Below, in pieces: positions 1 through 64,000 of a stretch of 64,000 nt of DNA. A model generated the notes under the pieces. That model was not told the DNA's origin. It did no database searches and saw nothing but the letters and a program-made list of their open reading frames with translations. Made by a program: the position numbers and the translations under genes. Position 1 is the stretch's first letter; every line of letters starts with the position of its first letter. The stretch covers positions 62,001-126,000 of the forward strand of contig CANQNN010000005.1 in NCBI GenBank assembly GCA_947625205.1, given 5' to 3'. Source of the DNA: an uncultured Lachnospiraceae bacterium (GTDB lineage: Bacteria; Bacillota; Clostridia; Lachnospirales; Lachnospiraceae).

Positions 1-187
1 CAACCGATTTCTGGAGGGGTTGGAGAGGCAGAGCCGCATGATGTTTGTGAGGAGGTACTGGTTTGCGGATTCTCTGACGGATATAGCGGAGCAGTTTCAT
101 ATCAGCGAGCGGAATGTTTCACTGCGGCTTGTGAGAGTCAGAAAGAAATTGAAGAAATATTTGGAGAAAGAAGGTATCTGGATATGA
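1..187 (+). CDS. RNA polymerase ECF sigma factor, C-terminal end (partial)
   Basis: The open frame enters from the left edge and ends at TGA 185-187. The visible ~61 residues look like sigma-70 region 4: a first helix, then a helix-turn-helix (LTDIAEQFHISERNVSLRL) and a basic tail that would contact the -35 element. The start and region 2 lie outside the window. The stop overlaps the next start as ATGA, so the two genes are translationally coupled, the usual layout for a sigma factor and its membrane anti-sigma factor. Which ECF subgroup it belongs to cannot be told from this fragment. Confidence 0.8.
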   Translation, partial: NRFLEGLERQSRMMFVRRYWFADSLTDIAEQFHISERNVSLRLVRVRKKLKKYLEKEGIWI

Positions 188-1125
188 ATAGAACACAGAT
201 TTCACAGGCGGTCAGTCAGATCGACCTTAAGTTCGTGCAGGAAGCCATGAAAACAGATCCCGTATCAATAGGAGAAAAAGGGAAAAATATATGGTGGCAT
301 AAGGGATATTATCGTATGGCGGCTGGCATTGGAATAGGGTTTTTAGCGGTTTCTCTGGCAACGGTAACGGCGTTTGCCGCAAGCGAGACATTCCGCAGGA
401 CGGTGATCTCTTTTCTGTATCCGCTTTACTCCACGGAGGAGATCAAAGAACTGGATCAGGGACACAGGACAGGCTCTTTTGATGAACAGGATACGCTGCT
501 GTCCTTCTTGGATCGCTTTAATACGGAAAAGCTGGAGTTCGGTGTCAAAGCGGAGAATGACGGCGGATATACTTATTCGATGGTATCGGATTCACCGGAT
601 ACGATTCTTGCCGTTGTGGATTGCAATATTACCGGCTATAAGCTGCTTGTGACAATGAATCGGCTTGCTTATGAAGACACAACGGGGGTCTGGCAGGTCA
701 TATCCTATCAGATGATTACAGAGCAGGAGGCATTCGGGATATTGGAAACCACACCGGAGTATTCCCCGTTGGTAATAGATGAGTCGGATGCAGGCGCGGG
801 TCCATCGGAGAGCGCTATCAAAACGGAGGGCTCCGATGCGGTAATATATCGGGCAACAGATAAGGAGAATATTGTTACCCTGACGGAAGAAGAAAGCGCA
901 CAGGTCTTGGAGCTTTTCGGGAAATATTCTGTGGCGGATACGATTACCGCCGTGGGACTACAGGACAGAGTGATCCGATATGAGGACATCATGTATGCCT
1001 TTTCGGAGGACGGAGTTGTGATCGTTATGGACGGAAAACAGATGAGCGCTCCCCGCGGCCAGATCGTATTGAAAACGGAAGATTTGGATGTCTTGACAGA
1101 GTTGTTCGACAGTTACGGGTTATAG
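184..1125 (+). CDS. Putative membrane anti-sigma factor / sigma-coupled sensor protein
   Basis: A 313-residue protein with a cytoplasmic N-terminus of ~44 residues, one transmembrane segment (about 45-66) and a ~245-residue extracytoplasmic domain. It overlaps the upstream sigma gene by 4 bp (ATGA). Single-pass proteins in this position usually bind the sigma factor through the N-terminal domain and release it on an envelope signal. That role is inferred from position and topology: no zinc-binding anti-sigma HxxxCxxC motif is visible in the N-terminus. The outer domain has no motif I recognise. Confidence 0.65.
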   Translation: MNRTQISQAVSQIDLKFVQEAMKTDPVSIGEKGKNIWWHKGYYRMAAGIGIGFLAVSLATVTAFAASETFRRTVISFLYPLYSTEEIKELDQGHRTGSFDEQDTLLSFLDRFNTEKLEFGVKAENDGGYTYSMVSDSPDTILAVVDCNITGYKLLVTMNRLAYEDTTGVWQVISYQMITEQEAFGILETTPEYSPLVIDESDAGAGPSESAIKTEGSDAVIYRATDKENIVTLTEEESAQVLELFGKYSVADTITAVGLQDRVIRYEDIMYAFSEDGVVIVMDGKQMSAPRGQIVLKTEDLDVLTELFDSYGL

Positions 1126-1286
1126 GTGCCAGCCATTCAAGCATTCTACAATATTTGGTATAAGCTCTGTAATCTTGCATTGTTCAAGTATGGGAATTAT
1201 AATTTTATTCTGTGGAGGTGTGCTTCATGGATCATATGACTTTACAGGAAAATTGACGGCAAAAAATGTTTAAATACTCAGTTCGA

Positions 1287-1308
1287 TTTCATACACACTC
1301 CATATTGG
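1287..1308 (+). promoter_or_regulatory. Putative response-regulator operator (direct repeat)
   Basis: Two half-sites, TTCATA (1288) and TCCATA (1299), lie 11 bp apart just upstream of the response-regulator gene. The same pair with the same spacing recurs at 3177/3188 before the ABC transporter genes. One helical turn between direct half-sites is typical of OmpR-family dimers, so the regulator at 1340 probably autoregulates here. This is inference from the shared pattern. Confidence 0.55.
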
Positions 1309-1339
1309 TCTGATAAACTTACCGAAAGGAGGTGTCTTT

Positions 1340-2005
1340 ATGGCTGCATTACTTATCGTGGAAGATGATAAACAGACGAATGAAGCTATATGTGAATACT
1401 TAAAGTCGGCAGGGCATAAAATTATTCCCGCCTATGACGGTGCTGAAGCACTACAACTTTGGGAGCAAGAGAATATTGACTTTGTTGTTTTAGATATTAT
1501 GCTTCCCAAAGTTACGGGACTTGCCGTTCTCCATGAAATACGGAAGAAAAGCGCTGTCCCTGTTCTTATGCTTACAGCTATTGAAGATGAATATACACAG
1601 ATAACAAGTTTTGATGAGCAGGCAGACGACTATATGACAAAGCCGTTTTCTATGGTTTTGCTTGGCAGACGTGTCACCGCGCTTTTGCGCAGAAGCGGAA
1701 AAAGCGTCCTATCAGACATAGTAACTTTCGGTGATGTGACTGTTGATTTTTCTGGTTACACGGCACAAGATGCTAACGGGAAAATTGATGTTACACCAAA
1801 AGAAATTGATTTACTGCGATTACTGATTGAACATAAGGGGTTGGTACTGACACGCTCACAAATACTTGATGATTTGTGGGGGATTGATACCCCGATCATC
1901 GACAGAACGATTGATACCTACATCAAGAATCTGCGGAAAAAGCTGCGGCTGGACTGTATTGTGACTGTCAAAGGAATTGGCTATAAGTATGAGGTGCAGG
2001 CATGA
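1340..2005 (+). CDS. OmpR/PhoB-family response regulator
   Basis: 221 residues. The receiver domain (about 1-115) has acidic residues D9/D10, phospho-acceptor D52 in VVLDIMLP and the conserved lysine in MTKPF (~101). A winged-helix DNA-binding domain fills about 125-221 (SQILDDLWG, RTIDTYIKNLRKKL, VKGIGYKYE). The strong SD AAAGGAGGTG fixes the start. The stop overlaps the kinase start by 4 bp. Together with the kinase and the downstream ABC ATPase/permease this is the layout of a peptide-antibiotic sensing and detoxification module. The ligand is unknown. Confidence 0.9.
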   Translation: MAALLIVEDDKQTNEAICEYLKSAGHKIIPAYDGAEALQLWEQENIDFVVLDIMLPKVTGLAVLHEIRKKSAVPVLMLTAIEDEYTQITSFDEQADDYMTKPFSMVLLGRRVTALLRRSGKSVLSDIVTFGDVTVDFSGYTAQDANGKIDVTPKEIDLLRLLIEHKGLVLTRSQILDDLWGIDTPIIDRTIDTYIKNLRKKLRLDCIVTVKGIGYKYEVQA

Positions 2006-3120
2006 AAAAATTGAAGCTATTTCCAAAAACCTTTTTATATACACTGGCTTTAATGGTATTTGTTGTTGTGATCGCCCATATTTTTATCTATCGGCTTGCG
2101 CCACAAAATGCTATGTCGATTACTTTGACTGATCCTATAGCGAATACTGTAGAAACAATTCCAGTTGATACAAACGAAGAAAAAATCGTCATGCAAGCCA
2201 TACAAGGTGCGTTGCCACTCTCACTTGTTTGCAGCTTGATTATTTCTATAATCTGTTCGTTCTTATTTTCAAAAGCGATTGTTACTCCCATCGAGCGCAT
2301 TTCTGCGTCTACTGAACAAATGATGAAATTAGACAGGGACGCTGCTTGCGATATTCATTCAAAAGATGAGATCGGCTTCCTTGCGCAAAATGTCAATGAC
2401 CTATATTCTAATCTCTTGTCCACGATTGAGCATTTAGAGCAGGAAAAAGACCGGGTTAGCGAAATGGAACGGGCAAAGGTGGATTTCTTGCGTGCAGCGT
2501 CCCACGAACTAAAAACTCCAATTACTGCTTTGAACGCTACCCTTGAAAACATGATTTTGGGAGTTGGGAAGTATCAGGACTATGCTGCCTATTTACCAGA
2601 GTGTAAAGAAATCGTGGAGCAGCTTTCCAGGATGATACATGAAATCTTGGAAACCTCTAAGTTGAACGGTGTAACAGAACAGCCAAAGACAGTTGATCTC
2701 TCTAAATTACTTAACGAACTATGCGAGCCGTACCAACTAATTGCGGCAGCACATAACATATCGTTTTCCGTTGATTTGCCGGATACCTTTTTGGTAACAC
2801 TTCCGATCAATTCGTTTAGTAAAGCGGTATCTAATATCCTTTCTAATGCTATCGCCTATACAGGAGCAGGAAAAACCGTTACCGTTTTTATGAACGGGCG
2901 CAGCCTTGTGATTGAAAATGAGTGCGTCCCCATAGCAAGCAACGACATTCCCCGATTATTTGAGCCTTTTTACCGCCCCGACTTTTCCAGAGATCGTGAG
3001 AGTGGCGGAAATGGGTTAGGGCTTTATTTCGTGGACACGCTCTTGACTTCCATGAATATTTCTTATTCTTTTGCTCCCATGAAATCCCCGCCGGGAATGT
3101 GTTTCACAATCAATCTCTAA
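2002..3120 (+). CDS. Two-component sensor histidine kinase
   Basis: 372 residues. Two transmembrane helices (about 11-31 and 70-90) flank a short ~38-residue outer loop. A HAMP-like linker follows, then HisKA with phospho-acceptor H168 in AASHELKTP and an HATPase_c domain with N-box (NILSNAIAY), acidic/F-box region (RLFEPFYRP) and G-box GGNGLGL. The small outer loop suggests it senses at or within the membrane, as kinases of the BceS/intramembrane-sensing class do. It is translationally coupled to the regulator gene by ATGA. The stop codon is followed at once by a terminator hairpin. Confidence 0.9.
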   Translation: MKKLKLFPKTFLYTLALMVFVVVIAHIFIYRLAPQNAMSITLTDPIANTVETIPVDTNEEKIVMQAIQGALPLSLVCSLIISIICSFLFSKAIVTPIERISASTEQMMKLDRDAACDIHSKDEIGFLAQNVNDLYSNLLSTIEHLEQEKDRVSEMERAKVDFLRAASHELKTPITALNATLENMILGVGKYQDYAAYLPECKEIVEQLSRMIHEILETSKLNGVTEQPKTVDLSKLLNELCEPYQLIAAAHNISFSVDLPDTFLVTLPINSFSKAVSNILSNAIAYTGAGKTVTVFMNGRSLVIENECVPIASNDIPRLFEPFYRPDFSRDRESGGNGLGLYFVDTLLTSMNISYSFAPMKSPPGMCFTINL

Positions 3121-3123
3121 ATG

Positions 3124-3150
3124 AAAAACTCCCTCTGTGGGGAGTTTTTT
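3124..3150 (+). terminator. Rho-independent terminator after the kinase gene
   Basis: The arm AAAAACTCCC and the arm GGGGAGTTTTTT form a stem with a 5-nt loop and a T run, 3 bp after the kinase stop. It separates the two-component genes from the ABC genes, which have their own operator. Confidence 0.85.
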
Positions 3151-3165
3151 CATGTCTGCGCAAAT

Positions 3166-3197
3166 TCCATATACATTTCATACCCATTCCATATTGG
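3166..3197 (+). promoter_or_regulatory. Putative triple-repeat operator for the ABC transporter genes
   Basis: Three half-sites TYCATA start at 3166, 3177 and 3188, exactly 11 bp apart. The last two and their flank (to 3197) match the site at 1287-1308 upstream of the regulator. The array sits about 55 bp before the ATPase start, where a transcription activator would bind. Regulation by the 1340 response regulator is inferred. Confidence 0.6.
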
Positions 3198-3251
3198 ATT
3201 GGTATCCTGCGGGTGTGTTCAGAAGAATAGCACAGGAATAAGGAGGCAACT

Positions 3252-4172
3252 ATGATTATGAATTATGTCCTTACAACAAACGCTTTGTCTAAAGAATACG
3301 GAGCATACAAAGCGTTGAACGCTGTTACCATGCACATTCCCAAAGGGGCGATCTATGGCTTTGTTGGGCAAAATGGTGCTGGCAAGACAACCTTAATTCG
3401 GCTGATATGCGGATTGCAGGCGGCTACTTCCGGTGAATATACGCTTTATGGGAGGAAAAATTCGGATAAGGATATCCACAAATCGCGCAGAAAAATGGGA
3501 GCTGTTGTAGAAACACCGTCCATTTATCTTGATATGACGGCAGAGGATAATCTCAAATTGCAGTACGATATTCTTGGCTTACCCTCTTACGGTGGACTGG
3601 CAGAACTATTGAAGCTGGTCGGCCTTGAAAATACCGGGAGAAAGAAAGCGAGGGACTTTTCACTCGGTATGCGGCAGCGGTTGGGAATTGCGGTCGCGCT
3701 TTGCGGCAGTCCTGATTTCTTGGTATTAGACGAGCCAATCAATGGTCTTGACCCGCAAGGCATTATTGAAATGCGGAAATTGATTTTGAAACTCAACCGT
3801 GAACATCAGATTACGGTATTGATTTCCAGTCACTTCCTTGATGAACTGTCAAAGCTGGCGACACATTACGGCTTTATTGATAATGGGCACATTGTTAAAG
3901 AGATTAGCGCCGAAGAACTGGACGCTGCTTGCCGAAAGTGTGTAAGTGTAGAAGTTACAAATGTAAAAATGCTTGCCTGCGTGCTTGACGGCATGGGTGT
4001 GAAATATGAAATTCTAAGTGACAGTTGTGCGGACATTTTTGCAAAGGTAAACATTTCCAAACTTACTCTTGCTCTTGCAAAGGAAAACTGCGAGATATTG
4101 TCGGTTCAAGAACATGATGAAAGCTTGGAAAATTATTTTGTCGGTTTAATAGGAGGTCACAAACATGAGTAA
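3252..4172 (+). CDS. ABC transporter ATP-binding protein (BcrA-like)
   Basis: 306 residues. Walker A GQNGAGKT is at 39-46, followed by a Q-loop region, an ABC signature degenerated to SLGMRQR, and Walker B FLVLDEPINGLD. A ~90-residue C-terminal extension follows, as in bacitracin- or lantibiotic-type exporter ATPases. The gene overlaps the permease start by 8 bp. With the preceding kinase/regulator it probably exports or detoxifies a membrane-active peptide, but the substrate cannot be read from sequence. ATG at 3252 has the SD AAGGAGG. Confidence 0.9.
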   Translation: MIMNYVLTTNALSKEYGAYKALNAVTMHIPKGAIYGFVGQNGAGKTTLIRLICGLQAATSGEYTLYGRKNSDKDIHKSRRKMGAVVETPSIYLDMTAEDNLKLQYDILGLPSYGGLAELLKLVGLENTGRKKARDFSLGMRQRLGIAVALCGSPDFLVLDEPINGLDPQGIIEMRKLILKLNREHQITVLISSHFLDELSKLATHYGFIDNGHIVKEISAEELDAACRKCVSVEVTNVKMLACVLDGMGVKYEILSDSCADIFAKVNISKLTLALAKENCEILSVQEHDESLENYFVGLIGGHKHE

Positions 4173-5004
4173 TTTATTACACTCTAATTTTTCTCGTCTG
4201 TGGAAAAACAAAATCTTTTGGCTTTGCATGGGCGGTATGTTTATATACGCTGTGGTCTATATGCTGAACGCCGGTCAAAAGACTTTTTCGTATGCTACTG
4301 GAGAGGCATACACCCTCGAAGATTACTATTTTCAATTTTTAATATATGCTGGCTTTTTCTTTGCCGTTGTTTCAAGTATGTTCTTAGGAACAGATTATAA
4401 CGACGGTACAATACGGAACAAATTGATCGTAGGACATACGCGAGCGAACGTATATCTTGCAAATCTGGTTGTGACTTTTGTTGCATCGCTGCTTATTATG
4501 TGTGCATGGTTTATTGGTGCATTTGTGGGCGTTCCAGCTCTTGGCTTTTTTACACTCAGCCCCGCTAACCTCGTAGGCTATTTTCTAATCTGCGTCTTGC
4601 TGGTGGCGGCATATTCCGCAATCAACACTTTTATAGCAATGCTTTCTTCTAACAAAACAATCACCGTTTTGATTTCTTTGGGACTAACAATCGGTATGTT
4701 ACTTTGTGCAAGTTTGCTTTATAACGCTTTGGAAGCGCCGGAAACGATAAATTTCTATGACGGTATATCAATAAGCGGAGTGACAGCGCCAGCGGGTGAA
4801 ACAGTGGCAAATCCTAACTACATCGGCGGAGTATTGCGCTCTATTTTTCAGATGTTACTTAATATTTTGCCAGCAGGTCAAAGCGTTAATGTGGCATTTC
4901 TACACGTTGAACACTACTATATTATGCTGCTTTCATCGGTAGCTGTTACAGTAGTTATAACCGCTTTTGGGATTGTGCTGTTTGGCAAGAAAGATTTGAA
5001 ATAA
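4165..5004 (+). CDS. ABC-2 type transporter permease
   Basis: 279 residues with about six transmembrane helices (first ~16-32, last ~250-272) and a short extracytoplasmic segment near 190-215. It pairs with the ATPase whose 3' end it overlaps. The SD AGGAGG precedes ATG 4165. Topology and pairing fit a BcrB/lantibiotic-immunity-type permease. Unlike BceB permeases it has no large extracellular domain. Confidence 0.85.
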   Translation: MSNLLHSNFSRLWKNKIFWLCMGGMFIYAVVYMLNAGQKTFSYATGEAYTLEDYYFQFLIYAGFFFAVVSSMFLGTDYNDGTIRNKLIVGHTRANVYLANLVVTFVASLLIMCAWFIGAFVGVPALGFFTLSPANLVGYFLICVLLVAAYSAINTFIAMLSSNKTITVLISLGLTIGMLLCASLLYNALEAPETINFYDGISISGVTAPAGETVANPNYIGGVLRSIFQMLLNILPAGQSVNVAFLHVEHYYIMLLSSVAVTVVITAFGIVLFGKKDLK

Positions 5005-5015
5005 TTCCCTAAGTA

Positions 5016-5174
5016 CGATGCAAGACTTTCACCGCTGGCAATACGAACATGATCGTAAGCCGTGGACTTGGGAACAGCATCATACCGATACGGTTTTATA
5101 ACAGACCGGAAGTTGTAGTAGTGGAGCTACAGGCAGTGGATTGTGTAAAGGGAGTGGTGGTTGTGGGAAAATAG
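5016..5174 (+). pseudogene. Relic of a calcineurin-like metallophosphoesterase (C-terminal end)
   Basis: With no start codon, frame 5016-5174 (stop TAG 5172-5174) encodes the characteristic tail GLGNSIIPIRFYNRPEVVV, preceded by NTNMIVSR. This is the conserved C-terminal strand region of YkuE/YaeI-type metallophosphoesterases. The metal-binding N-terminal two thirds are missing and the homology begins 12 bp after the permease stop, so the ABC module appears to have replaced the rest. The family call rests on motif memory. Confidence 0.65.
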
Positions 5175-5221
5175 TGATCCTGGAGGTAGGGGATGATGAG
5201 GAAGCATACAGTTATGTGCGG

Positions 5222-5262
5222 CGGCAGGGAGATTAACACCTCTCTGCCGTCATTTCTTTTTG
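5222..5262 (+). terminator. Hairpin terminator
   Basis: A 10-bp stem (CGGCAGGGAG with CTCTCTGCCG, one G-U pair) and an 8-nt loop, followed by a T-rich stretch. It closes the unit ending in the phosphoesterase relic. Confidence 0.8.
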
Positions 5263-5303
5263 GCTTTTATATGAACATTCTTGTGAAACTCTTGGCAATT
5301 TAA

Positions 5304-5345
5304 CTCTAATGTGTTAGAGTATATATGAACTCTAATAAATTAGAG
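5304..5345 (+). promoter_or_regulatory. Twin palindromic BlaI-type operators
   Basis: Two 16-bp palindromes, CTCTAATGTGTTAGAG (5304-5319) and CTCTAATAAATTAGAG (5330-5345), share the half-site CTCTAAT/TTAGAG and have centres 26 bp apart. They lie just upstream of, and touching, the SD of the BlaI-family gene. This is the expected autoregulatory site of that repressor and also controls the coupled M56 gene. The sequence differs from the staphylococcal TACA/TGTA operator. Confidence 0.75.
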
Positions 5346-5360
5346 GAAGGAGCGCTTACT

Positions 5361-5732
5361 ATGGATACGCCAAAGGTATTTGAAAGTGAATATCGTTTTT
5401 GCTTAATTTTGTGGGAGAATGAACCCGTTAAAAGCAGTAAACTTGTAGAGCTTTGCAAGGAGCAACTTGGTTGGAAACCCACCACCACTTACACTGTTAT
5501 CAAACGGTTATCTGAACGTGGGGTGTTAAAAAACGAAAAGACAGTTGTCACATCACTTGTCACTAAAGAACAAGTGCAAGTGGCAGAATTGAATGAAATG
5601 GTTGAGAAAACATTTGAGGGTTCATTGCCTGCCTTTATTGCAGCATTTACAAAACACCAAAAGATTTCTGATGCAGAAATTGATGCGGTTCAGCAAATGA
5701 TAGACCGCTTTAGGAAAGGAGAGTCAAAATGA
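5361..5732 (+). CDS. BlaI/MecI-family transcriptional repressor
   Basis: 123 residues. An N-terminal winged helix (SEYRFCLILWENEPVKSSKL, then TTTYTVIKRLSERGVL as recognition helix and wing) is followed by a C-terminal dimerisation helix pair. ATG 5361 with SD AGGAAGG is preferred over the in-frame ATG 5325, because the second operator palindrome (5330-5345) lies between them. The stop overlaps the M56 sensor gene (ATGA), the classic blaI-blaR1 arrangement. The repressor should be inactivated when the M56 protease signals. Confidence 0.9.
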   Translation: MDTPKVFESEYRFCLILWENEPVKSSKLVELCKEQLGWKPTTTYTVIKRLSERGVLKNEKTVVTSLVTKEQVQVAELNEMVEKTFEGSLPAFIAAFTKHQKISDAEIDAVQQMIDRFRKGESK

Positions 5733-7150
5733 GCGAATTCTTCTTAAACGTTGTGAATATGAGTATATCGGCAAGTTGGCTTGTACTTGCAGTATTGCTT
5801 TTGAGGTTATTGTTCAAAAAAGCACCAAAATGGATTACTGTACTTTTATGGGGGATTGTAGCAATCAGACTAATTTGCCCATTCTCTATTGAGAGTATGT
5901 TGAGCCTTATACCGAGTGCTGAAACAATTAGTCCGGAAATAATGATGGATAGAAATCCTGAAATCAATTCAGGTGTTCCTATCATCAATAATGTAGTAAA
6001 TCTAATTATTAGTGAATCGTTTACCCCCGATCCTTTAACAAGTGCAAATCCCTTGCAAATACTAATTCCTATTTTGTCAATTGTATGGGGTGTCGGTATT
6101 GTTGGAATGCTGATATATACTGTAATCAGTTATTTCAAAGTAAAGAGAAAAATTGGCACCGCTGTATTACTCCGTGATAACGTTTTTCAGAGTGAAAATG
6201 TTATTTCACCTTTTGTGCTTGGTATCTTCAAACCGAAGATTTATTTGCCGTTCAATATGAGCAAGCAGGACATATCCTACGTTATTGCACACGAGCAAGC
6301 ACATATTTGTCGCAAAGATTATTGGTGGAAACCGTTAGGTTTTCTTATCCTAACGATTCATTGGTTCAATCCTTTGATGTGGCTTGGTTATGTGGTGCTC
6401 TGCCGTGATATTGAGCTGGCTTGTGATGAAAAGGTCATTAAGGAACTGAATACTGAGCAGAAAGCTGATTATGCTCAAGCACTTTTATCTTGTAGCGTAA
6501 ATCGCCGTATGCTTGCGGCTTGTCCCCTTGCTTTTGGAGAGGTAGGTGTCAAGAATAGAGTGAAATCGGTGCTGAATTATAAAAAGCCCTCGTTTTGGAT
6601 TGTTGTTGCAGCGATTGTTGCAAGTGTTGCGGTAGCAGTATGTTTCTTGACAAATCCCAAAAGTGATTCAAGCGCATATGATATAAGTTATGTGTCGCAA
6701 CAAAGCAGCACTTCGGAGTTTGAGGGGCTGTCCATTGAAATCGTTTCCCTTGAAGCATCGTCACCTGTTCCTTACTTAACGGTACAATATATAAACGGCA
6801 GCCACGAGGACATTATTTACGGAGAAGAGTTTTATATCTACCGCTGGACGGGAGACGTTTGGGAAAATTGCCAAATTGACCCAAATTATGGTTGGGATGC
6901 CATTGGCTATTATATGAGCCCCGGCGCAAAAGATACTCATGTGTACAACTTAAACGGATTTATTATGAGTGAACCCGGCAAATACAGATTTGAGAAGGAT
7001 TTCTCCGTTGACGGAAAGCCCGAAACAAAGTATAAAGTATATATTGATTTTGAACTCACACACGATGTAGGTGGCGCAGATTCAAGCAATGTTCAAACTT
7101 TTGAATCCAAGGAAAATATTTATGAAAAGGTTGAAAACTATACTATTTAA
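5729..7150 (+). CDS. BlaR1/MecR1-type M56 membrane metallopeptidase
   Basis: 473 residues. N-terminal transmembrane helices (about 7-30, 37-55 and 110-130) precede the zinc-protease motif HEQAH at 188-192 on the cytoplasmic side. A further helix follows at ~290-308 and then a ~160-residue outer domain. That outer domain is not a penicillin-binding sensor: no SxxK/SxN/KTG set is visible. It resembles the small Ig-like domains common in Firmicute lipoproteins (VQYINGSHEDIIYGEEFYIY, then IGYYMSPGAKDTHVY). The protein probably cleaves the BlaI repressor when its outer domain senses an unknown envelope signal. Confidence 0.85.
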   Translation: MSEFFLNVVNMSISASWLVLAVLLLRLLFKKAPKWITVLLWGIVAIRLICPFSIESMLSLIPSAETISPEIMMDRNPEINSGVPIINNVVNLIISESFTPDPLTSANPLQILIPILSIVWGVGIVGMLIYTVISYFKVKRKIGTAVLLRDNVFQSENVISPFVLGIFKPKIYLPFNMSKQDISYVIAHEQAHICRKDYWWKPLGFLILTIHWFNPLMWLGYVVLCRDIELACDEKVIKELNTEQKADYAQALLSCSVNRRMLAACPLAFGEVGVKNRVKSVLNYKKPSFWIVVAAIVASVAVAVCFLTNPKSDSSAYDISYVSQQSSTSEFEGLSIEIVSLEASSPVPYLTVQYINGSHEDIIYGEEFYIYRWTGDVWENCQIDPNYGWDAIGYYMSPGAKDTHVYNLNGFIMSEPGKYRFEKDFSVDGKPETKYKVYIDFELTHDVGGADSSNVQTFESKENIYEKVENYTI

Positions 7151-7334
7151 TAACTGCAACAATTATTTGAATGTTTTACGTGCAATAGTCGTATTTGTTT
7201 TAGCAAGTGCTTTATATTGTTTTATTAATTTCATCTATGCCGTATTATTTGGAATAGCAGTGATGAAAGGCGTTTGTATTATAATAATCGGCGGCATAAC
7301 CATAGCGATTACTTTTCTTTGCAAACTAAATTAA
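7122..7334 (+). CDS. Small hydrophobic membrane protein (possible)
   Basis: A 70-residue frame starting at ATG 7122 behind AAGGAA, overlapping the last 29 bp of the M56 gene. Two predicted membrane helices (about 21-43 and 49-66) follow a basic N-terminus. I do not recognise a family. Coupling to the M56 gene suggests co-expression. It could be a decayed remnant, as codon use is AT-rich and there is no strong SD. Confidence 0.45.
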   Translation: MKRLKTILFNNCNNYLNVLRAIVVFVLASALYCFINFIYAVLFGIAVMKGVCIIIIGGITIAITFLCKLN

Positions 7335-7542
7335 TCTCTCCGGGTTTAATTCCTTGCAACTCTGCTGACGGCAACTGTAGATAAAGTGAGTATATGAATG
7401 CTGATATACTAAAAAGTTTAAAAAAAGGCGCCGATATATATTAAAATTGTACGATCAACAAATTGGCAGAAGCAACTGAGGCTAATGCTAAGAGCGGGCA
7501 ATAGAAACGGATTTCACAAAAACAAATCAAGGAGGATAAGCA

Positions 7543-8670
7543 ATGTCATCAATTATCAATCAGAATTACAGCCAGTTTTACAAAGGAACAGAGCCCCTGA
7601 AAAGCTATGGCTCTAACACAGCAGGAAAGAAAGACAAGTTAGTAAGGTATGAATTTAATACGCATGATGAGCAAGGCAACAAGATCATGGATCAAATGTC
7701 CAGAGAAGAAACTTTGCAGGCAATGAAAGACATTCGTGCGCAATACGGGAATGATGTCATGATAGAGTTTTCCGGCGATGGAATGGCAAAACTTGTGGAA
7801 AGCCGCAAATATGGACATGGGCAGGGAGCAGACCTTGATGAAATTATGGGAGTTTCTGCCAAAGAACGGACAATTCCGGATGATATGGTAACACAGCTTG
7901 AGGGTACATACCAGAAAGTTTCAGACAGTGATTTAGACCGCATGAAAGAAACATGGCACAGAAAACTCAGGGAAGCGTCACCGGAAGTGTGTGACGAATT
8001 GGACGGTCTTATGGCACGCATTTTTGACCATGCAATCAATCATAAAAATGACGGCGAAAAATTCGGTGATGAATTTATAAAACTGGTGCAGAAAGCAGAA
8101 ACAGCAATCGCAGAATATGCTGAAAAAGAAGTGGATAAGGAAGATAATAGTTCCATAGCCACGGCAGGAGAAGCGCAGCTTTCCAAAACAGCGCAGGAAT
8201 TTTTGAAAAAGCTGCGTGCAACCTATGGAAATATGGATTTCTTTGTGGCAGATTTTAGCAGAGGGGATAATGCAAAGGACATTCTTGCCGGAGCAAGGAA
8301 TGAGTATTCCGTCATTCTTTCTGCGGAAGAAATAGAAAAAATGGCGGCAGATGAAAAATATGCGGCAGAGTATATGGATAAGGTTCAGGGCGCCGTCCGT
8401 ATGTCAGAGCGCATCAATCGGGAATTTGGTTTCACTTCTGCGTTTGGCGAAAAAGGCAATATAAAAGTCAGCAAAATCGGAATTGCAGTCGATGAAAATG
8501 GTATGACCACGTTCTTTGCGGAGCTTGAAAAGTCCAGTCAACAGCAGAGGGAACTGATAGAGAAAAGGAGAGCAGAAAAGAAAGAACAGGCAGAGCATAC
8601 TTTCGTGCAGGCAGATAGCATAGAGGATTTGATAAAGCAGATTAAAAATGAAACAGCGGCTAAGGATTGA
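7543..8670 (+). CDS. Uncharacterised protein, possibly DUF6033 family
   Basis: 375 residues, soluble and charged, with no signal peptide or membrane segment. The N-terminus resembles proteins labelled DUF6033 in Lachnospiraceae (SIINQNYSQFYKG, then QMSREETLQAMKDI), but this is from memory. The middle and C-terminal parts are helix-rich, ending in a strongly coiled segment (ELEKSSQQQRELIEKRRAEK). The SD AAGGAGGA before ATG 7543 is strong. Its function is unknown. Flanking gaps (7335-7542 and 8671-8706) hold no gene I can support. Base composition is visibly more AT-rich than the dcw cluster, consistent with mobile-element cargo. Confidence 0.75.
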   Translation: MSSIINQNYSQFYKGTEPLKSYGSNTAGKKDKLVRYEFNTHDEQGNKIMDQMSREETLQAMKDIRAQYGNDVMIEFSGDGMAKLVESRKYGHGQGADLDEIMGVSAKERTIPDDMVTQLEGTYQKVSDSDLDRMKETWHRKLREASPEVCDELDGLMARIFDHAINHKNDGEKFGDEFIKLVQKAETAIAEYAEKEVDKEDNSSIATAGEAQLSKTAQEFLKKLRATYGNMDFFVADFSRGDNAKDILAGARNEYSVILSAEEIEKMAADEKYAAEYMDKVQGAVRMSERINREFGFTSAFGEKGNIKVSKIGIAVDENGMTTFFAELEKSSQQQRELIEKRRAEKKEQAEHTFVQADSIEDLIKQIKNETAAKD

Positions 8671-8706
8671 GCGGAAGTTGGCAATTTGTTGATATAACAC
8701 ATCATC

Positions 8707-8740
8707 AAAGCGTATAGAGTAAAATCTATGCGCTTTATGT
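8707..8740 (+). terminator. Terminator hairpin, copy 1 of a repeated type
   Basis: A 12-bp stem, AAAGCGTATAGA with TCTATGCGCTTT (one G-U pair), and a 6-nt loop. It closes the unit containing the 7543 gene. An almost identical hairpin is at 12191-12221. Confidence 0.75.
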
Positions 8741-8862
8741 TATGGGCAAGAAATTTGATGAAAAAATCTTAATAAATTTTATTATGAAAAAATGAGTATG
8801 ATTATGGTATTATGGAAGTGGAACAAATTAGCGTTTTCAGGGTAAAAAGGGTAGATATAACC

Positions 8863-10212
8863 ATGAAGCGGATTGTTTTGAAACTTGTATTGGCTCTTGG
8901 GGTCGTGTTGGCTGTCTCAGGGTGCGCGGGAAAAGAAAAAAACGAGATGGTCGGCGTGGACGGTTATTCGGAGCATATAATTGAGTTTCCTTCCGGGAAC
9001 GATGAGAAAACGGAGTACAATCAGGAGGCTTTAAGCATTGACGCTTTTACACTGGAGGTCGCGCTGCCAGACGGTTGGAGCGTTTCTGATCAGGCGAATG
9101 ATGCTTACGGACTGATGAGCTGTTTTTCCAGAAACTATATCTATGACAAAAGCGGCGAATGTGTTGGTGCTGTCGGCTATAACGTGGTTCCATCCGATTT
9201 GGACGAGGATAGTCTGATCCCGATTGCGATTTATAGTCAGATTGCGTTGGGAAACGATTACTGTTTTGACGTAAAAGAAAATTATGACGTGATTTCGTCA
9301 TCGGACAAGGTAGAGACCGCCCTGACAGACGTGTATTATTCACCCGTAATAACTGGCGGTTCGGAGGAAAAGAAGAATAAGGGTATTGTTTCCTATGATT
9401 TGACGCACGGTGTTTATGTTGCTATCGAGTTTGAAGACGATGCGCTGTCTGACGATGCGTATTCCTATATAGCGAACAGCTTATCTTTGGATTGCAGCAC
9501 CGACGACGAAAGCGAAAGAAAAGACCAAACGGAAGCCTATGCCGTGGCTCAATATGGAAATGTGGAGGTAACGATCTACCGGGAGGAAAGCGATCGGAGC
9601 GATCCGTATATTTATCGCGCTGAGTTTATGGCAGACGGCGTGACCTATAATCTGTCCATCCATTCCGACGACCCGAAAGAACTTGATGCTTATCTGAACA
9701 CCTTTCTGGGTGAGCCTGAAAACAGCAGAACACCGATTTTATCGGATGTACTTGGCTTCAATGTACGCCGTGTTGAGATGGAGGAAACTAGTCCGTTCCA
9801 GGTTATGTGGCACTATTATGTTGAAGTGAACGGTGAGGACATATGTGTGGCAGAGCAGTTCGGTTATGAGAACTACCCCGAATCATGGAGCAGGGATTTA
9901 GACGGCGATGGTGTACCTGAGCTGATCTGCAATAACCAATATGGCGATGGTGTTCAGGAGGTTTGTGTCTATCGCAACAACAATGGCAGCATAGAAAAAG
10001 GAAGTATTCGCTGGTCATACTATAGCGAAAAATTTGGTTGGATCAATCTCGGCGAAGGTGGAATATCCGGCCTGCCCGCAGAGCGTTATGACCCGGAACG
10101 GGACATTTTTACGGCTGCTCACTATGACAATGACTCTGACACCACGGTGACGGCAGAGTTTGACGACGGCCTGATTCCTTTTGAATTTATTCCTTTCACG
10201 CACTCATCCTGA
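8863..10212 (+). CDS. Lipoprotein of unknown function
   Basis: 449 residues from ATG 8863. The frame is open further upstream, but this start places a signal peptide at the N-terminus: KR, a hydrophobic core and lipobox VSGC with C21 as the lipidated residue. The mature protein is acidic. Near the C-terminus it carries a calcium-loop-like segment DLDGDGVPELICNN followed by YGDGVQEVCVY, as in VCBS/EF-hand-type repeats. It probably sits on the outer face of the membrane. Function is unknown. Two further lipoprotein genes follow in the same orientation. Confidence 0.75.
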   Translation: MKRIVLKLVLALGVVLAVSGCAGKEKNEMVGVDGYSEHIIEFPSGNDEKTEYNQEALSIDAFTLEVALPDGWSVSDQANDAYGLMSCFSRNYIYDKSGECVGAVGYNVVPSDLDEDSLIPIAIYSQIALGNDYCFDVKENYDVISSSDKVETALTDVYYSPVITGGSEEKKNKGIVSYDLTHGVYVAIEFEDDALSDDAYSYIANSLSLDCSTDDESERKDQTEAYAVAQYGNVEVTIYREESDRSDPYIYRAEFMADGVTYNLSIHSDDPKELDAYLNTFLGEPENSRTPILSDVLGFNVRRVEMEETSPFQVMWHYYVEVNGEDICVAEQFGYENYPESWSRDLDGDGVPELICNNQYGDGVQEVCVYRNNNGSIEKGSIRWSYYSEKFGWINLGEGGISGLPAERYDPERDIFTAAHYDNDSDTTVTAEFDDGLIPFEFIPFTHSS

Positions 10213-10301
10213 AAGGGAAAATTTGCAATCTTGAAAGTTGAAATTTGTCAAAAGAAAAAAGAAATAAGTAAATTATCATTTTGATAAGAACTGTACATGG
10301 C

Positions 10302-10330
10302 AAGTAAGCTTCTATGGATTGGAAAAATAA
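10302..10330 (+). repeat. 29-bp exact copy of the 3' end of the second M56 gene
   Basis: Positions 10302-10330 are identical to 61972-62000, which encode the last codons (VSFYGLEK, stop) of the M56-type gene at 59844. Here the same codons occur without any upstream coding frame, just ahead of a lipoprotein gene. At 62 kb the copy is also followed by a lipoprotein gene. It looks like the footprint of a recombination or duplication that removed an M56 paralogue. Confidence 0.8.
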
Positions 10331-10349
10331 GAGAATCGGAGGGATGACA

Positions 10350-10919
10350 ATGCTGAAAAAATGGATATTGGTTCTGACAGGCTTATGTCTTATTCTGTCC
10401 GCCTGTGGGGACAATGGGGATGTCACAGCACAGATTGGCCTTTCGAAGACAGTGCGCGACTATGAAGCGATGTCCTATGGGGAGTTCAGGGAACGTACAG
10501 GAAAGGAAGCGGAATTTTATCATGCGGACAGATTTATCGTAGAGATTCCCGATTCTTCGCTTTGCATCATATATACGGGGAAGTATGATGAGGATATGGC
10601 AGGCTATACGTTGTCGGATGACGATGTGCCCATTCGTATGGAAGGTACTCTTGGTGCACTGTTAGAGGGAATCGGCAGAGAAATGTCCGTGACGGAGCTG
10701 ACTGCGGCTTTGTCGGAGGGCGGCGCGGAGGCGGTCTGCGAACTGTCAGAGGGTGCTGGCACCGCATACTATGTAGGTGACAGATATGCGGACATTCAGT
10801 TTGACAGCGACCGGGACGGCGAATATGATTGTCGGCTTTTGATTTCCTTAGAAAATGCCGGGGATGAACATGTCGATTCGGAGAGCACAGCATGGCTTGA
10901 AATACTTCCCGTGTCATAA
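10350..10919 (+). CDS. Small lipoprotein of unknown function
   Basis: 189 residues. ATG 10350 lies 6 nt after the SD GGAGGG (10338-10343). The in-frame ATG 10344 abuts the SD and is less likely. The signal peptide is MLKKWILVLTGLCLILSAC with lipidated C19. The mature part contains DSDRDGEYDCRLL, another Asp-rich loop like that in the 8863 product, suggesting related extracytoplasmic proteins. The family is not recognised. Confidence 0.7.
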   Translation: MLKKWILVLTGLCLILSACGDNGDVTAQIGLSKTVRDYEAMSYGEFRERTGKEAEFYHADRFIVEIPDSSLCIIYTGKYDEDMAGYTLSDDDVPIRMEGTLGALLEGIGREMSVTELTAALSEGGAEAVCELSEGAGTAYYVGDRYADIQFDSDRDGEYDCRLLISLENAGDEHVDSESTAWLEILPVS

Positions 10920-11026
10920 AGTGTGCACGGAAAAAATATGCCAGGATGCGAAGATGATTCCAAATGATTTGAAACGTGTACAGAAAAGGGGATATGATCT
11001 TTCGCTCCTGTTAGCTATGGAGGCAA

Positions 11027-12127
11027 ATGATGAAAAAGAGATTAGCGGCTGTCTTACCAATGATATTGATTTTGATGATAACAGGGTGCGGCAATTCAAA
11101 CAGTGTGGGATTGCCCGTTGAAATCGAGGGCCAGGTGCCGGAAAATGCCGAACAGACAGATACAGAGGGAAAAGCAGTGCCCGAAAACCCTGATGAGGAA
11201 GTAGGAACAGAGGATGAAGCTGCCAAAGAACTGACAATGGATTCCCTTTTGGCATTGTATGAAAACGGTGGTCTGGCATTAAAAGTGGAGGAGGAAGGAC
11301 TGGAAGGGTTTCTTGCCTATGAGAATATGAAACCGGTTCCGGACATGGAGGAGTCATTAACGGGACTTTACAGCTGCGATCTTGTCTATCCGTATACATC
11401 TGAAAAAGGAACGGTCAGCGATAGAAATTATGAACTGCAGCTTTATTACTGGCGTCCCGAGACGGCAGAAGAATATGGACATGCCGAAAATGAGATCGAC
11501 AGTATCCGGCTGATGGAAAAAGAATCACATGATGCCGTGCTGCTTTACGAGGTGGACGAGAGGTTTATCGCCACAAATGATTTGGCGGGATTTTTGCAGC
11601 GGGATTACAGTATGGAGCAGTATCTGATCTGCGATCTGCCCAATGATTTTACTTTGGGAGCATTTGAAAACGACAGTGAGTTTGATGACTGGCTGTTGGA
11701 AGGCGGAACCGAAGAACCGGTTCATGGAGAGTGGGCTCCTGAGGCATGGTACTGTCCGGGCGGTATCGGCAGAGGCGGGAACGCATCTGGGATATTAAAG
11801 TTTGAGAACGGGATGCTTACAGGAGTTTCTTTGATGATGAACCATGCGGAACGGCTCGGCGAACCGGAAATGCTGGAGGGTTGTGAAGTGCAGGCGCTCC
11901 TGGCAGAGTATGCCTTTGACCTGTTTACCGCTCCCGAATGGGAGGAATATCTGTCACAGCATCCGGAAACGAAAGACGATGCGGCGCAGTCTCATTACTG
12001 GTATGTTTTTCTGGGAAAAGAAGACAGTGATATCTATTATGTCCTGTTTCTGGACCAGGAGTATTTTACCAAAGACGATGCTGTACGTATGGCACAGTCA
12101 GTCCGGTTTACGGAGAAAGCTTTTTGA
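11027..12127 (+). CDS. Lipoprotein of unknown function
   Basis: 366 residues. The signal peptide ends in lipobox ITGC (C21), then an acidic low-complexity linker (about 35-65, rich in E, D and P) leads to a globular domain with many aromatic residues and no recognised motif. ATG 11027 has SD GGAGG upstream. It is the third lipoprotein gene in a row and is followed by the repeated hairpin terminator. Likely an envelope or stress-related cargo protein, but this is only context. Confidence 0.7.
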   Translation: MMKKRLAAVLPMILILMITGCGNSNSVGLPVEIEGQVPENAEQTDTEGKAVPENPDEEVGTEDEAAKELTMDSLLALYENGGLALKVEEEGLEGFLAYENMKPVPDMEESLTGLYSCDLVYPYTSEKGTVSDRNYELQLYYWRPETAEEYGHAENEIDSIRLMEKESHDAVLLYEVDERFIATNDLAGFLQRDYSMEQYLICDLPNDFTLGAFENDSEFDDWLLEGGTEEPVHGEWAPEAWYCPGGIGRGGNASGILKFENGMLTGVSLMMNHAERLGEPEMLEGCEVQALLAEYAFDLFTAPEWEEYLSQHPETKDDAAQSHYWYVFLGKEDSDIYYVLFLDQEYFTKDDAVRMAQSVRFTEKAF

Positions 12128-12190
12128 TATCATAACAGTAAAGAGGATGCAGATTTTATTTCGGTCACAACCAGACAGCAGCACGGCGTA

Positions 12191-12221
12191 AGGGCGCATA
12201 GAGTAACATCTATGCGCTTTT
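12191..12221 (+). terminator. Terminator hairpin, copy 2 of a repeated type
   Basis: AGGGCGCATAGA pairs with TCTATGCGCTTT around a 6-nt loop, followed by TTTT. It has nearly the same sequence as the hairpin at 8707-8736. The two copies bracket the three lipoprotein genes. Confidence 0.75.
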
Positions 12222-12292
12222 GTGTTACCAGTAATATTGCCAGTCCCGTAAGAATAGAATGGAGCAAGAACATGTACATATAGAAGGGTAAT

Positions 12293-12433
12293 ATGAAAGA
12301 GAGGAATATGGAAAGTGCAAAAAAACAGCTGCTGCTCAATATTTCAGATATCCTGGCGCAGAGAGGACTGATCAGCGAGGAGGAGAAGCAGCGGATGCGG
12401 GAGCAGATCATCCATTCCTGTACCGAAGCGTGA
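12293..12433 (+). CDS. 46-residue SHOCT-like protein upstream of the recombinase
   Basis: ATG 12293 follows AGAAGGG. The protein is two amphipathic helices (KKQLLLNISDILAQRGLIS and EEEKQRMREQIIHSC), resembling the SHOCT oligomerisation motif in which a short helix is followed by GLIS/GIIT and a second helix. It lies 53 bp upstream of the large serine recombinase in the same orientation. A role as recombinase accessory factor is possible but not shown. Confidence 0.65.
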   Translation: MKERNMESAKKQLLLNISDILAQRGLISEEEKQRMREQIIHSCTEA

Positions 12434-12486
12434 CAAACCGATAGAGGAGTGGAGAGAGAATAAAACGAGCGGAAAGGAGCGATGAA

Positions 12487-14175
12487 ATGAGGCAGAGCTC
12501 ACCTATGCAGCCGTCGCCGCGGCAGCGTGTTGGCATTTATAACCGATGTTCCACGGAAGAGGAAGCACAGAAAAACGCTCTGGCGGTCCAGGCGGCGGAG
12601 AGCCGCGAGATCGCAGCCGGAAAAGGCTGGATGATTGCAGCCCAGTATATTGAGAGCGAGTCCGGAACGTCCACTAAGCGCCGCACAGAGTATCAGCGGC
12701 TTATAGAGGACATGGAGAGAGACATATTCGACATTGTGATGATCAAGTCCATCGACCGCCTCATGCGGTCGGCTAAAGACTGGTATCTGTTTCTTAACAG
12801 GCTTACGGAGAATGATAAAAAGCTTTATATTTATATCGAAGATAAATTTTATACGCCGGACGATGGCCTGATCTCGGGCATCAAGGCGATTCTGGCGGAG
12901 GAGTTCAGCCGGGAATTATCGAAGAAGATAAAGAACTCCCACGGCCGCAGACAGGAGCTTCACAGGCAGGGGAAGGAGGCCGGGCTCAACATCACCAGGC
13001 CCATGTTCGGATGGGATAAGGCGGAGAAAGATGTCTATGTCATCAATGAGACGGAGGCGGCGGCATACAGGGAAGCCTTTGACATGGCGCGTGCCGGGAA
13101 GGGGTTCTACACAATTGCCAACGTTATGTATGAGCGCGGCATCCGCGGCAAAGGCGGGAAGAGGATATCAAACGTGCAGTGGCGGAAGATGCTGTATTCG
13201 CCGCGGGCGCACGGTACGATGGTCATTCACACGAGGGAATATGACTTTGCGACACACAGATCTGTCCCTGTCCCGCCGGAGGAATGGATCTATATAGAGA
13301 ATGCACTGCCGGCGATCGTCACGAAAGAGTATCAGGAGGAAACTCTGCGGATGCTGGAAAGCAGGCGAATCAAGAACCGGTACGGAGACTACCGGAGAGA
13401 TCTGTCCAAAGTCGGTATGTATGACCTGTCACAGAAGATCTACTGCGCGGAATGCGGGCAGGTATATTACCGGTCGTCTTTCCGGTCGGGGAAAGCCGGG
13501 CGCAGGATCGCAGAGTGGAAGTGCTCGACGGCGCTCACGATGGGCAGAAAAGCGAGAAACCCGCAGGGCTGCGACAATATCAATCTTCTGGATGAAGAAT
13601 TCCACCGCCTGATCGAGACGGCCTGCGCGGAGCAGTACGGGGATATCTTCGGCGCGCAGCAGAATATTGTTGGCGAGGCGCTTGCTGCCGTGAGAAAAGC
13701 GATGCGGGAGAATGGGGCGGAGAGAGAGCTGCAGAGAGTGAAACGGGAGCATGAGAAGCTGGCCAGGAAAAAGGACGTCCTGTTCGACAAGCTGATGAAC
13801 GAAACGATTGCAGACGAGGAGTTCGCGCGGTATAATCGGCAGTTGGATGAGCAGATGGCGCCTCTGGCAGAGCAGATGCGGCGGCTGGAACAAAAAAGTG
13901 CCGCCCGCGCCGATTGTGAGGAGCGGCTGGCGAAGATTAAGGCGCTGCTGTGCGGCGGGGACATCATTCGGCAGGCCAAAACGCAGGAACTCATTGCCCG
14001 GATCGAAAAAATCGTGGTATATTCTGACGGAAAGATTGACATACTCTTCGACAGGGACGGACTGCTCGGCGCGGCGGGGATTTGCGGGGAAGATATTTTC
14101 CCGCAGGGAGAAAAAGATGGCGAGGCATTGCTGCGGATCACGGCTCGGTATGTGCACAGGCGCAGGACTCTATAA
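12487..14175 (+). CDS. Large serine recombinase (integrase/excisionase of the element)
   Basis: 562 residues. A resolvase-type catalytic domain (about 12-155) carries nucleophile S22 in YNRCSTEEE and IKSIDRLMRSAKDW. The Recombinase domain follows, then a zinc-ribbon domain (C320, C323, C346, C362) and a coiled-coil stretch (about 410-480) as in serine integrases such as TnpX and phiC31-type enzymes. The frame ends at TAA 14173-14175, only 9 bp before codons for a transpeptidase SxN motif. The recombinase thus sits at the very edge of its element, next to the attachment site, as is usual. GC content is visibly higher than in the 1-9 kb cargo. Confidence 0.92.
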   Translation: MRQSSPMQPSPRQRVGIYNRCSTEEEAQKNALAVQAAESREIAAGKGWMIAAQYIESESGTSTKRRTEYQRLIEDMERDIFDIVMIKSIDRLMRSAKDWYLFLNRLTENDKKLYIYIEDKFYTPDDGLISGIKAILAEEFSRELSKKIKNSHGRRQELHRQGKEAGLNITRPMFGWDKAEKDVYVINETEAAAYREAFDMARAGKGFYTIANVMYERGIRGKGGKRISNVQWRKMLYSPRAHGTMVIHTREYDFATHRSVPVPPEEWIYIENALPAIVTKEYQEETLRMLESRRIKNRYGDYRRDLSKVGMYDLSQKIYCAECGQVYYRSSFRSGKAGRRIAEWKCSTALTMGRKARNPQGCDNINLLDEEFHRLIETACAEQYGDIFGAQQNIVGEALAAVRKAMRENGAERELQRVKREHEKLARKKDVLFDKLMNETIADEEFARYNRQLDEQMAPLAEQMRRLEQKSAARADCEERLAKIKALLCGGDIIRQAKTQELIARIEKIVVYSDGKIDILFDRDGLLGAAGICGEDIFPQGEKDGEALLRITARYVHRRRTL

Positions 14176-14193
14176 TACAAAACTTCCTGTAAC
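14176..14193 (+). other. Right attachment junction (attR) inside spoVD
   Basis: Immediately after the recombinase stop the sequence becomes spoVD coding sequence: ACT TCC TGT AAC CCG GTG reads TSCNPV, with the SxN motif (SCN) at 14185-14193. The junction must lie at or just left of these codons. The exact core cannot be defined because attL is outside the window. Confidence 0.7.
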
Positions 14194-14838
14194 CCGGTGT
14201 TTATAACAGTCGGCCTCAGAATGGGATCCGAGCGTTATTACTCGTACTTTAAAAAATTCGGGCTGTTAGACAGGACAGGGATCGATCTGCCCGGCGAGGC
14301 GGGTACGATCATGCATAATGTAGAGGATATCGGGCCGGTTGAACTGGCGACTATATCATTTGGACAGTCCTTTCAGATCACACCCATCCAGCTTGCGGTC
14401 ACGGCGTCCTCTATCATAAATGGAGGCAGAAGGGTGACGCCGCATTTCGGTGTGAGAGTGGCGGACAGTGACGGCAGTAACAGCCAGTCTTTCAGCTATC
14501 CTGTTAAGGATAATATAGTGTCGGAGGAGACATCGGCGACCATGCGGTATATTCTGGAGCAGGTCGTGGCGGAGGGAAGCGGCAGAAACGGTGCGGTAGA
14601 GGGCTACCGCGTGGGCGGAAAGACAGCTACCAGTCAGACACTGCCGAGAGGAAGCGGCAGATACATAGCATCATTTCTGGGATTCGCGCCTGCGGATGAC
14701 CCACAGGTGCTTGCCGTGGCAATTATCAATAATCCGCAGGGGACATATTACGGAGGTCAGATCGCGGCGCCGGTCGTGCGCCAGCTTTTTGAAAACATTC
14801 TTCCATATTTGGAGAAGATGGACTATAATAGAACATGA
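14182..14838 (+). pseudogene. spoVD: 3' part of SpoVD/FtsI-type class B penicillin-binding protein, interrupted by the element
   Basis: The frame from 14182 to TGA 14836-14838 encodes the end of a transpeptidase domain: SCN (SxN motif), KTGIDLPGEA-like text (RTGIDLPGEA), FGQSFQITPIQLAVTASSIINGG and the third active-site motif, here KTAT in VGGKTATSQT, then FLGFAPADDPQVLAV. The N-terminal part, including the S-x-x-K nucleophile, is absent from the window and must lie beyond the left edge or be lost. It is directly upstream of mraY, where ftsI/spoVD belongs in the dcw cluster. Precise excision of the element would rebuild the gene. No PASTA domain is present on this end. Confidence 0.85.
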
Positions 14839-14964
14839 AGATTTTCTAAAGCATCAAAAGACGATGCTTAAGAAAATCTAAATCATGTTCACAAGAATCA
14901 GCAAGCTGATTCTTGCACAGAGATGCGATGTTTAAGAAAATCTAAATCATGTTTACAAGAATCA
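14831..14964 (+). repeat. Inverted and direct repeat block between spoVD and mraY
   Basis: Three elements overlap here. A long hairpin spans 14831-14890: GAACATGA/TCATGTTC ends and a 17-bp stem, 14839-14855 with 14863-14879, with one mismatch. A palindrome, CAAGAATCAGC/GCTGATTCTTG, spans 14892-14915. A 38-bp unit at 14863-14900 is repeated at 14927-14964 with two C/T differences. The stop codon of spoVD lies within the first arm. It could act as a processing site or attenuator, or be a small dispersed repeat. Confidence 0.8.
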
Positions 14965-15006
14965 ACAGGGCAGTTGCCGGGTCGGATATAAAGTGATGGA
15001 GGGTAT

Positions 15007-15963
15007 ATGAACGCAACAATTTTATTGTCTGTGATGATTTCATTTGCGATCAGCGTGATGTTAGGGCCGGTTGTGATCCCTTTTCTGCGCAGGCTCAAGG
15101 TGGGACAGACGGTCAGGGACGAGGGACCTGAAAGCCACTTAAAGAAAAACGGCACCCCGACTATGGGCGGTATTCTGATCCTGGTCTCAATAGTGGTTAC
15201 ATCCCTTTTTTTCGTGAGGGATTACCCGAAGATCATACCGGTGCTGTTCCTTACATTAGGCTTTGGAATGATCGGATTCATGGATGATTATATCAAGGTT
15301 GTGCTAAAGCGGTCTATGGGACTTCGGGCATGGCAGAAGTTCGCGCTGCAGATCGTTGTGACGGCTGTTTTCAGTTTTTATCTGATACGTTATACGGATG
15401 TGTCGCTTGCCATGAAGGTGCCGTTTGTGGATGGTATGTATCTGGATTTCGGATGGCTGAATATTCCGATCCTGTTTTTTATTGTGATCGGAACCGTCAA
15501 CGGTACGAATTTTACGGACGGTCTGGATGGGCTGGCAAGCTCCGTTACGGTGCTTGTGGCAACCTTTTTCAGTGTGGTGGCGATCGGTACGGAGAGCGGC
15601 ATTGAGCCGGTCACCTGTGCGGTAGTGGGAGCGCTGCTGGGATTCTTGCTTTTCAACGTCTATCCGGCCAGTGTTTTCATGGGGGACACTGGTTCGCTTG
15701 CGCTTGGCGGTTTTGTCGCGGCGACGGCCTACATGATGCAGATGCCTCTGTTTATTGTGATCGTCGGTTTTATTTATATGGCGGAGGTGCTGTCTGTGAT
15801 CCTGCAGGTTTCATATTTTAAGATGACCGGGGGCAGGCGTATCTTTAAAATGGCTCCGATCCATCACCATTTTGAGCTGTGCGGCTGGTCGGAGACAAGG
15901 GTGGTCGCCGTATTTTCCATTGTGACGGCGCTGCTGTGTCTCATCGCTTTGATGGGTGTCTGA
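15007..15963 (+). CDS. mraY: Phospho-N-acetylmuramoyl-pentapeptide transferase
   Basis: MraY transfers phospho-MurNAc-pentapeptide from UDP to undecaprenyl phosphate, making lipid I at the inner membrane face. 318 residues, about ten transmembrane helices. Family signatures are visible: HLKKNGTPTMGG, FMDDYIK (catalytic Asp pair), NFTDGLDGLA and the C-terminal MAPIHHHFELCGW. The SD GGAGGG precedes ATG 15007. It follows the interrupted spoVD and precedes murD. With the element in place its transcription from upstream dcw promoters would be disturbed, so a local promoter may be needed. Confidence 0.97.
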   Translation: MNATILLSVMISFAISVMLGPVVIPFLRRLKVGQTVRDEGPESHLKKNGTPTMGGILILVSIVVTSLFFVRDYPKIIPVLFLTLGFGMIGFMDDYIKVVLKRSMGLRAWQKFALQIVVTAVFSFYLIRYTDVSLAMKVPFVDGMYLDFGWLNIPILFFIVIGTVNGTNFTDGLDGLASSVTVLVATFFSVVAIGTESGIEPVTCAVVGALLGFLLFNVYPASVFMGDTGSLALGGFVAATAYMMQMPLFIVIVGFIYMAEVLSVILQVSYFKMTGGRRIFKMAPIHHHFELCGWSETRVVAVFSIVTALLCLIALMGV

Positions 15964-16066
15964 AACTGTTTCACGATTTGCCGAATGGTCCGGGATCGCG
16001 CTGCGATCCTCTCTGAATCATTTACGGCGCTGGCATCAGAGATGTGGTAAAGGATAATAGAAGGGT

Positions 16067-17452
16067 ATGTGTGTTATGGATATAAAAGATGTACGGGATA
16101 AGAAAGTGTTGGTGGTCGGTTCGGGCATCAGCGGCATCGGAGCGGTGGAGGCGCTGTGTCGTGTGGGTGCTGCGCCGGTTCTGTTCGATTCCAACGGGGA
16201 ACTGGATAAGGCTGCTATAGAGGGGAAATTTGCCCAGGGCGTGACGGCGGATATCGTGCTGGGAGAGCTGCCGGACAGGATCGCGGAGGAGATCGCGCTT
16301 GTGATACTCAGCCCGGGCGTGCCGTCAGATACGGAGTTTGTGAACAGCTTCCGCAGAAAAGGCGTCGCGGTCTGGGGTGAGATCGAACTGGCCTACAGGC
16401 TGGGCAAAGGGCGTGTGGTCGGTATTACGGGAACCAACGGCAAGACGACAACGACCTCCCTGGTGGGTGAGATCATGTCCGCTTACTGCAGCCATGTGGA
16501 TGTGGTGGGCAATATAGGCAATCCCTATACCCTGACGGCGCCCGATGCCGGTGAGAATACCGTAACGGTAGCGGAGATCAGCAGTTTTCAGCTGGAGACG
16601 ATCGATACATTTAAACCGGATGTATCGGCCATCTTAAATATAACGCCGGATCATCTGAACAGGCATCATACTATGGAGAATTACGCGGCTGTCAAGGAGT
16701 CCATTGCAAAGAACCAGACGAAGGAACAGGTCTGTGTACTGAATTATGAGAATCCGTATACGAGGGATTTCGGCGGCAGATGTCCTGCCCGTGTCGTCTG
16801 GTTCTCGTCTGCACGAAAGCTTGATGATGGTCTGTACTTGGACGGAGAGGATATTTTTCTGGCCCAGGACGGCAGGGCGAAGCGGCTGATGAATATTCAC
16901 GACATGAATCTGGTAGGCGTCTGCAATGTGGAAAATGTCATGGCGGCGATCGCCATTACGCAGGCGATGGGCGTACCGATGGACACGATTCTTGCGGTGG
17001 TCAGACAGTTTAAAGCGGTAGAGCACAGAATAGAGTTTGTGGCAACCAAAAGAGGCGTGGATTATTATAATGATTCCAAGGGAACCAATCCGGATGCCGC
17101 CATACAGGGGATACGCGCCATGAGTAAGCCCACAGTCCTGATCGGCGGAGGATACGACAAACAGAGCGAGTATGACGAGTGGATCGAGGCCTTTGACGGC
17201 AAGGTCAAATGTCTTGTCCTTATCGGGCAGACACGCGACAAGATCGCTGCGTGCGCCAGAAAACACGGCGTAGAGAATATTGTTTTGGCAGACAGTTTTG
17301 AAGAGGCATTTTCTATATGTGTGGAACGCGCACAGAGCGGAGATGCGGTCCTTCTGTCACCCGCCTGCGCAAGCTGGGGAATGTTCCCGAATTACGAGGT
17401 AAGAGGCAGACTGTTTAAAGAGCTTGTAAACCAATTGGAGGAGACTGAGTAG
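16067..17452 (+). CDS. murD: UDP-N-acetylmuramoyl-L-alanine--D-glutamate ligase
   Basis: MurD adds D-glutamate to UDP-MurNAc-L-Ala with ATP in the cytoplasm. 461 residues from 16067. An N-terminal Rossmann fold (VLVVGSGISGIGA), the ATP loop GTNGKTTTT (about 122-130), ITPDHLNRH and the C-terminal motif DSKGTNPDA are all present. A second ATG at 16076 is better spaced from SD AGAAGGG (16059-16065) and may be the true start. The ~100 bp between mraY and murD holds no gene. The stop abuts the GTG start of the next gene. Confidence 0.96.
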   Translation: MCVMDIKDVRDKKVLVVGSGISGIGAVEALCRVGAAPVLFDSNGELDKAAIEGKFAQGVTADIVLGELPDRIAEEIALVILSPGVPSDTEFVNSFRRKGVAVWGEIELAYRLGKGRVVGITGTNGKTTTTSLVGEIMSAYCSHVDVVGNIGNPYTLTAPDAGENTVTVAEISSFQLETIDTFKPDVSAILNITPDHLNRHHTMENYAAVKESIAKNQTKEQVCVLNYENPYTRDFGGRCPARVVWFSSARKLDDGLYLDGEDIFLAQDGRAKRLMNIHDMNLVGVCNVENVMAAIAITQAMGVPMDTILAVVRQFKAVEHRIEFVATKRGVDYYNDSKGTNPDAAIQGIRAMSKPTVLIGGGYDKQSEYDEWIEAFDGKVKCLVLIGQTRDKIAACARKHGVENIVLADSFEEAFSICVERAQSGDAVLLSPACASWGMFPNYEVRGRLFKELVNQLEETE

Positions 17453-18628
17453 GTGGCACAGAGAAATTCTTACCGCAGAAAACATACAAATGGCGAAAAT
17501 TTCATGGATTACAGTCTGTTGTTTATCGTGCTGTTCCTGCTGGGTTTTGGTTTGATCATGGTGTATTCCACCAGTTCTTATGAGGCCAACCTGGATCTGG
17601 GTGATTCTACATATTATCTCAGAAAACAGGTTTTTGCAACGATAGTAGGACTTGTGGCCATGATTTTTGTGGCGAACGTACCCTATCATTTCTGGGAGCG
17701 GTTTGCCGTGATCGGGTATATCGTGTCGGTGGTGCTGATCCTGCTGATCATTCCCTTCGGGCATGAGTCTCACGGCGCCAAGAGATGGCTGTACATAGGC
17801 CCGATCTCCCTGCAGCCCGCCGAGGTTGCCAAATTGTGTATGATACTCTTTTTGTCAAGTATGATCTGCACTATGGGAAAACAGATACGAAATCGCAAGG
17901 GATTTCTGACCGTGCTGATCGTTCCCCTGCCGATTGCCCTGATGCTCTGGAAGATCACGGATAACTTAAGCTCGGCTATCATTGTTGTCGGGATCGCCGT
18001 GCTGATGCTGTTTGTGTCATGTCCGGATTATAAGAGGTTTATCCTGCTGGGACTGGCAACGCTTGCGGGCGCTGCCGCGGCGGTTTTTATCACAGTGCAG
18101 ATGGCGGCTTCACAGACCGTTGCGACGGAGGACATGGGCTTCCGGGGCGAGCGTATTCTGGCTTGGCTTGATCCGGAGGCATATGCGAGCGGCAAAGGAT
18201 TCCAGACGATACAGGCGCTCTATGCCATCGGTTCCGGCGGCGTGCTGGGCAAGGGACTGGGAGCCAGCATGCAGAAGCTTGGTTTTCTGCCGGAGGCGCA
18301 GAATGACATGATATTCTCCATCATCTGTGAGGAGCTGGGACTGTTTGGCGGTTTTGCGGTCATCATCATGTTTATCATGCTGATCTGGCGTTTCATGGTG
18401 ATCGCCAATAATGCGCCGGATCTGTTTGGGGCGCTTCTCGTGGTGGGCGTGCTGGGACACATAGCGATTCAGGTCATCCTCAATATCGGAGTTGTGACCA
18501 ATACGATCCCCAATACCGGGATCTCGCTTCCGTTTATCAGCTACGGCGGTTCCTCGGTGGTATTCCTGCTGATAGAGATCGGTATGGTCCTAAGCGTGGC
18601 GCGGGGTATCCGGCTCAAAGATTTATAG
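17453..18628 (+). CDS. ftsW: FtsW/RodA/SpoVE-family peptidoglycan polymerase
   Basis: A SEDS-family lipid II polymerase/glycosyltransferase of the division or cortex machinery, working with a class B PBP. 391 residues, about ten transmembrane helices. Typical motifs are MVYSTSSYEA near the first helix, the long outer loop before LGFLPEAQNDMIFSIICEE, and the C-terminal GISLPFISYGGSS. GTG 17453 starts directly after the murD stop, with SD GGAGGA inside murD. ATG 17504 is an alternative start. In clostridia the dcw copy can be the sporulation enzyme SpoVE, the partner of SpoVD, so the ftsW/spoVE name is uncertain. Confidence 0.93.
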   Translation: MAQRNSYRRKHTNGENFMDYSLLFIVLFLLGFGLIMVYSTSSYEANLDLGDSTYYLRKQVFATIVGLVAMIFVANVPYHFWERFAVIGYIVSVVLILLIIPFGHESHGAKRWLYIGPISLQPAEVAKLCMILFLSSMICTMGKQIRNRKGFLTVLIVPLPIALMLWKITDNLSSAIIVVGIAVLMLFVSCPDYKRFILLGLATLAGAAAAVFITVQMAASQTVATEDMGFRGERILAWLDPEAYASGKGFQTIQALYAIGSGGVLGKGLGASMQKLGFLPEAQNDMIFSIICEELGLFGGFAVIIMFIMLIWRFMVIANNAPDLFGALLVVGVLGHIAIQVILNIGVVTNTIPNTGISLPFISYGGSSVVFLLIEIGMVLSVARGIRLKDL

Positions 18629-18701
18629 GGACAAGATAACTTTCTTTTCAAAAGCCATATAGATAGAATAGGTCATATTTTTTGGATTCGAGGTAAGGAA
18701 T

Positions 18702-19952
18702 ATGGACGCTATTCGTATCTATGGCGGTAACTGTCTGGATGGACAGACTACGATACAAGGGTCAAAAAATGCATCGTTGCCGATCCTGGCGGCGACTCTT
18801 TTGATAGACGGAATTTGCGAGATAGAGAATTGCCCGGAGATATCCGATGTTTTTCATATGCAGAGACTGTTGGAGAGCCTGGGCTGTACGGTCGAACGGG
18901 AAGGAACGCTTATACGGGTGAATACGGCGGGGCTGTCAGAGTGTGACATGCCTTCGGATTCGGTGGGTGTGATGCGGTCTTCCGTTATGCTTGTCGGGGC
19001 GCTGCTTGCCAGGATCGGCAGGATCTGCATGGAGTATCCGGGCGGCTGTGTAATAGGTACAAGGCCCATTGATCTGCACTTAAGATCGCTTCGCAGGATG
19101 GGCGTTACGATAGAAGAAAATGAAAACGGGTTCCGCGCCGAGACAGCGGGGATAAAAGGCGCTTTTCTGACGCTCCCGTTTGTCAGTGTGGGCGTGACTG
19201 AGAATCTGATCCTCGCGGCGGTTTTGGCAGACGGCGTCACGACTATTGAACCGGCCGCAAGAGAGCCGGAAATCCAGACGTTGTGCGACTTTCTTATGCA
19301 GGCGGGCGCCCGGATCGAGGGGAGCGGCACGGACCGGTTGGTTATTCACGGAGTGGAAAAGCTTATGCCGGTGCGGTTTCGTGTGCCGGCGGACAGGATC
19401 GTTGCGGGGACCTATCTGTGTGCCTGTATGTGTGCCGGCGGACGGATCTTCCTTAAGGACGCGCCGGCCGGTCATATGGAGAGCGTTCTGTCCCAGGCGG
19501 TTGCGATGGGGGCGGCGGTTGAATATGCGCCGGACGGGATCGCTGTGACGGGCATGGACCATGAGAGCGCCAGTGAGTTCATTAAAACAGGGTGTTATCC
19601 GGCGTTCCCGACGGATATGCAGTCGCCGTTTATGGTTGCTATGGCCCTGTCCGGGACCGGAGGGCGTATAGAAGAGACCGTATTTGAGAACAGGTTCCGC
19701 ATCGTGCCGGAGCTGTGCAGAATGGGTGCGGATATTACGGTTCACGGCAACACGGCTTATATCGCAGGCCAAAGCCGTCTTCATGGCGCTATCGTACAGG
19801 CAAAGGAGCTGCGGGGCGGAGCGGCGCTTGTGATCGCGGCACTCGCCGCCGACGGTACTAGTATAGTGACAAACCGCCATTATATCGACAGAGGATACGA
19901 GGACATCGTGCTTAGTTTAAGAGACCTGGGAGCTGACGTGGAGCTCGCGTAG
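18702..19952 (+). CDS. murA: UDP-N-acetylglucosamine 1-carboxyvinyltransferase
   Basis: MurA catalyses the first committed peptidoglycan step, transferring enolpyruvate from PEP to UDP-GlcNAc. 416 residues, the usual EPSP-synthase-like two-domain fold. K22-N23 (GSKNASLPIL) and the active-site cysteine C116 in YPGGCVIGTRPIDLHL are present, so the enzyme should be fosfomycin-sensitive. ATG 18702 has SD GGTAAGGA. Clostridia often carry two murA copies. This one is in the dcw cluster. Confidence 0.95.
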   Translation: MDAIRIYGGNCLDGQTTIQGSKNASLPILAATLLIDGICEIENCPEISDVFHMQRLLESLGCTVEREGTLIRVNTAGLSECDMPSDSVGVMRSSVMLVGALLARIGRICMEYPGGCVIGTRPIDLHLRSLRRMGVTIEENENGFRAETAGIKGAFLTLPFVSVGVTENLILAAVLADGVTTIEPAAREPEIQTLCDFLMQAGARIEGSGTDRLVIHGVEKLMPVRFRVPADRIVAGTYLCACMCAGGRIFLKDAPAGHMESVLSQAVAMGAAVEYAPDGIAVTGMDHESASEFIKTGCYPAFPTDMQSPFMVAMALSGTGGRIEETVFENRFRIVPELCRMGADITVHGNTAYIAGQSRLHGAIVQAKELRGGAALVIAALAADGTSIVTNRHYIDRGYEDIVLSLRDLGADVELA

Positions 19953-19974
19953 GACAGCGGTAAGAGGTTATCGG

Positions 19975-20817
19975 ATGGCTGACAGAAAAACCGGCAGAAG
20001 GTCAAAAAAAAAGAATACACAGCTGCGGCTTGTCAAAAACGGCGATGCCGGAATAAAGAAGAGCAAGGGCGGACAGACGGAGAAGCTTCGTTTCTATAAG
20101 AGTAAACGGATGGCGATCCTGTCCGCTATGATTCTTCTTATCCTGGCGGCACTGGTTGGCGGCTGGGAGTACATCATTCATAATTACACGGTTACTACAG
20201 TATATGTGGAGGGGAATGTCCATTATACCGATGAGGAGATCATCGATATGGTAATGGGCGGAAGATTCGGCCATAATTCCCTGTATTTATCCCTGAAATA
20301 CAAGGATAAGGGAATGGAGGACATTCCTTTTATTCAGACGATGGATGTGAACATAGAATCTGGAGATACCATCCGTATTACAGTGTATGAGAAGGCGCTG
20401 GCCGGCTGTGTATCTTATCTGGGACAGTACATATATTTTGATAAGGACGGTATTGTGGTGGAGACATCTGCGGAGCGGACGCAGGGCATTCCGCAGGTGA
20501 CAGGCCTTAAATTTGATCATGTCATCCTGCATGATCCGCTGCCTGTGGAGGATCCGGAGGTGTTCGACACAGTGCTTAATATCACCCAGCAGCTATCGAA
20601 ATATTCCATGTATGCGGACAAAATCTATTTTGATCCGGATTACAATATCACACTGATATTCGGCGAGGCGAAGGTCGCGCTGGGAAATGACCAGTATACT
20701 GATGAAAAGATCATGAAGCTTCAGTATATTCTTCCGGGCCTGGAAGGAAAAAAAGGAACGCTGGATATGCGTGAGTATAGTGAAGATATGAAATCATACA
20801 GTTTTGAGCAGAATTAG
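19975..20817 (+). CDS. ftsQ: Cell division protein FtsQ/DivIB
   Basis: 280 residues: a basic cytoplasmic N-terminus (KTGRRSKKKNTQL), one transmembrane helix (about 43-62) and an extracytoplasmic POTRA domain beginning TTVYVEGNVHYTDEEIIDMV, followed by the beta domain. FtsQ/DivIB scaffolds the divisome together with FtsL and FtsB/DivIC. ATG 19975 is 22 bp after the murA stop. No ftsA, murG, murE or murF lies nearby, so the cluster is a reduced dcw set. Confidence 0.9.
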   Translation: MADRKTGRRSKKKNTQLRLVKNGDAGIKKSKGGQTEKLRFYKSKRMAILSAMILLILAALVGGWEYIIHNYTVTTVYVEGNVHYTDEEIIDMVMGGRFGHNSLYLSLKYKDKGMEDIPFIQTMDVNIESGDTIRITVYEKALAGCVSYLGQYIYFDKDGIVVETSAERTQGIPQVTGLKFDHVILHDPLPVEDPEVFDTVLNITQQLSKYSMYADKIYFDPDYNITLIFGEAKVALGNDQYTDEKIMKLQYILPGLEGKKGTLDMREYSEDMKSYSFEQN

Positions 20818-20901
20818 GGCTGAAACGGCCGTTGTATACTGGATAAAAACGGTAATACAGCCTGTTTTTAGCCGGATAAACACAAAAAGCGAAAAAATAG
20901 G

Positions 20902-20930
20902 TTGCGAATTTCTCAAAATAATTATATGAT
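20902..20930 (+). promoter_or_regulatory. Sigma-A promoter of ftsZ
   Basis: The -35 TTGCGA (20902-20907), a 17-bp spacer and the -10 TATGAT (20925-20930) lie ~40 bp before the ftsZ start. This gives ftsZ expression independent of the upstream, element-interrupted cluster. Confidence 0.7.
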
Positions 20931-20970
20931 AATCTATGAGAGTTTTTGGGGAAGAGAAGGAGGAATTACC

Positions 20971-22185
20971 TTGCTTGAGATTAAGTCGAATGATGCTGAG
21001 TCTGCCGCTAGGATCATTGTAGTCGGTGTCGGCGGTGCAGGCAATAATGCTGTAAATAGAATGATCGATGAGAAAATAGACGGTGTGGAGTTTATCGGGA
21101 TCAACACGGACAAGCAGGCTTTGCAGCTGTGCAAAGCTCCCACACTTTTACAGATCGGCGAGAAACTGACCAAAGGACTCGGCGCGGGCGCCAAGCCGGA
21201 GATCGGTGAGAAAGCAGCCGAGGAAAGCTCCGATGAAGTGGCGGCAGCCCTTAAGGGTGCGGATATGGTGTTCGTTACCTGCGGCATGGGCGGCGGTACG
21301 GGTACGGGAGCGGCCCCGGTGGTTGCCAAGCTGGCCAAGGACATGGGGATCCTGACGGTAGGCGTTGTGACGAAGCCTTTTCGTTTTGAAGCGAAAGCGC
21401 GTATGACCAATGCTATTGCGGGTATCGATAAGATCAAAGACAACGTGGATACGCTGATCGTGATTCCCAATGATAAGCTGTTGGAGATCGTTGACAGAAG
21501 AACAACGATGCCGGACGCATTAAAGAAAGCGGATGAAGTGCTTCAGCAGGCGGTGCAGGGTATCACGGACCTGATCAACGTTCCGTCTGTTATCAATCTT
21601 GACTTTGCCGATGTACAGACTGTCATGAAGGACAAGGGTATCGCGCATATCGGTATCGGTACGGGCAAGGGCGACGACAAGGCGAGCGAAGCGGTCAAGA
21701 TGGCTGTGGAGAGTCCTCTCCTGGAGACAACGATCTCCGGCGCAACGCACGTTATCATCAATGTATCCGGAGATATCTCTCTGGCGGACGCATCCGATGC
21801 CGCCAGCTATGTTCAGGAGCTTACCGGGGATGACGTCAATATCATTTTCGGCGCGATGTATGATGCAAATATGACCGACACCTGCAATATTACGATCATT
21901 GCCACAGGTATAGAGGAGAAGGCGAAACAGATGAGCGGGCTCGGATTTAAGACCGGGTACATAACGCCCACATCCCTTCAGGGCAAGTCGGGTATCGGAA
22001 CGACACCTGGAGCGGGTCTGGGTAATTTTACCGTGCCGGGTGCCGGAGCAAAGCAGGCGGGTTCTTCGGCCGGACAAGCTGCCTCCCAGCTTAAAACGAT
22101 CGGAGGCATTAACAGAACGACCGACATTAAGAGCTCCGTGGAGGAGAAATCCCTTAAGATCCCGGATTTCCTCAAGAGCAAGTAA
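20971..22185 (+). CDS. ftsZ: Cell division GTPase FtsZ
   Basis: A tubulin-like GTPase that forms the Z-ring. 404 residues from TTG 20971, preceded at 7 nt by SD AGGAGG. Upstream in-frame starts would overlap the promoter. The nucleotide-binding loops are clear: [24 protein letters not shown], the tubulin signature [16 protein letters not shown] and the T7 loop [12 protein letters not shown] variable linker (about 320-385) ends in a conserved tail [12 protein letters not shown], which normally binds FtsA, SepF or other partners. A terminator follows. Confidence 0.97.
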
Positions 22186-22241
22186 TACATAGAGGGCATA
22201 ATTGCGGCTGAAACAGAATTAAAATGATTAAAACATGACTT

Positions 22242-22275
22242 AAACCACAGGATGGGATATCCTGTGGTTTTTTGT
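22242..22275 (+). terminator. Rho-independent terminator after ftsZ
   Basis: AAACCACAGGAT pairs perfectly with ATCCTGTGGTTT around a 5-nt loop, followed by TTTT. It ends the dcw transcript before the sporulation genes. Confidence 0.9.
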
Positions 22276-22315
22276 TGTTATCTGTCTCCAAAAATATTGG
22301 AAATGCTACCCGATT

Positions 22316-22348
22316 ATGACAAAATATTTGTTCCGCTTTTCATATAAT
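22316..22348 (+). promoter_or_regulatory. Putative spoIIG-type promoter
   Basis: ATGACA (22316-22321) and a perfect -10 TATAAT (22343-22348) are separated by 21 bp, longer than normal. The Bacillus spoIIG promoter has the same peculiarity (22 bp) and needs Spo0A~P for activation. The -35 hexamer overlaps a weak match to the Spo0A box on the reverse strand. Spo0A control is inferred. Confidence 0.5.
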
Positions 22349-22372
22349 AGAGCCGAAACACGGAGGTGAGAT

Positions 22373-23185
22373 GTGTATTACAAATTATATATTGACAGTG
22401 TTTTTGCTCTGCAGGCGGCAAGTAATCTGTATCTGTTGTCTCTCGCCGGCCAGATCCTCAAATGTACTGCCACGCATAAGAGGATCCTGGCGTCAGCAAT
22501 GCTCGGAGCAATGGCGGTCTGTGCGGCGATCGTTGCGCCGGCCGGTACGGTTGGCTGCAGGCTTCTTATATGCGCCATCCCTGTCAGTATGTGTATGCTG
22601 CGTGCGGCTTTTGGAATTCGTCTTCTGAAGCAGTTGTTTTTCGCCAGTCTGGCAATGGCCGGAAGCGGTTTTTTTTTAGGCAGTATTATGATATGGATTC
22701 TGAATCGCCTCAGAACGGTTCTAAAAGGAGATATAAGCCTGGTTATAACGCTTGCGACAGGCTATCTGTCATACCGGCTCCTTCTTAAGATGATCACCGT
22801 GATACAGAACCGCAGAGAGAGCAGCATGAGAACGGTGGTGATCTGCCTTCCGGAAAACGGACGGACCCTTCGGGTGCAGGCGCTTCTGGACACAGGCAAT
22901 CATCTGGCGGATCCGGTGAGCGGCGCTCCGGTAAGTCTGATCAGTAAACAGCTTGCGGAGCAGATACATCCTGCGTTCAGACCGGAGAAATATCATGCGG
23001 TGCCTTTTAGGAGCATAGGTACAGACAAGGGTATGCTGGATGCGTATGAGATCCCGGATCTAATCATAGAAGAGAAGACACGGTCGGTCAGGAAGGAGCA
23101 CGTGATCGTTGCAATTTGTAATACAGGGATATCTGGAGAAAGCGTTTATCAAATGATATTAAACCCCCGGTTATTAGAAGACTAG
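22373..23185 (+). CDS. spoIIGA: Sporulation sigma-E factor processing peptidase SpoIIGA
   Basis: A membrane aspartic protease that removes the pro-sequence of sigma-E in the mother cell after SpoIIR signalling. 270 residues: an N-terminal membrane domain of about five helices (1-130) and a cytoplasmic pepsin-like half with catalytic D173 in LLDTGNHL. The GTG start at 22373 ([11 protein letters not shown]) has SD GGAGGTGA. The gene is directly upstream of sigE, which it processes, and both are probably transcribed from the promoter at 22316-22348. Confidence 0.92.
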
Positions 23186-23196
23186 GAGGAGTAAAA

Positions 23197-23937
23197 ATGG
23201 TTTTTAAAGTGGCAATTCCCGGTAAAGTTCAGTTTAAAATGGTGCATAAGGATTCAAGATTTCTTATGTCCAGGCAGGGAGATATTCATTACATAGGCGG
23301 CACGGAGGTGCTACCGCCGCCTCTTGAGAGCGAGAAGGAGAATGAAATCATAAGTGACCTTGGAACGGAATATGAAGACGAGGCCAAGGCCATTTTGATA
23401 GAGCATAACTTAAGACTGGTTGTGTACATAGCCAAGAAATTTGACAATACGGGCGTGGGGGTGGAGGACCTGATATCGATCGGGACGATAGGACTGATCA
23501 AATCCATCAATACTTTTAACCCCGATAAGAATATTAAACTGGCTACTTATGCATCGAGATGCATTGAGAATGAAATACTGATGTACTTAAGGAGAAACAG
23601 TAAGCATAAAATGGAGGTTTCTATCGACGAACCGCTCAATGTGGACTGGGACGGAAACGAGCTTTTGCTGTCTGATATCCTGGGAACGGATGAGGATGTG
23701 ATCTACAAGGATCTGGAGAATGAGGCGGAGCGTAAGCTGCTGATCAAGGCCATTGCCAAATTGTCTGAGCGTGAGCAGACTATTATCAGGCTGCGGTTCG
23801 GCCTGGGCAGCGCCGACGGCAAGGAGCTGACCCAGAAAGAAGTCGCGGAGTTGTTAGGAATTTCACAATCCTACATTTCGCGCCTTGAGAAAAAGATCAT
23901 GCGCAGGTTAAAGAAGGAGATGAGTAAAGATAATTGA
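23197..23937 (+). CDS. sigE: RNA polymerase sporulation sigma-E factor (pro-sigma-E)
   Basis: The first mother-cell sigma factor. 246 residues with an N-terminal pro-region (~30 residues, with [14 protein letters not shown]), region 2 ([46 protein letters not shown]) and region 4 ([24 protein letters not shown]). It lies 11 bp after spoIIGA with SD AGGAGGAG. Normally sigG follows in the same direction, but here a signalling gene intervenes and sigG is inverted. Confidence 0.96.
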
Positions 23938-24080
23938 TTTTTGGCAAGCGTAATGATATGATATATCATATATAATTTTAATTTTGTTTGTAGTACTTAT
24001 GAAGGGGAAGATGTTTTGTCTGATACGGCGCAGACAGGGAATACAAACGAAAACGTATGGGGCAGGATGTGTGAGGGTGC

Positions 24081-26072
24081 ATGAAGAAAATAATCCTAAT
24101 TGTCGATGATGACAGACTAACATTGTCAACGGCACAGAATCTACTCGGCGATATGTATAAAGTCATTGCCGTGAACTCCGGGAAACAGGCATATAAATAT
24201 CTGGAGCGGCATACGCCGGATCTGATTCTGCTGGATATCAATATGCCGGAGATCGGCGGATTCGAGGTTATGGAGAAACTGCAGGCAGATCCGCGCTGGA
24301 AGAAGATACCCGTTATTTTCCTGACGGCGGACAGAAGCTCCGAAACGGAGGTAGAATGTTTCCGCATGGGAGCCTGCGACTTCATTACGAAGCCGTTTGA
24401 GCCGCAGATCATGATGAGCCGTATTAAGAGCACTCTGGAGCTGGACGGTTACCGTAAGGATCTGCAGCGGCGTCTTGATGAGAAGACGAGAGAGATGGAG
24501 CGGATCACTATCCAGGCGATCATGACTGTCGCCAATACCGTGGATGCCAAAGACGATTATACGAAGGGTCATTCCATGCGTGTTGCCGCTTATTCGGAGA
24601 TGATGGCGCAGAGACTGGGGTGGTCTGAGGAAGAGGTTCAGAATATATATTATGTGGCGATGCTTCATGACGTAGGGAAGATCGGCGTACCCGATGCCGT
24701 GCTTAATAAACCGTTTAAGCTTACGGATCTGGAATTCAGACTGATCAGGGAGCACACCACAATGGGGGCGGAGATACTAAAGGATTTCAAGATGTTCCCA
24801 AATGTCAACGCCGGGGCTAAATATCATCATGAGCGCTATGACGGCAAGGGATATCCGGAGGGATTGAAGGCGGAATCCATTCCGCTGGTCGCAAGGATCA
24901 TCGCGCTTGTGGATTCCTATGACGCCATGACGAGCAATCGCGTATACAGAAGACGGCTCAGCGATGATGTCGTGATGCAGGAACTGGAGCAAGGCAAGGG
25001 AAGCCAGTGGGACCCCGATCTTGTAGATATATTCATGGAGCTGATCAAAGAGGGAGCACTGGAAAAACAGTGGATGCGGGAAGACGATATGGCATCGCCT
25101 ATTTTTGACAGCGAGAAGATATTCGGCGCCAAAATGGGGAACGAGAGCGTATTGGATGCTCCGCTGGATTATCTGACAGGCGTTCTCAGCAAGCGTAAGG
25201 GCGAGCATGAGATCGAGGCTGGACTCAGATCGGGCGGCGGCTGTATGATGATAATCGATCTGGATCATTTTAAGAGGATCAATCGGGACCACGGACATTT
25301 GGCGGGTGATTACGCCCTCAAGATGACGGCGGACGTCCTGCGTGACGTGTGCGGCAAGGATATCGTATGCAGGACCGGCGGAGACGAGTTTTTGTACTTC
25401 GCGGAAGGAATGCGGAGCAGGGATGCCGCTATTGTGAAGGTAAACGAGATACTGGAGGCATATACGAAGAAACAGCAGGAGAACGATCTGCTGAAGGAAA
25501 CACAGCTTTCGATCGGTATCAGCCTCTCCGGTGTGGACGGATATGAATTCGATGAATTGTATCAGCGGGCGGATAAAGCGCTTTATCATGTGAAACAGAA
25601 TGAAGATATCCGCTATGGGTTCTACCAGAGTACCGGCGCGATGCGCTCTCCCGAGCAGTCTAAGAGCGATCTGGAGACAGTGGTCGAGCTGATCAGACAA
25701 CGGAACGATCTTCACGGCGCATTTCAGATCGATTATGGCGAGTTTGCCCATATCTATGAGTTTATAAGCCGTATTTCCGAACGAAACAACCAGAAGACAC
25801 AGCTGTTGCTGTTTACGCTGTTTTCATCTGACGGAAGCGATGTCAGGCTGGAGCGGATGGAGATCGCCATGCAGTGTATGGAGCAGGCTATCTGCAAATC
25901 GCTTCGCGGCGTGGATGTAGGCACCCGGTACAGCAGTTCGCAGTTTCTGGTCGTCCTTATGGGCACGGAGAAAGAGAATATCCGCGTTGTCACAGACCGT
26001 ATCATACAGAATTATTTTAAACTGTACGGTGAAAAAGATATCACGGTATCTTATGATGTGGCGGATTACTGA
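24081..26072 (+). CDS. Response regulator with HD-GYP and GGDEF domains
   Basis: 663 residues. Receiver domain 1-120 with phospho-acceptor D52 and K104. HD-GYP phosphodiesterase domain about 145-330 with HD at 196-197 and HHERYDGKGYP at 249-259. GGDEF diguanylate cyclase domain about 365-490 with intact GGDEF at 433-437. A further ~150-residue C-terminal domain resembles a degenerate cyclase fold without the signature. The protein could both make and break c-di-GMP. No cognate kinase is adjacent. Its place between sigE and sigG suggests a link to sporulation or motility decisions, but this is inference. Confidence 0.92.
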   Translation: MKKIILIVDDDRLTLSTAQNLLGDMYKVIAVNSGKQAYKYLERHTPDLILLDINMPEIGGFEVMEKLQADPRWKKIPVIFLTADRSSETEVECFRMGACDFITKPFEPQIMMSRIKSTLELDGYRKDLQRRLDEKTREMERITIQAIMTVANTVDAKDDYTKGHSMRVAAYSEMMAQRLGWSEEEVQNIYYVAMLHDVGKIGVPDAVLNKPFKLTDLEFRLIREHTTMGAEILKDFKMFPNVNAGAKYHHERYDGKGYPEGLKAESIPLVARIIALVDSYDAMTSNRVYRRRLSDDVVMQELEQGKGSQWDPDLVDIFMELIKEGALEKQWMREDDMASPIFDSEKIFGAKMGNESVLDAPLDYLTGVLSKRKGEHEIEAGLRSGGGCMMIIDLDHFKRINRDHGHLAGDYALKMTADVLRDVCGKDIVCRTGGDEFLYFAEGMRSRDAAIVKVNEILEAYTKKQQENDLLKETQLSIGISLSGVDGYEFDELYQRADKALYHVKQNEDIRYGFYQSTGAMRSPEQSKSDLETVVELIRQRNDLHGAFQIDYGEFAHIYEFISRISERNNQKTQLLLFTLFSSDGSDVRLERMEIAMQCMEQAICKSLRGVDVGTRYSSSQFLVVLMGTEKENIRVVTDRIIQNYFKLYGEKDITVSYDVADY

Positions 26073-26105
26073 TATATTACATACTATTGCTGTATAGTGG
26101 TTCTT

Positions 26106-26891
26106 TCAGGCGGTCAGGTATATGCGCATTGTCTTTAAGGCATTTTTTTCAAGACGCGATACCTGCGCCTGGGAAATCCCTATTTTATTGGCGATCTCCA
26201 TCTGTGTCTTACCTTCAAAAAAGCGCAGTGTGATGATCTCATATTCCCTTTCGCTCAGTTGTTTCATGGCTTCGCTTAAGGAGATCTGTTCTACCCATGT
26301 CTCCTCGCGGTTTTTCTTGTCGCTGATCTGGTCCATCACATAGAGGGTGTCGCCTCCGTCTGTATAAACGGGTTCATAAAGGCTCATAGGAGCCTGTATT
26401 GCATCCAGGGCATAGACGATTTCCTCCTTTGAGATGCCTATTTCTTCGGCAATCTCTGTGACGGTAGGTTCCTTGGAGTTGACGCGTGTGAGATGTTCCC
26501 TGGCGTAAATGGCTTTGTAGGCGGTATCCTTCAGAGAACGGGATACCCGTATGCTATTGGCGTCCCTTAAGTATCTGCGGATCTCGCCAACGATCATGGG
26601 AACCGCATAAGTGGAAAACTTTACGTTGAGCGTGCTATCAAAGTTGTCAATGGCTTTGATCAGTCCGATACAGCCGATCTGAAACAGATCGTCCACATTT
26701 TCGTTGCTGGAATGAAAGCGCTTGATAACGCTTAAGACAAGTCTGAGATTTCCGTTGATGTATTCTTTGCGGGCATCGCTGTCGCCGTCGCTTATCCGCC
26801 TGAACAGTTCCTCTTTTTCCGCATTTTTAAGAAGCGGCAGCCGGGACGTATTGACGCCGCATATTTCTACTTTGCCCTGTATCATATTCAT
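26106..26891 (-). CDS. sigG: RNA polymerase sporulation sigma-G factor
   Basis: The late forespore sigma factor. About 261 residues. The N-terminus KVEICGVNTSRLPLLKN is diagnostic, followed by GNLRLVLSVIKRF, VDDLFQIGCIGLIKAIDNF, KFSTYAVPMIVGEIRRYLRD and the region 4 helix-turn-helix (TQMEIANKIGISQAQVSRLEKNAL). The start ATG at 26891 is 6 nt from SD AAAGG; an in-frame ATG at 26897 abuts the SD. A TGAATA motif at 26944-26949 (minus strand) resembles a sigma-G -35 box, though no good -10 is seen at normal spacing. It is transcribed opposite to sigE and converges on the 24081 gene. Confidence 0.95.
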   Translation of the reverse strand: MNMIQGKVEICGVNTSRLPLLKNAEKEELFRRISDGDSDARKEYINGNLRLVLSVIKRFHSSNENVDDLFQIGCIGLIKAIDNFDSTLNVKFSTYAVPMIVGEIRRYLRDANSIRVSRSLKDTAYKAIYAREHLTRVNSKEPTVTEIAEEIGISKEEIVYALDAIQAPMSLYEPVYTDGGDTLYVMDQISDKKNREETWVEQISLSEAMKQLSEREYEIITLRFFEGKTQMEIANKIGISQAQVSRLEKNALKTMRIYLTA

Positions 26892-27040
26892 ACCCATCCT
26901 TTCCGTTTTATCACATAAAAAGGATGTGCGAATCGGGCGGAATTATTCATTGGATACCGAGGAAATATTTTCCGAAAAAATTTCCCATATTATTTTACAA
27001 AACACCGGTTGTCTGGTACATTAATAGAGAGGTGAAAAGC

Positions 27041-27874
27041 ATGAAGTGTACGAATTGCGGCGCTCATCTGACGGATGAAGATCTGTACTGCCCCAGATGC
27101 GGCGCCAAAACGATAAAAGACAGAAGATGCCCCGGCTGCGGCGCAATCCTTCGTGAAGATACAAATTTCTGCCATAAGTGTGGCAGACCGGTAAGCGGAA
27201 ACGGAGAGGAACGGGAGGTCACAAGGCAGACGCTGGATATCCCGATTGACGTTATTGAACGCAATATTTTGTCAGAGACGGCGGCAGAGATAGGATCGGA
27301 TCAAAGGACAGAGACGGCAACGCCTTCGCATAAGAGCGCCGGGGAGAGAAAACTGGCGTCTTCCGGGAAGAAAATATCTTACCGGGAGGATGACTGGGAC
27401 GAGGATGACGAGGACGACTGGGACGGGGATGACGAGGACGATTGGGACGAGGATGAAGACGATCCGGATGAAGATGACGAAGACGGGAAGGAAGGAGCGG
27501 ATATCATTACGATCATGACGGTAGTGATGGGCTGTGTGATCCTTGTGGTAATAGCATTGCTGGGCTTCCATTTTTACCGTCAGTATACATCTGTGGACCA
27601 GGAAGATGAAATCGAGGAGCAGCAGCCCGGTCAGGATGAAGAACAGGAAACGGCACAGGACGTATCCGGCGACCAAACCATGACACTCACTGTCATAAAA
27701 AACGTAAATGTGCGTGATAATCCGAGTACTTCCGGCTCTAACGTGCTTAAGGTCGCAAAAGAGGGAGAGACCTATGAGTGTACGGGCAGCACAGACGGAG
27801 GAGAATGGTATATGATCCTCTTAGAAGACGGAACGACAGGATATGTGTTCCATGAATATGTCACGGTAGAATAG
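27041..27874 (+). CDS. Zinc-ribbon, membrane-anchored SH3-domain protein
   Basis: 277 residues from ATG 27041 (SD GAGAGGTGA). Two cytoplasmic zinc ribbons (C3/C6-C17/C20 and C30/C33-C44/C47) are followed by a hydrophilic linker, an Asp/Trp tandem stretch at 116-150 (repeats of DDWDEDDE type), one transmembrane helix (about 154-177), an acidic outer linker and a C-terminal SH3b domain (about 215-277; NVNVRDNPSTSGSNVLKV). The SH3b may bind peptidoglycan. It is divergently arranged with sigG. Role unknown. Confidence 0.8.
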   Translation: MKCTNCGAHLTDEDLYCPRCGAKTIKDRRCPGCGAILREDTNFCHKCGRPVSGNGEEREVTRQTLDIPIDVIERNILSETAAEIGSDQRTETATPSHKSAGERKLASSGKKISYREDDWDEDDEDDWDGDDEDDWDEDEDDPDEDDEDGKEGADIITIMTVVMGCVILVVIALLGFHFYRQYTSVDQEDEIEEQQPGQDEEQETAQDVSGDQTMTLTVIKNVNVRDNPSTSGSNVLKVAKEGETYECTGSTDGGEWYMILLEDGTTGYVFHEYVTVE

Positions 27875-27977
27875 TATCGGGAACCTTTTTGGGGCGGCAG
27901 CATTTAATAATAAAAAGAGTATTTCTTTTAAGAAGAACATCTCTTTTTATATTCAGCAAATGCCCAGGGAGGTTCCT

Positions 27978-28214
27978 ATGTTATTTTCCGAGCTGAAGAA
28001 AAAGGAAGTTATCAATCTGAAGAACTGTCAGAAATTGGGGAAAGTGTGCGATTTTGAATTCGATGAGTGCACAGGACAGATTTTTAAACTGATCATTCCC
28101 GGAGAAAATAAGTGGTGCAGTCTGTTTGGAAACAGCGACAACGAATATGTGATCCGGTATAAAGACATCAAACAGATCGGACCGGATATCATCATAGTGG
28201 ATATCTGCATCTGA
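27978..28214 (+). CDS. YlmC/YmxH-family sporulation protein
   Basis: 78 residues with a PRC-barrel-like fold. ATG 27978 follows GGGAGG. The hallmark text SELKKKEVINLKNCQKLGKVCDF and the end DIIIVDI match the small YlmC/YmxH proteins found beside sporulation sigma genes or nrdR. Its biochemical role is unknown. The stop codon lies inside the first unit of a 26-bp tandem repeat. Confidence 0.85.
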   Translation: MLFSELKKKEVINLKNCQKLGKVCDFEFDECTGQIFKLIIPGENKWCSLFGNSDNEYVIRYKDIKQIGPDIIIVDICI

Positions 28215-28276
28215 TCCGGTTCCTGATTCACCGTTTCTGATCCGGTTCCTGATTCACCGTTTCTGATTCGGTTTCC
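28210..28276 (+). repeat. 26-bp tandem repeat, about 2.6 copies
   Basis: Units at 28210-28235 and 28236-28261 are identical. A third, partial unit (28262-28276) has two changes. Each contains TCTGATCCGGTTCC and GATTCACCG. The array begins at the end of the YmxH gene and lies before the nrdR promoter. There are no spacers, so it is not a CRISPR. Confidence 0.85.
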
Positions 28277-28285
28277 ATAAAATAG

Positions 28286-28314
28286 TTGACATAATTATAA
28301 TATTCACATATAAT
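28286..28314 (+). promoter_or_regulatory. Sigma-A promoter of nrdR
   Basis: A perfect -35 TTGACA (28286-28291), 17-bp spacer and perfect -10 TATAAT (28309-28314), ~70 bp before the nrdR start. Confidence 0.85.
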
Positions 28315-28385
28315 AGATATGGTACATTCGGAAGAGACTATGTACTGTTTCATACAAAATATTGATACTGAGGAGGAAGTTCCTG

Positions 28386-28838
28386 ATGAAATGCCCTTTT
28401 TGCGGTCATGAAAATACCAGAGTAATCGACAGCAGACCTGCCGAAGATAACAATTCCATTCGCAGGCGGCGTGTCTGCGACGAGTGTGATAAGCGTTTTA
28501 CCACTTATGAGAAGGTGGAGACGATACCGCTTATTATCATCAAAAAGGACAACAACAGGGAGGCTTACGACAGATCCAAGATAGAAGCGGGCGTATTGCG
28601 CGCGTGCCACAAAAGACCGATCAGCGCATCGCAGATCAATAAGCTGATCGACGAGGTGGAGACAGAGATTTTTAATATGGAAGAAAAAGAGATACCCAGT
28701 CAGGTGATCGGCGAGCTGGTCATGAACAAGCTGAAGGATCTGGAGGCGGTCGCCTATGTAAGATTTGCCTCTGTGTATCGTGAATTCAAAGATATCAATA
28801 CTTTTATGGACGAATTGAAAAAGGTGCTGGAGACTTAA
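28386..28838 (+). CDS. nrdR: Transcriptional repressor NrdR
   Basis: 150 residues. An N-terminal zinc ribbon (MKCPFCGHENTRVIDSR, CDECDKRFTTYE with C3/C6/C31/C34) is followed by an ATP-cone (PLIIIKKDNNREAYDRSKI). NrdR senses ATP/dATP and represses ribonucleotide reductase genes through NrdR boxes. ATG 28386 with SD GAGGAGG gives the canonical N-terminus; the frame is open further upstream but not conserved. A terminator follows. Confidence 0.97.
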   Translation: MKCPFCGHENTRVIDSRPAEDNNSIRRRRVCDECDKRFTTYEKVETIPLIIIKKDNNREAYDRSKIEAGVLRACHKRPISASQINKLIDEVETEIFNMEEKEIPSQVIGELVMNKLKDLEAVAYVRFASVYREFKDINTFMDELKKVLET

Positions 28839-28881
28839 CCGTAACGGTTTGAACGGACTTAGGGAACCGGGATCTCGTGGA

Positions 28882-28914
28882 AAAACCCCTTGCATATGTG
28901 CAGGGGGTTTTGTT
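28882..28914 (+). terminator. Rho-independent terminator after nrdR
   Basis: AAAACCCCTTGCA pairs with TGCAGGGGGTTTT (one G-U pair) around a 4-nt loop, then TGTT. Confidence 0.85.
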
Positions 28915-28976
28915 ATGATAGGGAAGAGTTATAGTACTATAGTACGCAAACGCTGTTTGGGGACAACGGAGGAAAC

Positions 28977-29489
28977 ATGGCACTGCTTGAGCGTTTTTAC
29001 CCGGACGAGTATCTGGATTCCGCATATGACATAGATTATGAAGCGCTGTATGCACAGGGATACCGGGGTGTGATCTTTGATATCGACAATACGCTTGTGC
29101 CGCATGGCGCGCCGGCGGATGAACGGAGCATCGGGCTTTTTGACAGGCTCCGTCGGACAGGCTTTCAGAGCCTTCTGCTGTCCAATAATAAAGAGCCGCG
29201 CGTAAAAATGTTCAATGACGATGTACATTCGCAGTATATCTATAAGGCGGGCAAACCGTCGAAAAAGAATTACGTCAGGGCGATGGAGCTGATGGGAACG
29301 ACTCCGGCGACCACAATGTTTGTGGGCGACCAGCTTTTTACGGATGTGTGGGGCGCTAAGAAGGCGGGGATCAGGACATGGCTCGTAAAGCCGATTCATC
29401 CGAAGGAAGAGATACAGATCGTGTTAAAGCGCCGTCTTGAGCATATCGTATTATTTTTTTACAGACGTTCCCGGAGGAGGAAAGCATGA
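28977..29489 (+). CDS. YqeG-family HAD-type phosphatase
   Basis: 170 residues of the HAD superfamily (IIIA). Motif I is FDIDNTLVPHG with nucleophile D35 and acid D37, followed by LLSNNKEPRV and the C-terminal FVGDQLFTDVWGAKKAG motif. B. subtilis YqeG belongs to this family, whose substrate is unsettled (phosphatidylglycerophosphate phosphatase has been proposed for relatives). SD GGAGG precedes ATG 28977. The stop overlaps aroE by ATGA, so it is co-translated with the shikimate genes. Confidence 0.92.
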   Translation: MALLERFYPDEYLDSAYDIDYEALYAQGYRGVIFDIDNTLVPHGAPADERSIGLFDRLRRTGFQSLLLSNNKEPRVKMFNDDVHSQYIYKAGKPSKKNYVRAMELMGTTPATTMFVGDQLFTDVWGAKKAGIRTWLVKPIHPKEEIQIVLKRRLEHIVLFFYRRSRRRKA

Positions 29490-30355
29490 AAATAGACGGG
29501 AAAACAAGGGTGTGCGGACTGATCGGTAATCCGGTGGAGCACACGCTGTCGCCGCTCATACATAATACGCTCGCAGACCGGATGGGGCATTCTCTGGTAT
29601 ATGTGCCTTTTCCGGTCGGTACGGGCCGGGTGGCTGATGCGGTCGCAGGGGCCGACGCGCTCGGTATTCTGGGATTAAACGTGACGGTGCCTTATAAGAG
29701 TGAAGTGACAGCGTACTTAAAAGAGATCGATCCGCTTGCGCGGGACATTGGAGCAGTAAACACGCTGGTGCGGACGGACGGAGGCTATAAGGGCTATAAT
29801 ACGGATATGGAAGGACTGTATCGCGCTATGCAAAGCGAGGGCCTGACGATCCGGGGCGAGCGGATCATACTGCTGGGAGCCGGCGGCGCGGCGAGGGCTG
29901 TCGCCTATCTGTGCGCCGTTAAGGGGGCGGACAGGGTGTATATGCTCAACCGCACGCTCAGCAAAGCAGAGGAAGTGGCTGCGGAGGTCAACGGCAGGGT
30001 GGGACGGCAGGTTATCGTCCCCATGCATACCGGCGACTATACGATGATCCCGGACGGAAAGTACCTGGCGATACAGGGCACCTCGGTAGGGCTTGCACCG
30101 AATGCGGACGACGTTGTGATCGCGGATGATGCGTTCTATGCGAAGGTGCATACGGGATTTGACCTGATCTACAGTCCGTGGGAGACGAAGTTCATGCGCC
30201 TTGCAAGAGCTAGCGGAGCCAAAGCGTACAACGGACTTAAAATGCTGCTGTATCAGGGCGTCATAGCATACGAGCTGTGGAACGGCGTATATATATCTGA
30301 CGAAGATGCGCTTGCGGTGTATGAAACGCTTTGCAAACAGATCGGACAGGCGTAG
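29486..30355 (+). CDS. aroE: Shikimate dehydrogenase (NADP+)
   Basis: Reduces 3-dehydroshikimate to shikimate. 289 residues. The N-terminal substrate domain has LIGNPVEHTLSPLIHN and LGLNVTVPYKSEV (catalytic Lys). NTLVRTDGGYKGYNTDMEG and the dinucleotide loop ILLGAGGAARAVAYL follow, and the C-terminal GLKMLLYQGVIAYELW is conserved. It is coupled to the phosphatase gene upstream and followed by aroK 60 bp later. Confidence 0.96.
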   Translation: MKIDGKTRVCGLIGNPVEHTLSPLIHNTLADRMGHSLVYVPFPVGTGRVADAVAGADALGILGLNVTVPYKSEVTAYLKEIDPLARDIGAVNTLVRTDGGYKGYNTDMEGLYRAMQSEGLTIRGERIILLGAGGAARAVAYLCAVKGADRVYMLNRTLSKAEEVAAEVNGRVGRQVIVPMHTGDYTMIPDGKYLAIQGTSVGLAPNADDVVIADDAFYAKVHTGFDLIYSPWETKFMRLARASGAKAYNGLKMLLYQGVIAYELWNGVYISDEDALAVYETLCKQIGQA

Positions 30356-30415
30356 AAGGATGAAGGATACCGTGCGGCGCCCGGATGCGCGCATGGCCCG
30401 AAGGAACGGTAAGTT

Positions 30416-30967
30416 ATGGGAAATGTGATTTTGATCGGCTTTATGGGAAGCGGTAAAACAACGGTAGGGCTTAAACTGTCCTATTATCTCCGCCGTCCGG
30501 TCATCGATACGGATAAGGAGATCGAGAGGGAGGAAAAACGTACCATATCGGAAATTTTTGCCGCAGATGGCGAGGCGTATTTCAGGGATAAAGAGACGGA
30601 GTGCCTCAGAAAGCTTCTGAAAGAGACGGGCGACCGGATCATATCGGCCGGAGGCGGACTGCCTCTGAGAGAGCAGAACAGGGAGTTGCTTCATAGGCTG
30701 GGAAAGGTTTTTTATCTGCGGGCAGGGGCAGAGACAATATACGAGAGATTAAAGTATGATACCACGAGACCGCTTTTACAGGGCGACGACCCGAAGGGCA
30801 GGATCAGGACGCTTCTGGACGCACGCGACGCCGCTTACCGGGCTGCGGCGGATGTGATCGTGGATGTGGACAACAAGGAATTTGACCGGATCATAGACGA
30901 GATAGGAAGCATTTGCAGAATGGAGGAAAAACATGAAAATATTAGTGATCAACGGACCGAATATTAA
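30416..30967 (+). CDS. aroK: Shikimate kinase
   Basis: Phosphorylates shikimate at O3 with ATP. 183 residues. P-loop GFMGSGKTT (8-16), shikimate-binding VIDTDKEIE, and GGGLPLREQN are present, with the LID arginines in the YDTTRPLLQ region. The 3' end overlaps aroQ by 35 bp; the last ~11 codons share sequence with the aroQ start, so the two genes are coupled. Confidence 0.95.
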   Translation: MGNVILIGFMGSGKTTVGLKLSYYLRRPVIDTDKEIEREEKRTISEIFAADGEAYFRDKETECLRKLLKETGDRIISAGGGLPLREQNRELLHRLGKVFYLRAGAETIYERLKYDTTRPLLQGDDPKGRIRTLLDARDAAYRAAADVIVDVDNKEFDRIIDEIGSICRMEEKHENISDQRTEY

Positions 30968-31370
30968 TTTCCTCGGCATCAGGGAAAAAAATGTATACGG
31001 CACGCAGAGCTATGACGATCTGCTGAATATGATCGCGCAGAAGGGCAGGGAAGAAAACTGCACGATCGAAGTGTTTCAGAGTAATCACGAAGGCGCGATC
31101 ATCGACAGGATACAGGACTCCTATTATGACGGTACGGAGGGGATCGTGATCAATCCGGGAGCGTATACGCATTACAGTTATGCGATCAGGGACGCGCTGG
31201 CAAGCGTCGCCGTGCCCAAAGTGGAAATCCATATCTCAAATATCATGGAGAGAGAAGATTTCCGCAAGGTATCCGTGACCGCGCCAGCCTGCGACAAGCA
31301 GATCTTCGGCGAGGGATTAAACGGGTATCTGATGGCGATAGACCATGTACTGTCCATGCGCCAGGGATAG
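30933..31370 (+). CDS. aroQ: Type II 3-dehydroquinate dehydratase
   Basis: Dehydrates 3-dehydroquinate in the shikimate pathway. 145 residues, the usual dodecameric small enzyme. Catalytic Y22 in GIREKNVYG (reactive Arg nearby), FQSNHEGAIIDRI, NPGAYTHYSYAIRDA (catalytic His) and VEIHISN are present. The start, inside aroK, has SD GGAGG. With aroE and aroK it forms a partial shikimate operon. Confidence 0.96.
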   Translation: MKILVINGPNINFLGIREKNVYGTQSYDDLLNMIAQKGREENCTIEVFQSNHEGAIIDRIQDSYYDGTEGIVINPGAYTHYSYAIRDALASVAVPKVEIHISNIMEREDFRKVSVTAPACDKQIFGEGLNGYLMAIDHVLSMRQG

Positions 31371-31478
31371 AGCGTTTACAAAAATGTTTGGCTTTTTTTG
31401 TGAAATAGGTTGAAAAAACAAAATTTATAGTATAAACTAAGTAAGAATTATATTGTGAAAATTCAGGAGGATTATTTT

Positions 31479-32036
31479 ATGATATCTGCAGGCGATTTCA
31501 GAAATGGTATCACCATAGAGTTTGAAGGCAATGTTTATCAGATAATCGAGTTCCAGCATGTAAAGCCCGGTAAGGGAGCTGCATTTGTCAGAACGAAGCT
31601 GAAAAACATCATCAACGGCGGCGTTGTGGAGAAAACCTTCAGACCCACCGAGAAATGCCCTCAGGCGCGTATTGATAGAAAAGATATGCAGTATCTGTAT
31701 GCAGACGGCGATCTGTACAACTTCATGGATACGGAAACATATGACCAGATAGCGCTCAATTCAGAGACCGTAGGCGATGCGCTTAAGTTTGTGAAAGAGA
31801 ATGAGATGGTTAAGGTTTGTTCATATAACGGCAGTGTGTTTGCCCTTGAGCCGCCGCTGTTCGTGGAGCTTCAAATCACTGAGACAGAGCCCGGCTTTAA
31901 GGGAGATACGGCAACGGGCGCTACGAAGCCCGCTGTTGTTGAGACAGGTGCAAAGGTTATGGTGCCTCTGTTCATTGAACAGGGCGAGGTCATCAAGATC
32001 GATACGAGAACAGGCGAGTATCTGTCCAGAGTATAA
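31479..32036 (+). CDS. efp: Translation elongation factor P
   Basis: Relieves ribosome stalling at polyproline. 185 residues in three beta-barrel domains. ATG 31479 with SD CAGGAGGA gives the canonical N-terminus [10 protein letters not shown]. The tip loop is HVKPGKGAA with K32 at the position normally modified. The C-terminal end [17 protein letters not shown] is standard. It is followed directly by a strong terminator. Confidence 0.97.
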
Positions 32037-32069
32037 ACATACGGCATATCGGATCATTGTAAAGCCTAT

Positions 32070-32105
32070 AAGACAATGGAAGCGAAAGCGGCCATTGTCT
32101 TTTTA
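32070..32105 (+). terminator. Rho-independent terminator after efp
   Basis: AAGACAATGG pairs with CCATTGTCTT. The loop can close further through GC-GAAA-GC, and a T run follows. Confidence 0.9.
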
Positions 32106-32187
32106 TGTTTGTTTTTAAACTGTGACTGGGAGATACCGTATAGAAGAAGATTTCCCTTATGCCCGGAGAGAATGGGAAAGAGGGAAA

Positions 32188-33075
32188 ATGAATTATAAAG
32201 AATTTACGGAATACATGGCGGACCTGCTGCATAAAAGACTGGGGCCCGGCTATGAGATCAAAGTGACACAGGTTACCAAGAATAATGACGTGCATCTGAC
32301 CGGGGTCGTTATGATGCGCCCTTGTGACAGGATATCGCCGACGATCTATCTGGAGGAGCCTTACAGACAATACTGTATGGGTATTGATATCCAGGAGATC
32401 GCAGGCCGGATCATTGATCTGTACAGAGAGCACCGGCGGGAGTTTAGTCCGGCTGTCAATTTTTTCCGGGAGTTTGAAAAAGTCAGTGACAGGATCATGC
32501 ACAAAGTCATTCATTATGAGAAAAACAGAAAACTTCTGGAGGACGTTCCGCATATCAGGTGGTGCAATCTGGCAGTCGTTTTCTATTATGCCATTGAAGA
32601 CAGGGCGTTTGGCAAAGCCTCTATCCTGATCCGCAATGAACATATCAGGATGTGGGATCGTACGGCGCAGGAGCTGTACCGGATCGCACAGGATAATATG
32701 CGGCGCAGTATGCCGGAGCTTCTGGTCCCGATGACAGAGCTGATCGAACAGATGACGGGAGCAAAACCGCCCCGTGCGGAGGAAATCAATTTGTATGTAT
32801 TGACCAACTGTGAGAAAATGTACGGAGCGTCTGCCATGCTGTATTCCGATAAGATCAGGGAGCTGGCGGACAGACTGCATTCCGATCTGCTGATCCTCCC
32901 GAGCTCCGTCCATGAGGTGCTGCTTCTGCCGGACGATGGCGAACAGGATTACGGCTTTTACCGCCGAATGGTCGATGAGGTCAACACAACGCAGGTGGAA
33001 CCTGAGGAGATCCTCTCTTACAGTCTCTACCGATATTGGAGGGAAAGGGCGGAAATAGAGGAAATTTTTGTTTAA
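32188..33075 (+). CDS. DUF5688 family protein
   Basis: 295 residues from ATG 32188 behind AGAGGGAAA; the frame is open upstream but without an SD. It has the features of DUF5688 proteins abundant in Lachnospiraceae: N-terminal YKEFTEYMADLLHKRLG, a VTKNNDVHLTGVVM strand pair, YLEEPYRQY, and a C-terminal half with LYVLTNCEKMYGASAMLYSD. No catalytic motif is known to me. It is cytoplasmic and of unknown function. Its 3' flank leads to the tRNA-Arg gene. Confidence 0.8.
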   Translation: MNYKEFTEYMADLLHKRLGPGYEIKVTQVTKNNDVHLTGVVMMRPCDRISPTIYLEEPYRQYCMGIDIQEIAGRIIDLYREHRREFSPAVNFFREFEKVSDRIMHKVIHYEKNRKLLEDVPHIRWCNLAVVFYYAIEDRAFGKASILIRNEHIRMWDRTAQELYRIAQDNMRRSMPELLVPMTELIEQMTGAKPPRAEEINLYVLTNCEKMYGASAMLYSDKIRELADRLHSDLLILPSSVHEVLLLPDDGEQDYGFYRRMVDEVNTTQVEPEEILSYSLYRYWRERAEIEEIFV

Positions 33076-33097
33076 ATAGTTAGGTTACTGGACAACA

Positions 33098-33164
33098 GTG
33101 CCAGCTTATGTTATTATAAATAATACGTAACAAAATTGTAATATTTTAAGTTATAAGCTGGCAC
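33098..33164 (+). repeat. 12-bp inverted repeat reaching into the tRNA-Arg gene
   Basis: GTGCCAGCTTAT (33098-33109) is perfectly complementary to ATAAGCTGGCAC (33153-33164). The right arm ends with the first four bases of the tRNA. The 43-bp interval is very AT-rich. It could form a precursor hairpin competing with the tRNA acceptor stem, or be an old insertion scar. Confidence 0.6.
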
Positions 33165-33232
33165 CCGTAGTCTAATGGATAAAACGTAGGCCTCCGACGC
33201 CTTTGATGCAGGTTCGAGTCCTGTCGGGTGCA
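33161..33232 (+). tRNA. tRNA-Arg (anticodon CCG)
   Basis: 72 nt. The acceptor stem GCACCCG/CGGGTGC has discriminator A. The anticodon loop CTCCGAC gives anticodon CCG at 33194-33196, read for CGG codons. The T arm is GCAGG-TTCGAGT-CCTGT. The anticodon stem has four clean pairs and one mismatch. CCA is not encoded. Confidence 0.9.
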
Positions 33233-33286
33233 TTGGATGATCATTTTTGGATTGCAGTACTTTTTTGGATTTAGGAAGGTTTTTAT

Positions 33287-34603
33287 ATGAATACGTCTAA
33301 TAACAATATACAGGATTTTATTAAGGAAAAGCTGGAATTGCTCAAGAACTGGCTGTTCCAGTATTCCAAGATCATCATGCCTGTTGTTCTGGTGATCTGC
33401 GTGGTGATCACGGTGGCCATTGCCGTCAATGCCAACAGAAAGAAGACCGCAGAAGAAGAAGTGGTACAGCCGGAGCAGACGGAGCCGACAGAGATCGTCA
33501 ATTCTCTGATCGCAGTACCGGAAGTGCCGTTAGAAAAAGAAGCGGTGCCTGAGATCAGCGAGCTTTGCCGCACTTACTATCAGGCTATGGTGGACGGCGA
33601 TACGGATACCATGAATAGGATCTGTGCAATGGATGAGCTGGAAACGCTCAGAGCGCAGGTGGTAAGTAAATACATGGAATCATGCCCAGTGCTGGAAATA
33701 TATACCAAGGTGGGCCCGCAGGAAAATACGTATATAGCATATATCTATCAGGAAGTAAAGTTTTACGATTATGAGGAGCCGCTTCCGGGGCTGAACACTT
33801 ATTATGTGTATGCGGACGAAAACGGCGACTATCATTTACAGTCCGAAGGAGATGTTGAGGAAAGCATATTAAATTATATTCGTGAAGTTAATCTCCAGGA
33901 TGATTTTGTCGATCTCCACAATAAAGTCACCGTTGCATACAATGATATGGTGGACGGAGACGAGGAGCTGAGACAGTTTCTGGTGGACCTGAATGAAGAG
34001 ATCGATAAGGACGTCGGGAAAGCGCTGGCGGACAGATACGGCAGTGAAGAATCCGGAGAGGGCACAGAAACCGCACAGGGACAGGACGATGCGGCAGAAG
34101 GCGGAGACGAGCAGCCGGATGAGCCGGAAACTGTTGTCACAAAGGTCAAAGCGACGGATGTGGTAAATATCAGAAGCTCTGACAGCGAGACTGCCGATAA
34201 GCTGGGCAAGGCGGCTATAGGCGATGAGTTTACGCTCCTGGAAGAGAGAGGGAACGGCTGGAGTAAAGTGAGTTATGAAGGCGGCGAAGCCTTTATCAAG
34301 AGTGAGTATCTGGAGCCGTCCGAGGTAGTCCGGGCGGATGAGACGGAAACCGGCGCGGGTCAGGAGACCGGTGATGACAATACGGCTGCGCAGACACATG
34401 ATGACGAGTCTGCGGAAACGACAGGAACCGTGACGGTCAAAGAGAATGTCCGTATTCGTGCGGGAGCAAGCGAGGATTCGGAGAAGATCGCAACGGCGTA
34501 TGTCGGCGAGAAGCTTGAAGTGATCATGAAGCAGGCAGACGGTTGGACCAAGATCAAATATAACGGCAAGACTGCTTATGTCAAGTCAGATTATGTGGAA
34601 TAA
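33287..34603 (+). CDS. Membrane-anchored protein with two SH3b domains
   Basis: 438 residues. A short cytoplasmic N-terminus and one transmembrane helix (about 28-47) are followed by a ~150-residue NTF2-like/helical domain (EISELCRTYYQAMVDGDTDTMN, then YIAYIYQEVKFYDYEEPLPGL) and an acidic linker. SH3b repeats follow at about 284-345 and 380-438 (VVNIRSSDSETADKLGK; NVRIRAGASEDSEKIATAY). These domains suggest binding to the wall. SD GGAAGG precedes ATG 33287. It shares the SH3b design with the 27041 protein. Confidence 0.8.
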   Translation: MNTSNNNIQDFIKEKLELLKNWLFQYSKIIMPVVLVICVVITVAIAVNANRKKTAEEEVVQPEQTEPTEIVNSLIAVPEVPLEKEAVPEISELCRTYYQAMVDGDTDTMNRICAMDELETLRAQVVSKYMESCPVLEIYTKVGPQENTYIAYIYQEVKFYDYEEPLPGLNTYYVYADENGDYHLQSEGDVEESILNYIREVNLQDDFVDLHNKVTVAYNDMVDGDEELRQFLVDLNEEIDKDVGKALADRYGSEESGEGTETAQGQDDAAEGGDEQPDEPETVVTKVKATDVVNIRSSDSETADKLGKAAIGDEFTLLEERGNGWSKVSYEGGEAFIKSEYLEPSEVVRADETETGAGQETGDDNTAAQTHDDESAETTGTVTVKENVRIRAGASEDSEKIATAYVGEKLEVIMKQADGWTKIKYNGKTAYVKSDYVE

Positions 34604-34710
34604 TTTTACGCGGCATCATTTACGGATGGCATCATTGACAGGCGGCAGGCATAGCCGGATCGGTCATTTCGCATGACAGGGATTAGAATTATAAATACTG
34701 GCAAAGATAA

Positions 34711-34740
34711 AGAGTATGAGAGTTTTCTCATACTCTTTTT
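34711..34740 (+). terminator. Rho-independent terminator
   Basis: A perfect 11-bp stem AGAGTATGAGA/TCTCATACTCT with a 4-nt loop, followed by TTTT, between the SH3b gene and the helical-protein gene. Confidence 0.9.
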
Positions 34741-34758
34741 ATAGTAAAGGAGAATGGC

Positions 34759-35190
34759 ATGAAACATGACGATGCAAAGATTCTGCAGGAGGTACAGAGA
34801 AACACAGAGATAGGAATGACTGCGATCGATACGATCCTTGATAAGACGGAGGATGATGAATTCGCGCTTCAACTGTCAAGACAGTCGCTTCAGTACTCGG
34901 AGATCCATAACAAAGCGCTGGACCGGATATTGAAAAACGAGGGTGAGGTCTATCGCGGCAATCAGATCACCGATATGATGTTAAAAGGGAGTATCCATGC
35001 GGGAACCGCATTTAACGTCAGCAGACAGCATCTGGCAGAAATGCTGATCCAGGGCAGCAACAGAGGTATTACAAGCATGTGGAAAGCAATGAATCACAAT
35101 CGGCTTGCCACGAGCGAGGCGGTAGAACTGGCGCAGGAGCTGGTTGATTTTGAACAGGAGAACATTGAGAGACTGCGGGAGTGGCTGTGA
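34759..35190 (+). CDS. Small four-helix protein of unknown function, copy A
   Basis: 143 residues, almost entirely amphipathic helices. It parallels the 55851 product along its whole length: an acidic start, IGMTAIDTILDKTEDDEF against GVASIDDVLEYVDNEEF, a middle MMLKGSIHAG/NVSRQHLAEMLIQGSNRGI segment, and an end FEQENIERLREWL. Ferritin-like or DUF2383-like bundles look similar, but no metal-ligand ExxH pattern is evident. ATG 34759 has SD AAAGGAG. I do not know its function. Confidence 0.75.
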   Translation: MKHDDAKILQEVQRNTEIGMTAIDTILDKTEDDEFALQLSRQSLQYSEIHNKALDRILKNEGEVYRGNQITDMMLKGSIHAGTAFNVSRQHLAEMLIQGSNRGITSMWKAMNHNRLATSEAVELAQELVDFEQENIERLREWL

Positions 35191-35290
35191 GAGAGAATAT
35201 TGTATACATGTATTGATGAATCTTGGTATTATTGTACAATTTATCTAAAAAAAGCAAAAAAATTTTTACACGTTAATTGACTAAACCGGG

Positions 35291-35319
35291 TTGAGGATTT
35301 TTGAGGCGCATACTATAAT
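35291..35319 (+). promoter_or_regulatory. Sigma-A promoter of gdhA
   Basis: The -35 TTGAGG (35291-35296), 17-bp spacer and perfect -10 TATAAT (35314-35319) lie 43 bp before the gdhA start. Confidence 0.75.
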
Positions 35320-35346
35320 GAAACGTAGGCATTATATACAAATTAA

Positions 35347-36708
<1,362 letters not shown>

Positions 36709-36776
36709 GAATATGCAAAACGCGCGGATTCTGCAATTATGAGTCCGCAGATTCTCCATAAGAGAAAATGAAGGAC

Positions 36777-36843
36777 AAAACCCGATCGGCGACAACGGTT
36801 TACGTGCCGGATGCACGTAAGCTGCGGGCCAATCGGGTTTTTC
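36777..36843 (+). terminator. Branched terminator after gdhA
   Basis: The outer arms AAAACCCGATCGGC and GGCCAATCGGGTTTT pair and are followed by Ts. Inside is a second hairpin, TTACGTGC/GCACGTAA. Such a two-tier structure is unusual for a simple terminator. Confidence 0.8.
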
Positions 36844-36929
36844 TGTCTGTAAATTTTTATCCCATGCTATCTTTTTGAGAAATCGATTCGTTATAAATGA
36901 CAGAGGCTATTGCATACAGGAGAGGAAAC

Positions 36930-37499
36930 GTGGACGGCGACCAGGCTTTGATCAGAAGAATGCGGCAGGGAGACGAAGAAGCCTTCAATATCTTTGTGCG
37001 CAGATATTACGGGGATATTTTAAAATACTGCAGTTACCGCTGCAGCGGCATAGCCGATGCGCAGGACTTGACACAGGAGACCTTTGTGCGCTTTTTTACC
37101 CATCTGTCCGCCTACCGCCATCTGGGAAAAGTCAGGAATTATCTGTACACGATTGCCGGAAATCTGTGCAGAGACTATGGCAGGCAACGCGGTCATCTGC
37201 CGGTCCCTTCGGACAGGGAGATCCTGGAGATGCCAGACGCAGCCCGGAAGTATCCCGGCGCAGGTATAACGGCGGATATACAGATAAAGCCGCCGGAAGA
37301 AGAGGCGGTAAACAGAATGACGGTGGAATGGGCGCTCGGCCGGCTGCCAGACGAACTGCGCGAGGTAGTGCTCCTGTATTATTTTCAGGAATGGAAGCTT
37401 AAGGAGATAGCGGAAATCCTGCAGATCGGTCTGCCGCTTGTAAAATACCGCTTAAGGCAGGCCAGGACGCGGCTTCAAGAGATATTGAAAGAGGTATAG
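36930..37499 (+). CDS. ECF-type RNA polymerase sigma factor
   Basis: 189 residues from GTG 36930, which follows SD AGGAGAGG by 4 nt; an in-frame ATG at 36897 has no SD. Region 2 is FNIFVRRYYGDILKYC, DAQDLTQETFVRFF and VRNYLYTIAGNLCRDY. Region 4 is LRGRLPDELREVVLLYYF-like (GRLPDELREVVLLYYFQEW), then KEIAEILQIGLPLVKYRLRQAR. It heads a four-gene operon with a membrane protein and an ABC exporter, which it may control together with its own expression. Confidence 0.9.
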   Translation: MDGDQALIRRMRQGDEEAFNIFVRRYYGDILKYCSYRCSGIADAQDLTQETFVRFFTHLSAYRHLGKVRNYLYTIAGNLCRDYGRQRGHLPVPSDREILEMPDAARKYPGAGITADIQIKPPEEEAVNRMTVEWALGRLPDELREVVLLYYFQEWKLKEIAEILQIGLPLVKYRLRQARTRLQEILKEV

Positions 37500-37513
37500 A
37501 AAGGAGGATAACC

Positions 37514-38290
37514 ATGACATTGCAGGAGTTTTATCATGCTGCGGCTGACTGCGGACGGGTATGTGATACCGCGCTGATGCCCGATGAGAACCGGATTCGG
37601 AAAACAGTCCAAAAATCCGTGGAAGCTTTTTACCGGGAGGAAGAAAAAAGGCGGCTGTCCTATTCGGAATTTCTGCGGATACAGCTTGGAACCATGAAAA
37701 AAAGATGGTGGATCATGCAGATGGCGCTGCTTATGCTTCTCTACAGCGTCTTGCAGGATATGCAGACCGTATGGGCGGTAAAGCGCAGCATGGGGGCGGC
37801 GGCCGTTCTGTTCGTGGTGCTGATCATCCCCGATCTGTGGAAAAGCAGGACCTACGGTCTGGCGGAAGTGGAGAGCGCTTCTTATTTTTCCCTGCGGGGA
37901 ATTTACGCCGCCAGACTTGTTCTGTTTGGCATTGCGGACACGCTGATGCTGACGCTTTTTTGCGGTACTGCCTATGCGACGCTGGGCATTGCTGCGGTGC
38001 AGCTGACGGTGCAGTTTCTGCTGCCGATGACGGTCACGGCGGCGGTCTGTTTCGGAGTATTGTGCAGCCGCTATCCGTTTGGCGAGGCGATGGCTGTATT
38101 TATATGCCTTACATGGGGGACCGCCTGGATCCTGGCAATTTCCAATGATACGTTGTATGAGGCGGTCATAATGCCTGTATGGTTTTTGCTTTTGGCTGCA
38201 GCGGCCGTGTTTGCCGTCACATCTGTATGCAGACTGTTGCAGGCAGATCATTACCGGGAGGTGTTCAGGAATGGAATTAAAACTGACTGA
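37514..38290 (+). CDS. Six-helix membrane protein, possible anti-sigma or ABC-2 partner
   Basis: 258 residues. A ~70-residue charged cytoplasmic N-terminus (with KTVQKSVEAFYREEEKRRLS) is followed by about six membrane helices between 70 and 245. It starts 14 bp after the ECF sigma gene (SD AAAGGAGG) and overlaps the ABC ATPase start by 20 bp. The position directly after the sigma gene suggests an anti-sigma role. The helix pattern would also fit an ABC permease-like partner. No family motif recognised. Confidence 0.7.
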   Translation: MTLQEFYHAAADCGRVCDTALMPDENRIRKTVQKSVEAFYREEEKRRLSYSEFLRIQLGTMKKRWWIMQMALLMLLYSVLQDMQTVWAVKRSMGAAAVLFVVLIIPDLWKSRTYGLAEVESASYFSLRGIYAARLVLFGIADTLMLTLFCGTAYATLGIAAVQLTVQFLLPMTVTAAVCFGVLCSRYPFGEAMAVFICLTWGTAWILAISNDTLYEAVIMPVWFLLLAAAAVFAVTSVCRLLQADHYREVFRNGIKTD

Positions 38291-39158
38291 GGTGACAAAA
38301 AAGTACGGAGGTTTCACCGCTGTGGACAATATAAGTCTTACCATGACGGGCGGCGTGTATGGTCTGCTGGGCGTAAACGGCGCGGGTAAGACGACTCTGA
38401 TGCGGATGCTGTGTACGCTGTTAAAGCCCACAAGCGGCAGCATTACCTGCGACGGGCGGGATATTTTCGCAATGGATGCTTCCTACAGGGGGCTACTTGG
38501 CTATCTGCCGCAGGATTTCGGATTTTACCCGGACTTTACGGTCAGAGATTATCTCCGCTATATTGCATCGATCAAGGGGCTTCGACCGGCTGTGGCAGCA
38601 AAGCGTACAGAAGAGCTGATCGGTAGGGTGGGGCTTGTCAAGGCGGCGGATAAGAAGATGAAGAAATTGTCCGGCGGCATGAAACGGCGTGCCGGAATCG
38701 CACAGGCAATGTTAAACGATCCGAAGATACTGATACTGGATGAACCCACATCGGGACTTGACCCTAATGAGCGGATACGTTTCCGCAATCTGATCAGCGA
38801 ATTGTCCGAGGAGCGTATGGTGCTGTTATCGACCCATATCGTTCCGGATGTGGAGTATATCGCCAATGAGATCTGGCTGATGAAGGACGGCGTAATGGTG
38901 CAAAGCGGTACACCGGATGAAGTGATTGCTTCTATGCCGGAGCGGGTATGGATATGCCGAACGGACAAACAGACCGCGTCTAAGCTGATGGAACGGTATC
39001 AGGTGTCCAACATAAAGACGGAGGCGCAGGGCGCCGAGCTGAGGCTGATCGCGGCAGCGTGTCCCGCAGAAGGCGCACGGCAGACAGAGGCATCTTTAGA
39101 AGACGTATTTCTGTATTATTTCGGAGAAAAGGCGGGTGAAGAAAATGGTGTGGTTTGA
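38271..39158 (+). CDS. ABC transporter ATP-binding protein
   Basis: 295 residues from ATG 38271 (SD GGGAGGTG within the preceding gene). Walker A GVNGAGKT is at 34-41, with Q-loop GYLPQDFGFYPD, signature LSGGMKRRAGIAQAM and Walker B ILILDEPTSGLDP, then the H-loop LLSTHIV. A C-terminal extension of ~80 residues follows. It is translated with the permease gene it overlaps by 23 bp. Probably an exporter ATPase of the CcmA/NatA type. Confidence 0.92.
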   Translation: MELKLTEVTKKYGGFTAVDNISLTMTGGVYGLLGVNGAGKTTLMRMLCTLLKPTSGSITCDGRDIFAMDASYRGLLGYLPQDFGFYPDFTVRDYLRYIASIKGLRPAVAAKRTEELIGRVGLVKAADKKMKKLSGGMKRRAGIAQAMLNDPKILILDEPTSGLDPNERIRFRNLISELSEERMVLLSTHIVPDVEYIANEIWLMKDGVMVQSGTPDEVIASMPERVWICRTDKQTASKLMERYQVSNIKTEAQGAELRLIAAACPAEGARQTEASLEDVFLYYFGEKAGEENGVV

Positions 39159-40368
39159 GGTTAAGAAGGTTTTCTCCAGAGCGTCGGGTAAGATCTCGCT
39201 GGCGGTTCTGGCGGCGCTTTTGGCGGTTACCTGCTGGCTGGCTGTCTCTCACATCGATTACGTGAATGCAGACGGAGATATCGTGACGGGTATCCGGGCG
39301 GTGCGGATGCTGCGAAGCGACAAGGAGAAATGGGAGGGCTATATCACGGAGAATGTGCTGCGAAGCGTAATACGGGAGAATGCCGCGATCAACGCTTCGG
39401 ACGAAGCCCGGTCGGAGAACGTCAAAGAGCAGAATAAGGCGTATGCAAAGAAACAGGGATTCGATGATATCCGGGATATGATCAACAGGGCGTTCTGCTC
39501 GTTTCGGGAGTACAATTACTACAGAGCGGACAGCATCACCGAAGAGGAAGTGGGAGGGTTATACGAGCAAAGAGTCGCAAGACTGCGGGAGTGGCTGTAT
39601 TCCGAGGAAGTTTATGATCATTACACCGAAGAAGAAAGAGCGTTTCTGATCGAACAGTATGAATCGCTGAAAACGCCTTTCTATTATGCCGTTTCCGACG
39701 GATGGCAGGCGGTATTGTACTATGCGCAGACTATAGTCATGATTGGAATGCTCGTCTGCGGCTTCCTGGTATCGTCGGTCTTCTCGGGTGAGTTTCAGAC
39801 GAAAGCGGACGCGGTTTTCTTTTCTTCCAAATACGGCAGGAGCAAGGCGATCGCCGCAAAAGTGAAGGCGGGTTATCTGATCGTCACGGTCTTATATTGG
39901 ATCCTTATATTGTCTTACTCCGCCATCGTCCTTGCTGCCACGGGAACAGGCGGCGGAAACTGTGCGATCCAGACGTCCTTTACATATGGAAAAAGCTTTT
40001 ACCATATCACGTTCTTTGAACTGTGGCTCCTGATGGTATTCGGCGGTTACATTGGCTGGCTGTTTATCCTGACGCTTACCATGCTTGTTTCCGTCCTGAC
40101 GCGCAGTCCGGTACTGGCGGTGATGATTCCCTTCATCATTCTGTTTCTACCGTCGTTTGTGGGCGGATTCAGCGTGTTGTCCGACATGCTTGGTCTATGG
40201 CCGGATCAGCTTCTTAATATCGGTGAGGCGATAATGCTGTTCAATCTGTACCGGGTCGGCGGACACATTGCGGGGGCGCTGCCCGTGGTCTTTACGATGT
40301 ATTCGTGCCTGTATCTGGTCCTGCCGCCTGCGCTGTATCTGGCGTACCGGAAGACGGGGATTGATTAA
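39136..40368 (+). CDS. ABC transporter permease
   Basis: 410 residues. One N-terminal transmembrane helix (about 20-40), a large outer domain (about 45-190) rich in charged residues, then five or six helices to the C-terminus. This is the layout of ABC-2 permeases with an extracytoplasmic insertion. GTG 39136 or ATG 39145 may be the start. It is last in the ECF sigma operon. The following 40369-40502 holds no gene. Confidence 0.85.
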   Translation: MKKMVWFEVKKVFSRASGKISLAVLAALLAVTCWLAVSHIDYVNADGDIVTGIRAVRMLRSDKEKWEGYITENVLRSVIRENAAINASDEARSENVKEQNKAYAKKQGFDDIRDMINRAFCSFREYNYYRADSITEEEVGGLYEQRVARLREWLYSEEVYDHYTEEERAFLIEQYESLKTPFYYAVSDGWQAVLYYAQTIVMIGMLVCGFLVSSVFSGEFQTKADAVFFSSKYGRSKAIAAKVKAGYLIVTVLYWILILSYSAIVLAATGTGGGNCAIQTSFTYGKSFYHITFFELWLLMVFGGYIGWLFILTLTMLVSVLTRSPVLAVMIPFIILFLPSFVGGFSVLSDMLGLWPDQLLNIGEAIMLFNLYRVGGHIAGALPVVFTMYSCLYLVLPPALYLAYRKTGID

Positions 40369-40502
40369 CCGGGGTATATATTGTAATATAGTAAAGTCAG
40401 AAAAACGTTTCGGCGACCGCTGCACCGCCGTACTGTGCGTTACTATGCAGCGGGGCGCGGTATCTGCCGTGCTCCGCGTTGTTATACAAGGAGGAATGCG
40501 TT

Positions 40503-42020
40503 ATGGGCAGCAGGGAAATTCAGGTTACGGCAGGCGCCAAAGTCCCTTTTCATAACAATGTCGGTTTCTGCATCGGCACGGGGCGGATGGGGCTTGCGCT
40601 GCAGCAGGAGTATCAAGAGCAGCTCCGGATGGTGCAGGAACAGATCGGTTTCTCCCATATCAGGGGGCACGGCCTGTTCTGCGATGATATGGCGGTCTAT
40701 CATGAGTATGAGGAAAACGGGCAGACAAAGGCGGAGTACAACTACACCTATCTGGATATGGTAATGGACAGCTACAGAAGGCTTTCGCTCAAACCGTTTC
40801 TGGAGCTGGGATTTATGCCGGACAAACTGGCATCCGGCACACAGACGATCTTCTATTGGAAGGGTAACACCACGCCGCCCCAAGACTACGGCAAATGGGC
40901 AGAGCTGGTTCAGGCGCTTCTCAGGCACCTGATGGAGCGGTACGGCGCAGATGAGGCGGTGACATGGCCCATCGAGGTGTGGAACGAGCCGAACCTGCCG
41001 GGCTTCTGGGAGCACGCCGATATGCAGGAATATTTTAAACTGTTTTCGGTCACGTTTCGGGCGGTCAAGGAAGTGGATGCGCGTTTTCAGGTAGGCGGGC
41101 CCGCGATCTGCGGCGTGCGCGATGAGGAGTGGATGCGCGCTTTTCTGGACGATTGCAGACAGAAAAAGATCAGGCCGGATTTTATCACAAGGCATCATTA
41201 TACAACGGAGCTGCCGGAGAATGTAGGGCACTACGGGTATGCCAGACTGTCAGAGCCGGAGGACGGATTCGCCAATCTGCAGTCCACAAGGGACATTATC
41301 GACAGTTACCCGGAGTTTCAGGGGCTGAAGATCCATATCACGGAGTTCAATACCTCCTATATCCCTAACTGTCCGCTGCACGATACGAATGAAAACGCGG
41401 CCTATATCGCTCATCAGCTCTCACGGCTGGGCGATGTGAACGAATCCTATTCCTACTGGACATTCGGGGATATCTTCGAGGAGCAGGGTGTGCCGTTTAC
41501 GCCGTTTCACGGCGGTTTCGGGCTGGTGGCGAACGGATGCATACCGAAGCCTACGTTCTGGACATTCGCTTTTTACAAGCGTCTGCAGGAGAACGGCGAA
41601 ACATGCGTGTACAGAGATGATAATATTGTTATTCTGGAAAACGGCAACGGTGACGGCGGGTACTGCGGCGTGGCGTGGAACCACAGGCCTCAGGATGGGG
41701 AGGCGCTTGCGCTGGCGATCGCGCTTCCGGCGCAGGTAGAGGAATATACGCTGTTATGCAAAACCGTGGATGAGGAGACCTGTAATCCCTTAAAGGTATG
41801 GCATGATATGGGCGAACCGGCGAACCTGACCAAAGAACAGACCACTCTCCTGCGGGAGAGCGCGGCACCGCTTGTTGCCTCGGGACAGGTTTGCAGCGAG
41901 GGCGGCGCTGCCAGACTGCAGTTGCTGCTGCAGCCATACGGGGTCGTCTGGTTCTCGCTGACGCCGCGCAGGCAGACGAGCGACAGAGGCTATAGTTATG
42001 ACAGAGTTGTTGGAAAGTGA
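40503..42020 (+). CDS. Glycoside hydrolase family 39 (beta-xylosidase-like)
   Basis: A cytoplasmic glycosidase of 505 residues from ATG 40503 (SD AAGGAGG); no signal peptide. The (beta/alpha)8 domain has acid/base E162 in the motif WNEPN and nucleophile E281 in HITEFNTSY, spaced as in GH39, with RGHGLFCDD near the N-terminus, a GH39 hallmark. A C-terminal beta domain follows. Likely substrates are xylo-oligosaccharides taken up by the cell. No transporter or regulator for xylan is adjacent. It is followed by a carboxylesterase gene 42 bp later, suggesting joint action on esterified glycans. Confidence 0.9.
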   Translation: MGSREIQVTAGAKVPFHNNVGFCIGTGRMGLALQQEYQEQLRMVQEQIGFSHIRGHGLFCDDMAVYHEYEENGQTKAEYNYTYLDMVMDSYRRLSLKPFLELGFMPDKLASGTQTIFYWKGNTTPPQDYGKWAELVQALLRHLMERYGADEAVTWPIEVWNEPNLPGFWEHADMQEYFKLFSVTFRAVKEVDARFQVGGPAICGVRDEEWMRAFLDDCRQKKIRPDFITRHHYTTELPENVGHYGYARLSEPEDGFANLQSTRDIIDSYPEFQGLKIHITEFNTSYIPNCPLHDTNENAAYIAHQLSRLGDVNESYSYWTFGDIFEEQGVPFTPFHGGFGLVANGCIPKPTFWTFAFYKRLQENGETCVYRDDNIVILENGNGDGGYCGVAWNHRPQDGEALALAIALPAQVEEYTLLCKTVDEETCNPLKVWHDMGEPANLTKEQTTLLRESAAPLVASGQVCSEGGAARLQLLLQPYGVVWFSLTPRRQTSDRGYSYDRVVGK

Positions 42021-42062
42021 TCTCAAGGCAACAATAGAGCAGAGCAAAAAATAGAAGAAGGG

Positions 42063-43592
42063 ATGGAACATATGATCAGACAGGTAACAACAGAGAATGG
42101 GCAGGTTCGGGGAATCGAGGCGGCCGATCCGAGGATCACCGCGTTTAAAGGGATCCCGTTCGCGGCGCCGCCGGTCGGAGAGAACAGATGGCGTGCCCCG
42201 CAGCCTTGCGAGAACTGGGGGGGGGTCCGGGAGGCGTACCGCTTCGCGCCTATCGCCGTGCAGGACACGCCGGGCGTGGGAACGGATATCTACTGCCGCG
42301 AATGGCATGTGGATCCCGGAATCGACATGGACGAGGACTGCCTGTATCTCAACGTATGGACGGGAGCAAAGAACGCGGACGAAAAAAGGCCGGTGCTGGT
42401 ATGGTTCTACGGTGGCGGTCTGCAGTGGGGATATCCGGCGGAGATGGAGTTTGACGGCGAGCGTCTGGCGCGCCGGGGCATCGTGGTCGTGACGGTCAAT
42501 TACCGCATCAATGTGTTTGGTTTTCTGGCACATCCGCAGCTCACGAGTGAACAGCCGGACGCACCCTGTAACTTCGGCAGTCTGGATCAGCAGGCGGGTC
42601 TTAAGTGGGTGGTGCGTAATATCGCTGCTTTTGGCGGCGATCCGCACAATATCACGATCGCCGGGCAGTCTGCGGGCGGCGGCAGCGTGATGAGCCAGAT
42701 GGCTTGCCCGGACAATCAGGGCCTGTTTCAGAAAGCGGTGGTCATGAGCGCTATGATCCGGAACCCTTACGGGGAGGACGCGGTGGGCGTCCCGGAGCCG
42801 TTGGCGCAGGCGGAGAAGAACGGAGAGGATTTCTTTACATTCCTCGGCGTCAGGAGCTTAGAGGAAGCAAGGGCGCTTGACGCCTTTTACATCCGCGATA
42901 AATACGGCGAATACGCGCAGAGCCATCCGAGGATGTTCACGGTGCTGGATCACAAGTTCTGTGTGGACGATCCGATCAAGCTGATCCGGCAGGGAAAATG
43001 TGTGGATGTGCCTATGATGGCGGGAAATACTGCGGACGAATTTCCCAATTTTATCACTGCGGACTCTGCAGTGCAGCTTGAAGAAAAGGCGCGGGAGTTG
43101 TTCGGCAGCAGAGCAGAGGAGTTTCTGGCGTTTCCGCAGGTGCAGCAGGACGACGGCAGCGGGCACTACGGCACGGTCAGTGGGATCGAGTGTACGGCCA
43201 AAAGTCTTTTCGCGGCCAAAAGTGCCAGCGGCAACGGCAACAATTACTATTATTACCGGTTCGATACGGATATTCCCGGCTGGGATCATCCGGGCACATT
43301 CCACTCGGTAGATTTATGGTTCTTCTTTGAGACACTGGCCAAATGCTGGCGGCCTTTTGTGGGCAGACACTATGATCTGGCCAGACAAATGTGTAATTAC
43401 TGGGCCAATTTTATCAAGACCGGCGATCCCAACGGCGAGGATGCGGACGGAAGTCCGATGCCGGAGTGGAAGCCCTATACGGCGCAAACGCCCTGTGAGA
43501 TGATCTTTTCCGCAAACGGCGCGGTCGTAACATGTGAAGCCGAATCTGCTTTTAAGAGATTCCTGATGGAAGAGACAGGCAGGAAGATGTAA
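42063..43592 (+). CDS. Type B carboxylesterase
   Basis: An alpha/beta-hydrolase of 509 residues. The N-terminal signature FKGIPFAAPPVGENRWRAP, oxyanion-hole segment WFYGGGLQWG, nucleophile S203 in GQSAGGGS, the acidic residue around NTADEFPNF and the catalytic His in DHPGTFHSVDL are all visible. No signal peptide, so it is cytoplasmic. It may remove acyl groups from plant oligosaccharides for the neighbouring GH39, although type B esterases are promiscuous. A run of nine Gs (42217-42225) lies in codons 52-55. ATG 42072 is an alternative start with better SD spacing. Confidence 0.9.
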   Translation: MEHMIRQVTTENGQVRGIEAADPRITAFKGIPFAAPPVGENRWRAPQPCENWGGVREAYRFAPIAVQDTPGVGTDIYCREWHVDPGIDMDEDCLYLNVWTGAKNADEKRPVLVWFYGGGLQWGYPAEMEFDGERLARRGIVVVTVNYRINVFGFLAHPQLTSEQPDAPCNFGSLDQQAGLKWVVRNIAAFGGDPHNITIAGQSAGGGSVMSQMACPDNQGLFQKAVVMSAMIRNPYGEDAVGVPEPLAQAEKNGEDFFTFLGVRSLEEARALDAFYIRDKYGEYAQSHPRMFTVLDHKFCVDDPIKLIRQGKCVDVPMMAGNTADEFPNFITADSAVQLEEKARELFGSRAEEFLAFPQVQQDDGSGHYGTVSGIECTAKSLFAAKSASGNGNNYYYYRFDTDIPGWDHPGTFHSVDLWFFFETLAKCWRPFVGRHYDLARQMCNYWANFIKTGDPNGEDADGSPMPEWKPYTAQTPCEMIFSANGAVVTCEAESAFKRFLMEETGRKM

Positions 43593-43611
43593 GAAGACAC
43601 ATATGTAGCGT

Positions 43612-43642
43612 AAAAGCCGGAATGCACTGCACTCCGGCTTTT
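43612..43642 (+). terminator. Bidirectional terminator between the esterase and tRNA-Ala
   Basis: A perfect stem AAAAGCCGGA/TCCGGCTTTT with an 11-nt loop. A-rich and T-rich flanks let it serve both the plus-strand esterase gene and the minus-strand tRNA. Confidence 0.88.
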
Positions 43643-43646
43643 ATAA

Positions 43647-43719
43647 TGGAGATAGGGGGACTCGAACCCCTGACCTATACGTTGCGAACGTATCGCTCTC
43701 CCAGCTGAGCTATATCCCC
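43647..43719 (-). tRNA. tRNA-Ala (anticodon CGC)
   Basis: 73 nt on the minus strand. The acceptor stem is GGGGATA/TATCTCC (one G-U) with discriminator A. The D arm is AGCTCAGCTGGGAGAGC. The anticodon stem is ATACG/CGTAT with loop TTCGCAA, giving CGC. The T arm contains GGTTCGAGTCC. It reads GCG codons. CCA is not encoded. Confidence 0.93.
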
Positions 43720-43853
43720 ATAAGAGTATGTATGTGAGACGCCTGATTTCCCCGACGCTCTTTACATTATAGCATAATCCTGCCAGATTGCAAGAACTGA
43801 CTTTTCCCTATTATATTCGTTTCGATAAAAATTGCTGGTTGTGCGGGTGCAAA

Positions 43854-43882
43854 TTGACTTTTATATTGTGTCTGTATATAAT
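43854..43882 (+). promoter_or_regulatory. Sigma-A promoter of the GT87-like gene
   Basis: The -35 TTGACT (43854-43859), 17-bp spacer and perfect -10 TATAAT (43877-43882). The rest of 43720-44014 contains no gene; a weak hairpin AGATTTT/AAAATCT lies in the leader. Confidence 0.8.
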
Positions 43883-44046
43883 AAGCGTGAAAAGTCAATG
43901 GTGGAAAAGATTTTAATGGGAGTGTCATCAAAATCTGCCGAGGTTGGAAGGATCATATGATGTATGCTGTCTGGGTCTGGTTTGACACCTGCACCTGAGA
44001 AGGAGGTACAGCGGATGAACGCGCTAAGGAAACAGTTGTTTGCGAA

Positions 44047-45255
44047 ATGGGGGGGGCATTTTATATTGTGCTAGGAGTGAGTATGCTCGGACTTGTCAGT
44101 AGTCTGGTATACTGGCTGTTTTTAGGAAATGTAGATGCTACAGTACTCAAAAGTGACGCGCTTTTTTCAGATTACTTTTATCATATTGCATTTGCTTCCA
44201 CAGGTGACAGGATTTATCATATTTCCTATGATGCCTGTTTTCCTCCTTTGGCATACTGTTTCTATTTTCTTTTATGGAAGATCAATCCTTTTTACGGCGA
44301 CTATCAGAATTGGAATTCTTTCAAATATGAGACAAATAATTTGCTTATCTATGTGATTTATAACATGATTCTGGCTGTTTTTCTCCTTTACGCGATCCAG
44401 ATGATTTTAAAAAAATACAGTTCGGGGCAAACCCTGGCTTTATCGCTCTTGATCCTATTGTCTTATCCGTTTTTTGCTACATCGATTCAGAGAGGGAATG
44501 CAACGGCACTGGTTGGGATCCTTTTATGTATTGCCTTTGCATGGAAAGATTCGCCCAATAGAATATGCAGGGAGCTTGCGTTGATATTGATTGCGGTTGC
44601 GGCCGGATTTAAAATTTATCCCGCTTTTGTGGGCTTGGTATATCTGATCGAAAAAAGATATAAAGAGGCGTTACGGCTGTTGGTGTATGGAGTCATTTTG
44701 TTCTTTGGTCCATTCGTATTTTGGGGTGGAGTGCAGGGATTTAAGGATTTTGTGTGGCTGATGATCGGAAGAGAGCAGGAGATCGTAAAGCGCTGGGGAA
44801 CGATCAGAGGGATAACCAATATTTATCTGAGCGGGCTGATGGGTGATATGCGGAGTAATGCTATTGGATGGGGGCTTGAAAATATCTATCTCATCGTCTC
44901 GGTAGTTCTGGCTTATATGACTAAGACGAACTGGAAAAGGATTTTTTATATCACGGCTGTTTTGGTACTATATGTTCCTGTTAACTGGATGTACACATTG
45001 GTGTATCTTTTGCCCGCATTACTGTTTTTTATTCGGGACAAAGATCGTCTGGGGAGTTGGCTGGATTTTGGCTTTGCAGTTTTGTGGGGAATCATTTTTT
45101 CGCTCCCGTCATGGATGCTCCTTTTTCATATCGAGATTTATGAGGGCGTATACAAGATTTTATATATTTTATGGATTTTATGCGCTTTTTCGGATATCAG
45201 GATTTGCTGGAAGGGAAAAATCCCGGGGAGAATACTGAAGAATGATCGGCAATGA
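44047..45255 (+). CDS. GT87-like polytopic membrane glycosyltransferase, frame-interrupted at a G8 tract
   Basis: 402 residues with about ten membrane helices. A D-containing first outer loop (DALFSDYFYHIAFAS) and the GNATALVGILLCIAFAWKD segment resemble DUF2029/GT87 polyprenyl-phosphate-dependent mannosyltransferases. The natural start appears to be ATG 44015, behind a strong SD (AAGGAGG), but that frame runs into a tract of eight Gs (44049-44056) and stops at TAG 44072-44074. With nine Gs it would fuse to this frame. ATG 44047 has no SD. The gene may be phase-variable, or the tract a sequence error. Confidence 0.75.
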   Translation: MGGAFYIVLGVSMLGLVSSLVYWLFLGNVDATVLKSDALFSDYFYHIAFASTGDRIYHISYDACFPPLAYCFYFLLWKINPFYGDYQNWNSFKYETNNLLIYVIYNMILAVFLLYAIQMILKKYSSGQTLALSLLILLSYPFFATSIQRGNATALVGILLCIAFAWKDSPNRICRELALILIAVAAGFKIYPAFVGLVYLIEKRYKEALRLLVYGVILFFGPFVFWGGVQGFKDFVWLMIGREQEIVKRWGTIRGITNIYLSGLMGDMRSNAIGWGLENIYLIVSVVLAYMTKTNWKRIFYITAVLVLYVPVNWMYTLVYLLPALLFFIRDKDRLGSWLDFGFAVLWGIIFSLPSWMLLFHIEIYEGVYKILYILWILCAFSDIRICWKGKIPGRILKNDRQ

Positions 45256-45799
45256 TGGAAAAGGTATGATGGATCGGATATTGCTAATTGACAACAGTAT
45301 GTGTTTCTATCAAAGCCCTATCGGTATTCTTAAGATCAGTGAAACAGACGGCAGGATAACGGGCTTGTGCCTGTGCCGCGAAGAGGCTGTTGGCATCAAC
45401 GCTGATATCGGCAGCGTCACGGCTGCGGTATCGCCGGGTTGCCAACTGCTGCGAGAGGTCTGCCGCCAGCTTGACGAATATTTCGCCGGAACAAGAAGGC
45501 AGTTTGATCTGCCTGTCAGTTATCAGGGGACCCCTTTTCAGGAAAAGGTATGGGGCGAGCTGCGAAAGATCCCTTACGGTGAGACAAGAAGCTATGAGGA
45601 CATTGCAATAAGCGCAGGCAGTCCGAGAGCGGTCCGCGCGGTGGGACAGGCAAATCACAATAACCCGCTCCTGATTCTGATCCCTTGTCACAGGGTCATT
45701 CACAAAAACGGCGATATCAGCGGCTTTGCCTGCGGGATCGAGGCAAAGAAGTATCTTCTTGCGCTGGAGAAAGGGGAAAGCCCTGCTGCGCGGCCATGA
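45242..45799 (+). CDS. ogt: Methylated-DNA--protein-cysteine methyltransferase
   Basis: A suicide DNA-repair enzyme that takes the alkyl group from O6-alkylguanine. 185 residues with an N-terminal ribonuclease-like domain and the helix-turn-helix FQEKVWGELRKIPYGETRSY. The active site is IPCHRVI (acceptor C149), followed by KNGDISGFACGIEAKKYLL. It overlaps the end of the glycosyltransferase gene by 14 bp. ATG 45266/45269 are alternative starts. Its 3' end overlaps the convergent YolD-like gene. Confidence 0.93.
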   Translation: MIGNDGKGMMDRILLIDNSMCFYQSPIGILKISETDGRITGLCLCREEAVGINADIGSVTAAVSPGCQLLREVCRQLDEYFAGTRRQFDLPVSYQGTPFQEKVWGELRKIPYGETRSYEDIAISAGSPRAVRAVGQANHNNPLLILIPCHRVIHKNGDISGFACGIEAKKYLLALEKGESPAARP

Positions 45800-45911
45800 T
45801 TTGTTCTTCTTTGGCGGCAAGCGCTTCGGGCAGTCCCTTTAATGCGGCAAAGGGCATAAACTGCTTTGCACGTTCCTCTATCGGCATTTTGTTTCCCGGT
45901 TTATTCGCCAC
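45717..45911 (-). CDS. YolD-like small protein (partner of the Y-family polymerase)
   Basis: 64 residues starting at GTG 45911 with SD AGGAGG. The motif EERAKQFMPFAALKGLPEAL is the core of YolD-like proteins, which in Firmicutes are encoded next to UvrX/UmuC-type polymerases and are thought to act like UmuD or to regulate them. It overlaps the polymerase stop by 11 bp and the 3' end of the convergent ogt gene by about 80 bp. Confidence 0.75.
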   Translation of the reverse strand: MANKPGNKMPIEERAKQFMPFAALKGLPEALAAKEEQIMAAQQGFPLSPAQEDTSLPRSRRQSR

Positions 45912-47166
45912 TTTTATGTCCTCCTATCTGGTGGTTGCGCTCTCTGGTCATGGCGCCCTCTTCGTAATTCATGCCTTTCAGAATAGCGTCTTTGCCATAC
46001 CGGTTCTTGATATGGATGACCGCTTCCTGCATTTTATGATTGCGCGTCAGAACCTGCGCGTCTGTGAAAAGGTTATATTGCCGGTATTCTTCCTGTACTA
46101 CATTATTACAGGTAATGTTGACGCGGCGGATGCCGTAGGCGGGGTTTACGATTCGTTTGTACAGAGCCGTTATGGCGGGAATGAGCATTACATCGGAGTT
46201 TGTTTCCGCATCGAGCGATGCAGTGCCGTGTGCCGCCGGAACATCCAGGCGGTTTGAATAGCCCGCATACAAAGTGACGGATTTTGTGACAAGATTTTTC
46301 TCCACCAGCTCCAGACAGAGCAGATCCATCATTTCCTTGACGATCAGCAGACCTTTGTCATAAGAGTAGTCGCATGAGAGAACCTGACCGCTGCTGATGC
46401 ATTTGGAGTGGGATCTGTATTTTCTGATATCCGCGATCGTCACCGGTTCCACGCCCCATGCGTGGTCGATCAGAAGCTCTGCGTCCACTCCGAAAAGATG
46501 ATACAGAAGCTCCTCATCGGCCTCCGCGATGTCCTGCATGGTGCGGATGCCGTACGGCTCCAGTCGTCTTGCGATTCCCGAACCGACCCGCCAGAAATCC
46601 GTCAGCGGTTTGCGCCGCCACAGGGTGCGCCGGTAACTCTCCTCATCCAGTTCCCCGATAAAGTCGGGAGAATGCTTCGCCGTGATGTCCAGCGCGATCT
46701 TGGCAAGATACAGGTTAGTTCCCACACCGCAGGCAGCAGGGACTCCTGTGGTGCGGTAGATGTCGTCCATGATCCGTTGCCCCAGCTCGCGGGCGGATAT
46801 CCGGTATAGCGCCAGATAATCGGTTACATCCATAAACGCCTCGTCTATGGAGTAGACATGGATGTCTTCTTTTGCAATATATTTTAAATAGACGCCGTAA
46901 ATCTCCGCAGCGGTGTCAATGTACTTCTGCATGCGGGGCGGAGCGGTTACATACTGCACGTGTTTCGGAATCTCAAAAACGCGACACCGGTTCCTGATGC
47001 CGAGCGCCTTCATGGCAGGTGTGATGGCAAGGCAGATCGTTTTCTCGGTACGCTCCGGATCGGCAACGACAAGATTGGCTGTCATGGGGTCGAGTCCGCG
47101 CGCCACGCATTCTACGGAAGCATAGAAAGATTTTAAGTCGATGCAGATATATATATGCTGTTTCAT
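45901..47166 (-). CDS. Y-family DNA polymerase (UmuC/DinB-type)
   Basis: A translesion polymerase of 421 residues. Catalytic carboxylates are in CIDLKSFYASVEC and in YSIDEAFMDVT. The HhH region GVGTNLYLAKIALD and little-finger domain (about 250-360) follow. The N-terminus MKQHIYICIDLKSFYASVEC is typical of Firmicute UvrX/UmuC proteins. With the YolD-like gene downstream and ogt converging, this is a small DNA-damage locus. No clear LexA box is seen upstream. Confidence 0.93.
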   Translation of the reverse strand: MKQHIYICIDLKSFYASVECVARGLDPMTANLVVADPERTEKTICLAITPAMKALGIRNRCRVFEIPKHVQYVTAPPRMQKYIDTAAEIYGVYLKYIAKEDIHVYSIDEAFMDVTDYLALYRISARELGQRIMDDIYRTTGVPAACGVGTNLYLAKIALDITAKHSPDFIGELDEESYRRTLWRRKPLTDFWRVGSGIARRLEPYGIRTMQDIAEADEELLYHLFGVDAELLIDHAWGVEPVTIADIRKYRSHSKCISSGQVLSCDYSYDKGLLIVKEMMDLLCLELVEKNLVTKSVTLYAGYSNRLDVPAAHGTASLDAETNSDVMLIPAITALYKRIVNPAYGIRRVNITCNNVVQEEYRQYNLFTDAQVLTRNHKMQEAVIHIKNRYGKDAILKGMNYEEGAMTRERNHQIGGHKSGE

Positions 47167-47275
47167 GCCGCCTCCTGTCTGTACGGAACCGGGACTTATG
47201 CCCTGTAGGATAAGTATAACACACGAACATATGTTTGTATAGAGGCAAAATAAGGAAACGAGAGCGGAGATTATT

Positions 47276-47614
47276 ATGAAAACACAGGAAGAATATTTAC
47301 AGGGATTAAAACAGTGGCTTCGGGATACAGAGGATGAGCCTTTGGAAGAGATGGCGGCTTTTTTTGAGAAACGGCTGGGCGATTACGAGGAGCGTATGTC
47401 CGTCTGGGAAGAATCCTATCGTCTGGTTGCCGAATCCGTGCCGGACGGATGCCGGGAAATTCTGGATCTGGGATGCGGAACCGGACTGGAGTTAGATTGG
47501 ATCTGGAAGAAAAGACCGGACATAGAGGTGACGGGCGTGGACCTGTGCCGCCTTGTTACAACTAAAACATATATCACTGAATTACTAAGTGATAATTTTC
47601 AATTCCCGGAATAA
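47276..47614 (+). pseudogene. Truncated class I SAM-dependent methyltransferase
   Basis: The first ~93 residues are normal for a methyltransferase (a helical N-terminus, then motif I EILDLGCGTGLELDWIW and VTGVDLC). After VDLC the homology stops and an unrelated 19-residue tail (VTTKTYITELLSDNF...) leads to TAA at 47612-47614. The remaining two thirds of the domain are missing. The break, near 47555, coincides with the start of an AT-rich segment carrying the toxin-like gene. Confidence 0.75.
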
Positions 47615-47688
47615 TCGATATAAAATTTTTAACCAATGCCTTTGTTTCATCGCTAGCTTTTTGCGCGACAGTCCATCCTATTTTACCA

Positions 47689-47717
47689 TTGAACAGAGCA
47701 GAAATATGTGATATATT
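47689..47717 (+). promoter_or_regulatory. Extended -10 promoter of the toxin-like gene
   Basis: The -35 TTGAAC (47689-47694), 17-bp spacer and -10 TATATT (47712-47717) preceded by TG at -15. The predicted transcript has a ~90-nt structured leader before the 47817 start. Confidence 0.7.
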
Positions 47718-47816
47718 GTTGATATGGGAAGGTCATAGAGCCAAAGGCGGCTTTACCCCTCTGCTTTTCGGAGGGTTTGAGTAGCCCTCCAGACGAAAGA
47801 AAGGAGGGTAATTGCA

Positions 47817-47906
47817 ATGGTTACATATGCGGAGTTAATCCAATTACTGTTACTGATTGTCGCCCTTGTTAGTCTGTGTTATCAGATTTTCAAAGGAAAG
47901 AGATAG
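47817..47906 (+). CDS. 29-residue holin-like toxin peptide
   Basis: MVTYAELIQLLLLIVALVSL followed by CYQIFKGKR: a short hydrophobic helix with an acidic N-end and basic C-end, the hallmark of the putative holin-like toxin family of type I toxin-antitoxin systems. The SD (GGAGGG, 47803-47808) can be masked by CCCTCC (47785-47790), which can also pair with an upstream GGAGGG (47770-47775), so translation may be switched by leader folding. Downstream hairpins at 47905-47935 and 47960-47990 could end the transcript or belong to an antisense RNA. No antitoxin RNA promoter was pinned down. Confidence 0.65.
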   Translation: MVTYAELIQLLLLIVALVSLCYQIFKGKR

Positions 47907-48155
47907 CCGCCACTACTCGTAATAGCGACGGCTTGATGTAAATTAAGCTAACTATGGGGTAGAGCCGCATCTATGGCTTTCCCTCTTTGTAATTTAATGT
48001 ATCACATATGAGTGGAAAATTCAATAAAAAATTATAGAAAGCACATTTTGTAAATGTTGGATTGCATTTGTGCGGTTGAAAGCAAGGTGGTGTTTTTGAT
48101 ATACTCAAAGAGATTGAAACTTATAAAGCTGATGCCGGATGGGAAAGAACAGGTG

Positions 48156-48761
48156 ATGAAAATGAAACATAAAGGTACAAAGGAACTGCAGACAGAGCGT
48201 CTTATCCTGCGCACATGGAAGGAAAGCGATGCCGAGGAGGCGTTCGCCAACTGGATGAACGACCCGGAGGTGACCAAATATCTGACGTGGACGCCGCACG
48301 GTGATGTTTCGATTACCCGTGCACTTTTAAAATTGCGTGAGGAGGAGTGCAAACGGCCGGCGTGTTATCATTGGGCGATCGTTTTAAAAGAAGGGAACGT
48401 CCTCATCGGCGATATTGAGGCGGGGACTGTAGACGAGTATCAGGCGACGGGCACTATCGGCTACTGCATTGGCAAAGCCTGGTGGGGCAAAGGAATTATG
48501 ACCGAGGCTCTCGCGGAGGTTTTGCGATACTGCTTTGAGGAAGTCGGATTCTATCGCATAAACGGCAGTCATGCGGCGGATAACATCGGTTCGTCACGCG
48601 TGATGGAAAAATGCGGATTTGTCTATGAGGGAACGCGCAGACAGGCATATCGGTTGCTGCAGACAGGTAATCGCGTAGACGTAGTCGAACGCGGCATCCT
48701 GCGGGAAGATTATTTGAAACTGGCAGATAATGACCAAATTCAAAATGCACATCCGGAATGA
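48156..48761 (+). CDS. GNAT-family N-acetyltransferase (RimJ/RimL-like)
   Basis: 201 residues from ATG 48156 (ATG 48162 is possible). The N-terminus LQTERLILRTWKESDAEEAF is typical of RimJ/RimL-type enzymes. The acetyl-CoA loop is in GYCIGKAWWGKGIMTEAL, and the C-terminal NIGSSRVMEKCGFVYEGTRR is also conserved. The substrate may be a protein N-terminus or an antibiotic and cannot be decided. The frame is open upstream to 48054 but that part is not family-like. Confidence 0.88.
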   Translation: MKMKHKGTKELQTERLILRTWKESDAEEAFANWMNDPEVTKYLTWTPHGDVSITRALLKLREEECKRPACYHWAIVLKEGNVLIGDIEAGTVDEYQATGTIGYCIGKAWWGKGIMTEALAEVLRYCFEEVGFYRINGSHAADNIGSSRVMEKCGFVYEGTRRQAYRLLQTGNRVDVVERGILREDYLKLADNDQIQNAHPE

Positions 48762-48837
48762 ATGTTATAAGCCGTGCTTTCGTGTAGAATATATCAAAGG
48801 TTGTCCCAGAATATGAAAAAAAGGAGTTGACAAAAAA

Positions 48838-49941
48838 ATGATTCAAGTGTCAGAATTTGACAGACAGGAGCGTATTTACGGGCTTGATCTCTACAGAATA
48901 CTCTGTATGTTTTTTGTGATAGCCTATCATTTTTCTTTTCACGGGAATACAGTCGTCAGTTGTGCGCAGGAAGTGACTTTTAACTGGGTGGTGCTTGCCA
49001 TAGCGAGGATCTTTGGCGCGTTGTGCAACGGCGGTTTTATGCTGACTAGCGGATATTTTCTGTACCGGAAGCGCTTTCGTGCCCGAACGGTTTTTCGGTT
49101 GTGGCTGGAGGTCTGGTTTTATTCCGTTGGGCTCGGTATTGTCTGCGGTCTCTTGGGCGCGGGATCTTTTACCGCAAAAGGCCTGATCAAAATGCTTTTT
49201 CCATTCACATTTAACCAATACTGGTTCTTTTCGACCTATATCGTGATGTACCTGATCTTTCCGTTTTTGAACAGATGTATCAACGGGCTCTCCCAGAGGC
49301 AACATCGGGCGGCGATCGTTATGGGTATCGTGCTTGTCCCCATATTCGCTACTTTTACGGGCGCAAGATGGATCATAGGTACGAACAGCCTTGCGATCTT
49401 TATCGTTTTCTATTTTATCGGAGCATATTTTAACAGGTATGATGTCTGTGTTCCCATACAAAGATCGGCGGTCATGGTCGTCTGCTGCATACTGCTTGAG
49501 GTACTTTCTCTATTTGCCATGCGGCTCTTTTATGATCTGACAGGCATGGACGATGTCGCCTATCTGGTCTGGAATCAGAATAAGATACTGCCTGTCGTGA
49601 CCAGCATCGCGCTGTTTCTGTTTTTTAAGCAGATCCGCGTCCGCCATACCGGACTGCTCACATTTTTGTCTTCCTCGCTCTTCGGGGTCTATCTGCTGCA
49701 TGAGGGAGAAGGAGAATCGAAGGTCATCCTTTTTAGGCATATTTTTGACAACTCTGCGACCTATGCCACGCCTATGCTGCTGCCGCAGATGCTTTTTGCC
49801 ATGTGTGCGATATTCGCGGCGGGCATTCTGATCGACAAGATACGGATATGCATCTTTGAAAGACCGTTCCTGCAAATAGCGGATCCCATATTGCGAAAGA
49901 TCGATGTTGTCTGTGACGGCATATGGGAAGGTGATGCCTGA
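48838..49941 (+). CDS. Acyltransferase 3 family membrane protein
   Basis: 367 residues with about ten membrane helices. The first helix carries the family signature (GLDLYRILCMFFVIAYHF, with the catalytic His), and the usual NGGFMLTSGYF motif follows. These proteins O-acetylate surface polysaccharides or peptidoglycan. ATG 48838 follows AAGGAG by ~12 nt. It lies in the same accessory stretch as the GT87-like protein, so both may modify envelope glycans. Confidence 0.88.
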   Translation: MIQVSEFDRQERIYGLDLYRILCMFFVIAYHFSFHGNTVVSCAQEVTFNWVVLAIARIFGALCNGGFMLTSGYFLYRKRFRARTVFRLWLEVWFYSVGLGIVCGLLGAGSFTAKGLIKMLFPFTFNQYWFFSTYIVMYLIFPFLNRCINGLSQRQHRAAIVMGIVLVPIFATFTGARWIIGTNSLAIFIVFYFIGAYFNRYDVCVPIQRSAVMVVCCILLEVLSLFAMRLFYDLTGMDDVAYLVWNQNKILPVVTSIALFLFFKQIRVRHTGLLTFLSSSLFGVYLLHEGEGESKVILFRHIFDNSATYATPMLLPQMLFAMCAIFAAGILIDKIRICIFERPFLQIADPILRKIDVVCDGIWEGDA

Positions 49942-50069
49942 AAGGGCAGACGTTTCCCGTGATTTTTATACATCTGTAATATTACCCAAAATATCAAGAC
50001 ATACAAAATACACTCTGCTATACTGAGGTTACGATCGATCGGGTTTATGGGGCATAAGGAGCGGAGAGC

Positions 50070-50318
50070 ATGGACAATCTGGAGATATTAGCCAAAGCGT
50101 TGGAATATATGGAACAGCATCTGGAGGCGGATATCCGCACAGAAGAGATCGCCAGGGCCTGCTATTGCTCCAAATCCACTCTTGAGAAGCTTTTCCGCTT
50201 TGTCAATCATATTTCCGTGCGGGATTATCTGGTCCGGCGGAGAATGACGAAAGCGGCAAGGCGCCTGGTGGAATGCGCTGCGGGATGCGAAGGTGTGACT
50301 GACGGTAAGAAGACGTAA
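50070..50318 (+). pseudogene. Truncated AraC-family regulator
   Basis: The 82-residue frame starts like the DNA-binding domain of AraC proteins (ALEYMEQHLEADIRTEEIA, CYCSKSTLEKLFRFVNHISV, YLVRRRMTKAARRL) but lacks the second helix-turn-helix and everything after it, ending in an unrelated tail. A complete AraC domain is ~100 residues. It is followed by a terminator, so the fragment is probably a relic, though expression of the short protein cannot be excluded. Confidence 0.7.
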
Positions 50319-50319
50319 G

Positions 50320-50356
50320 GGCGGTTATGAGCGTAAGGCTTGTAGCCGCCTTTTTT
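50320..50356 (+). terminator. Hairpin terminator after the AraC fragment
   Basis: GGCGGTTA pairs with TAGCCGCC (one G-U) around a 15-nt loop, followed by six Ts. Confidence 0.75.
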
Positions 50357-50398
50357 GTACATAAATACTTGTTTCGTGCCCGAATGGGGTCTGGCGAA

Positions 50399-50452
50399 GC
50401 AGCATTTGCGGTCTGATGCAGCGGCATTTGCGGTTTGATGCGGTGGCATTGC
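50399..50452 (+). repeat. 22-bp tandem repeat, about 2.5 copies
   Basis: Units start at 50399, 50421 and 50443 and share GGCATTTGCGGT..GATGC. The array lies in the otherwise gene-free stretch 50319-50716, which holds only this repeat, the terminator and the promoter at 50455. Confidence 0.75.
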
Positions 50453-50454
50453 TA

Positions 50455-50483
50455 TTGTATGGGCGGGGTTTTTTTGGTATAAT
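50455..50483 (+). promoter_or_regulatory. Probable sigma-A promoter of the HD-domain gene
   Basis: The -35 TTGTAT (50455-50460), 17-bp spacer and perfect -10 TATAAT (50478-50483). This leaves a ~225-nt leader before ATG 50717. Confidence 0.55.
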
Positions 50484-50716
50484 CAGGCAGGAGAAAAGGA
50501 CAGTGATTTTCAAAGCGATAAAGCCTGCGCTAAAGAACGGACGAAAGGAACGCCGGGAACGCTGCGAATTAAAAGAAATAGGCGACAAACAGGAAAAAGA
50601 ATGCTAAAATAGGTATAGCTGTGCGGCAGATACGAAGCAGCCGCCTACTGTTATGTGACGGTTTCATAGAGATGGGCTGTAAATGAACGGAATGTTCAGA
50701 GAAGGGAAGTATACCA

Positions 50717-51988
50717 ATGAGTGTTATCAGCAGCAAGGATGTCAACGAGATCATCAGAAAAACGCTGGGCATCATCAACAACAAGATCATGAACCACGGG
50801 GAGATCACCGGCTACATACTCTATAAGATGATGGAGTATGAGAATACCTACACGGAGCAGCATTATACAGAGCAGGAGCTGGTGGATTATACGATGTTAG
50901 GGATCCTGCATGATATCGGACTCTACAAAGAGGACAATGTCAAGAACGTATCCGACTTTGAGACAAAGAACCTGTGGCCCCATTCCATCTACGGTTTCCT
51001 GTTTTTAAAATATCTGTCCCCGATGGGCGACAAGGCGGAGATCGTGTTGTACCATCATCTTGATTACAACAGACATAACCTGATCCAAAGCCGTTATATG
51101 CATATCATAGAGCTGCTTAGCCTGGCGGACCGGATGGATACTTTCTTGCATATGAAGGACCAGTCTCTGGAGAAGGATTATTTTACCAGGTACAGGGACA
51201 TCAAGTTCTCCGGCGCGGCGCTTGACCTGTTCCATAAGGCGCAGGAGCGGTACGATATCACGGGGAATCTGATCAACGGCAAATATCGGGAAGAGCTGGA
51301 TGTGCTTCTGGCCAAGCGCGCTTTTTCCGAGCAGTACAAACGGGGCTTTCTGGAGATGCTGGTGTACACCATCGATTTCCGTAGTGAGCATACCGTGATC
51401 CACACGCTGGCAACGGTGAATTTCGCGGAGCAGTTAGGCCGGCTGGCAAGGCTGTCGGGTAGAGACCTGCGGGATCTGCATTACGGCGCGCTGCTGCACG
51501 ATCTGGGCAAGATTGCGATCCCGCTTAATATACTGGAGTCTACAGGCCGCTTAAGCGATGACGAGATGAAGATCATGAAGGCGCACGTGCGTATCACGGA
51601 GATGATACTGGAGGGCGTCGTGGATGATTCGGTATTGCAGATTGCGGTCAGGCATCATGAGAAGCTGGACGGCACGGGGTATCACAAGGGGCTGACAGCA
51701 GCGGACTTAACGCTTCCCCAGCAGATCATAGCCGTGGCGGATATCTTAAGCGCGCTGTACGGCAAGCGGAGTTATAAGGAGCCGTTCAGCAAAGAGAAGA
51801 TACTGGAGATCATGAAGGGGGACGCTGAGAACGGCAAGATCAATAAGAACGTGGTGGCAAGCTTAGAACGCAACTATGACCAGATCATCAAGGAGTTTGA
51901 AAAGGAAAAGGAAAACACCATCGGGCTGTACTTAAAGATCAAGGAGCAGTATGCCATCATCAGCGAGCGCTTCAGGATGTTCGACTAG
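50717..51988 (+). CDS. Tandem HD-domain phosphohydrolase, HD-GYP-like
   Basis: 423 residues. The N-terminal HD domain has ILHDIGLYKED (HD at 65-66). The second HD domain has LLHDLGKIAIP (H261-D262) and HHEKLDGTGYH (313-323). The latter matches the HD-GYP signature except for His in place of the final Pro. Such proteins usually hydrolyse c-di-GMP; the variant residue leaves activity open. No receiver or membrane domain is attached. It may act with the c-di-GMP protein at 24081. Confidence 0.85.
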   Translation: MSVISSKDVNEIIRKTLGIINNKIMNHGEITGYILYKMMEYENTYTEQHYTEQELVDYTMLGILHDIGLYKEDNVKNVSDFETKNLWPHSIYGFLFLKYLSPMGDKAEIVLYHHLDYNRHNLIQSRYMHIIELLSLADRMDTFLHMKDQSLEKDYFTRYRDIKFSGAALDLFHKAQERYDITGNLINGKYREELDVLLAKRAFSEQYKRGFLEMLVYTIDFRSEHTVIHTLATVNFAEQLGRLARLSGRDLRDLHYGALLHDLGKIAIPLNILESTGRLSDDEMKIMKAHVRITEMILEGVVDDSVLQIAVRHHEKLDGTGYHKGLTAADLTLPQQIIAVADILSALYGKRSYKEPFSKEKILEIMKGDAENGKINKNVVASLERNYDQIIKEFEKEKENTIGLYLKIKEQYAIISERFRMFD

Positions 51989-52049
51989 AACACTGTGAAA
52001 AGTGAGAGGGGAATGAAAGGGTCTGATCAACGGAGAAGGGAGTAACAGT

Positions 52050-53168
52050 ATGGAAAAAGCAAACGTATATTTTACAAGTTTTAAAGCCACGGAGCACGAG
52101 AATCTTTTACAGAAGCTTCATCGTCTGATGAAAACGGCGGGATTTGAGCAGATCGATTTTACGGATAAGTATGCCGCTATCAAGATCCATTTCGGCGAGT
52201 ACGGCAACCTCGCCTTCCTGCGCCCGAATTATGCAAGAGTGGTGGCGGATTATGTGAAGGAACTTGGAGGCAAACCTTTTCTGACGGACTGCAACACGCT
52301 CTATGTGGGTACAAGGAAAAACGCACTCGACCATTTGGAAACGGCATATGTGAATGGCTTTTCTCCTTATCAGACGGGTTGCCATGTCATTATCGCCGAC
52401 GGCTTAAAGGGAACGGATGAAGCCATTGTCCCCATCGATGGTGAGTATGTGAAGGAAGCCCGGATCGGACAGGCGATCATGGACGCCGACATTATCATAT
52501 CGCTGACCCATTTTAAAGGTCATGAGATGGCGGGATTTGGCGGCGCGCTTAAGAATCTCGGCATGGGATGCGGTTCCAGAGCGGGAAAGATGGAGCAGCA
52601 CTGCGACGGCAAACCGAGCGTTGACGAATCGCTGTGTATAGGATGCGGTTCCTGTGACAGAATATGCGCGCACGGCGCGCCTGTGATCGAGAATAGAAAA
52701 GCGCATATTGACCATAATAAATGTGTGGGGTGCGGTCGTTGTCTTGCGGTATGTCCCAAAGACGCGATCGCAGCCGACTATAACGACTCTATTGCGATGC
52801 TCAATTATAAAATGGCGGAGTATTGTCTGGCGGTCTGCAAGGATCGGCCGTGTTTTCATATATCGCTGATATGTGATGTGTCACCCAACTGTGACTGCCA
52901 TTCGGAGAATGATATTCCGATCATTCCCGACGTCGGTATGCTGGCGTCCTTTGATCCGGTAGCTTTGGATCAGGCGTGCGCCGATCTGTGTAATCAGATG
53001 ACGCCCGTGGAGAGCAGCGTGCTAGGAGAAAATATCAAGACGCTCGGCAATGAAGAGGAGCACGACCATTTCCATATGACACATCCGGATACGGAGTGGA
53101 AGAGCTGTATCGCCCACGCGATGAAGATTGGTCTGGGAACGAATGAATACGAACTGATCAGGATATAG
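52050..53168 (+). CDS. DUF362 domain protein with two 4Fe-4S clusters
   Basis: 372 residues. The N-terminal DUF362 domain (about 5-180, with IKIHFGEYGNLAFLRPNYAR, FLTDCNTLYVGTRKNA and ISLTHFKGHEMAGFGGALKN) is followed by a two-cluster ferredoxin insert: CIGCGSCDRIC from C196 and CVGCGRCLAVCPKDAI from C225. A C-terminal DUF362 part follows. Probably an electron-transfer or reductase-type cytosolic protein common in anaerobes. Partner unknown. It ends 4 bp before the aminopeptidase gene. Confidence 0.9.
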   Translation: MEKANVYFTSFKATEHENLLQKLHRLMKTAGFEQIDFTDKYAAIKIHFGEYGNLAFLRPNYARVVADYVKELGGKPFLTDCNTLYVGTRKNALDHLETAYVNGFSPYQTGCHVIIADGLKGTDEAIVPIDGEYVKEARIGQAIMDADIIISLTHFKGHEMAGFGGALKNLGMGCGSRAGKMEQHCDGKPSVDESLCIGCGSCDRICAHGAPVIENRKAHIDHNKCVGCGRCLAVCPKDAIAADYNDSIAMLNYKMAEYCLAVCKDRPCFHISLICDVSPNCDCHSENDIPIIPDVGMLASFDPVALDQACADLCNQMTPVESSVLGENIKTLGNEEEHDHFHMTHPDTEWKSCIAHAMKIGLGTNEYELIRI

Positions 53169-53172
53169 GACT

Positions 53173-54981
53173 ATGAATGTTGACGATAAGCTGAATGCGC
53201 TGCGCGCCTGTATGAAGGACAGAAGGCTTTCCGCGTACATTATTCCCACAGAGGACTTTCACGGCTCGGAATATGTGGGAGAATATTTTAAAACAAGAGA
53301 GTATATGTCGGGTTTTACCGGATCGGCAGGCGTTCTTGCAGTACTCGCGGACCGTGCGGCGCTGTGGACAGACGGCAGATATTTTATTCAGGCGGCGCAG
53401 CAGCTTGCGGGCAGCTCCATAGAGCTCATGCGTTCGGGGCAGCCCGGAGTGCCTAAGATCGCAGAATACCTTCGTGATCATCTGGAAGCGGGAAGTGCGA
53501 TCGGTTTCGACGGGCGTACCGTTACCACGCAGTTTGTGAAAAAGCTTGCAGAGAAGACGGATGAAAAGAGGATCGTCTTGTCAGACAGCGGGGACCTGGT
53601 GGACAATATATGGCAGGGACGTCCGCCTATCTCTAAGGAGCCTGTATGGGAACTGGATGAAAAGTATACAGGAAAGAGCAGGGCGGAGAAGCTGCAAAAC
53701 GTACGGGAGCAGATGCACACGGAGGGCGCTGACATATTGCTTCTTACCGCTCTTGACGAGATCGCGTGGCTGCTTGATCTGCGGGGCAATGACGTACGGT
53801 ATACGCCGGTTTTTCTTGCATATATGCTGGTGACTGAAAAGCAGGCGCAGCTTTTTATCCACGAAGAGATCCTGTCAGGAGAGATCCGGGTGAAGCTGGA
53901 AGCGGACGGGATCACCGTTAAGCCTTATGACACGGTAGAACAGACCCTGAAGGGTATTCTCAATGGCAGGAAAATATGGGTTGACAGCGGACAGGTCAGT
54001 TATAGACTGTTGGAAAGCCTGTCGGCGCAGACTGTGAGGATAGATAAGACCAGTCCCATTGTACTGATGAAGGCTGTGAAGACGCCGCAGGAGACAGAGC
54101 ATATACGCAACGCCCATGTAAAGGACGGCGTGGCCGTGACCAGATTTATGCGCTGGCTGAAAACTTCCGTCGGTAAAGAAAAGATTACGGAGTTAAGCGC
54201 GGCCGGGAAACTGGAAGCGTTCCGCAGACAGGAGGAAGGGTATCTCGGACCGAGCTTTGCGCCGATCATTGCTTACGGCGCGCACGGAGCGATCGTACAT
54301 TATGAACCGGCAAAAGAAACGGATACAGTGATGTCGGAGGGAAGCCTGTGTCTAGCGGATACAGGCGGACATTACACGGAGGGCACGACTGACGTGACGC
54401 GGACATTCGTGCTGGGAACGGTGCCCGAGGAAGAGAAGCGGTATTACACGATAGCGCTTCGCGGGCATCTGGCGCTTGGCGCGGCAAAGTTTATGCACGG
54501 CGTCTGCGGACAGAACCTGGACGTACTGGCAAGAGGTCCTTTGTGGGAGAACGGTCTGGACTATAACCACGGAACGGGGCACGGCGTGGGATATCTGCTC
54601 AGCGTACACGAGGGCCCCCAGAGATTTCACTGGCGTATCGCACAGGATGCGCAGACGACGCCTCTGGAGGAGGGCATGGTGATCTCCAATGAGCCGGGAA
54701 TTTATCTGGAGGGGCGTTTCGGGATCCGGCATGAGAATCTGATGCTCTGCCGGAAAGGAGAGCAGAATGAGTACGGACAGTTTATGTATCTGGAACCGCT
54801 GACAATGGTTCCTTTTGACAGAGATGGCATTCTCCCGGAGCTGATGTCGGAGAGAGAACTGGATCTGCTGAACGGCTATCACAGGAGAGTGTATGAGACG
54901 CTGTCGCCCTATTTTGAGGGAGAAGAACTGGAGTGGCTTAAGGAAGCAACTGCCGGGATTTCCGCCGATCGAAAGCCGTAA
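53173..54981 (+). CDS. Xaa-Pro aminopeptidase (aminopeptidase P, M24)
   Basis: 602 residues, the long form with two creatinase-like N-terminal domains (about 1-310) and a C-terminal pita-bread metallopeptidase. Ligands for the dinuclear metal site are visible: D in [20 protein letters not shown] in [18 protein letters not shown], and E in [19 protein letters not shown] and in the following YLEPLT region. It removes N-terminal residues before proline in the cytosol. ATG 53173 starts 4 bp after the DUF362 stop, so the genes form an operon. Confidence 0.95.
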
Positions 54982-55084
54982 ATGGCAAAGCGGGCGGGAT
55001 CCGGCGGCTGGATATAAAAAAAAACAAAAAATAATCGGATCAGCGGGTTTACAGGCTGGGTATATCCGAAAATGGAGGGAAATC

Positions 55085-55639
55085 ATGGCACAGACACAGA
55101 ACAAGAGTCCCTATGCGGGCACACAGACGGAGAAGAATCTTCAGGCGGCGATCGCGGGTGAATCCGTGGCAAGAAACAACTATACTTTTTTTGCATCCAA
55201 AGCGAAAAAAGAAGGGTTTGAGCAGATCGCGGCTATTTTTCTGGAGACGGCAGATAACGAGAAGGAACATGCCAAGTTATGGTATAAGGAGCTGTACGGC
55301 ATCGGCAGCACGGCAGAGAATCTTGCGGCTGCGGCAGACGGCGAGAACTACGAGTGGACGGATATGTATGCAGGCTTTGCAGAGACGGCGGAGAAAGAAG
55401 GCTTTCACGAGCTTGCAGAAAAATTCCGCGGGGTTGCCGCTATCGAGAAGCATCATGAGGAGCGTTACCGCGCACTCTTAAAGAATGTGGAGATGCAGGA
55501 AGTATTTAAAAAGAGCGAGGTTAAGGTGTGGGAGTGCCGTAACTGCGGCCATATCGTTGTGGGTACGCAGGCGCCCGAGATCTGCCCCGTATGTGCGCAT
55601 CCCCAGGCATACTTTGAGATCTGCGCTGAGAATTATTGA
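55085..55639 (+). CDS. rbr: Rubrerythrin
   Basis: A non-haem iron peroxidase that protects anaerobes from H2O2. 184 residues from ATG 55085 (SD GGAGGG). The ferritin-like diiron domain has [35 protein letters not shown] and [12 protein letters not shown] ligand helices. A C-terminal rubredoxin domain carries [10 protein letters not shown] and [12 protein letters not shown]. It is probably reduced by a separate NADH:rubredoxin oxidoreductase not seen here. Confidence 0.96.
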
Positions 55640-55669
55640 TTATAAATATGCGCTTATTTATGCTGTCTC

Positions 55670-55720
55670 AATAATGTTGTTTTAATAATGTTGTTTTAAT
55701 AATGCTGTTTTAATAATGCC
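55670..55720 (+). repeat. 14-bp tandem repeat after rubrerythrin
   Basis: Three units of AATAATGTTGTTTT (the third with one C) and a partial fourth, starting at 55670. AT-rich, of no evident function. The stretch 55640-55850 otherwise holds nothing recognisable. Confidence 0.8.
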
Positions 55721-55850
55721 ATGTATTGCACATTCGCGTGTATAAAATATCTTTGTATACACATACTGTTTCTATCTGACAAAACAGAGAAGCGGGCCTG
55801 AAGCGTGAGCGGATTCATGGACAAGGCAGACGCTTCGGAATGGAGGAAAC

Positions 55851-56285
55851 ATGGTAGAACAGGATACGATCAGGCTGCTTCGGGAGTGCGATGCGGGCGT
55901 AAAGATGGGAGTTGCGTCTATCGATGATGTTCTGGAATATGTGGATAATGAGGAATTTAAGAAACTCCTGATCCACTGTAAAGATGAACATATCGAACTG
56001 AATGACAAGGTGCAGGCTCTCCTGGAGGAATATCACGATGATGGGAAAAATCCCAATCCGATGGCAAAGGGCATGTCGTGGATGAAGACTAACATGAAGC
56101 TTGTCATGCACGAATCCGATCAGACCATAGCAGACCTAATGACGGACGGATGCAACATGGGCGTGAAGTCGCTCCATAAGTATCTGAACCAGTATAAGGC
56201 TGCTGATGAAAAATCCAAGGATATTGCGAAAAAGCTCATCAATATCGAGGAAAAGCTGACGGTGGATATACGGGGATATCTGTAA
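55851..56285 (+). CDS. Small four-helix protein of unknown function, copy B
   Basis: 144 residues, a paralogue of the 34759 product with the same length and helix layout (GVASIDDVLEYVDNEEF; HIELNDKVQALLEEY; VMHESDQTIADLMTDGCNMG; KKLINIEEKLTVDIRGYL). SD GGAGG precedes ATG 55851. Its place between rubrerythrin and a hybrid kinase gives no firm clue to function. A ferritin-like bundle remains possible, but canonical iron ligands are not obvious. Confidence 0.75.
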   Translation: MVEQDTIRLLRECDAGVKMGVASIDDVLEYVDNEEFKKLLIHCKDEHIELNDKVQALLEEYHDDGKNPNPMAKGMSWMKTNMKLVMHESDQTIADLMTDGCNMGVKSLHKYLNQYKAADEKSKDIAKKLINIEEKLTVDIRGYL

Positions 56286-56324
56286 CGGTTTGTTACAAAA
56301 AATTTATTAGAAAAGGTTTATTAG

Positions 56325-56372
56325 AAAACGGCTGTTTTGCACAGGTAATGTTAATGTGCAAAGCAGCCGTTT
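56325..56372 (+). terminator. Hairpin, probable terminator
   Basis: The outer stem AAACGGCTG/CAGCCGTTT and inner stem TTGCACA/GTGCAA form one long hairpin ~40 bp after the copy B stop. The T run is weak. Confidence 0.65.
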
Positions 56373-56526
56373 GTCATAACGGTTATCATGCATAGGGCGG
56401 CGGTAAGACAGGCATAGAGAATAATGACATGCCTGCTATAATCAGACAAAAAGAAACATATTTTGGGAACTGCATAATATATATATAAGGAGAGATAGTA
56501 TACAGGCTGCCAAAGGGTGATAACGC

Positions 56527-59133
56527 ATGGGCAACAACACAACGCAGAAAAAACGTGTTAAGAAAGATAAAAGTCTGACTGCCACAGGCGTGGTGATCAT
56601 TATTATTGTCGGACTTCTGCTGACTGGGTATTTCAGTATCAACGCTGTACTGAAAGCACAGTCCTTAAGCCGTCTGGAGGAAGGGGCCGATACAGTTATA
56701 GCGGAGGTGTCCGCCAAGCTGGAGCGGGACAGCCGTATTCTCAATGCCACGGCAGATATCATCTCACAGGCCAACAACTTTGACATAAACGCCACGCTGG
56801 CGGTGATGGAGAATGTTTCGCCCCTTCTTGAGACTATGCAGGTGCGCGTACTCATGCCTGACGACCGCATTCTGTTATCTAACGGCAATATCACTGATGC
56901 CGCAGATAACAGGGAAATATCTTTTGCGGAGGAAGCGCCTTTGGGAGAGCATGTTTCCAACAGGACTTATGGCGTTTCGAGCGGAGCGCCTGTTTTGCGC
57001 CATTATGTTCCGATTATTCAGGACGGAAAAGTCGCCGCACTACTCTATGGCGTAACCGAGCTTGAGGATCTGCATGAGAGTCTGAATATCGGTAACATAT
57101 ATAACGCCAGCGCCAACGTCTACATCGTGGATACCAAAAGCGGGGATTTTATTCTGGATACAAAGCATGAGGAACTGGGCAATATCGTGGATTTTTCTTC
57201 GGAAGTGTCTCCGCATGAGACAAAAGGCGGCATGAGCTGGGAAGAGCATACGCAGGATATGCTCAGTCTGGGCACCGGTTATGTAGTGTTCCGAACGAAT
57301 GACGGCAGCGGATGGCAGTATATGTATTATGCTCCGGCGAATATCAATCAATGGGCTATTGCGGTACAGGTCCCTGAGAAAGAGGCGTTTATAAGTGTAT
57401 ATGCGGTCCGGCGCGTCTGCATTTATATGGCTGTATTTATGGCGATCGTTATAATCATATATTACCTGATTATCCGCAGCAATGCGAAACAGTTGATGGA
57501 CAGGGCGGTAGAGCAGGCGGTGCTGACTGCCAAACTGCACAAAGCGGAGGCGGCGGACAAGGCGAAAAGCGTGTTCCTGTCCAATATGTCACATGATATC
57601 CGCACACCGATGAATGCAATTATCGGGTTTACCACGCTGGCACAGACGAATCTGGATAACAGGGAGCGACTGCAGGAGTATCTGAAGAAGATTCTGTCTT
57701 CCAGCAATCATCTGTTGTCTTTGATCAATGATATTCTTGATATGAGCCGCATTGAATCCGGCAAGCTTAACATAGACGAAAAGCCCTGTTCTATCTCCGA
57801 TATTTTCCGGGATATGCGCAATATTATCCAGACGCAGATGAGCTCTAAGAATCTTAACTTTTTCATGGATTCCATAGACGTTGCGGACGAGGATATCTAT
57901 TGTGACAAGCTGCATGTCAACCAGGTGCTGCTCAATTTGCTTTCCAATGCGATCAAGTTTACACCCGCGGGCGGAACGGTTGCGCTGACGATCCGGCAGA
58001 AACCGCAGGCGCCGGAAGGATACGGCTCATATGAGATCAGTGTTAGGGATACGGGTATCGGCATGAGCAAAGAATTTATCGGTCACATCTTCGAACCCTT
58101 TGAGCGTGAGCGCAACACAACGGCAAGCGGCATTCAGGGCACGGGGCTTGGAATGGCGATTACGAAGAATATCGTGGATACTATGGGCGGTACGATTGAA
58201 GTGCATTCAGAGCAGGGAAAAGGGACAGAATTCATCATTCATCTTGATTTCCGCCTGCAGTCCAAGATGAAAAAAGTGTGGGCGGAGCCGGAGCTGCAAG
58301 GGATGCACGCGCTGGTGGTGGACGATAATTTCGACACATGCGACAGTGTTACGAAGATGCTGCGGCAGATCGGCATGCGTTCCGAGTGGGCGCTGCACGG
58401 CAGAGAGGCCGTTCTGCACGTAAAACAGGCGTACGAGCTGGGCGATGAGTACCAGGTATATATTATTGACTGGTTTTTACCCGACTTAAGCGGTCTGGAG
58501 GTGGTGCGTCAGATCCGTGCCATTGTGGGAGAAAATGTGCCGATCATCATTGTCACAGCCTATGACTGGGCAGCGTTTGAGGACGAGGCGCGGGCTGCTG
58601 GCGTGACGGCATTCTGCAATAAACCGATCTTCCTTTCGGAACTTCGTGACGTTCTGGCTGCGGCTGCAAACAATACGCTTACAGAGCGGAAACCGAACGT
58701 GGTTCCGGATGTTTCCGCACAGCTTAAGGGAAAGCGTCTGCTGCTGGCGGAGGATAATGAACTGAACCGGGAGATCGCGGAAGAACTGCTTGCGGAAAGC
58801 GGTTTTGTTGTGGAAACGGCGGAAGACGGCGTCGTCGCGATAGATAAATTGAAAAACGCAAAGCCGGGTTATTATGATCTGGTCCTGATGGATATTCAGA
58901 TGCCGAAGATGAACGGTTACGAGGCGGCCAGGGCTATCCGCGCGCTGAACGATCCGGCGCTGGCAGATATCCCCATCATCGCCATGACAGCGAACGCTTT
59001 TGAAGAAGACAGACGGCTTGCGCTTGCGAGCGGAATGAATGCGCATATCGCCAAACCAATCAATATGGAGAAGCTGGTCGAGGTGATCACGGATACTCTG
59101 GCGCAGAAGCGCGACAAGAAGCGTATCGGATGA
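56527..59133 (+). CDS. Hybrid sensor histidine kinase with two receiver domains
   Basis: 868 residues. Transmembrane helices (about 18-38 and 296-315) flank a ~255-residue extracytoplasmic Cache-like sensor domain. HisKA has H356 in NMSHDIRTPMNA, and HATPase_c carries NLLSNAIKFTPAG and GTGLGMAI. Two receiver domains follow with phospho-acceptors D648 and D789. Such complex kinases in clostridia usually feed a phosphorelay; no HPt or output protein is encoded nearby. ATG 56527 lacks a close strong SD (GGTGATAACGC upstream). Confidence 0.93.
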   Translation: MGNNTTQKKRVKKDKSLTATGVVIIIIVGLLLTGYFSINAVLKAQSLSRLEEGADTVIAEVSAKLERDSRILNATADIISQANNFDINATLAVMENVSPLLETMQVRVLMPDDRILLSNGNITDAADNREISFAEEAPLGEHVSNRTYGVSSGAPVLRHYVPIIQDGKVAALLYGVTELEDLHESLNIGNIYNASANVYIVDTKSGDFILDTKHEELGNIVDFSSEVSPHETKGGMSWEEHTQDMLSLGTGYVVFRTNDGSGWQYMYYAPANINQWAIAVQVPEKEAFISVYAVRRVCIYMAVFMAIVIIIYYLIIRSNAKQLMDRAVEQAVLTAKLHKAEAADKAKSVFLSNMSHDIRTPMNAIIGFTTLAQTNLDNRERLQEYLKKILSSSNHLLSLINDILDMSRIESGKLNIDEKPCSISDIFRDMRNIIQTQMSSKNLNFFMDSIDVADEDIYCDKLHVNQVLLNLLSNAIKFTPAGGTVALTIRQKPQAPEGYGSYEISVRDTGIGMSKEFIGHIFEPFERERNTTASGIQGTGLGMAITKNIVDTMGGTIEVHSEQGKGTEFIIHLDFRLQSKMKKVWAEPELQGMHALVVDDNFDTCDSVTKMLRQIGMRSEWALHGREAVLHVKQAYELGDEYQVYIIDWFLPDLSGLEVVRQIRAIVGENVPIIIVTAYDWAAFEDEARAAGVTAFCNKPIFLSELRDVLAAAANNTLTERKPNVVPDVSAQLKGKRLLLAEDNELNREIAEELLAESGFVVETAEDGVVAIDKLKNAKPGYYDLVLMDIQMPKMNGYEAARAIRALNDPALADIPIIAMTANAFEEDRRLALASGMNAHIAKPINMEKLVEVITDTLAQKRDKKRIG

Positions 59134-59340
59134 TTGCGCAAATCCATTGCGTTTGACCCGTATACACACGGGTATTACAAAGTGGCGGAGCGGGTGGGTG
59201 AAGCGTTCCGCGATGGCATGAAGCTGAACTAAGGACAGATTTTCCGTAACACATCTGACTGCTTATTCTTATACGGCATCGCCGAAGCACTTCTGTCGGA
59301 CATGCCTGTGCACGTAACGGCTCTGGACCCGGAACCCTGC
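59134..59340 (+). other. Possible decayed coding sequence after the kinase stop
   Basis: In the kinase frame the sequence after TGA stays open for 32 codons (SIAFDPYTHGYYKVAERVG region) to TAA 59230-59232, then again for ~36 plausible codons (GIAEALLSDMPVHVTALDPE region). No start or SD. It may be the relic of another gene or of a longer kinase tail. The family is not recognised. The rest of 59134-59466 holds the promoter at 59350. Confidence 0.35.
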
Positions 59341-59341
59341 A

Positions 59342-59378
59342 ATTATACATTGACATCAATATTAACAAAATGTATAAT
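59342..59378 (+). promoter_or_regulatory. Promoter and putative operator of the second BlaI/M56 pair
   Basis: A perfect -35 TTGACA (59350-59355), 17-bp spacer and perfect -10 TATAAT (59373-59378). A perfect 10-bp inverted repeat, ATTATACATT (59342-59351) and AATGTATAAT (59369-59378), covers both hexamers, with a second dyad ATGTAAACAT adjoining at 59377. A repressor bound here would block polymerase. BlaI is the obvious candidate, and the TACA/TGTA cores fit BlaI-type sites. Confidence 0.75.
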
Positions 59379-59466
59379 GTAAACATAAATGATAATGCAC
59401 ATAAGTGTATTCCGTTTATTCAATGGCAGATAAAAACGAGCGTAATGATTGGAAAGACGGGGCAGT

Positions 59467-59847
59467 ATGAAAAAATTATCAGATTCGGAATTTGAGATCA
59501 TGAAAGTTTTGTGGGAACGGGATGCACCCATGACTTCCAATGAAATACTGGCGGAGCTTAAGGGCAGGTATGACTGGAAGCTTGCGGCGTTAATGACTTT
59601 TCTTGCAAGGATGGCGGATAAGGGATATGTGCACTGCGACAGAAGCACGCGCACGAATTACTATTCTGCGCTTATTTCCCAAAAAGAGTATCAGGTACAG
59701 GAGAGCAGAAGCCTTTTGGAAAAGCTGTACGATAATTCTGCCGCAAAGATGATCGCACAGCTGTGTAAGGCGAATACCATTTCCCGGGAAGAGATCATCG
59801 AGTTGAGGGAATATCTGGATTCTCTGGAAGGAAGGGATGGAAAATGA
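59467..59847 (+). CDS. BlaI/MecI-family transcriptional repressor
   Basis: 126 residues from ATG 59467. The winged helix KKLSDSEFEIMKVLWERDAP is followed by SNEILAELKGRYDWKLAALMTFLARMADKGYV and C-terminal dimerisation helices (SREEIIELREYLDSLEG). The stop overlaps the M56 gene (ATGA). It resembles the 5361 product in layout but its operator has a different half-site, so the two modules are probably insulated from each other. Confidence 0.92.
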   Translation: MKKLSDSEFEIMKVLWERDAPMTSNEILAELKGRYDWKLAALMTFLARMADKGYVHCDRSTRTNYYSALISQKEYQVQESRSLLEKLYDNSAAKMIAQLCKANTISREEIIELREYLDSLEGRDGK

Positions 59848-62000
59848 GACAATTTATGATAGCTCTTTTTAATATTTCTGCCGTGGCCGGCGTGTGTATT
59901 TTTATCTTTCTTTTAGTCTTTTCATTGTGTGGGAAAAAATATGGGGCCCAATGCAGAAAGATCATATGGAGCCTGATCGCCGTCTGCTGTCTAGTACCCA
60001 TTCGCGTTCCTGACGCCTGGCCGGGATACCGTGTGGAGATCCCTGATGTGGTGATCAGGCGGGGTGTAACGGATCGCGCAGCGAGTGCAGTAAATACAGT
60101 CACACAGAGCGAACCGGTGGCGGAGTCTCAGCAGACAGCATCTGTCAAAAAGCCGGGAACCGGAAATTCTGCAGTATCCGGTGCAGCCGGGAAAGAGATC
60201 ACTGTCGCGGATGTCTTTTTTGCGCTCTGGATATGTGTCGGTGCGGCGCTTCTGCTTTACTATTCTGCCGATTATTGGAAACTGAAGGGAAAGATCAAAC
60301 AGGAGGGGTATGAATGTACAGACCCTGACATACGGACAATCTTGCAGGAAGAAGCCGGGCGGTATCAACTGAAAAGAACACCCCGGCTATGGATCCTGCG
60401 TGATTCTCCTATGGGTCCGTTTACGATAGGCGTACTGCAGAATACGATTGTCCTGCCTGACGATGTTTCGGACGAGCGGGATCTGCATTTTATTTTAAAG
60501 CACGAGCTGCTGCATTGCAAAAAGAAGGATATTTTATGGAAGCTGTTTTTCCTGTTTGTAAATATCGTCCATTGGTTCAACCCTCTGGTCTGGCTGTTTA
60601 GAAAGGCGGCAGAGCAGGATATTGAAATATGTTGTGATGAGGCGGTTGTATCAGGCGAGGGAAGAGCATACAGGGAACAATACAGTGATGTGATCATGTC
60701 CCAGGTCGCGAAGAGCAGCTGTAAATGGAATGCGGCTTCCACCGGATATGTGCAGGGAGTGAAGTTTATCAAGCGGAGATTCGACAGCATCATGAACGGC
60801 AGGAAAAAGAAAGGCGTTTTCCTGATCGCGGCAGCCTGTGTAACCCTGTTACTGGCCGGCAGCCTGATTCATATCCAAAACGGCGGAAAAGTTTATGCCG
60901 TAAAAAAAGTCCCGATCGACACCGGCATAGAGATCCGGGCAGACCTGGACGGAGACGGAACGGAGGATAGAGTGCTGGTAACAGACAATGTATCCGGCGA
61001 TTATGCGTTCACGCAAGTGCTTGCCAAATTTCAGAACGGCGATATTGCCCTGGTCAATTACCCGGATTACTGGGATTCTTATCTGGTCACCGGAGATCTG
61101 AACAACGATGGCCTGCCGGATATTGTTGTGAACAGGATCTCTACGGGGAGCACCTATGGAGGCGGGGTGACTTCCGTCTTGCATGTGGAAAAAAATGAGG
61201 CAGGAGAGCCTGTGCTGGTGGAGTATCCCAGCAACTTTATCCAGAATCCGGATCTGGAACTAAAGTGGGTAGGCTGGGAGGATTACGATGGGGAATATAT
61301 TCCCGATGATGATTACTCTACTGCTCAGCCCACCAGCTTTGATCCGGGAAATCTTGATTTTCATGGGATGGGAGCGAATATCTTTGAAAAAGACGGCAAA
61401 GTAATGCTGCGCTTTGTGGCCTATGTAGATTCATGGACGGAGAGCGTGAAGTGCATCGAGTGTTCCTATACGCCGGAGGGCTGGTACATTGAGGATATGC
61501 AGATGATCTACGATTATTGGGGAGGCGGCTGGGAGGTCAAACTCATGGGAGATCCTTACCTGCCGAATGCGGCGGTAGAAGACGATTCTGCAGATGCAGA
61601 TGCTGTATCTCAAGCTGTAATTACGGATGATGCGCAAAACAGTGGAGAAGCAGAAGAAAGCGAGGAAGTAAAAGAAAACGAGAAAGTGCAAAACCTGCGT
61701 CAGAGAATGGAGGATTTTTGTCAGGCTTATTTTCATGGGGACACGGAAACTGTAAAAGGGTTTTTATCTGCTTCTTACAGCAACGATATAGATGTGTACG
61801 GGAATCCGGCAGAAGCTGAAACTATAGATATGAGAGACATAACCGGACTGACAGGGATCAGCGGGCTGTCGGACACAGAGAAATATATCTTATCCAAGCC
61901 GTTTATTGCCCCGGGAGAAGATAGCTTGACGTATCTTTCCGTAACTTTTGTGTTCGAAAACGGTGAGTGGAAAGTAAGCTTCTATGGATTGGAAAAATAA
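59844..62000 (+). CDS. BlaR1-type M56 metallopeptidase with long extracytoplasmic domain
   Basis: 718 residues. About four N-terminal membrane helices and the zinc-protease motif HELLH at 220-224 (followed by VHWFNPLVWLFRKAAEQDIE and CCDEAV), then a transmembrane helix (~325-345). A ~370-residue outer part contains Asp-rich calcium-like loops (DLDGDGTEDRV, DLNNDGLPDIVV), an acidic linker (about 585-615) and a terminal NTF2-like segment ending KVSFYGLEK. There is no penicillin-binding motif set, so the ligand is not a beta-lactam by sequence. The last 29 bp recur exactly at 10302-10330. Confidence 0.87.
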   Translation: MRQFMIALFNISAVAGVCIFIFLLVFSLCGKKYGAQCRKIIWSLIAVCCLVPIRVPDAWPGYRVEIPDVVIRRGVTDRAASAVNTVTQSEPVAESQQTASVKKPGTGNSAVSGAAGKEITVADVFFALWICVGAALLLYYSADYWKLKGKIKQEGYECTDPDIRTILQEEAGRYQLKRTPRLWILRDSPMGPFTIGVLQNTIVLPDDVSDERDLHFILKHELLHCKKKDILWKLFFLFVNIVHWFNPLVWLFRKAAEQDIEICCDEAVVSGEGRAYREQYSDVIMSQVAKSSCKWNAASTGYVQGVKFIKRRFDSIMNGRKKKGVFLIAAACVTLLLAGSLIHIQNGGKVYAVKKVPIDTGIEIRADLDGDGTEDRVLVTDNVSGDYAFTQVLAKFQNGDIALVNYPDYWDSYLVTGDLNNDGLPDIVVNRISTGSTYGGGVTSVLHVEKNEAGEPVLVEYPSNFIQNPDLELKWVGWEDYDGEYIPDDDYSTAQPTSFDPGNLDFHGMGANIFEKDGKVMLRFVAYVDSWTESVKCIECSYTPEGWYIEDMQMIYDYWGGGWEVKLMGDPYLPNAAVEDDSADADAVSQAVITDDAQNSGEAEESEEVKENEKVQNLRQRMEDFCQAYFHGDTETVKGFLSASYSNDIDVYGNPAEAETIDMRDITGLTGISGLSDTEKYILSKPFIAPGEDSLTYLSVTFVFENGEWKVSFYGLEK

Positions 62001-62077
62001 ATGGAAGGGAAAATACAATGTGCAAACTGGCACATTTAACAACAAAATAAACGAAAGTATAAGGAGAAATTATATAC

Positions 62078-62689
62078 ATGAAAAAAGTATATTTATGTTT
62101 GACGGTAACATTGATTCTTTTATTATGCAGTGCCTGCGGAAAAATGCCAACCGGTAATACGGATATAAATATCAGCCGCTTCTGGGAAGAAGAGACGACA
62201 GATGAGGAAAACACCCTGAAATTTATTACCGGACTGGAAATTATTTTACCGGATAGCTGGAACGGTAAAACGGTATATGATGTAGAGACTGGACCCAAGA
62301 ACGCTCCTACGAGCACGACATTTATTGTCTCTGAAAAAACAAACGCGGAAGCGGACGGCTCGGGCGTCCTGTGTTATCTGACCTTTTATTTGCATGAAGA
62401 GGGCGAAGAACAGTATATCTTTGAAACGGATAGGGTGCTGGGGTTATATGAACAGGGCGGGAAGCAGTATGTATTGGTTCTGGAGCTGCCGCGGGAGATG
62501 ATGTATATGGAAGGTAATGCCGAATTACAGACTAATTATGAAGCGCTGAGCGCATGTACAGATTTGATTCAGATTAAAACAGATGAAATGTCTGGTTTTA
62601 CAGAATGCAGCGCAGACGATCTGGAATGGATAGAATTTACACAACGATATATTGATATTATGCTTTGCGTTGTGTATAATATTAAATGA
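62078..62689 (+). CDS. Lipoprotein of unknown function
   Basis: 203 residues. The signal peptide MKKVYLCLTVTLILLLCSAC has lipidated C20. The mature domain (LEIILPDSWNGKTVYDVE, then VLCYLTFYLHEEGEEQYIF) is small and beta-rich. It follows the M56 gene by 77 bp with SD AAGGAGAAA. Envelope lipoproteins beside BlaI/M56 pairs may be regulated targets. Family not recognised. Confidence 0.75.
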   Translation: MKKVYLCLTVTLILLLCSACGKMPTGNTDINISRFWEEETTDEENTLKFITGLEIILPDSWNGKTVYDVETGPKNAPTSTTFIVSEKTNAEADGSGVLCYLTFYLHEEGEEQYIFETDRVLGLYEQGGKQYVLVLELPREMMYMEGNAELQTNYEALSACTDLIQIKTDEMSGFTECSADDLEWIEFTQRYIDIMLCVVYNIK

Positions 62690-62696
62690 AGAGGCG

Positions 62697-63005
62697 ATGG
62701 CGTTGAATTTAATTTTGCATACTGTCAAACAGGAAAAGCAAAGAATTGAATATATGCTCACTAAGTATCAAGAGGAACTTTGCGCTTTACCGAAAGGTAC
62801 AATATCGGAAAAGAGAGTTGGAGAGAAAACATATTATTATCTGAAATACAGGGAAGGTAAAAAGGTGATTTCTCAATATGTCAGTAAAAAGGAAATTGAA
62901 AATATTCGCGCTCTTGTTGAAAAACGGCAGCACATTGAGGCAATGGTGAAATTTTTACAAGGGGAAAAGGCAATTGCAGATAAGGTATTGGAGGGCGCAG
63001 TATGA
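62697..63005 (+). CDS. First gene of the DUF3990 module: small helical protein
   Basis: 102 residues from ATG 62697 (SD GAGG). Coiled-coil-like N- and C-termini ([37 protein letters not shown]) flank a two-strand centre [19 protein letters not shown]. Its stop overlaps the next start by ATGA. Its place at the head of the module suggests an antitoxin-like or adaptor function, unproven. I do not recognise a named family with certainty. Confidence 0.65.
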
Positions 63006-63493
63006 TTCTGTATCATGGCAGTAATGTGATCGTTTCTGAACCGCGGCTGATGAAACAGAACCGGTTCCTTGATTTTGGTTTCGGATTTTACACGACGACA
63101 AATAAAGTACAGGCAATAGGCTTCGCCGATAAGGTGACAAAGCGCCGCAAAGAGGGCAAAAAAACTGTCAGCATCTATGAAATTGATGAAGATTGCGCTT
63201 TTGCCGAATGTTCCGTTCTGCGTTTCGACAGCGCAAATGAGGCTTGGCTGGACTTTGTATCGGAAAATCGTTCTGGCAATTATACGGGAGAAGCCTATGA
63301 CTTCATCTTCGGTCCCGTTGCAAATGATGATGTATATACGACATTTACGCTCTATTCTGCGGGTGTACTTACAAAGGAGCAAACTTTAGAAGCATTGAAA
63401 ATCAAGAAACTATACAATCAGTTAGTGCTGTCATCTGAAAAAGCGCTTTCGTATCTAAAATTTATGGGGACAGTGCCACAGGAGGAATTGTAA
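63002..63493 (+). CDS. DUF3990 protein with ADP-ribosyltransferase-like fold
   Basis: 163 residues. The N-terminal LYHGSN (His of ART motif I) followed by [18 protein letters not shown] (Tyr/Thr of motif II and the conserved Ala helix) is the signature shared by DUF3990 and ADP-ribosyltransferase-fold toxins. The third (Glu/Gln) motif may lie in the [12 protein letters not shown] segment. It could modify a host or phage target using NAD+. Starts overlap with both neighbours, so four genes are translated as one unit. Confidence 0.75.
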
Positions 63494-63732
63494 TGGAAGC
63501 AGAAAAGTTTGGCGCTGTTATGGGCGTGCTTGTAGAGCAGATTGTTCACCTGATTACTGAAAACTATGCGTATGACGAAATGACTGCTTCAAACGAGTTT
63601 TATAGCTCAAAGGTCTATGCTCTTTTAGAGCAGGAGGAAACAAAGTTATGGCATTTCAGTCCCCTCACCCTATTTAATCTGTTTGACGAAGAAACAAAAA
63701 CGGGTACTTTTGAACTGCCGGAGGAGGTTTGA
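63493..63732 (+). CDS. Small protein of the DUF3990 module
   Basis: 79 residues starting one base inside the DUF3990 stop (TAATG). Acidic and helical (VLVEQIVHLITENYAYDEM; SSKVYALLEQEETKLWHFSP). The pattern, a YxxS(K/S)-containing helix then LLE.EETKLW, recurs in short genes beside DUF3791. It may neutralise the ART-fold protein. Function unknown. Confidence 0.65.
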   Translation: MEAEKFGAVMGVLVEQIVHLITENYAYDEMTASNEFYSSKVYALLEQEETKLWHFSPLTLFNLFDEETKTGTFELPEEV

Positions 63733-63734
63733 TT

Positions 63735-63947
63735 ATGAGCGCTCAGGGTAAATTTATGATTTACTGTGCCGAGCAATACAAGCTGGCAAAACATCTGACG
63801 GGCAGACAGCTTGCAGAACTGTTCAGTCGTTACCGGATCTGGGAATATATTTATTCTTGCTATGAAGCTTTGCATACGACAGGTACAAACTATATTATTG
63901 AGGATATTGACCTGTATATCGATGCCCGCAAGCTTACAATGTCCTGA
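63735..63947 (+). CDS. DUF3791 family protein
   Basis: 70 residues from ATG 63735 (SD GGAGGAGG); an in-frame TTG at 63729 overlaps the previous stop. The text KFMIYCAEQYKLAKHLTG, LAELFSRYRIWEYIYSCYEA and LHTTGTNYIIEDIDLYI is diagnostic of DUF3791, small proteins typically found beside DUF3990. Probably the antitoxin or regulatory partner. The last 53 bp of the window hold nothing recognisable. Confidence 0.75.
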   Translation: MSAQGKFMIYCAEQYKLAKHLTGRQLAELFSRYRIWEYIYSCYEALHTTGTNYIIEDIDLYIDARKLTMS

Positions 63948-64000
63948 ATCAACGATGTAAAAGAGCGTGCTTATATTTCAATAGGACGGTATTATTGGCG

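Follow-up and report, generated by a model that had tools for sequence, protein, structure and literature searches.

DNA elements that interrupt sporulation genes are the closest described relatives of the locus presented here. In skin, which lies in sigK of Bacillus subtilis and Clostridioides difficile, a mother-cell sporulation gene is interrupted, a large serine recombinase is encoded and rejoining restores the reading frame, as in the spoVD element described below. Passages of PMC5025042 place both the excision of the C. difficile skin and its directionality factor (RDF) under sigma-E and SpoIIID, and a passage of PMC517825 makes B. subtilis spoIVCA dependent on SpoIIID. The interrupted genes named in passages of PMC4191935, PMC5595907 and PMC10747680 are sigK, spoVFB, spoVR, spsM, gerE and yabG, and vfbin (spoVFB), vrin (spoVR), SP-beta (spsM), gin (gerE) and yin (yabG) are there portrayed as interruptions of the same kind. 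The texts of these three articles contain no occurrence of spoVD, and the listings and passages of the open-licence PMC literature yielded no report in which spoVD or pdaB is split naturally. Passages of PMC3715440 do describe a mobile element in spoVD: in laboratory B. subtilis from which the normal site had been removed, ICEBs1 used this gene as a secondary site, and its excision from spoVD was undetectable; this is likewise an insertion in spoVD, but a laboratory-selected one and of a different element. The fdxN element of heterocyst-forming cyanobacteria comes into the comparison through its XisF (NF041201), which among NCBIfam models is matched best by the recombinase reported here. The element differs in its target gene and phylum, and the match, at 72 bits, is far below the XisF cut-off of 375 bits. 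XisF acts in a terminally differentiating cell. We think it highly probable that the locus described here holds a skin-like sporulation intervening element in spoVD that is excised in the mother cell, because anatomy, selection and gene function point there. Its target is spoVD where that of skin is sigK, its excision is predicted and its RDF is a candidate. The kind of element is known; within the scope of these searches, its natural target gene, the clade of its recombinase and its spread are new.

The window, the whole stretch of 64,000 nucleotides that was analysed (G000:C5:62001-126000, from an uncultured Lachnospiraceae bacterium), was inspected together with the 60 kb to its left on the same contig (Table 1). 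A first-pass annotation had described a recombinase gene followed by the headless 3' part of a transpeptidase gene that runs to 14838, just before a mraY-like gene, and this is the arrangement that we find. The gap of 9 bp that it gave after the recombinase stop (14173-14175) is correct when counted to the SCN codons; the stop is followed by 6 bp and then by ACT TCC TGT AAC (T-S-C-N). The 3' part is in the same reading frame as this stop, and its first start codon, GTG at 14197, lies downstream of the SCN codons. The N-terminal part, which the annotation had placed outside the window at a distance of at least 14 kb, was located at C5:57227-58351 (L006:15227-16351), on the same contig and in the same orientation. 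It is a 374-aa frame with the PBP dimer domain and positions 2-103 of the transpeptidase profile, and it ends, as had been anticipated, at the same codons (...MNSC/KQKVVY, then a stop, with the break at the slash). The core TTCCTGTAA, made of the Ser-Cys-Asn codons of SxN, is common to both junctions, at C5:58324 and C5:76184 (window 14184), which gives an element of 17,860 bp from core to core. When the flanks are joined in a script without the interval, a single open frame of 583 codons results and NSCNPVF is restored. As in skin, a sporulation gene is thus split into parts of the same orientation, removal of the intervening DNA restores the frame and the element has its own site-specific recombinase. 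The gene lies in a dcw cluster: to the left of its 5' part are genes that we take from their sequence to be mraZ-, mraW- and ftsL-like, then a 765-aa PBP, then the 374-aa frame, and the names mraY and murD given to genes on the right are likewise presumed. A PF00905 profile search of the genome returned six matches, the two spoVD halves and four other proteins; the genome therefore has no spare spoVD, such as the annotation would have taken as evidence against its reading.

Table 1. Features of the window around the interrupted spoVD (window positions unless a contig is named)
Feature	Position	Strand	Basis or remark
Right-hand part of the 17,860-bp element	1..14183	.	Shared cores at C5:58324 and C5:76184; left part, C5:58324-62000, in L006
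ECF-type sigma factor gene, 3' end	1..187	+	C5:61630-62187, 185-aa frame; Sigma70_r2 in the part lying in L006
313-aa cargo protein	184..1125	+	Without Pfam match
Response regulator (1340-2005) and histidine kinase (2002-3120)	1340..3120	+	Response_reg, Trans_reg_C, HisKA, HATPase_c, HAMP
ABC transporter ATPase (3252-4172) and ABC-2 permease (4165-5004)	3252..5004	+	ABC_tran, ABC2_membrane_2
Penicillinase_R-type repressor (5325-5732) and M56 membrane peptidase (5729-7150)	5325..7150	+	PF03965, PF05569
DUF6033 protein	7543..8670	+	PF19498
Three lipoprotein-like ORFs (8812-10212, 10314-10919, 11027-12127)	8812..12127	+	By eye; below Pfam cut-offs
Putative sigma-E-like promoter, TAATATT-N14-AATAGAAT, upstream of the 46-aa ORF and recombinase	12232..12260	+	Block conserved in 11 group-A elements
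46-aa ORF 5' of the recombinase	12293..12433	+	Related ORF in 20/25 complete elements
Large serine recombinase, 562 aa, Y-x-R-x-S motif (Y18, R20, S22)	12487..14175	+	Resolvase, Recombinase, Zn_ribbon_recom
attR core TTCCTGTAA, 9 bp	14184..14192	+	attL core at C5:58324-58332
spoVD 3' part, SCN codons of the SxN motif to stop	14185..14838	+	Transpeptidase profile positions 108-299; TIGR02214 228.5 bits
Downstream dcw genes: mraY-like (15007-15963), murD-like (16067-17452), ftsW/spoVE-like (17453-18628)	15007..18628	+	ORFs; ftsW/spoVE models match

The name SpoVD for the split gene rests on the best hit, on its position in the dcw cluster and on its co-occurrence with SpoIVA, not on the TIGR02214 cut-off: this model is the best one for each half (308.5 and 228.5 bits; 404.6 for the neighbouring PBP), and neither the single scores nor the sum of both halves reach its 688 bits. 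SpoVD occurs with sporulation genes, in line with the tie to sporulation that the annotation had drawn. In a sample of 160 genomes of the family, SpoVD and SpoIVA are found together in 107 and neither is found in 47, with SpoVD alone in G103, G127 and G188 and SpoIVA alone in G115, G117 and G242 (Fisher p = 4e-33, relatedness not corrected for); the completeness of the six discordant genomes is 67-91%. In the window genome we find SpoIVA and two genes in one piece that match the sigma-K model, both under that model's cut-off. SpoIVA is also present in seven of the eight same-genus genomes in which spoVD is split; the eighth, G020, is 97% complete and gave no SpoIVA match, which counts against the reading as a sporulation element. 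Passages from the literature name B. subtilis spoVD as sigma-E-controlled and required for the cortex (PMC517825); the cortex-specific PBP of C. difficile is the title topic of PMC8417463, with SpoVD found 149 times in its text. Two items speak against a purely late role: a passage of PMC7438776 has C. difficile spoVD in a list of sigma-H genes, so that in some species the gene would act before the mother-cell sigma factors, and an abstract (PMC10693644) assigns to dcw synthases roles that are specific to sporulation.

The split is not confined to the window genome. With the joined SpoVD protein as query, 50 of 60 genomes of the same genus have spoVD in one piece, the uninterrupted relatives for which the annotation had proposed a search, and eight have it split at the SxN place (G000, G005, G010, G012, G019, G020, G034 and G046). 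In G026 there was no match at the limit used in this search; in G036 the match is broken near residue 280, where the sequence has N letters, and this genome was rejected as a case of broken spoVD. The other seven split genomes have, before the 3' half, a recombinase 68-79% identical to that of the window. An alignment of the eight recombinases, compared with named genomes, found 33 relatives, 32 of which are followed by a spoVD 3' half that begins at the same codon (these records include contigs of the seven genomes just mentioned). The titles or genus names of 26 of the 32 place them in Lachnospiraceae; the others are L089, L094, L097, L105, L106 and L107. No spoVD part adjoins the recombinase of L111 (37% identity). 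In the family sample, 122 of the 160 genomes matched at E 1e-88 or better, and 110 were counted as having SpoVD after 12 had been set aside whose best match did not rise above the level reached by the neighbouring PBP. The break at the SxN codon is found in three of these 110, G000, G160 and G218, the last two with 53% recombinases before the 3' half; partial-length matches were given by G100 and G222, and two-piece matches with a break near residue 280 by G118, G128, G148 and G234. This makes 35 split genomes (32 records, G160, G218 and G000), mostly labelled Lachnospiraceae and some strain-named, all with a related serine recombinase before the spoVD 3' part. The 5' half is present in 28, in one of them (L106, that is G034) on another contig; for the remaining seven (L088, L089, L090, L098, L108, L109 and L110) it lies beyond the available stretch. 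The recurrence in 35 genomes excludes chance, and an assembly artefact was rejected since independent assemblies show the same split, as do strain-named records without a MAG label (L095, L102, L103, L106 and L112). Among the recombinases of a 40-43% group, L047-L053 were inspected by eye: no split gene was seen beside them, and several adjoin nrdG-like, thioesterase-like or permease-like genes.

Unlike vfbin, vrin, SP-beta, gin and yin, the spoVD element uses the same site in 35 genomes, which fits the suggestion of the annotation that a conserved block of active-site codons makes a good attB. In the seven same-genus genomes where a single contig contains both ends, the core-to-core length ranges from 3,482 to 24,687 bp; a length of only 3.5 kb sets such elements apart from skin. 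All seven keep TCCTGYAA on the gene side of attL. Ahead of the crossover, attR shows drift in three of them (G010, G012 and G020), and only G-N-AA is common to both ends in all seven, as expected if attL contributes just its left side to the rebuilt gene and attR just its right side. The shared stretch may extend into CCGGTRTTTAT in other genera (e.g., L097 and L103).

A gene that is split in the assembled genome could be the dead remnant of an old insertion that inactivated spoVD, with halves that decay as pseudogenes. Several observations argue against this. First, 26 N halves and 33 C halves have no internal stop (two C rows, L089 and L090, are short, at 130 and 44 codons), and the stop of L106, three codons before the end of the slice, is the natural end; among intact rows, 3 of 30 have a stop within the compared stretch. 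Second, the halves are under strong purifying selection, with medians like those of intact genes. For pairs kept at dS 0.05 to 1.5, which are non-independent, the median dN/dS is 0.036 (N, 44 pairs) and 0.041 (C, 136) between intact genes, 0.042 (N, 12) and 0.063 (C, 171) between split and intact ones, and 0.047 (N, 25) and 0.045 (C, 142) between split genes, whose pairs may include unsplit time. Eleven close split pairs have dN/dS of 0.000-0.039 at dS of 0.38-1.41. Third, the recombinase is conserved as well, with dN/dS of 0.057-0.157 in 11 such pairs. Fourth, the window genome has spore genes. The annotation had preferred a reversible insertion to a remnant, and we agree; decay is very unlikely. 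Conservation of both halves as open frames could also mean that they are made as separate polypeptides which come together as a functional split enzyme. In the 3' half no start codon precedes the SxN codons, an N-terminal membrane anchor is, by eye, absent, and the residues added after the break vary between lineages, so that we give this explanation hardly any credence.

The history of the element combines descent with movement. A quick SpoVD tree of 62 rows, from which L090 was omitted for its length, needs six changes of split status, five of them forced by well-supported branches. In a Parablautia-like clade the SpoVD and recombinase trees share the groups L095/L096, L103/L105, L098/L104, L102/L112 and L092/L093/L114, the last joined in both trees by L100 and L101; the split was therefore inherited there. 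In the group of the window, G000 pairs with L085 in the SpoVD tree but with L082 in the recombinase tree, and L089 and L106 sit among intact rows of the SpoVD tree; elements therefore also move or exchange. Inheritance bears on how excision may occur. It might be a low-level stochastic event of growth that leaves a few cells with an intact spoVD to sporulate, with no mother-cell programme. Such behaviour would suit a locus whose regulation is deduced, and it resembles a yin-type element of C. botulinum that, in a passage of PMC10747680, is excised in part of the culture at all time points. The resulting spores would lose the element, yet it follows the host gene tree in one clade, and a sigma-E-like motif precedes the recombinase in group A; we consider stochastic excision improbable. 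Inheritance through spore-forming lines suggests instead that the spore chromosome keeps the element and that excision is limited to the mother cell.

The recombinase has the Resolvase, Recombinase and zinc-ribbon domains and the catalytic Ser of a large serine recombinase, and Y18, R20 and S22 are invariant in eight relatives. Of the 25 elements with both ends, 20 have a recognised relative of the window's 46-aa ORF, 45-119 aa long, and in the other five none was recognised; we regard the 46-aa ORF as a candidate directionality factor. Upstream of the small ORF, 11 group-A elements have a common block, AGTAATATTG...GAATARAATGGAGCAAG. We scanned 450 bp per locus, with shuffles as control, for a strict promoter pattern (ATATT-N12-15-MATANNNT), which was built on what we take to be the sigma-E consensus and relaxed once the alignment had been viewed, and for a still looser one. 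The strict pattern is found in 9 of the 11 loci of group A, in 6 of the 17 of group B and in none of 5 others (shuffle means 0.06, 0.23 and 0.06), and the looser one in 11, 11 and 4, respectively (shuffle means 1.01, 1.73 and 0.49). Even the strict pattern is not specific, because the whole window has 12 matches where 1.45 are expected. A sigma-E-like promoter before the recombinase operon in the element group of the window is suggestive only. Programmed excision could then proceed as follows: 1) the large serine recombinase would have integrated the element at an attB formed by the SxN codons of spoVD, as the anatomy indicates; 2) spoVD would remain split in growing cells and in the spore-bound chromosome; 3) activation of sigma-E in the mother cell would lead to expression of the operon that contains the 46-aa ORF and the recombinase gene, in keeping with the motif; 4) together with the small protein or a different directionality factor, the recombinase would recombine attL with attR, the junctions pointing to a crossover at the AA of the Asn codon; 5) the circle would leave, and an intact SpoVD transpeptidase would be made for the spore cortex; and 6) the spore chromosome would retain the element and pass it on, as its persistence in spore-forming lines suggests.

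The recombinase is present in 25 of the 25 elements with both ends available, and 16 of these 25 have on the other strand a conserved set of three genes (264-295, 307-351 and 342-386 aa) that, named by eye, looks like an ABC transporter. The 313-aa protein of the window may be a partner of the ECF-type sigma factor. No phage structural genes were recognised among the cargo proteins scanned. A scan of viral contigs gave a single relative, at 25%, and phage records gave 212 matches, all below 60% identity, with 37% for the best-ranked. A phage origin was rejected, as no close phage relative was found in either source; gin, too, is described in the source passages as not phage-like.

If programmed excision is the true reading, spoVD, which encodes a cortex transpeptidase, joins the short list of genes rebuilt in this way, by an element that has long been retained among gut commensals and not just in one strain. 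There is a warning in this too, since what looks like a broken gene in the genome of a gut bacterium may be intact in the cell where it is needed. Strain-named carriers exist, such as Parablautia intestinalis D8-82 and Lachnospiraceae bacterium 10-1, so the limitation of excision to the mother cell, its timing and the reason for the retention of the element are directly testable.

In the same genus, a pdaB-like gene is split at two other sites, and once into three pieces. Recombinases 31-34% identical to that of the window occur in seven genomes of the genus and are followed in five (G008, G021, G026, G015 and G031) by a headless deacetylase part. The one-piece protein of relatives has PdaB as its best match, at 216-221 bits, below the cut-off of 237. 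The C part was matched in 48 of the 60 genomes, with no match at 1e-70 in G037 and G058, and sixteen places were fetched. Both halves surround the break LSFDAA/WGN in nine genomes (G010, G012, G027, G032, G034, G038, G042, G044 and G056). For C halves of nine genomes, dN/dS is 0.011-0.159 in the eight pairs with dS <1.5. Both halves surround FFMTGG/WVE in G021, a break that recurs in G015 and G031 without a 5' part within the stretch available. In G008 the gene is divided among three pieces, accompanied by two recombinases, and the middle piece has 28 codons. Three genomes, G010, G012 and G034, carry both interrupted genes. We lean towards the view that mother cells of this family rebuild a number of split sporulation genes through DNA excision, including at least spoVD and the pdaB-like gene, which are interrupted at three sites by elements with different recombinases, and that this is a multi-gene and long-inherited feature. 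In G023, G045 and a second copy in G009, the pdaB-like part starts elsewhere.

The spoVD-splitting elements carry cargo of their own, and 16 of the 25 complete ones (at the relatives' loci L092-L097, L099-L105, L107, L112 and L114) share, on the opposite strand, a conserved set of three genes resembling those for an ABC transporter and a lipoprotein. This conservation argues that cargo has long been kept inside spoVD in that clade. The left end of the window's own element encodes two secreted-looking proteins, the longer of which had no Pfam or NCBIfam match. By eye, ORFs in the short elements of the relatives G005, G019 and G020 resemble these proteins.

Two Roseburia MAGs encode, before the spoVD 3' half, a recombinase of only 287-289 aa that lacks the C-terminal half but still shows a dN/dS of 0.057 at a dS of 0.42; it may be specialised in excision. 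The third active-site motif of the window's SpoVD is KTA (GGKTATSQT) in place of KTG, as it also is in the SpoVD of L108 and of these two MAGs. In G020, a 97%-complete genome with a split spoVD, the sporulation marker SpoIVA had no match.

spoVD is not the only gene split in this genus, since a gene for a pdaB-like deacetylase is interrupted at two sites, in each case by elements with serine recombinases other than that of the spoVD element. Both halves are present in nine genomes at one site, and in G021 at the second, which was seen in five genomes. The gene is in three pieces in G008, the middle one being 28 codons long.

Outside the element, left of the dcw cluster, lie ORFs judged from their sequence to be Cas12a-like (in two overlapping frames), cas4-like and cas1-like, which we take to be a type V CRISPR system.

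Coordinates and loci of the features discussed (L006, stretch of the same contig left of the window)
Feature	Position	Genome
Cas12a-, cas4- and cas1-like ORFs	L006:10-4790	G000
Secreted-looking protein, shorter	L006:16414-16734	G000
Secreted-looking protein, longer	L006:16764-17711	G000
SpoVD with KTA motif	window 14197-14838	G000
Short recombinase	L109:3215-4084	Roseburia MAG
Short recombinase	L110:10004-10867	Roseburia MAG
Split pdaB-like loci	L154-L165, L169	G008, G010, G012, G015, G021, G027, G031, G032, G034, G038, G042, G044, G056
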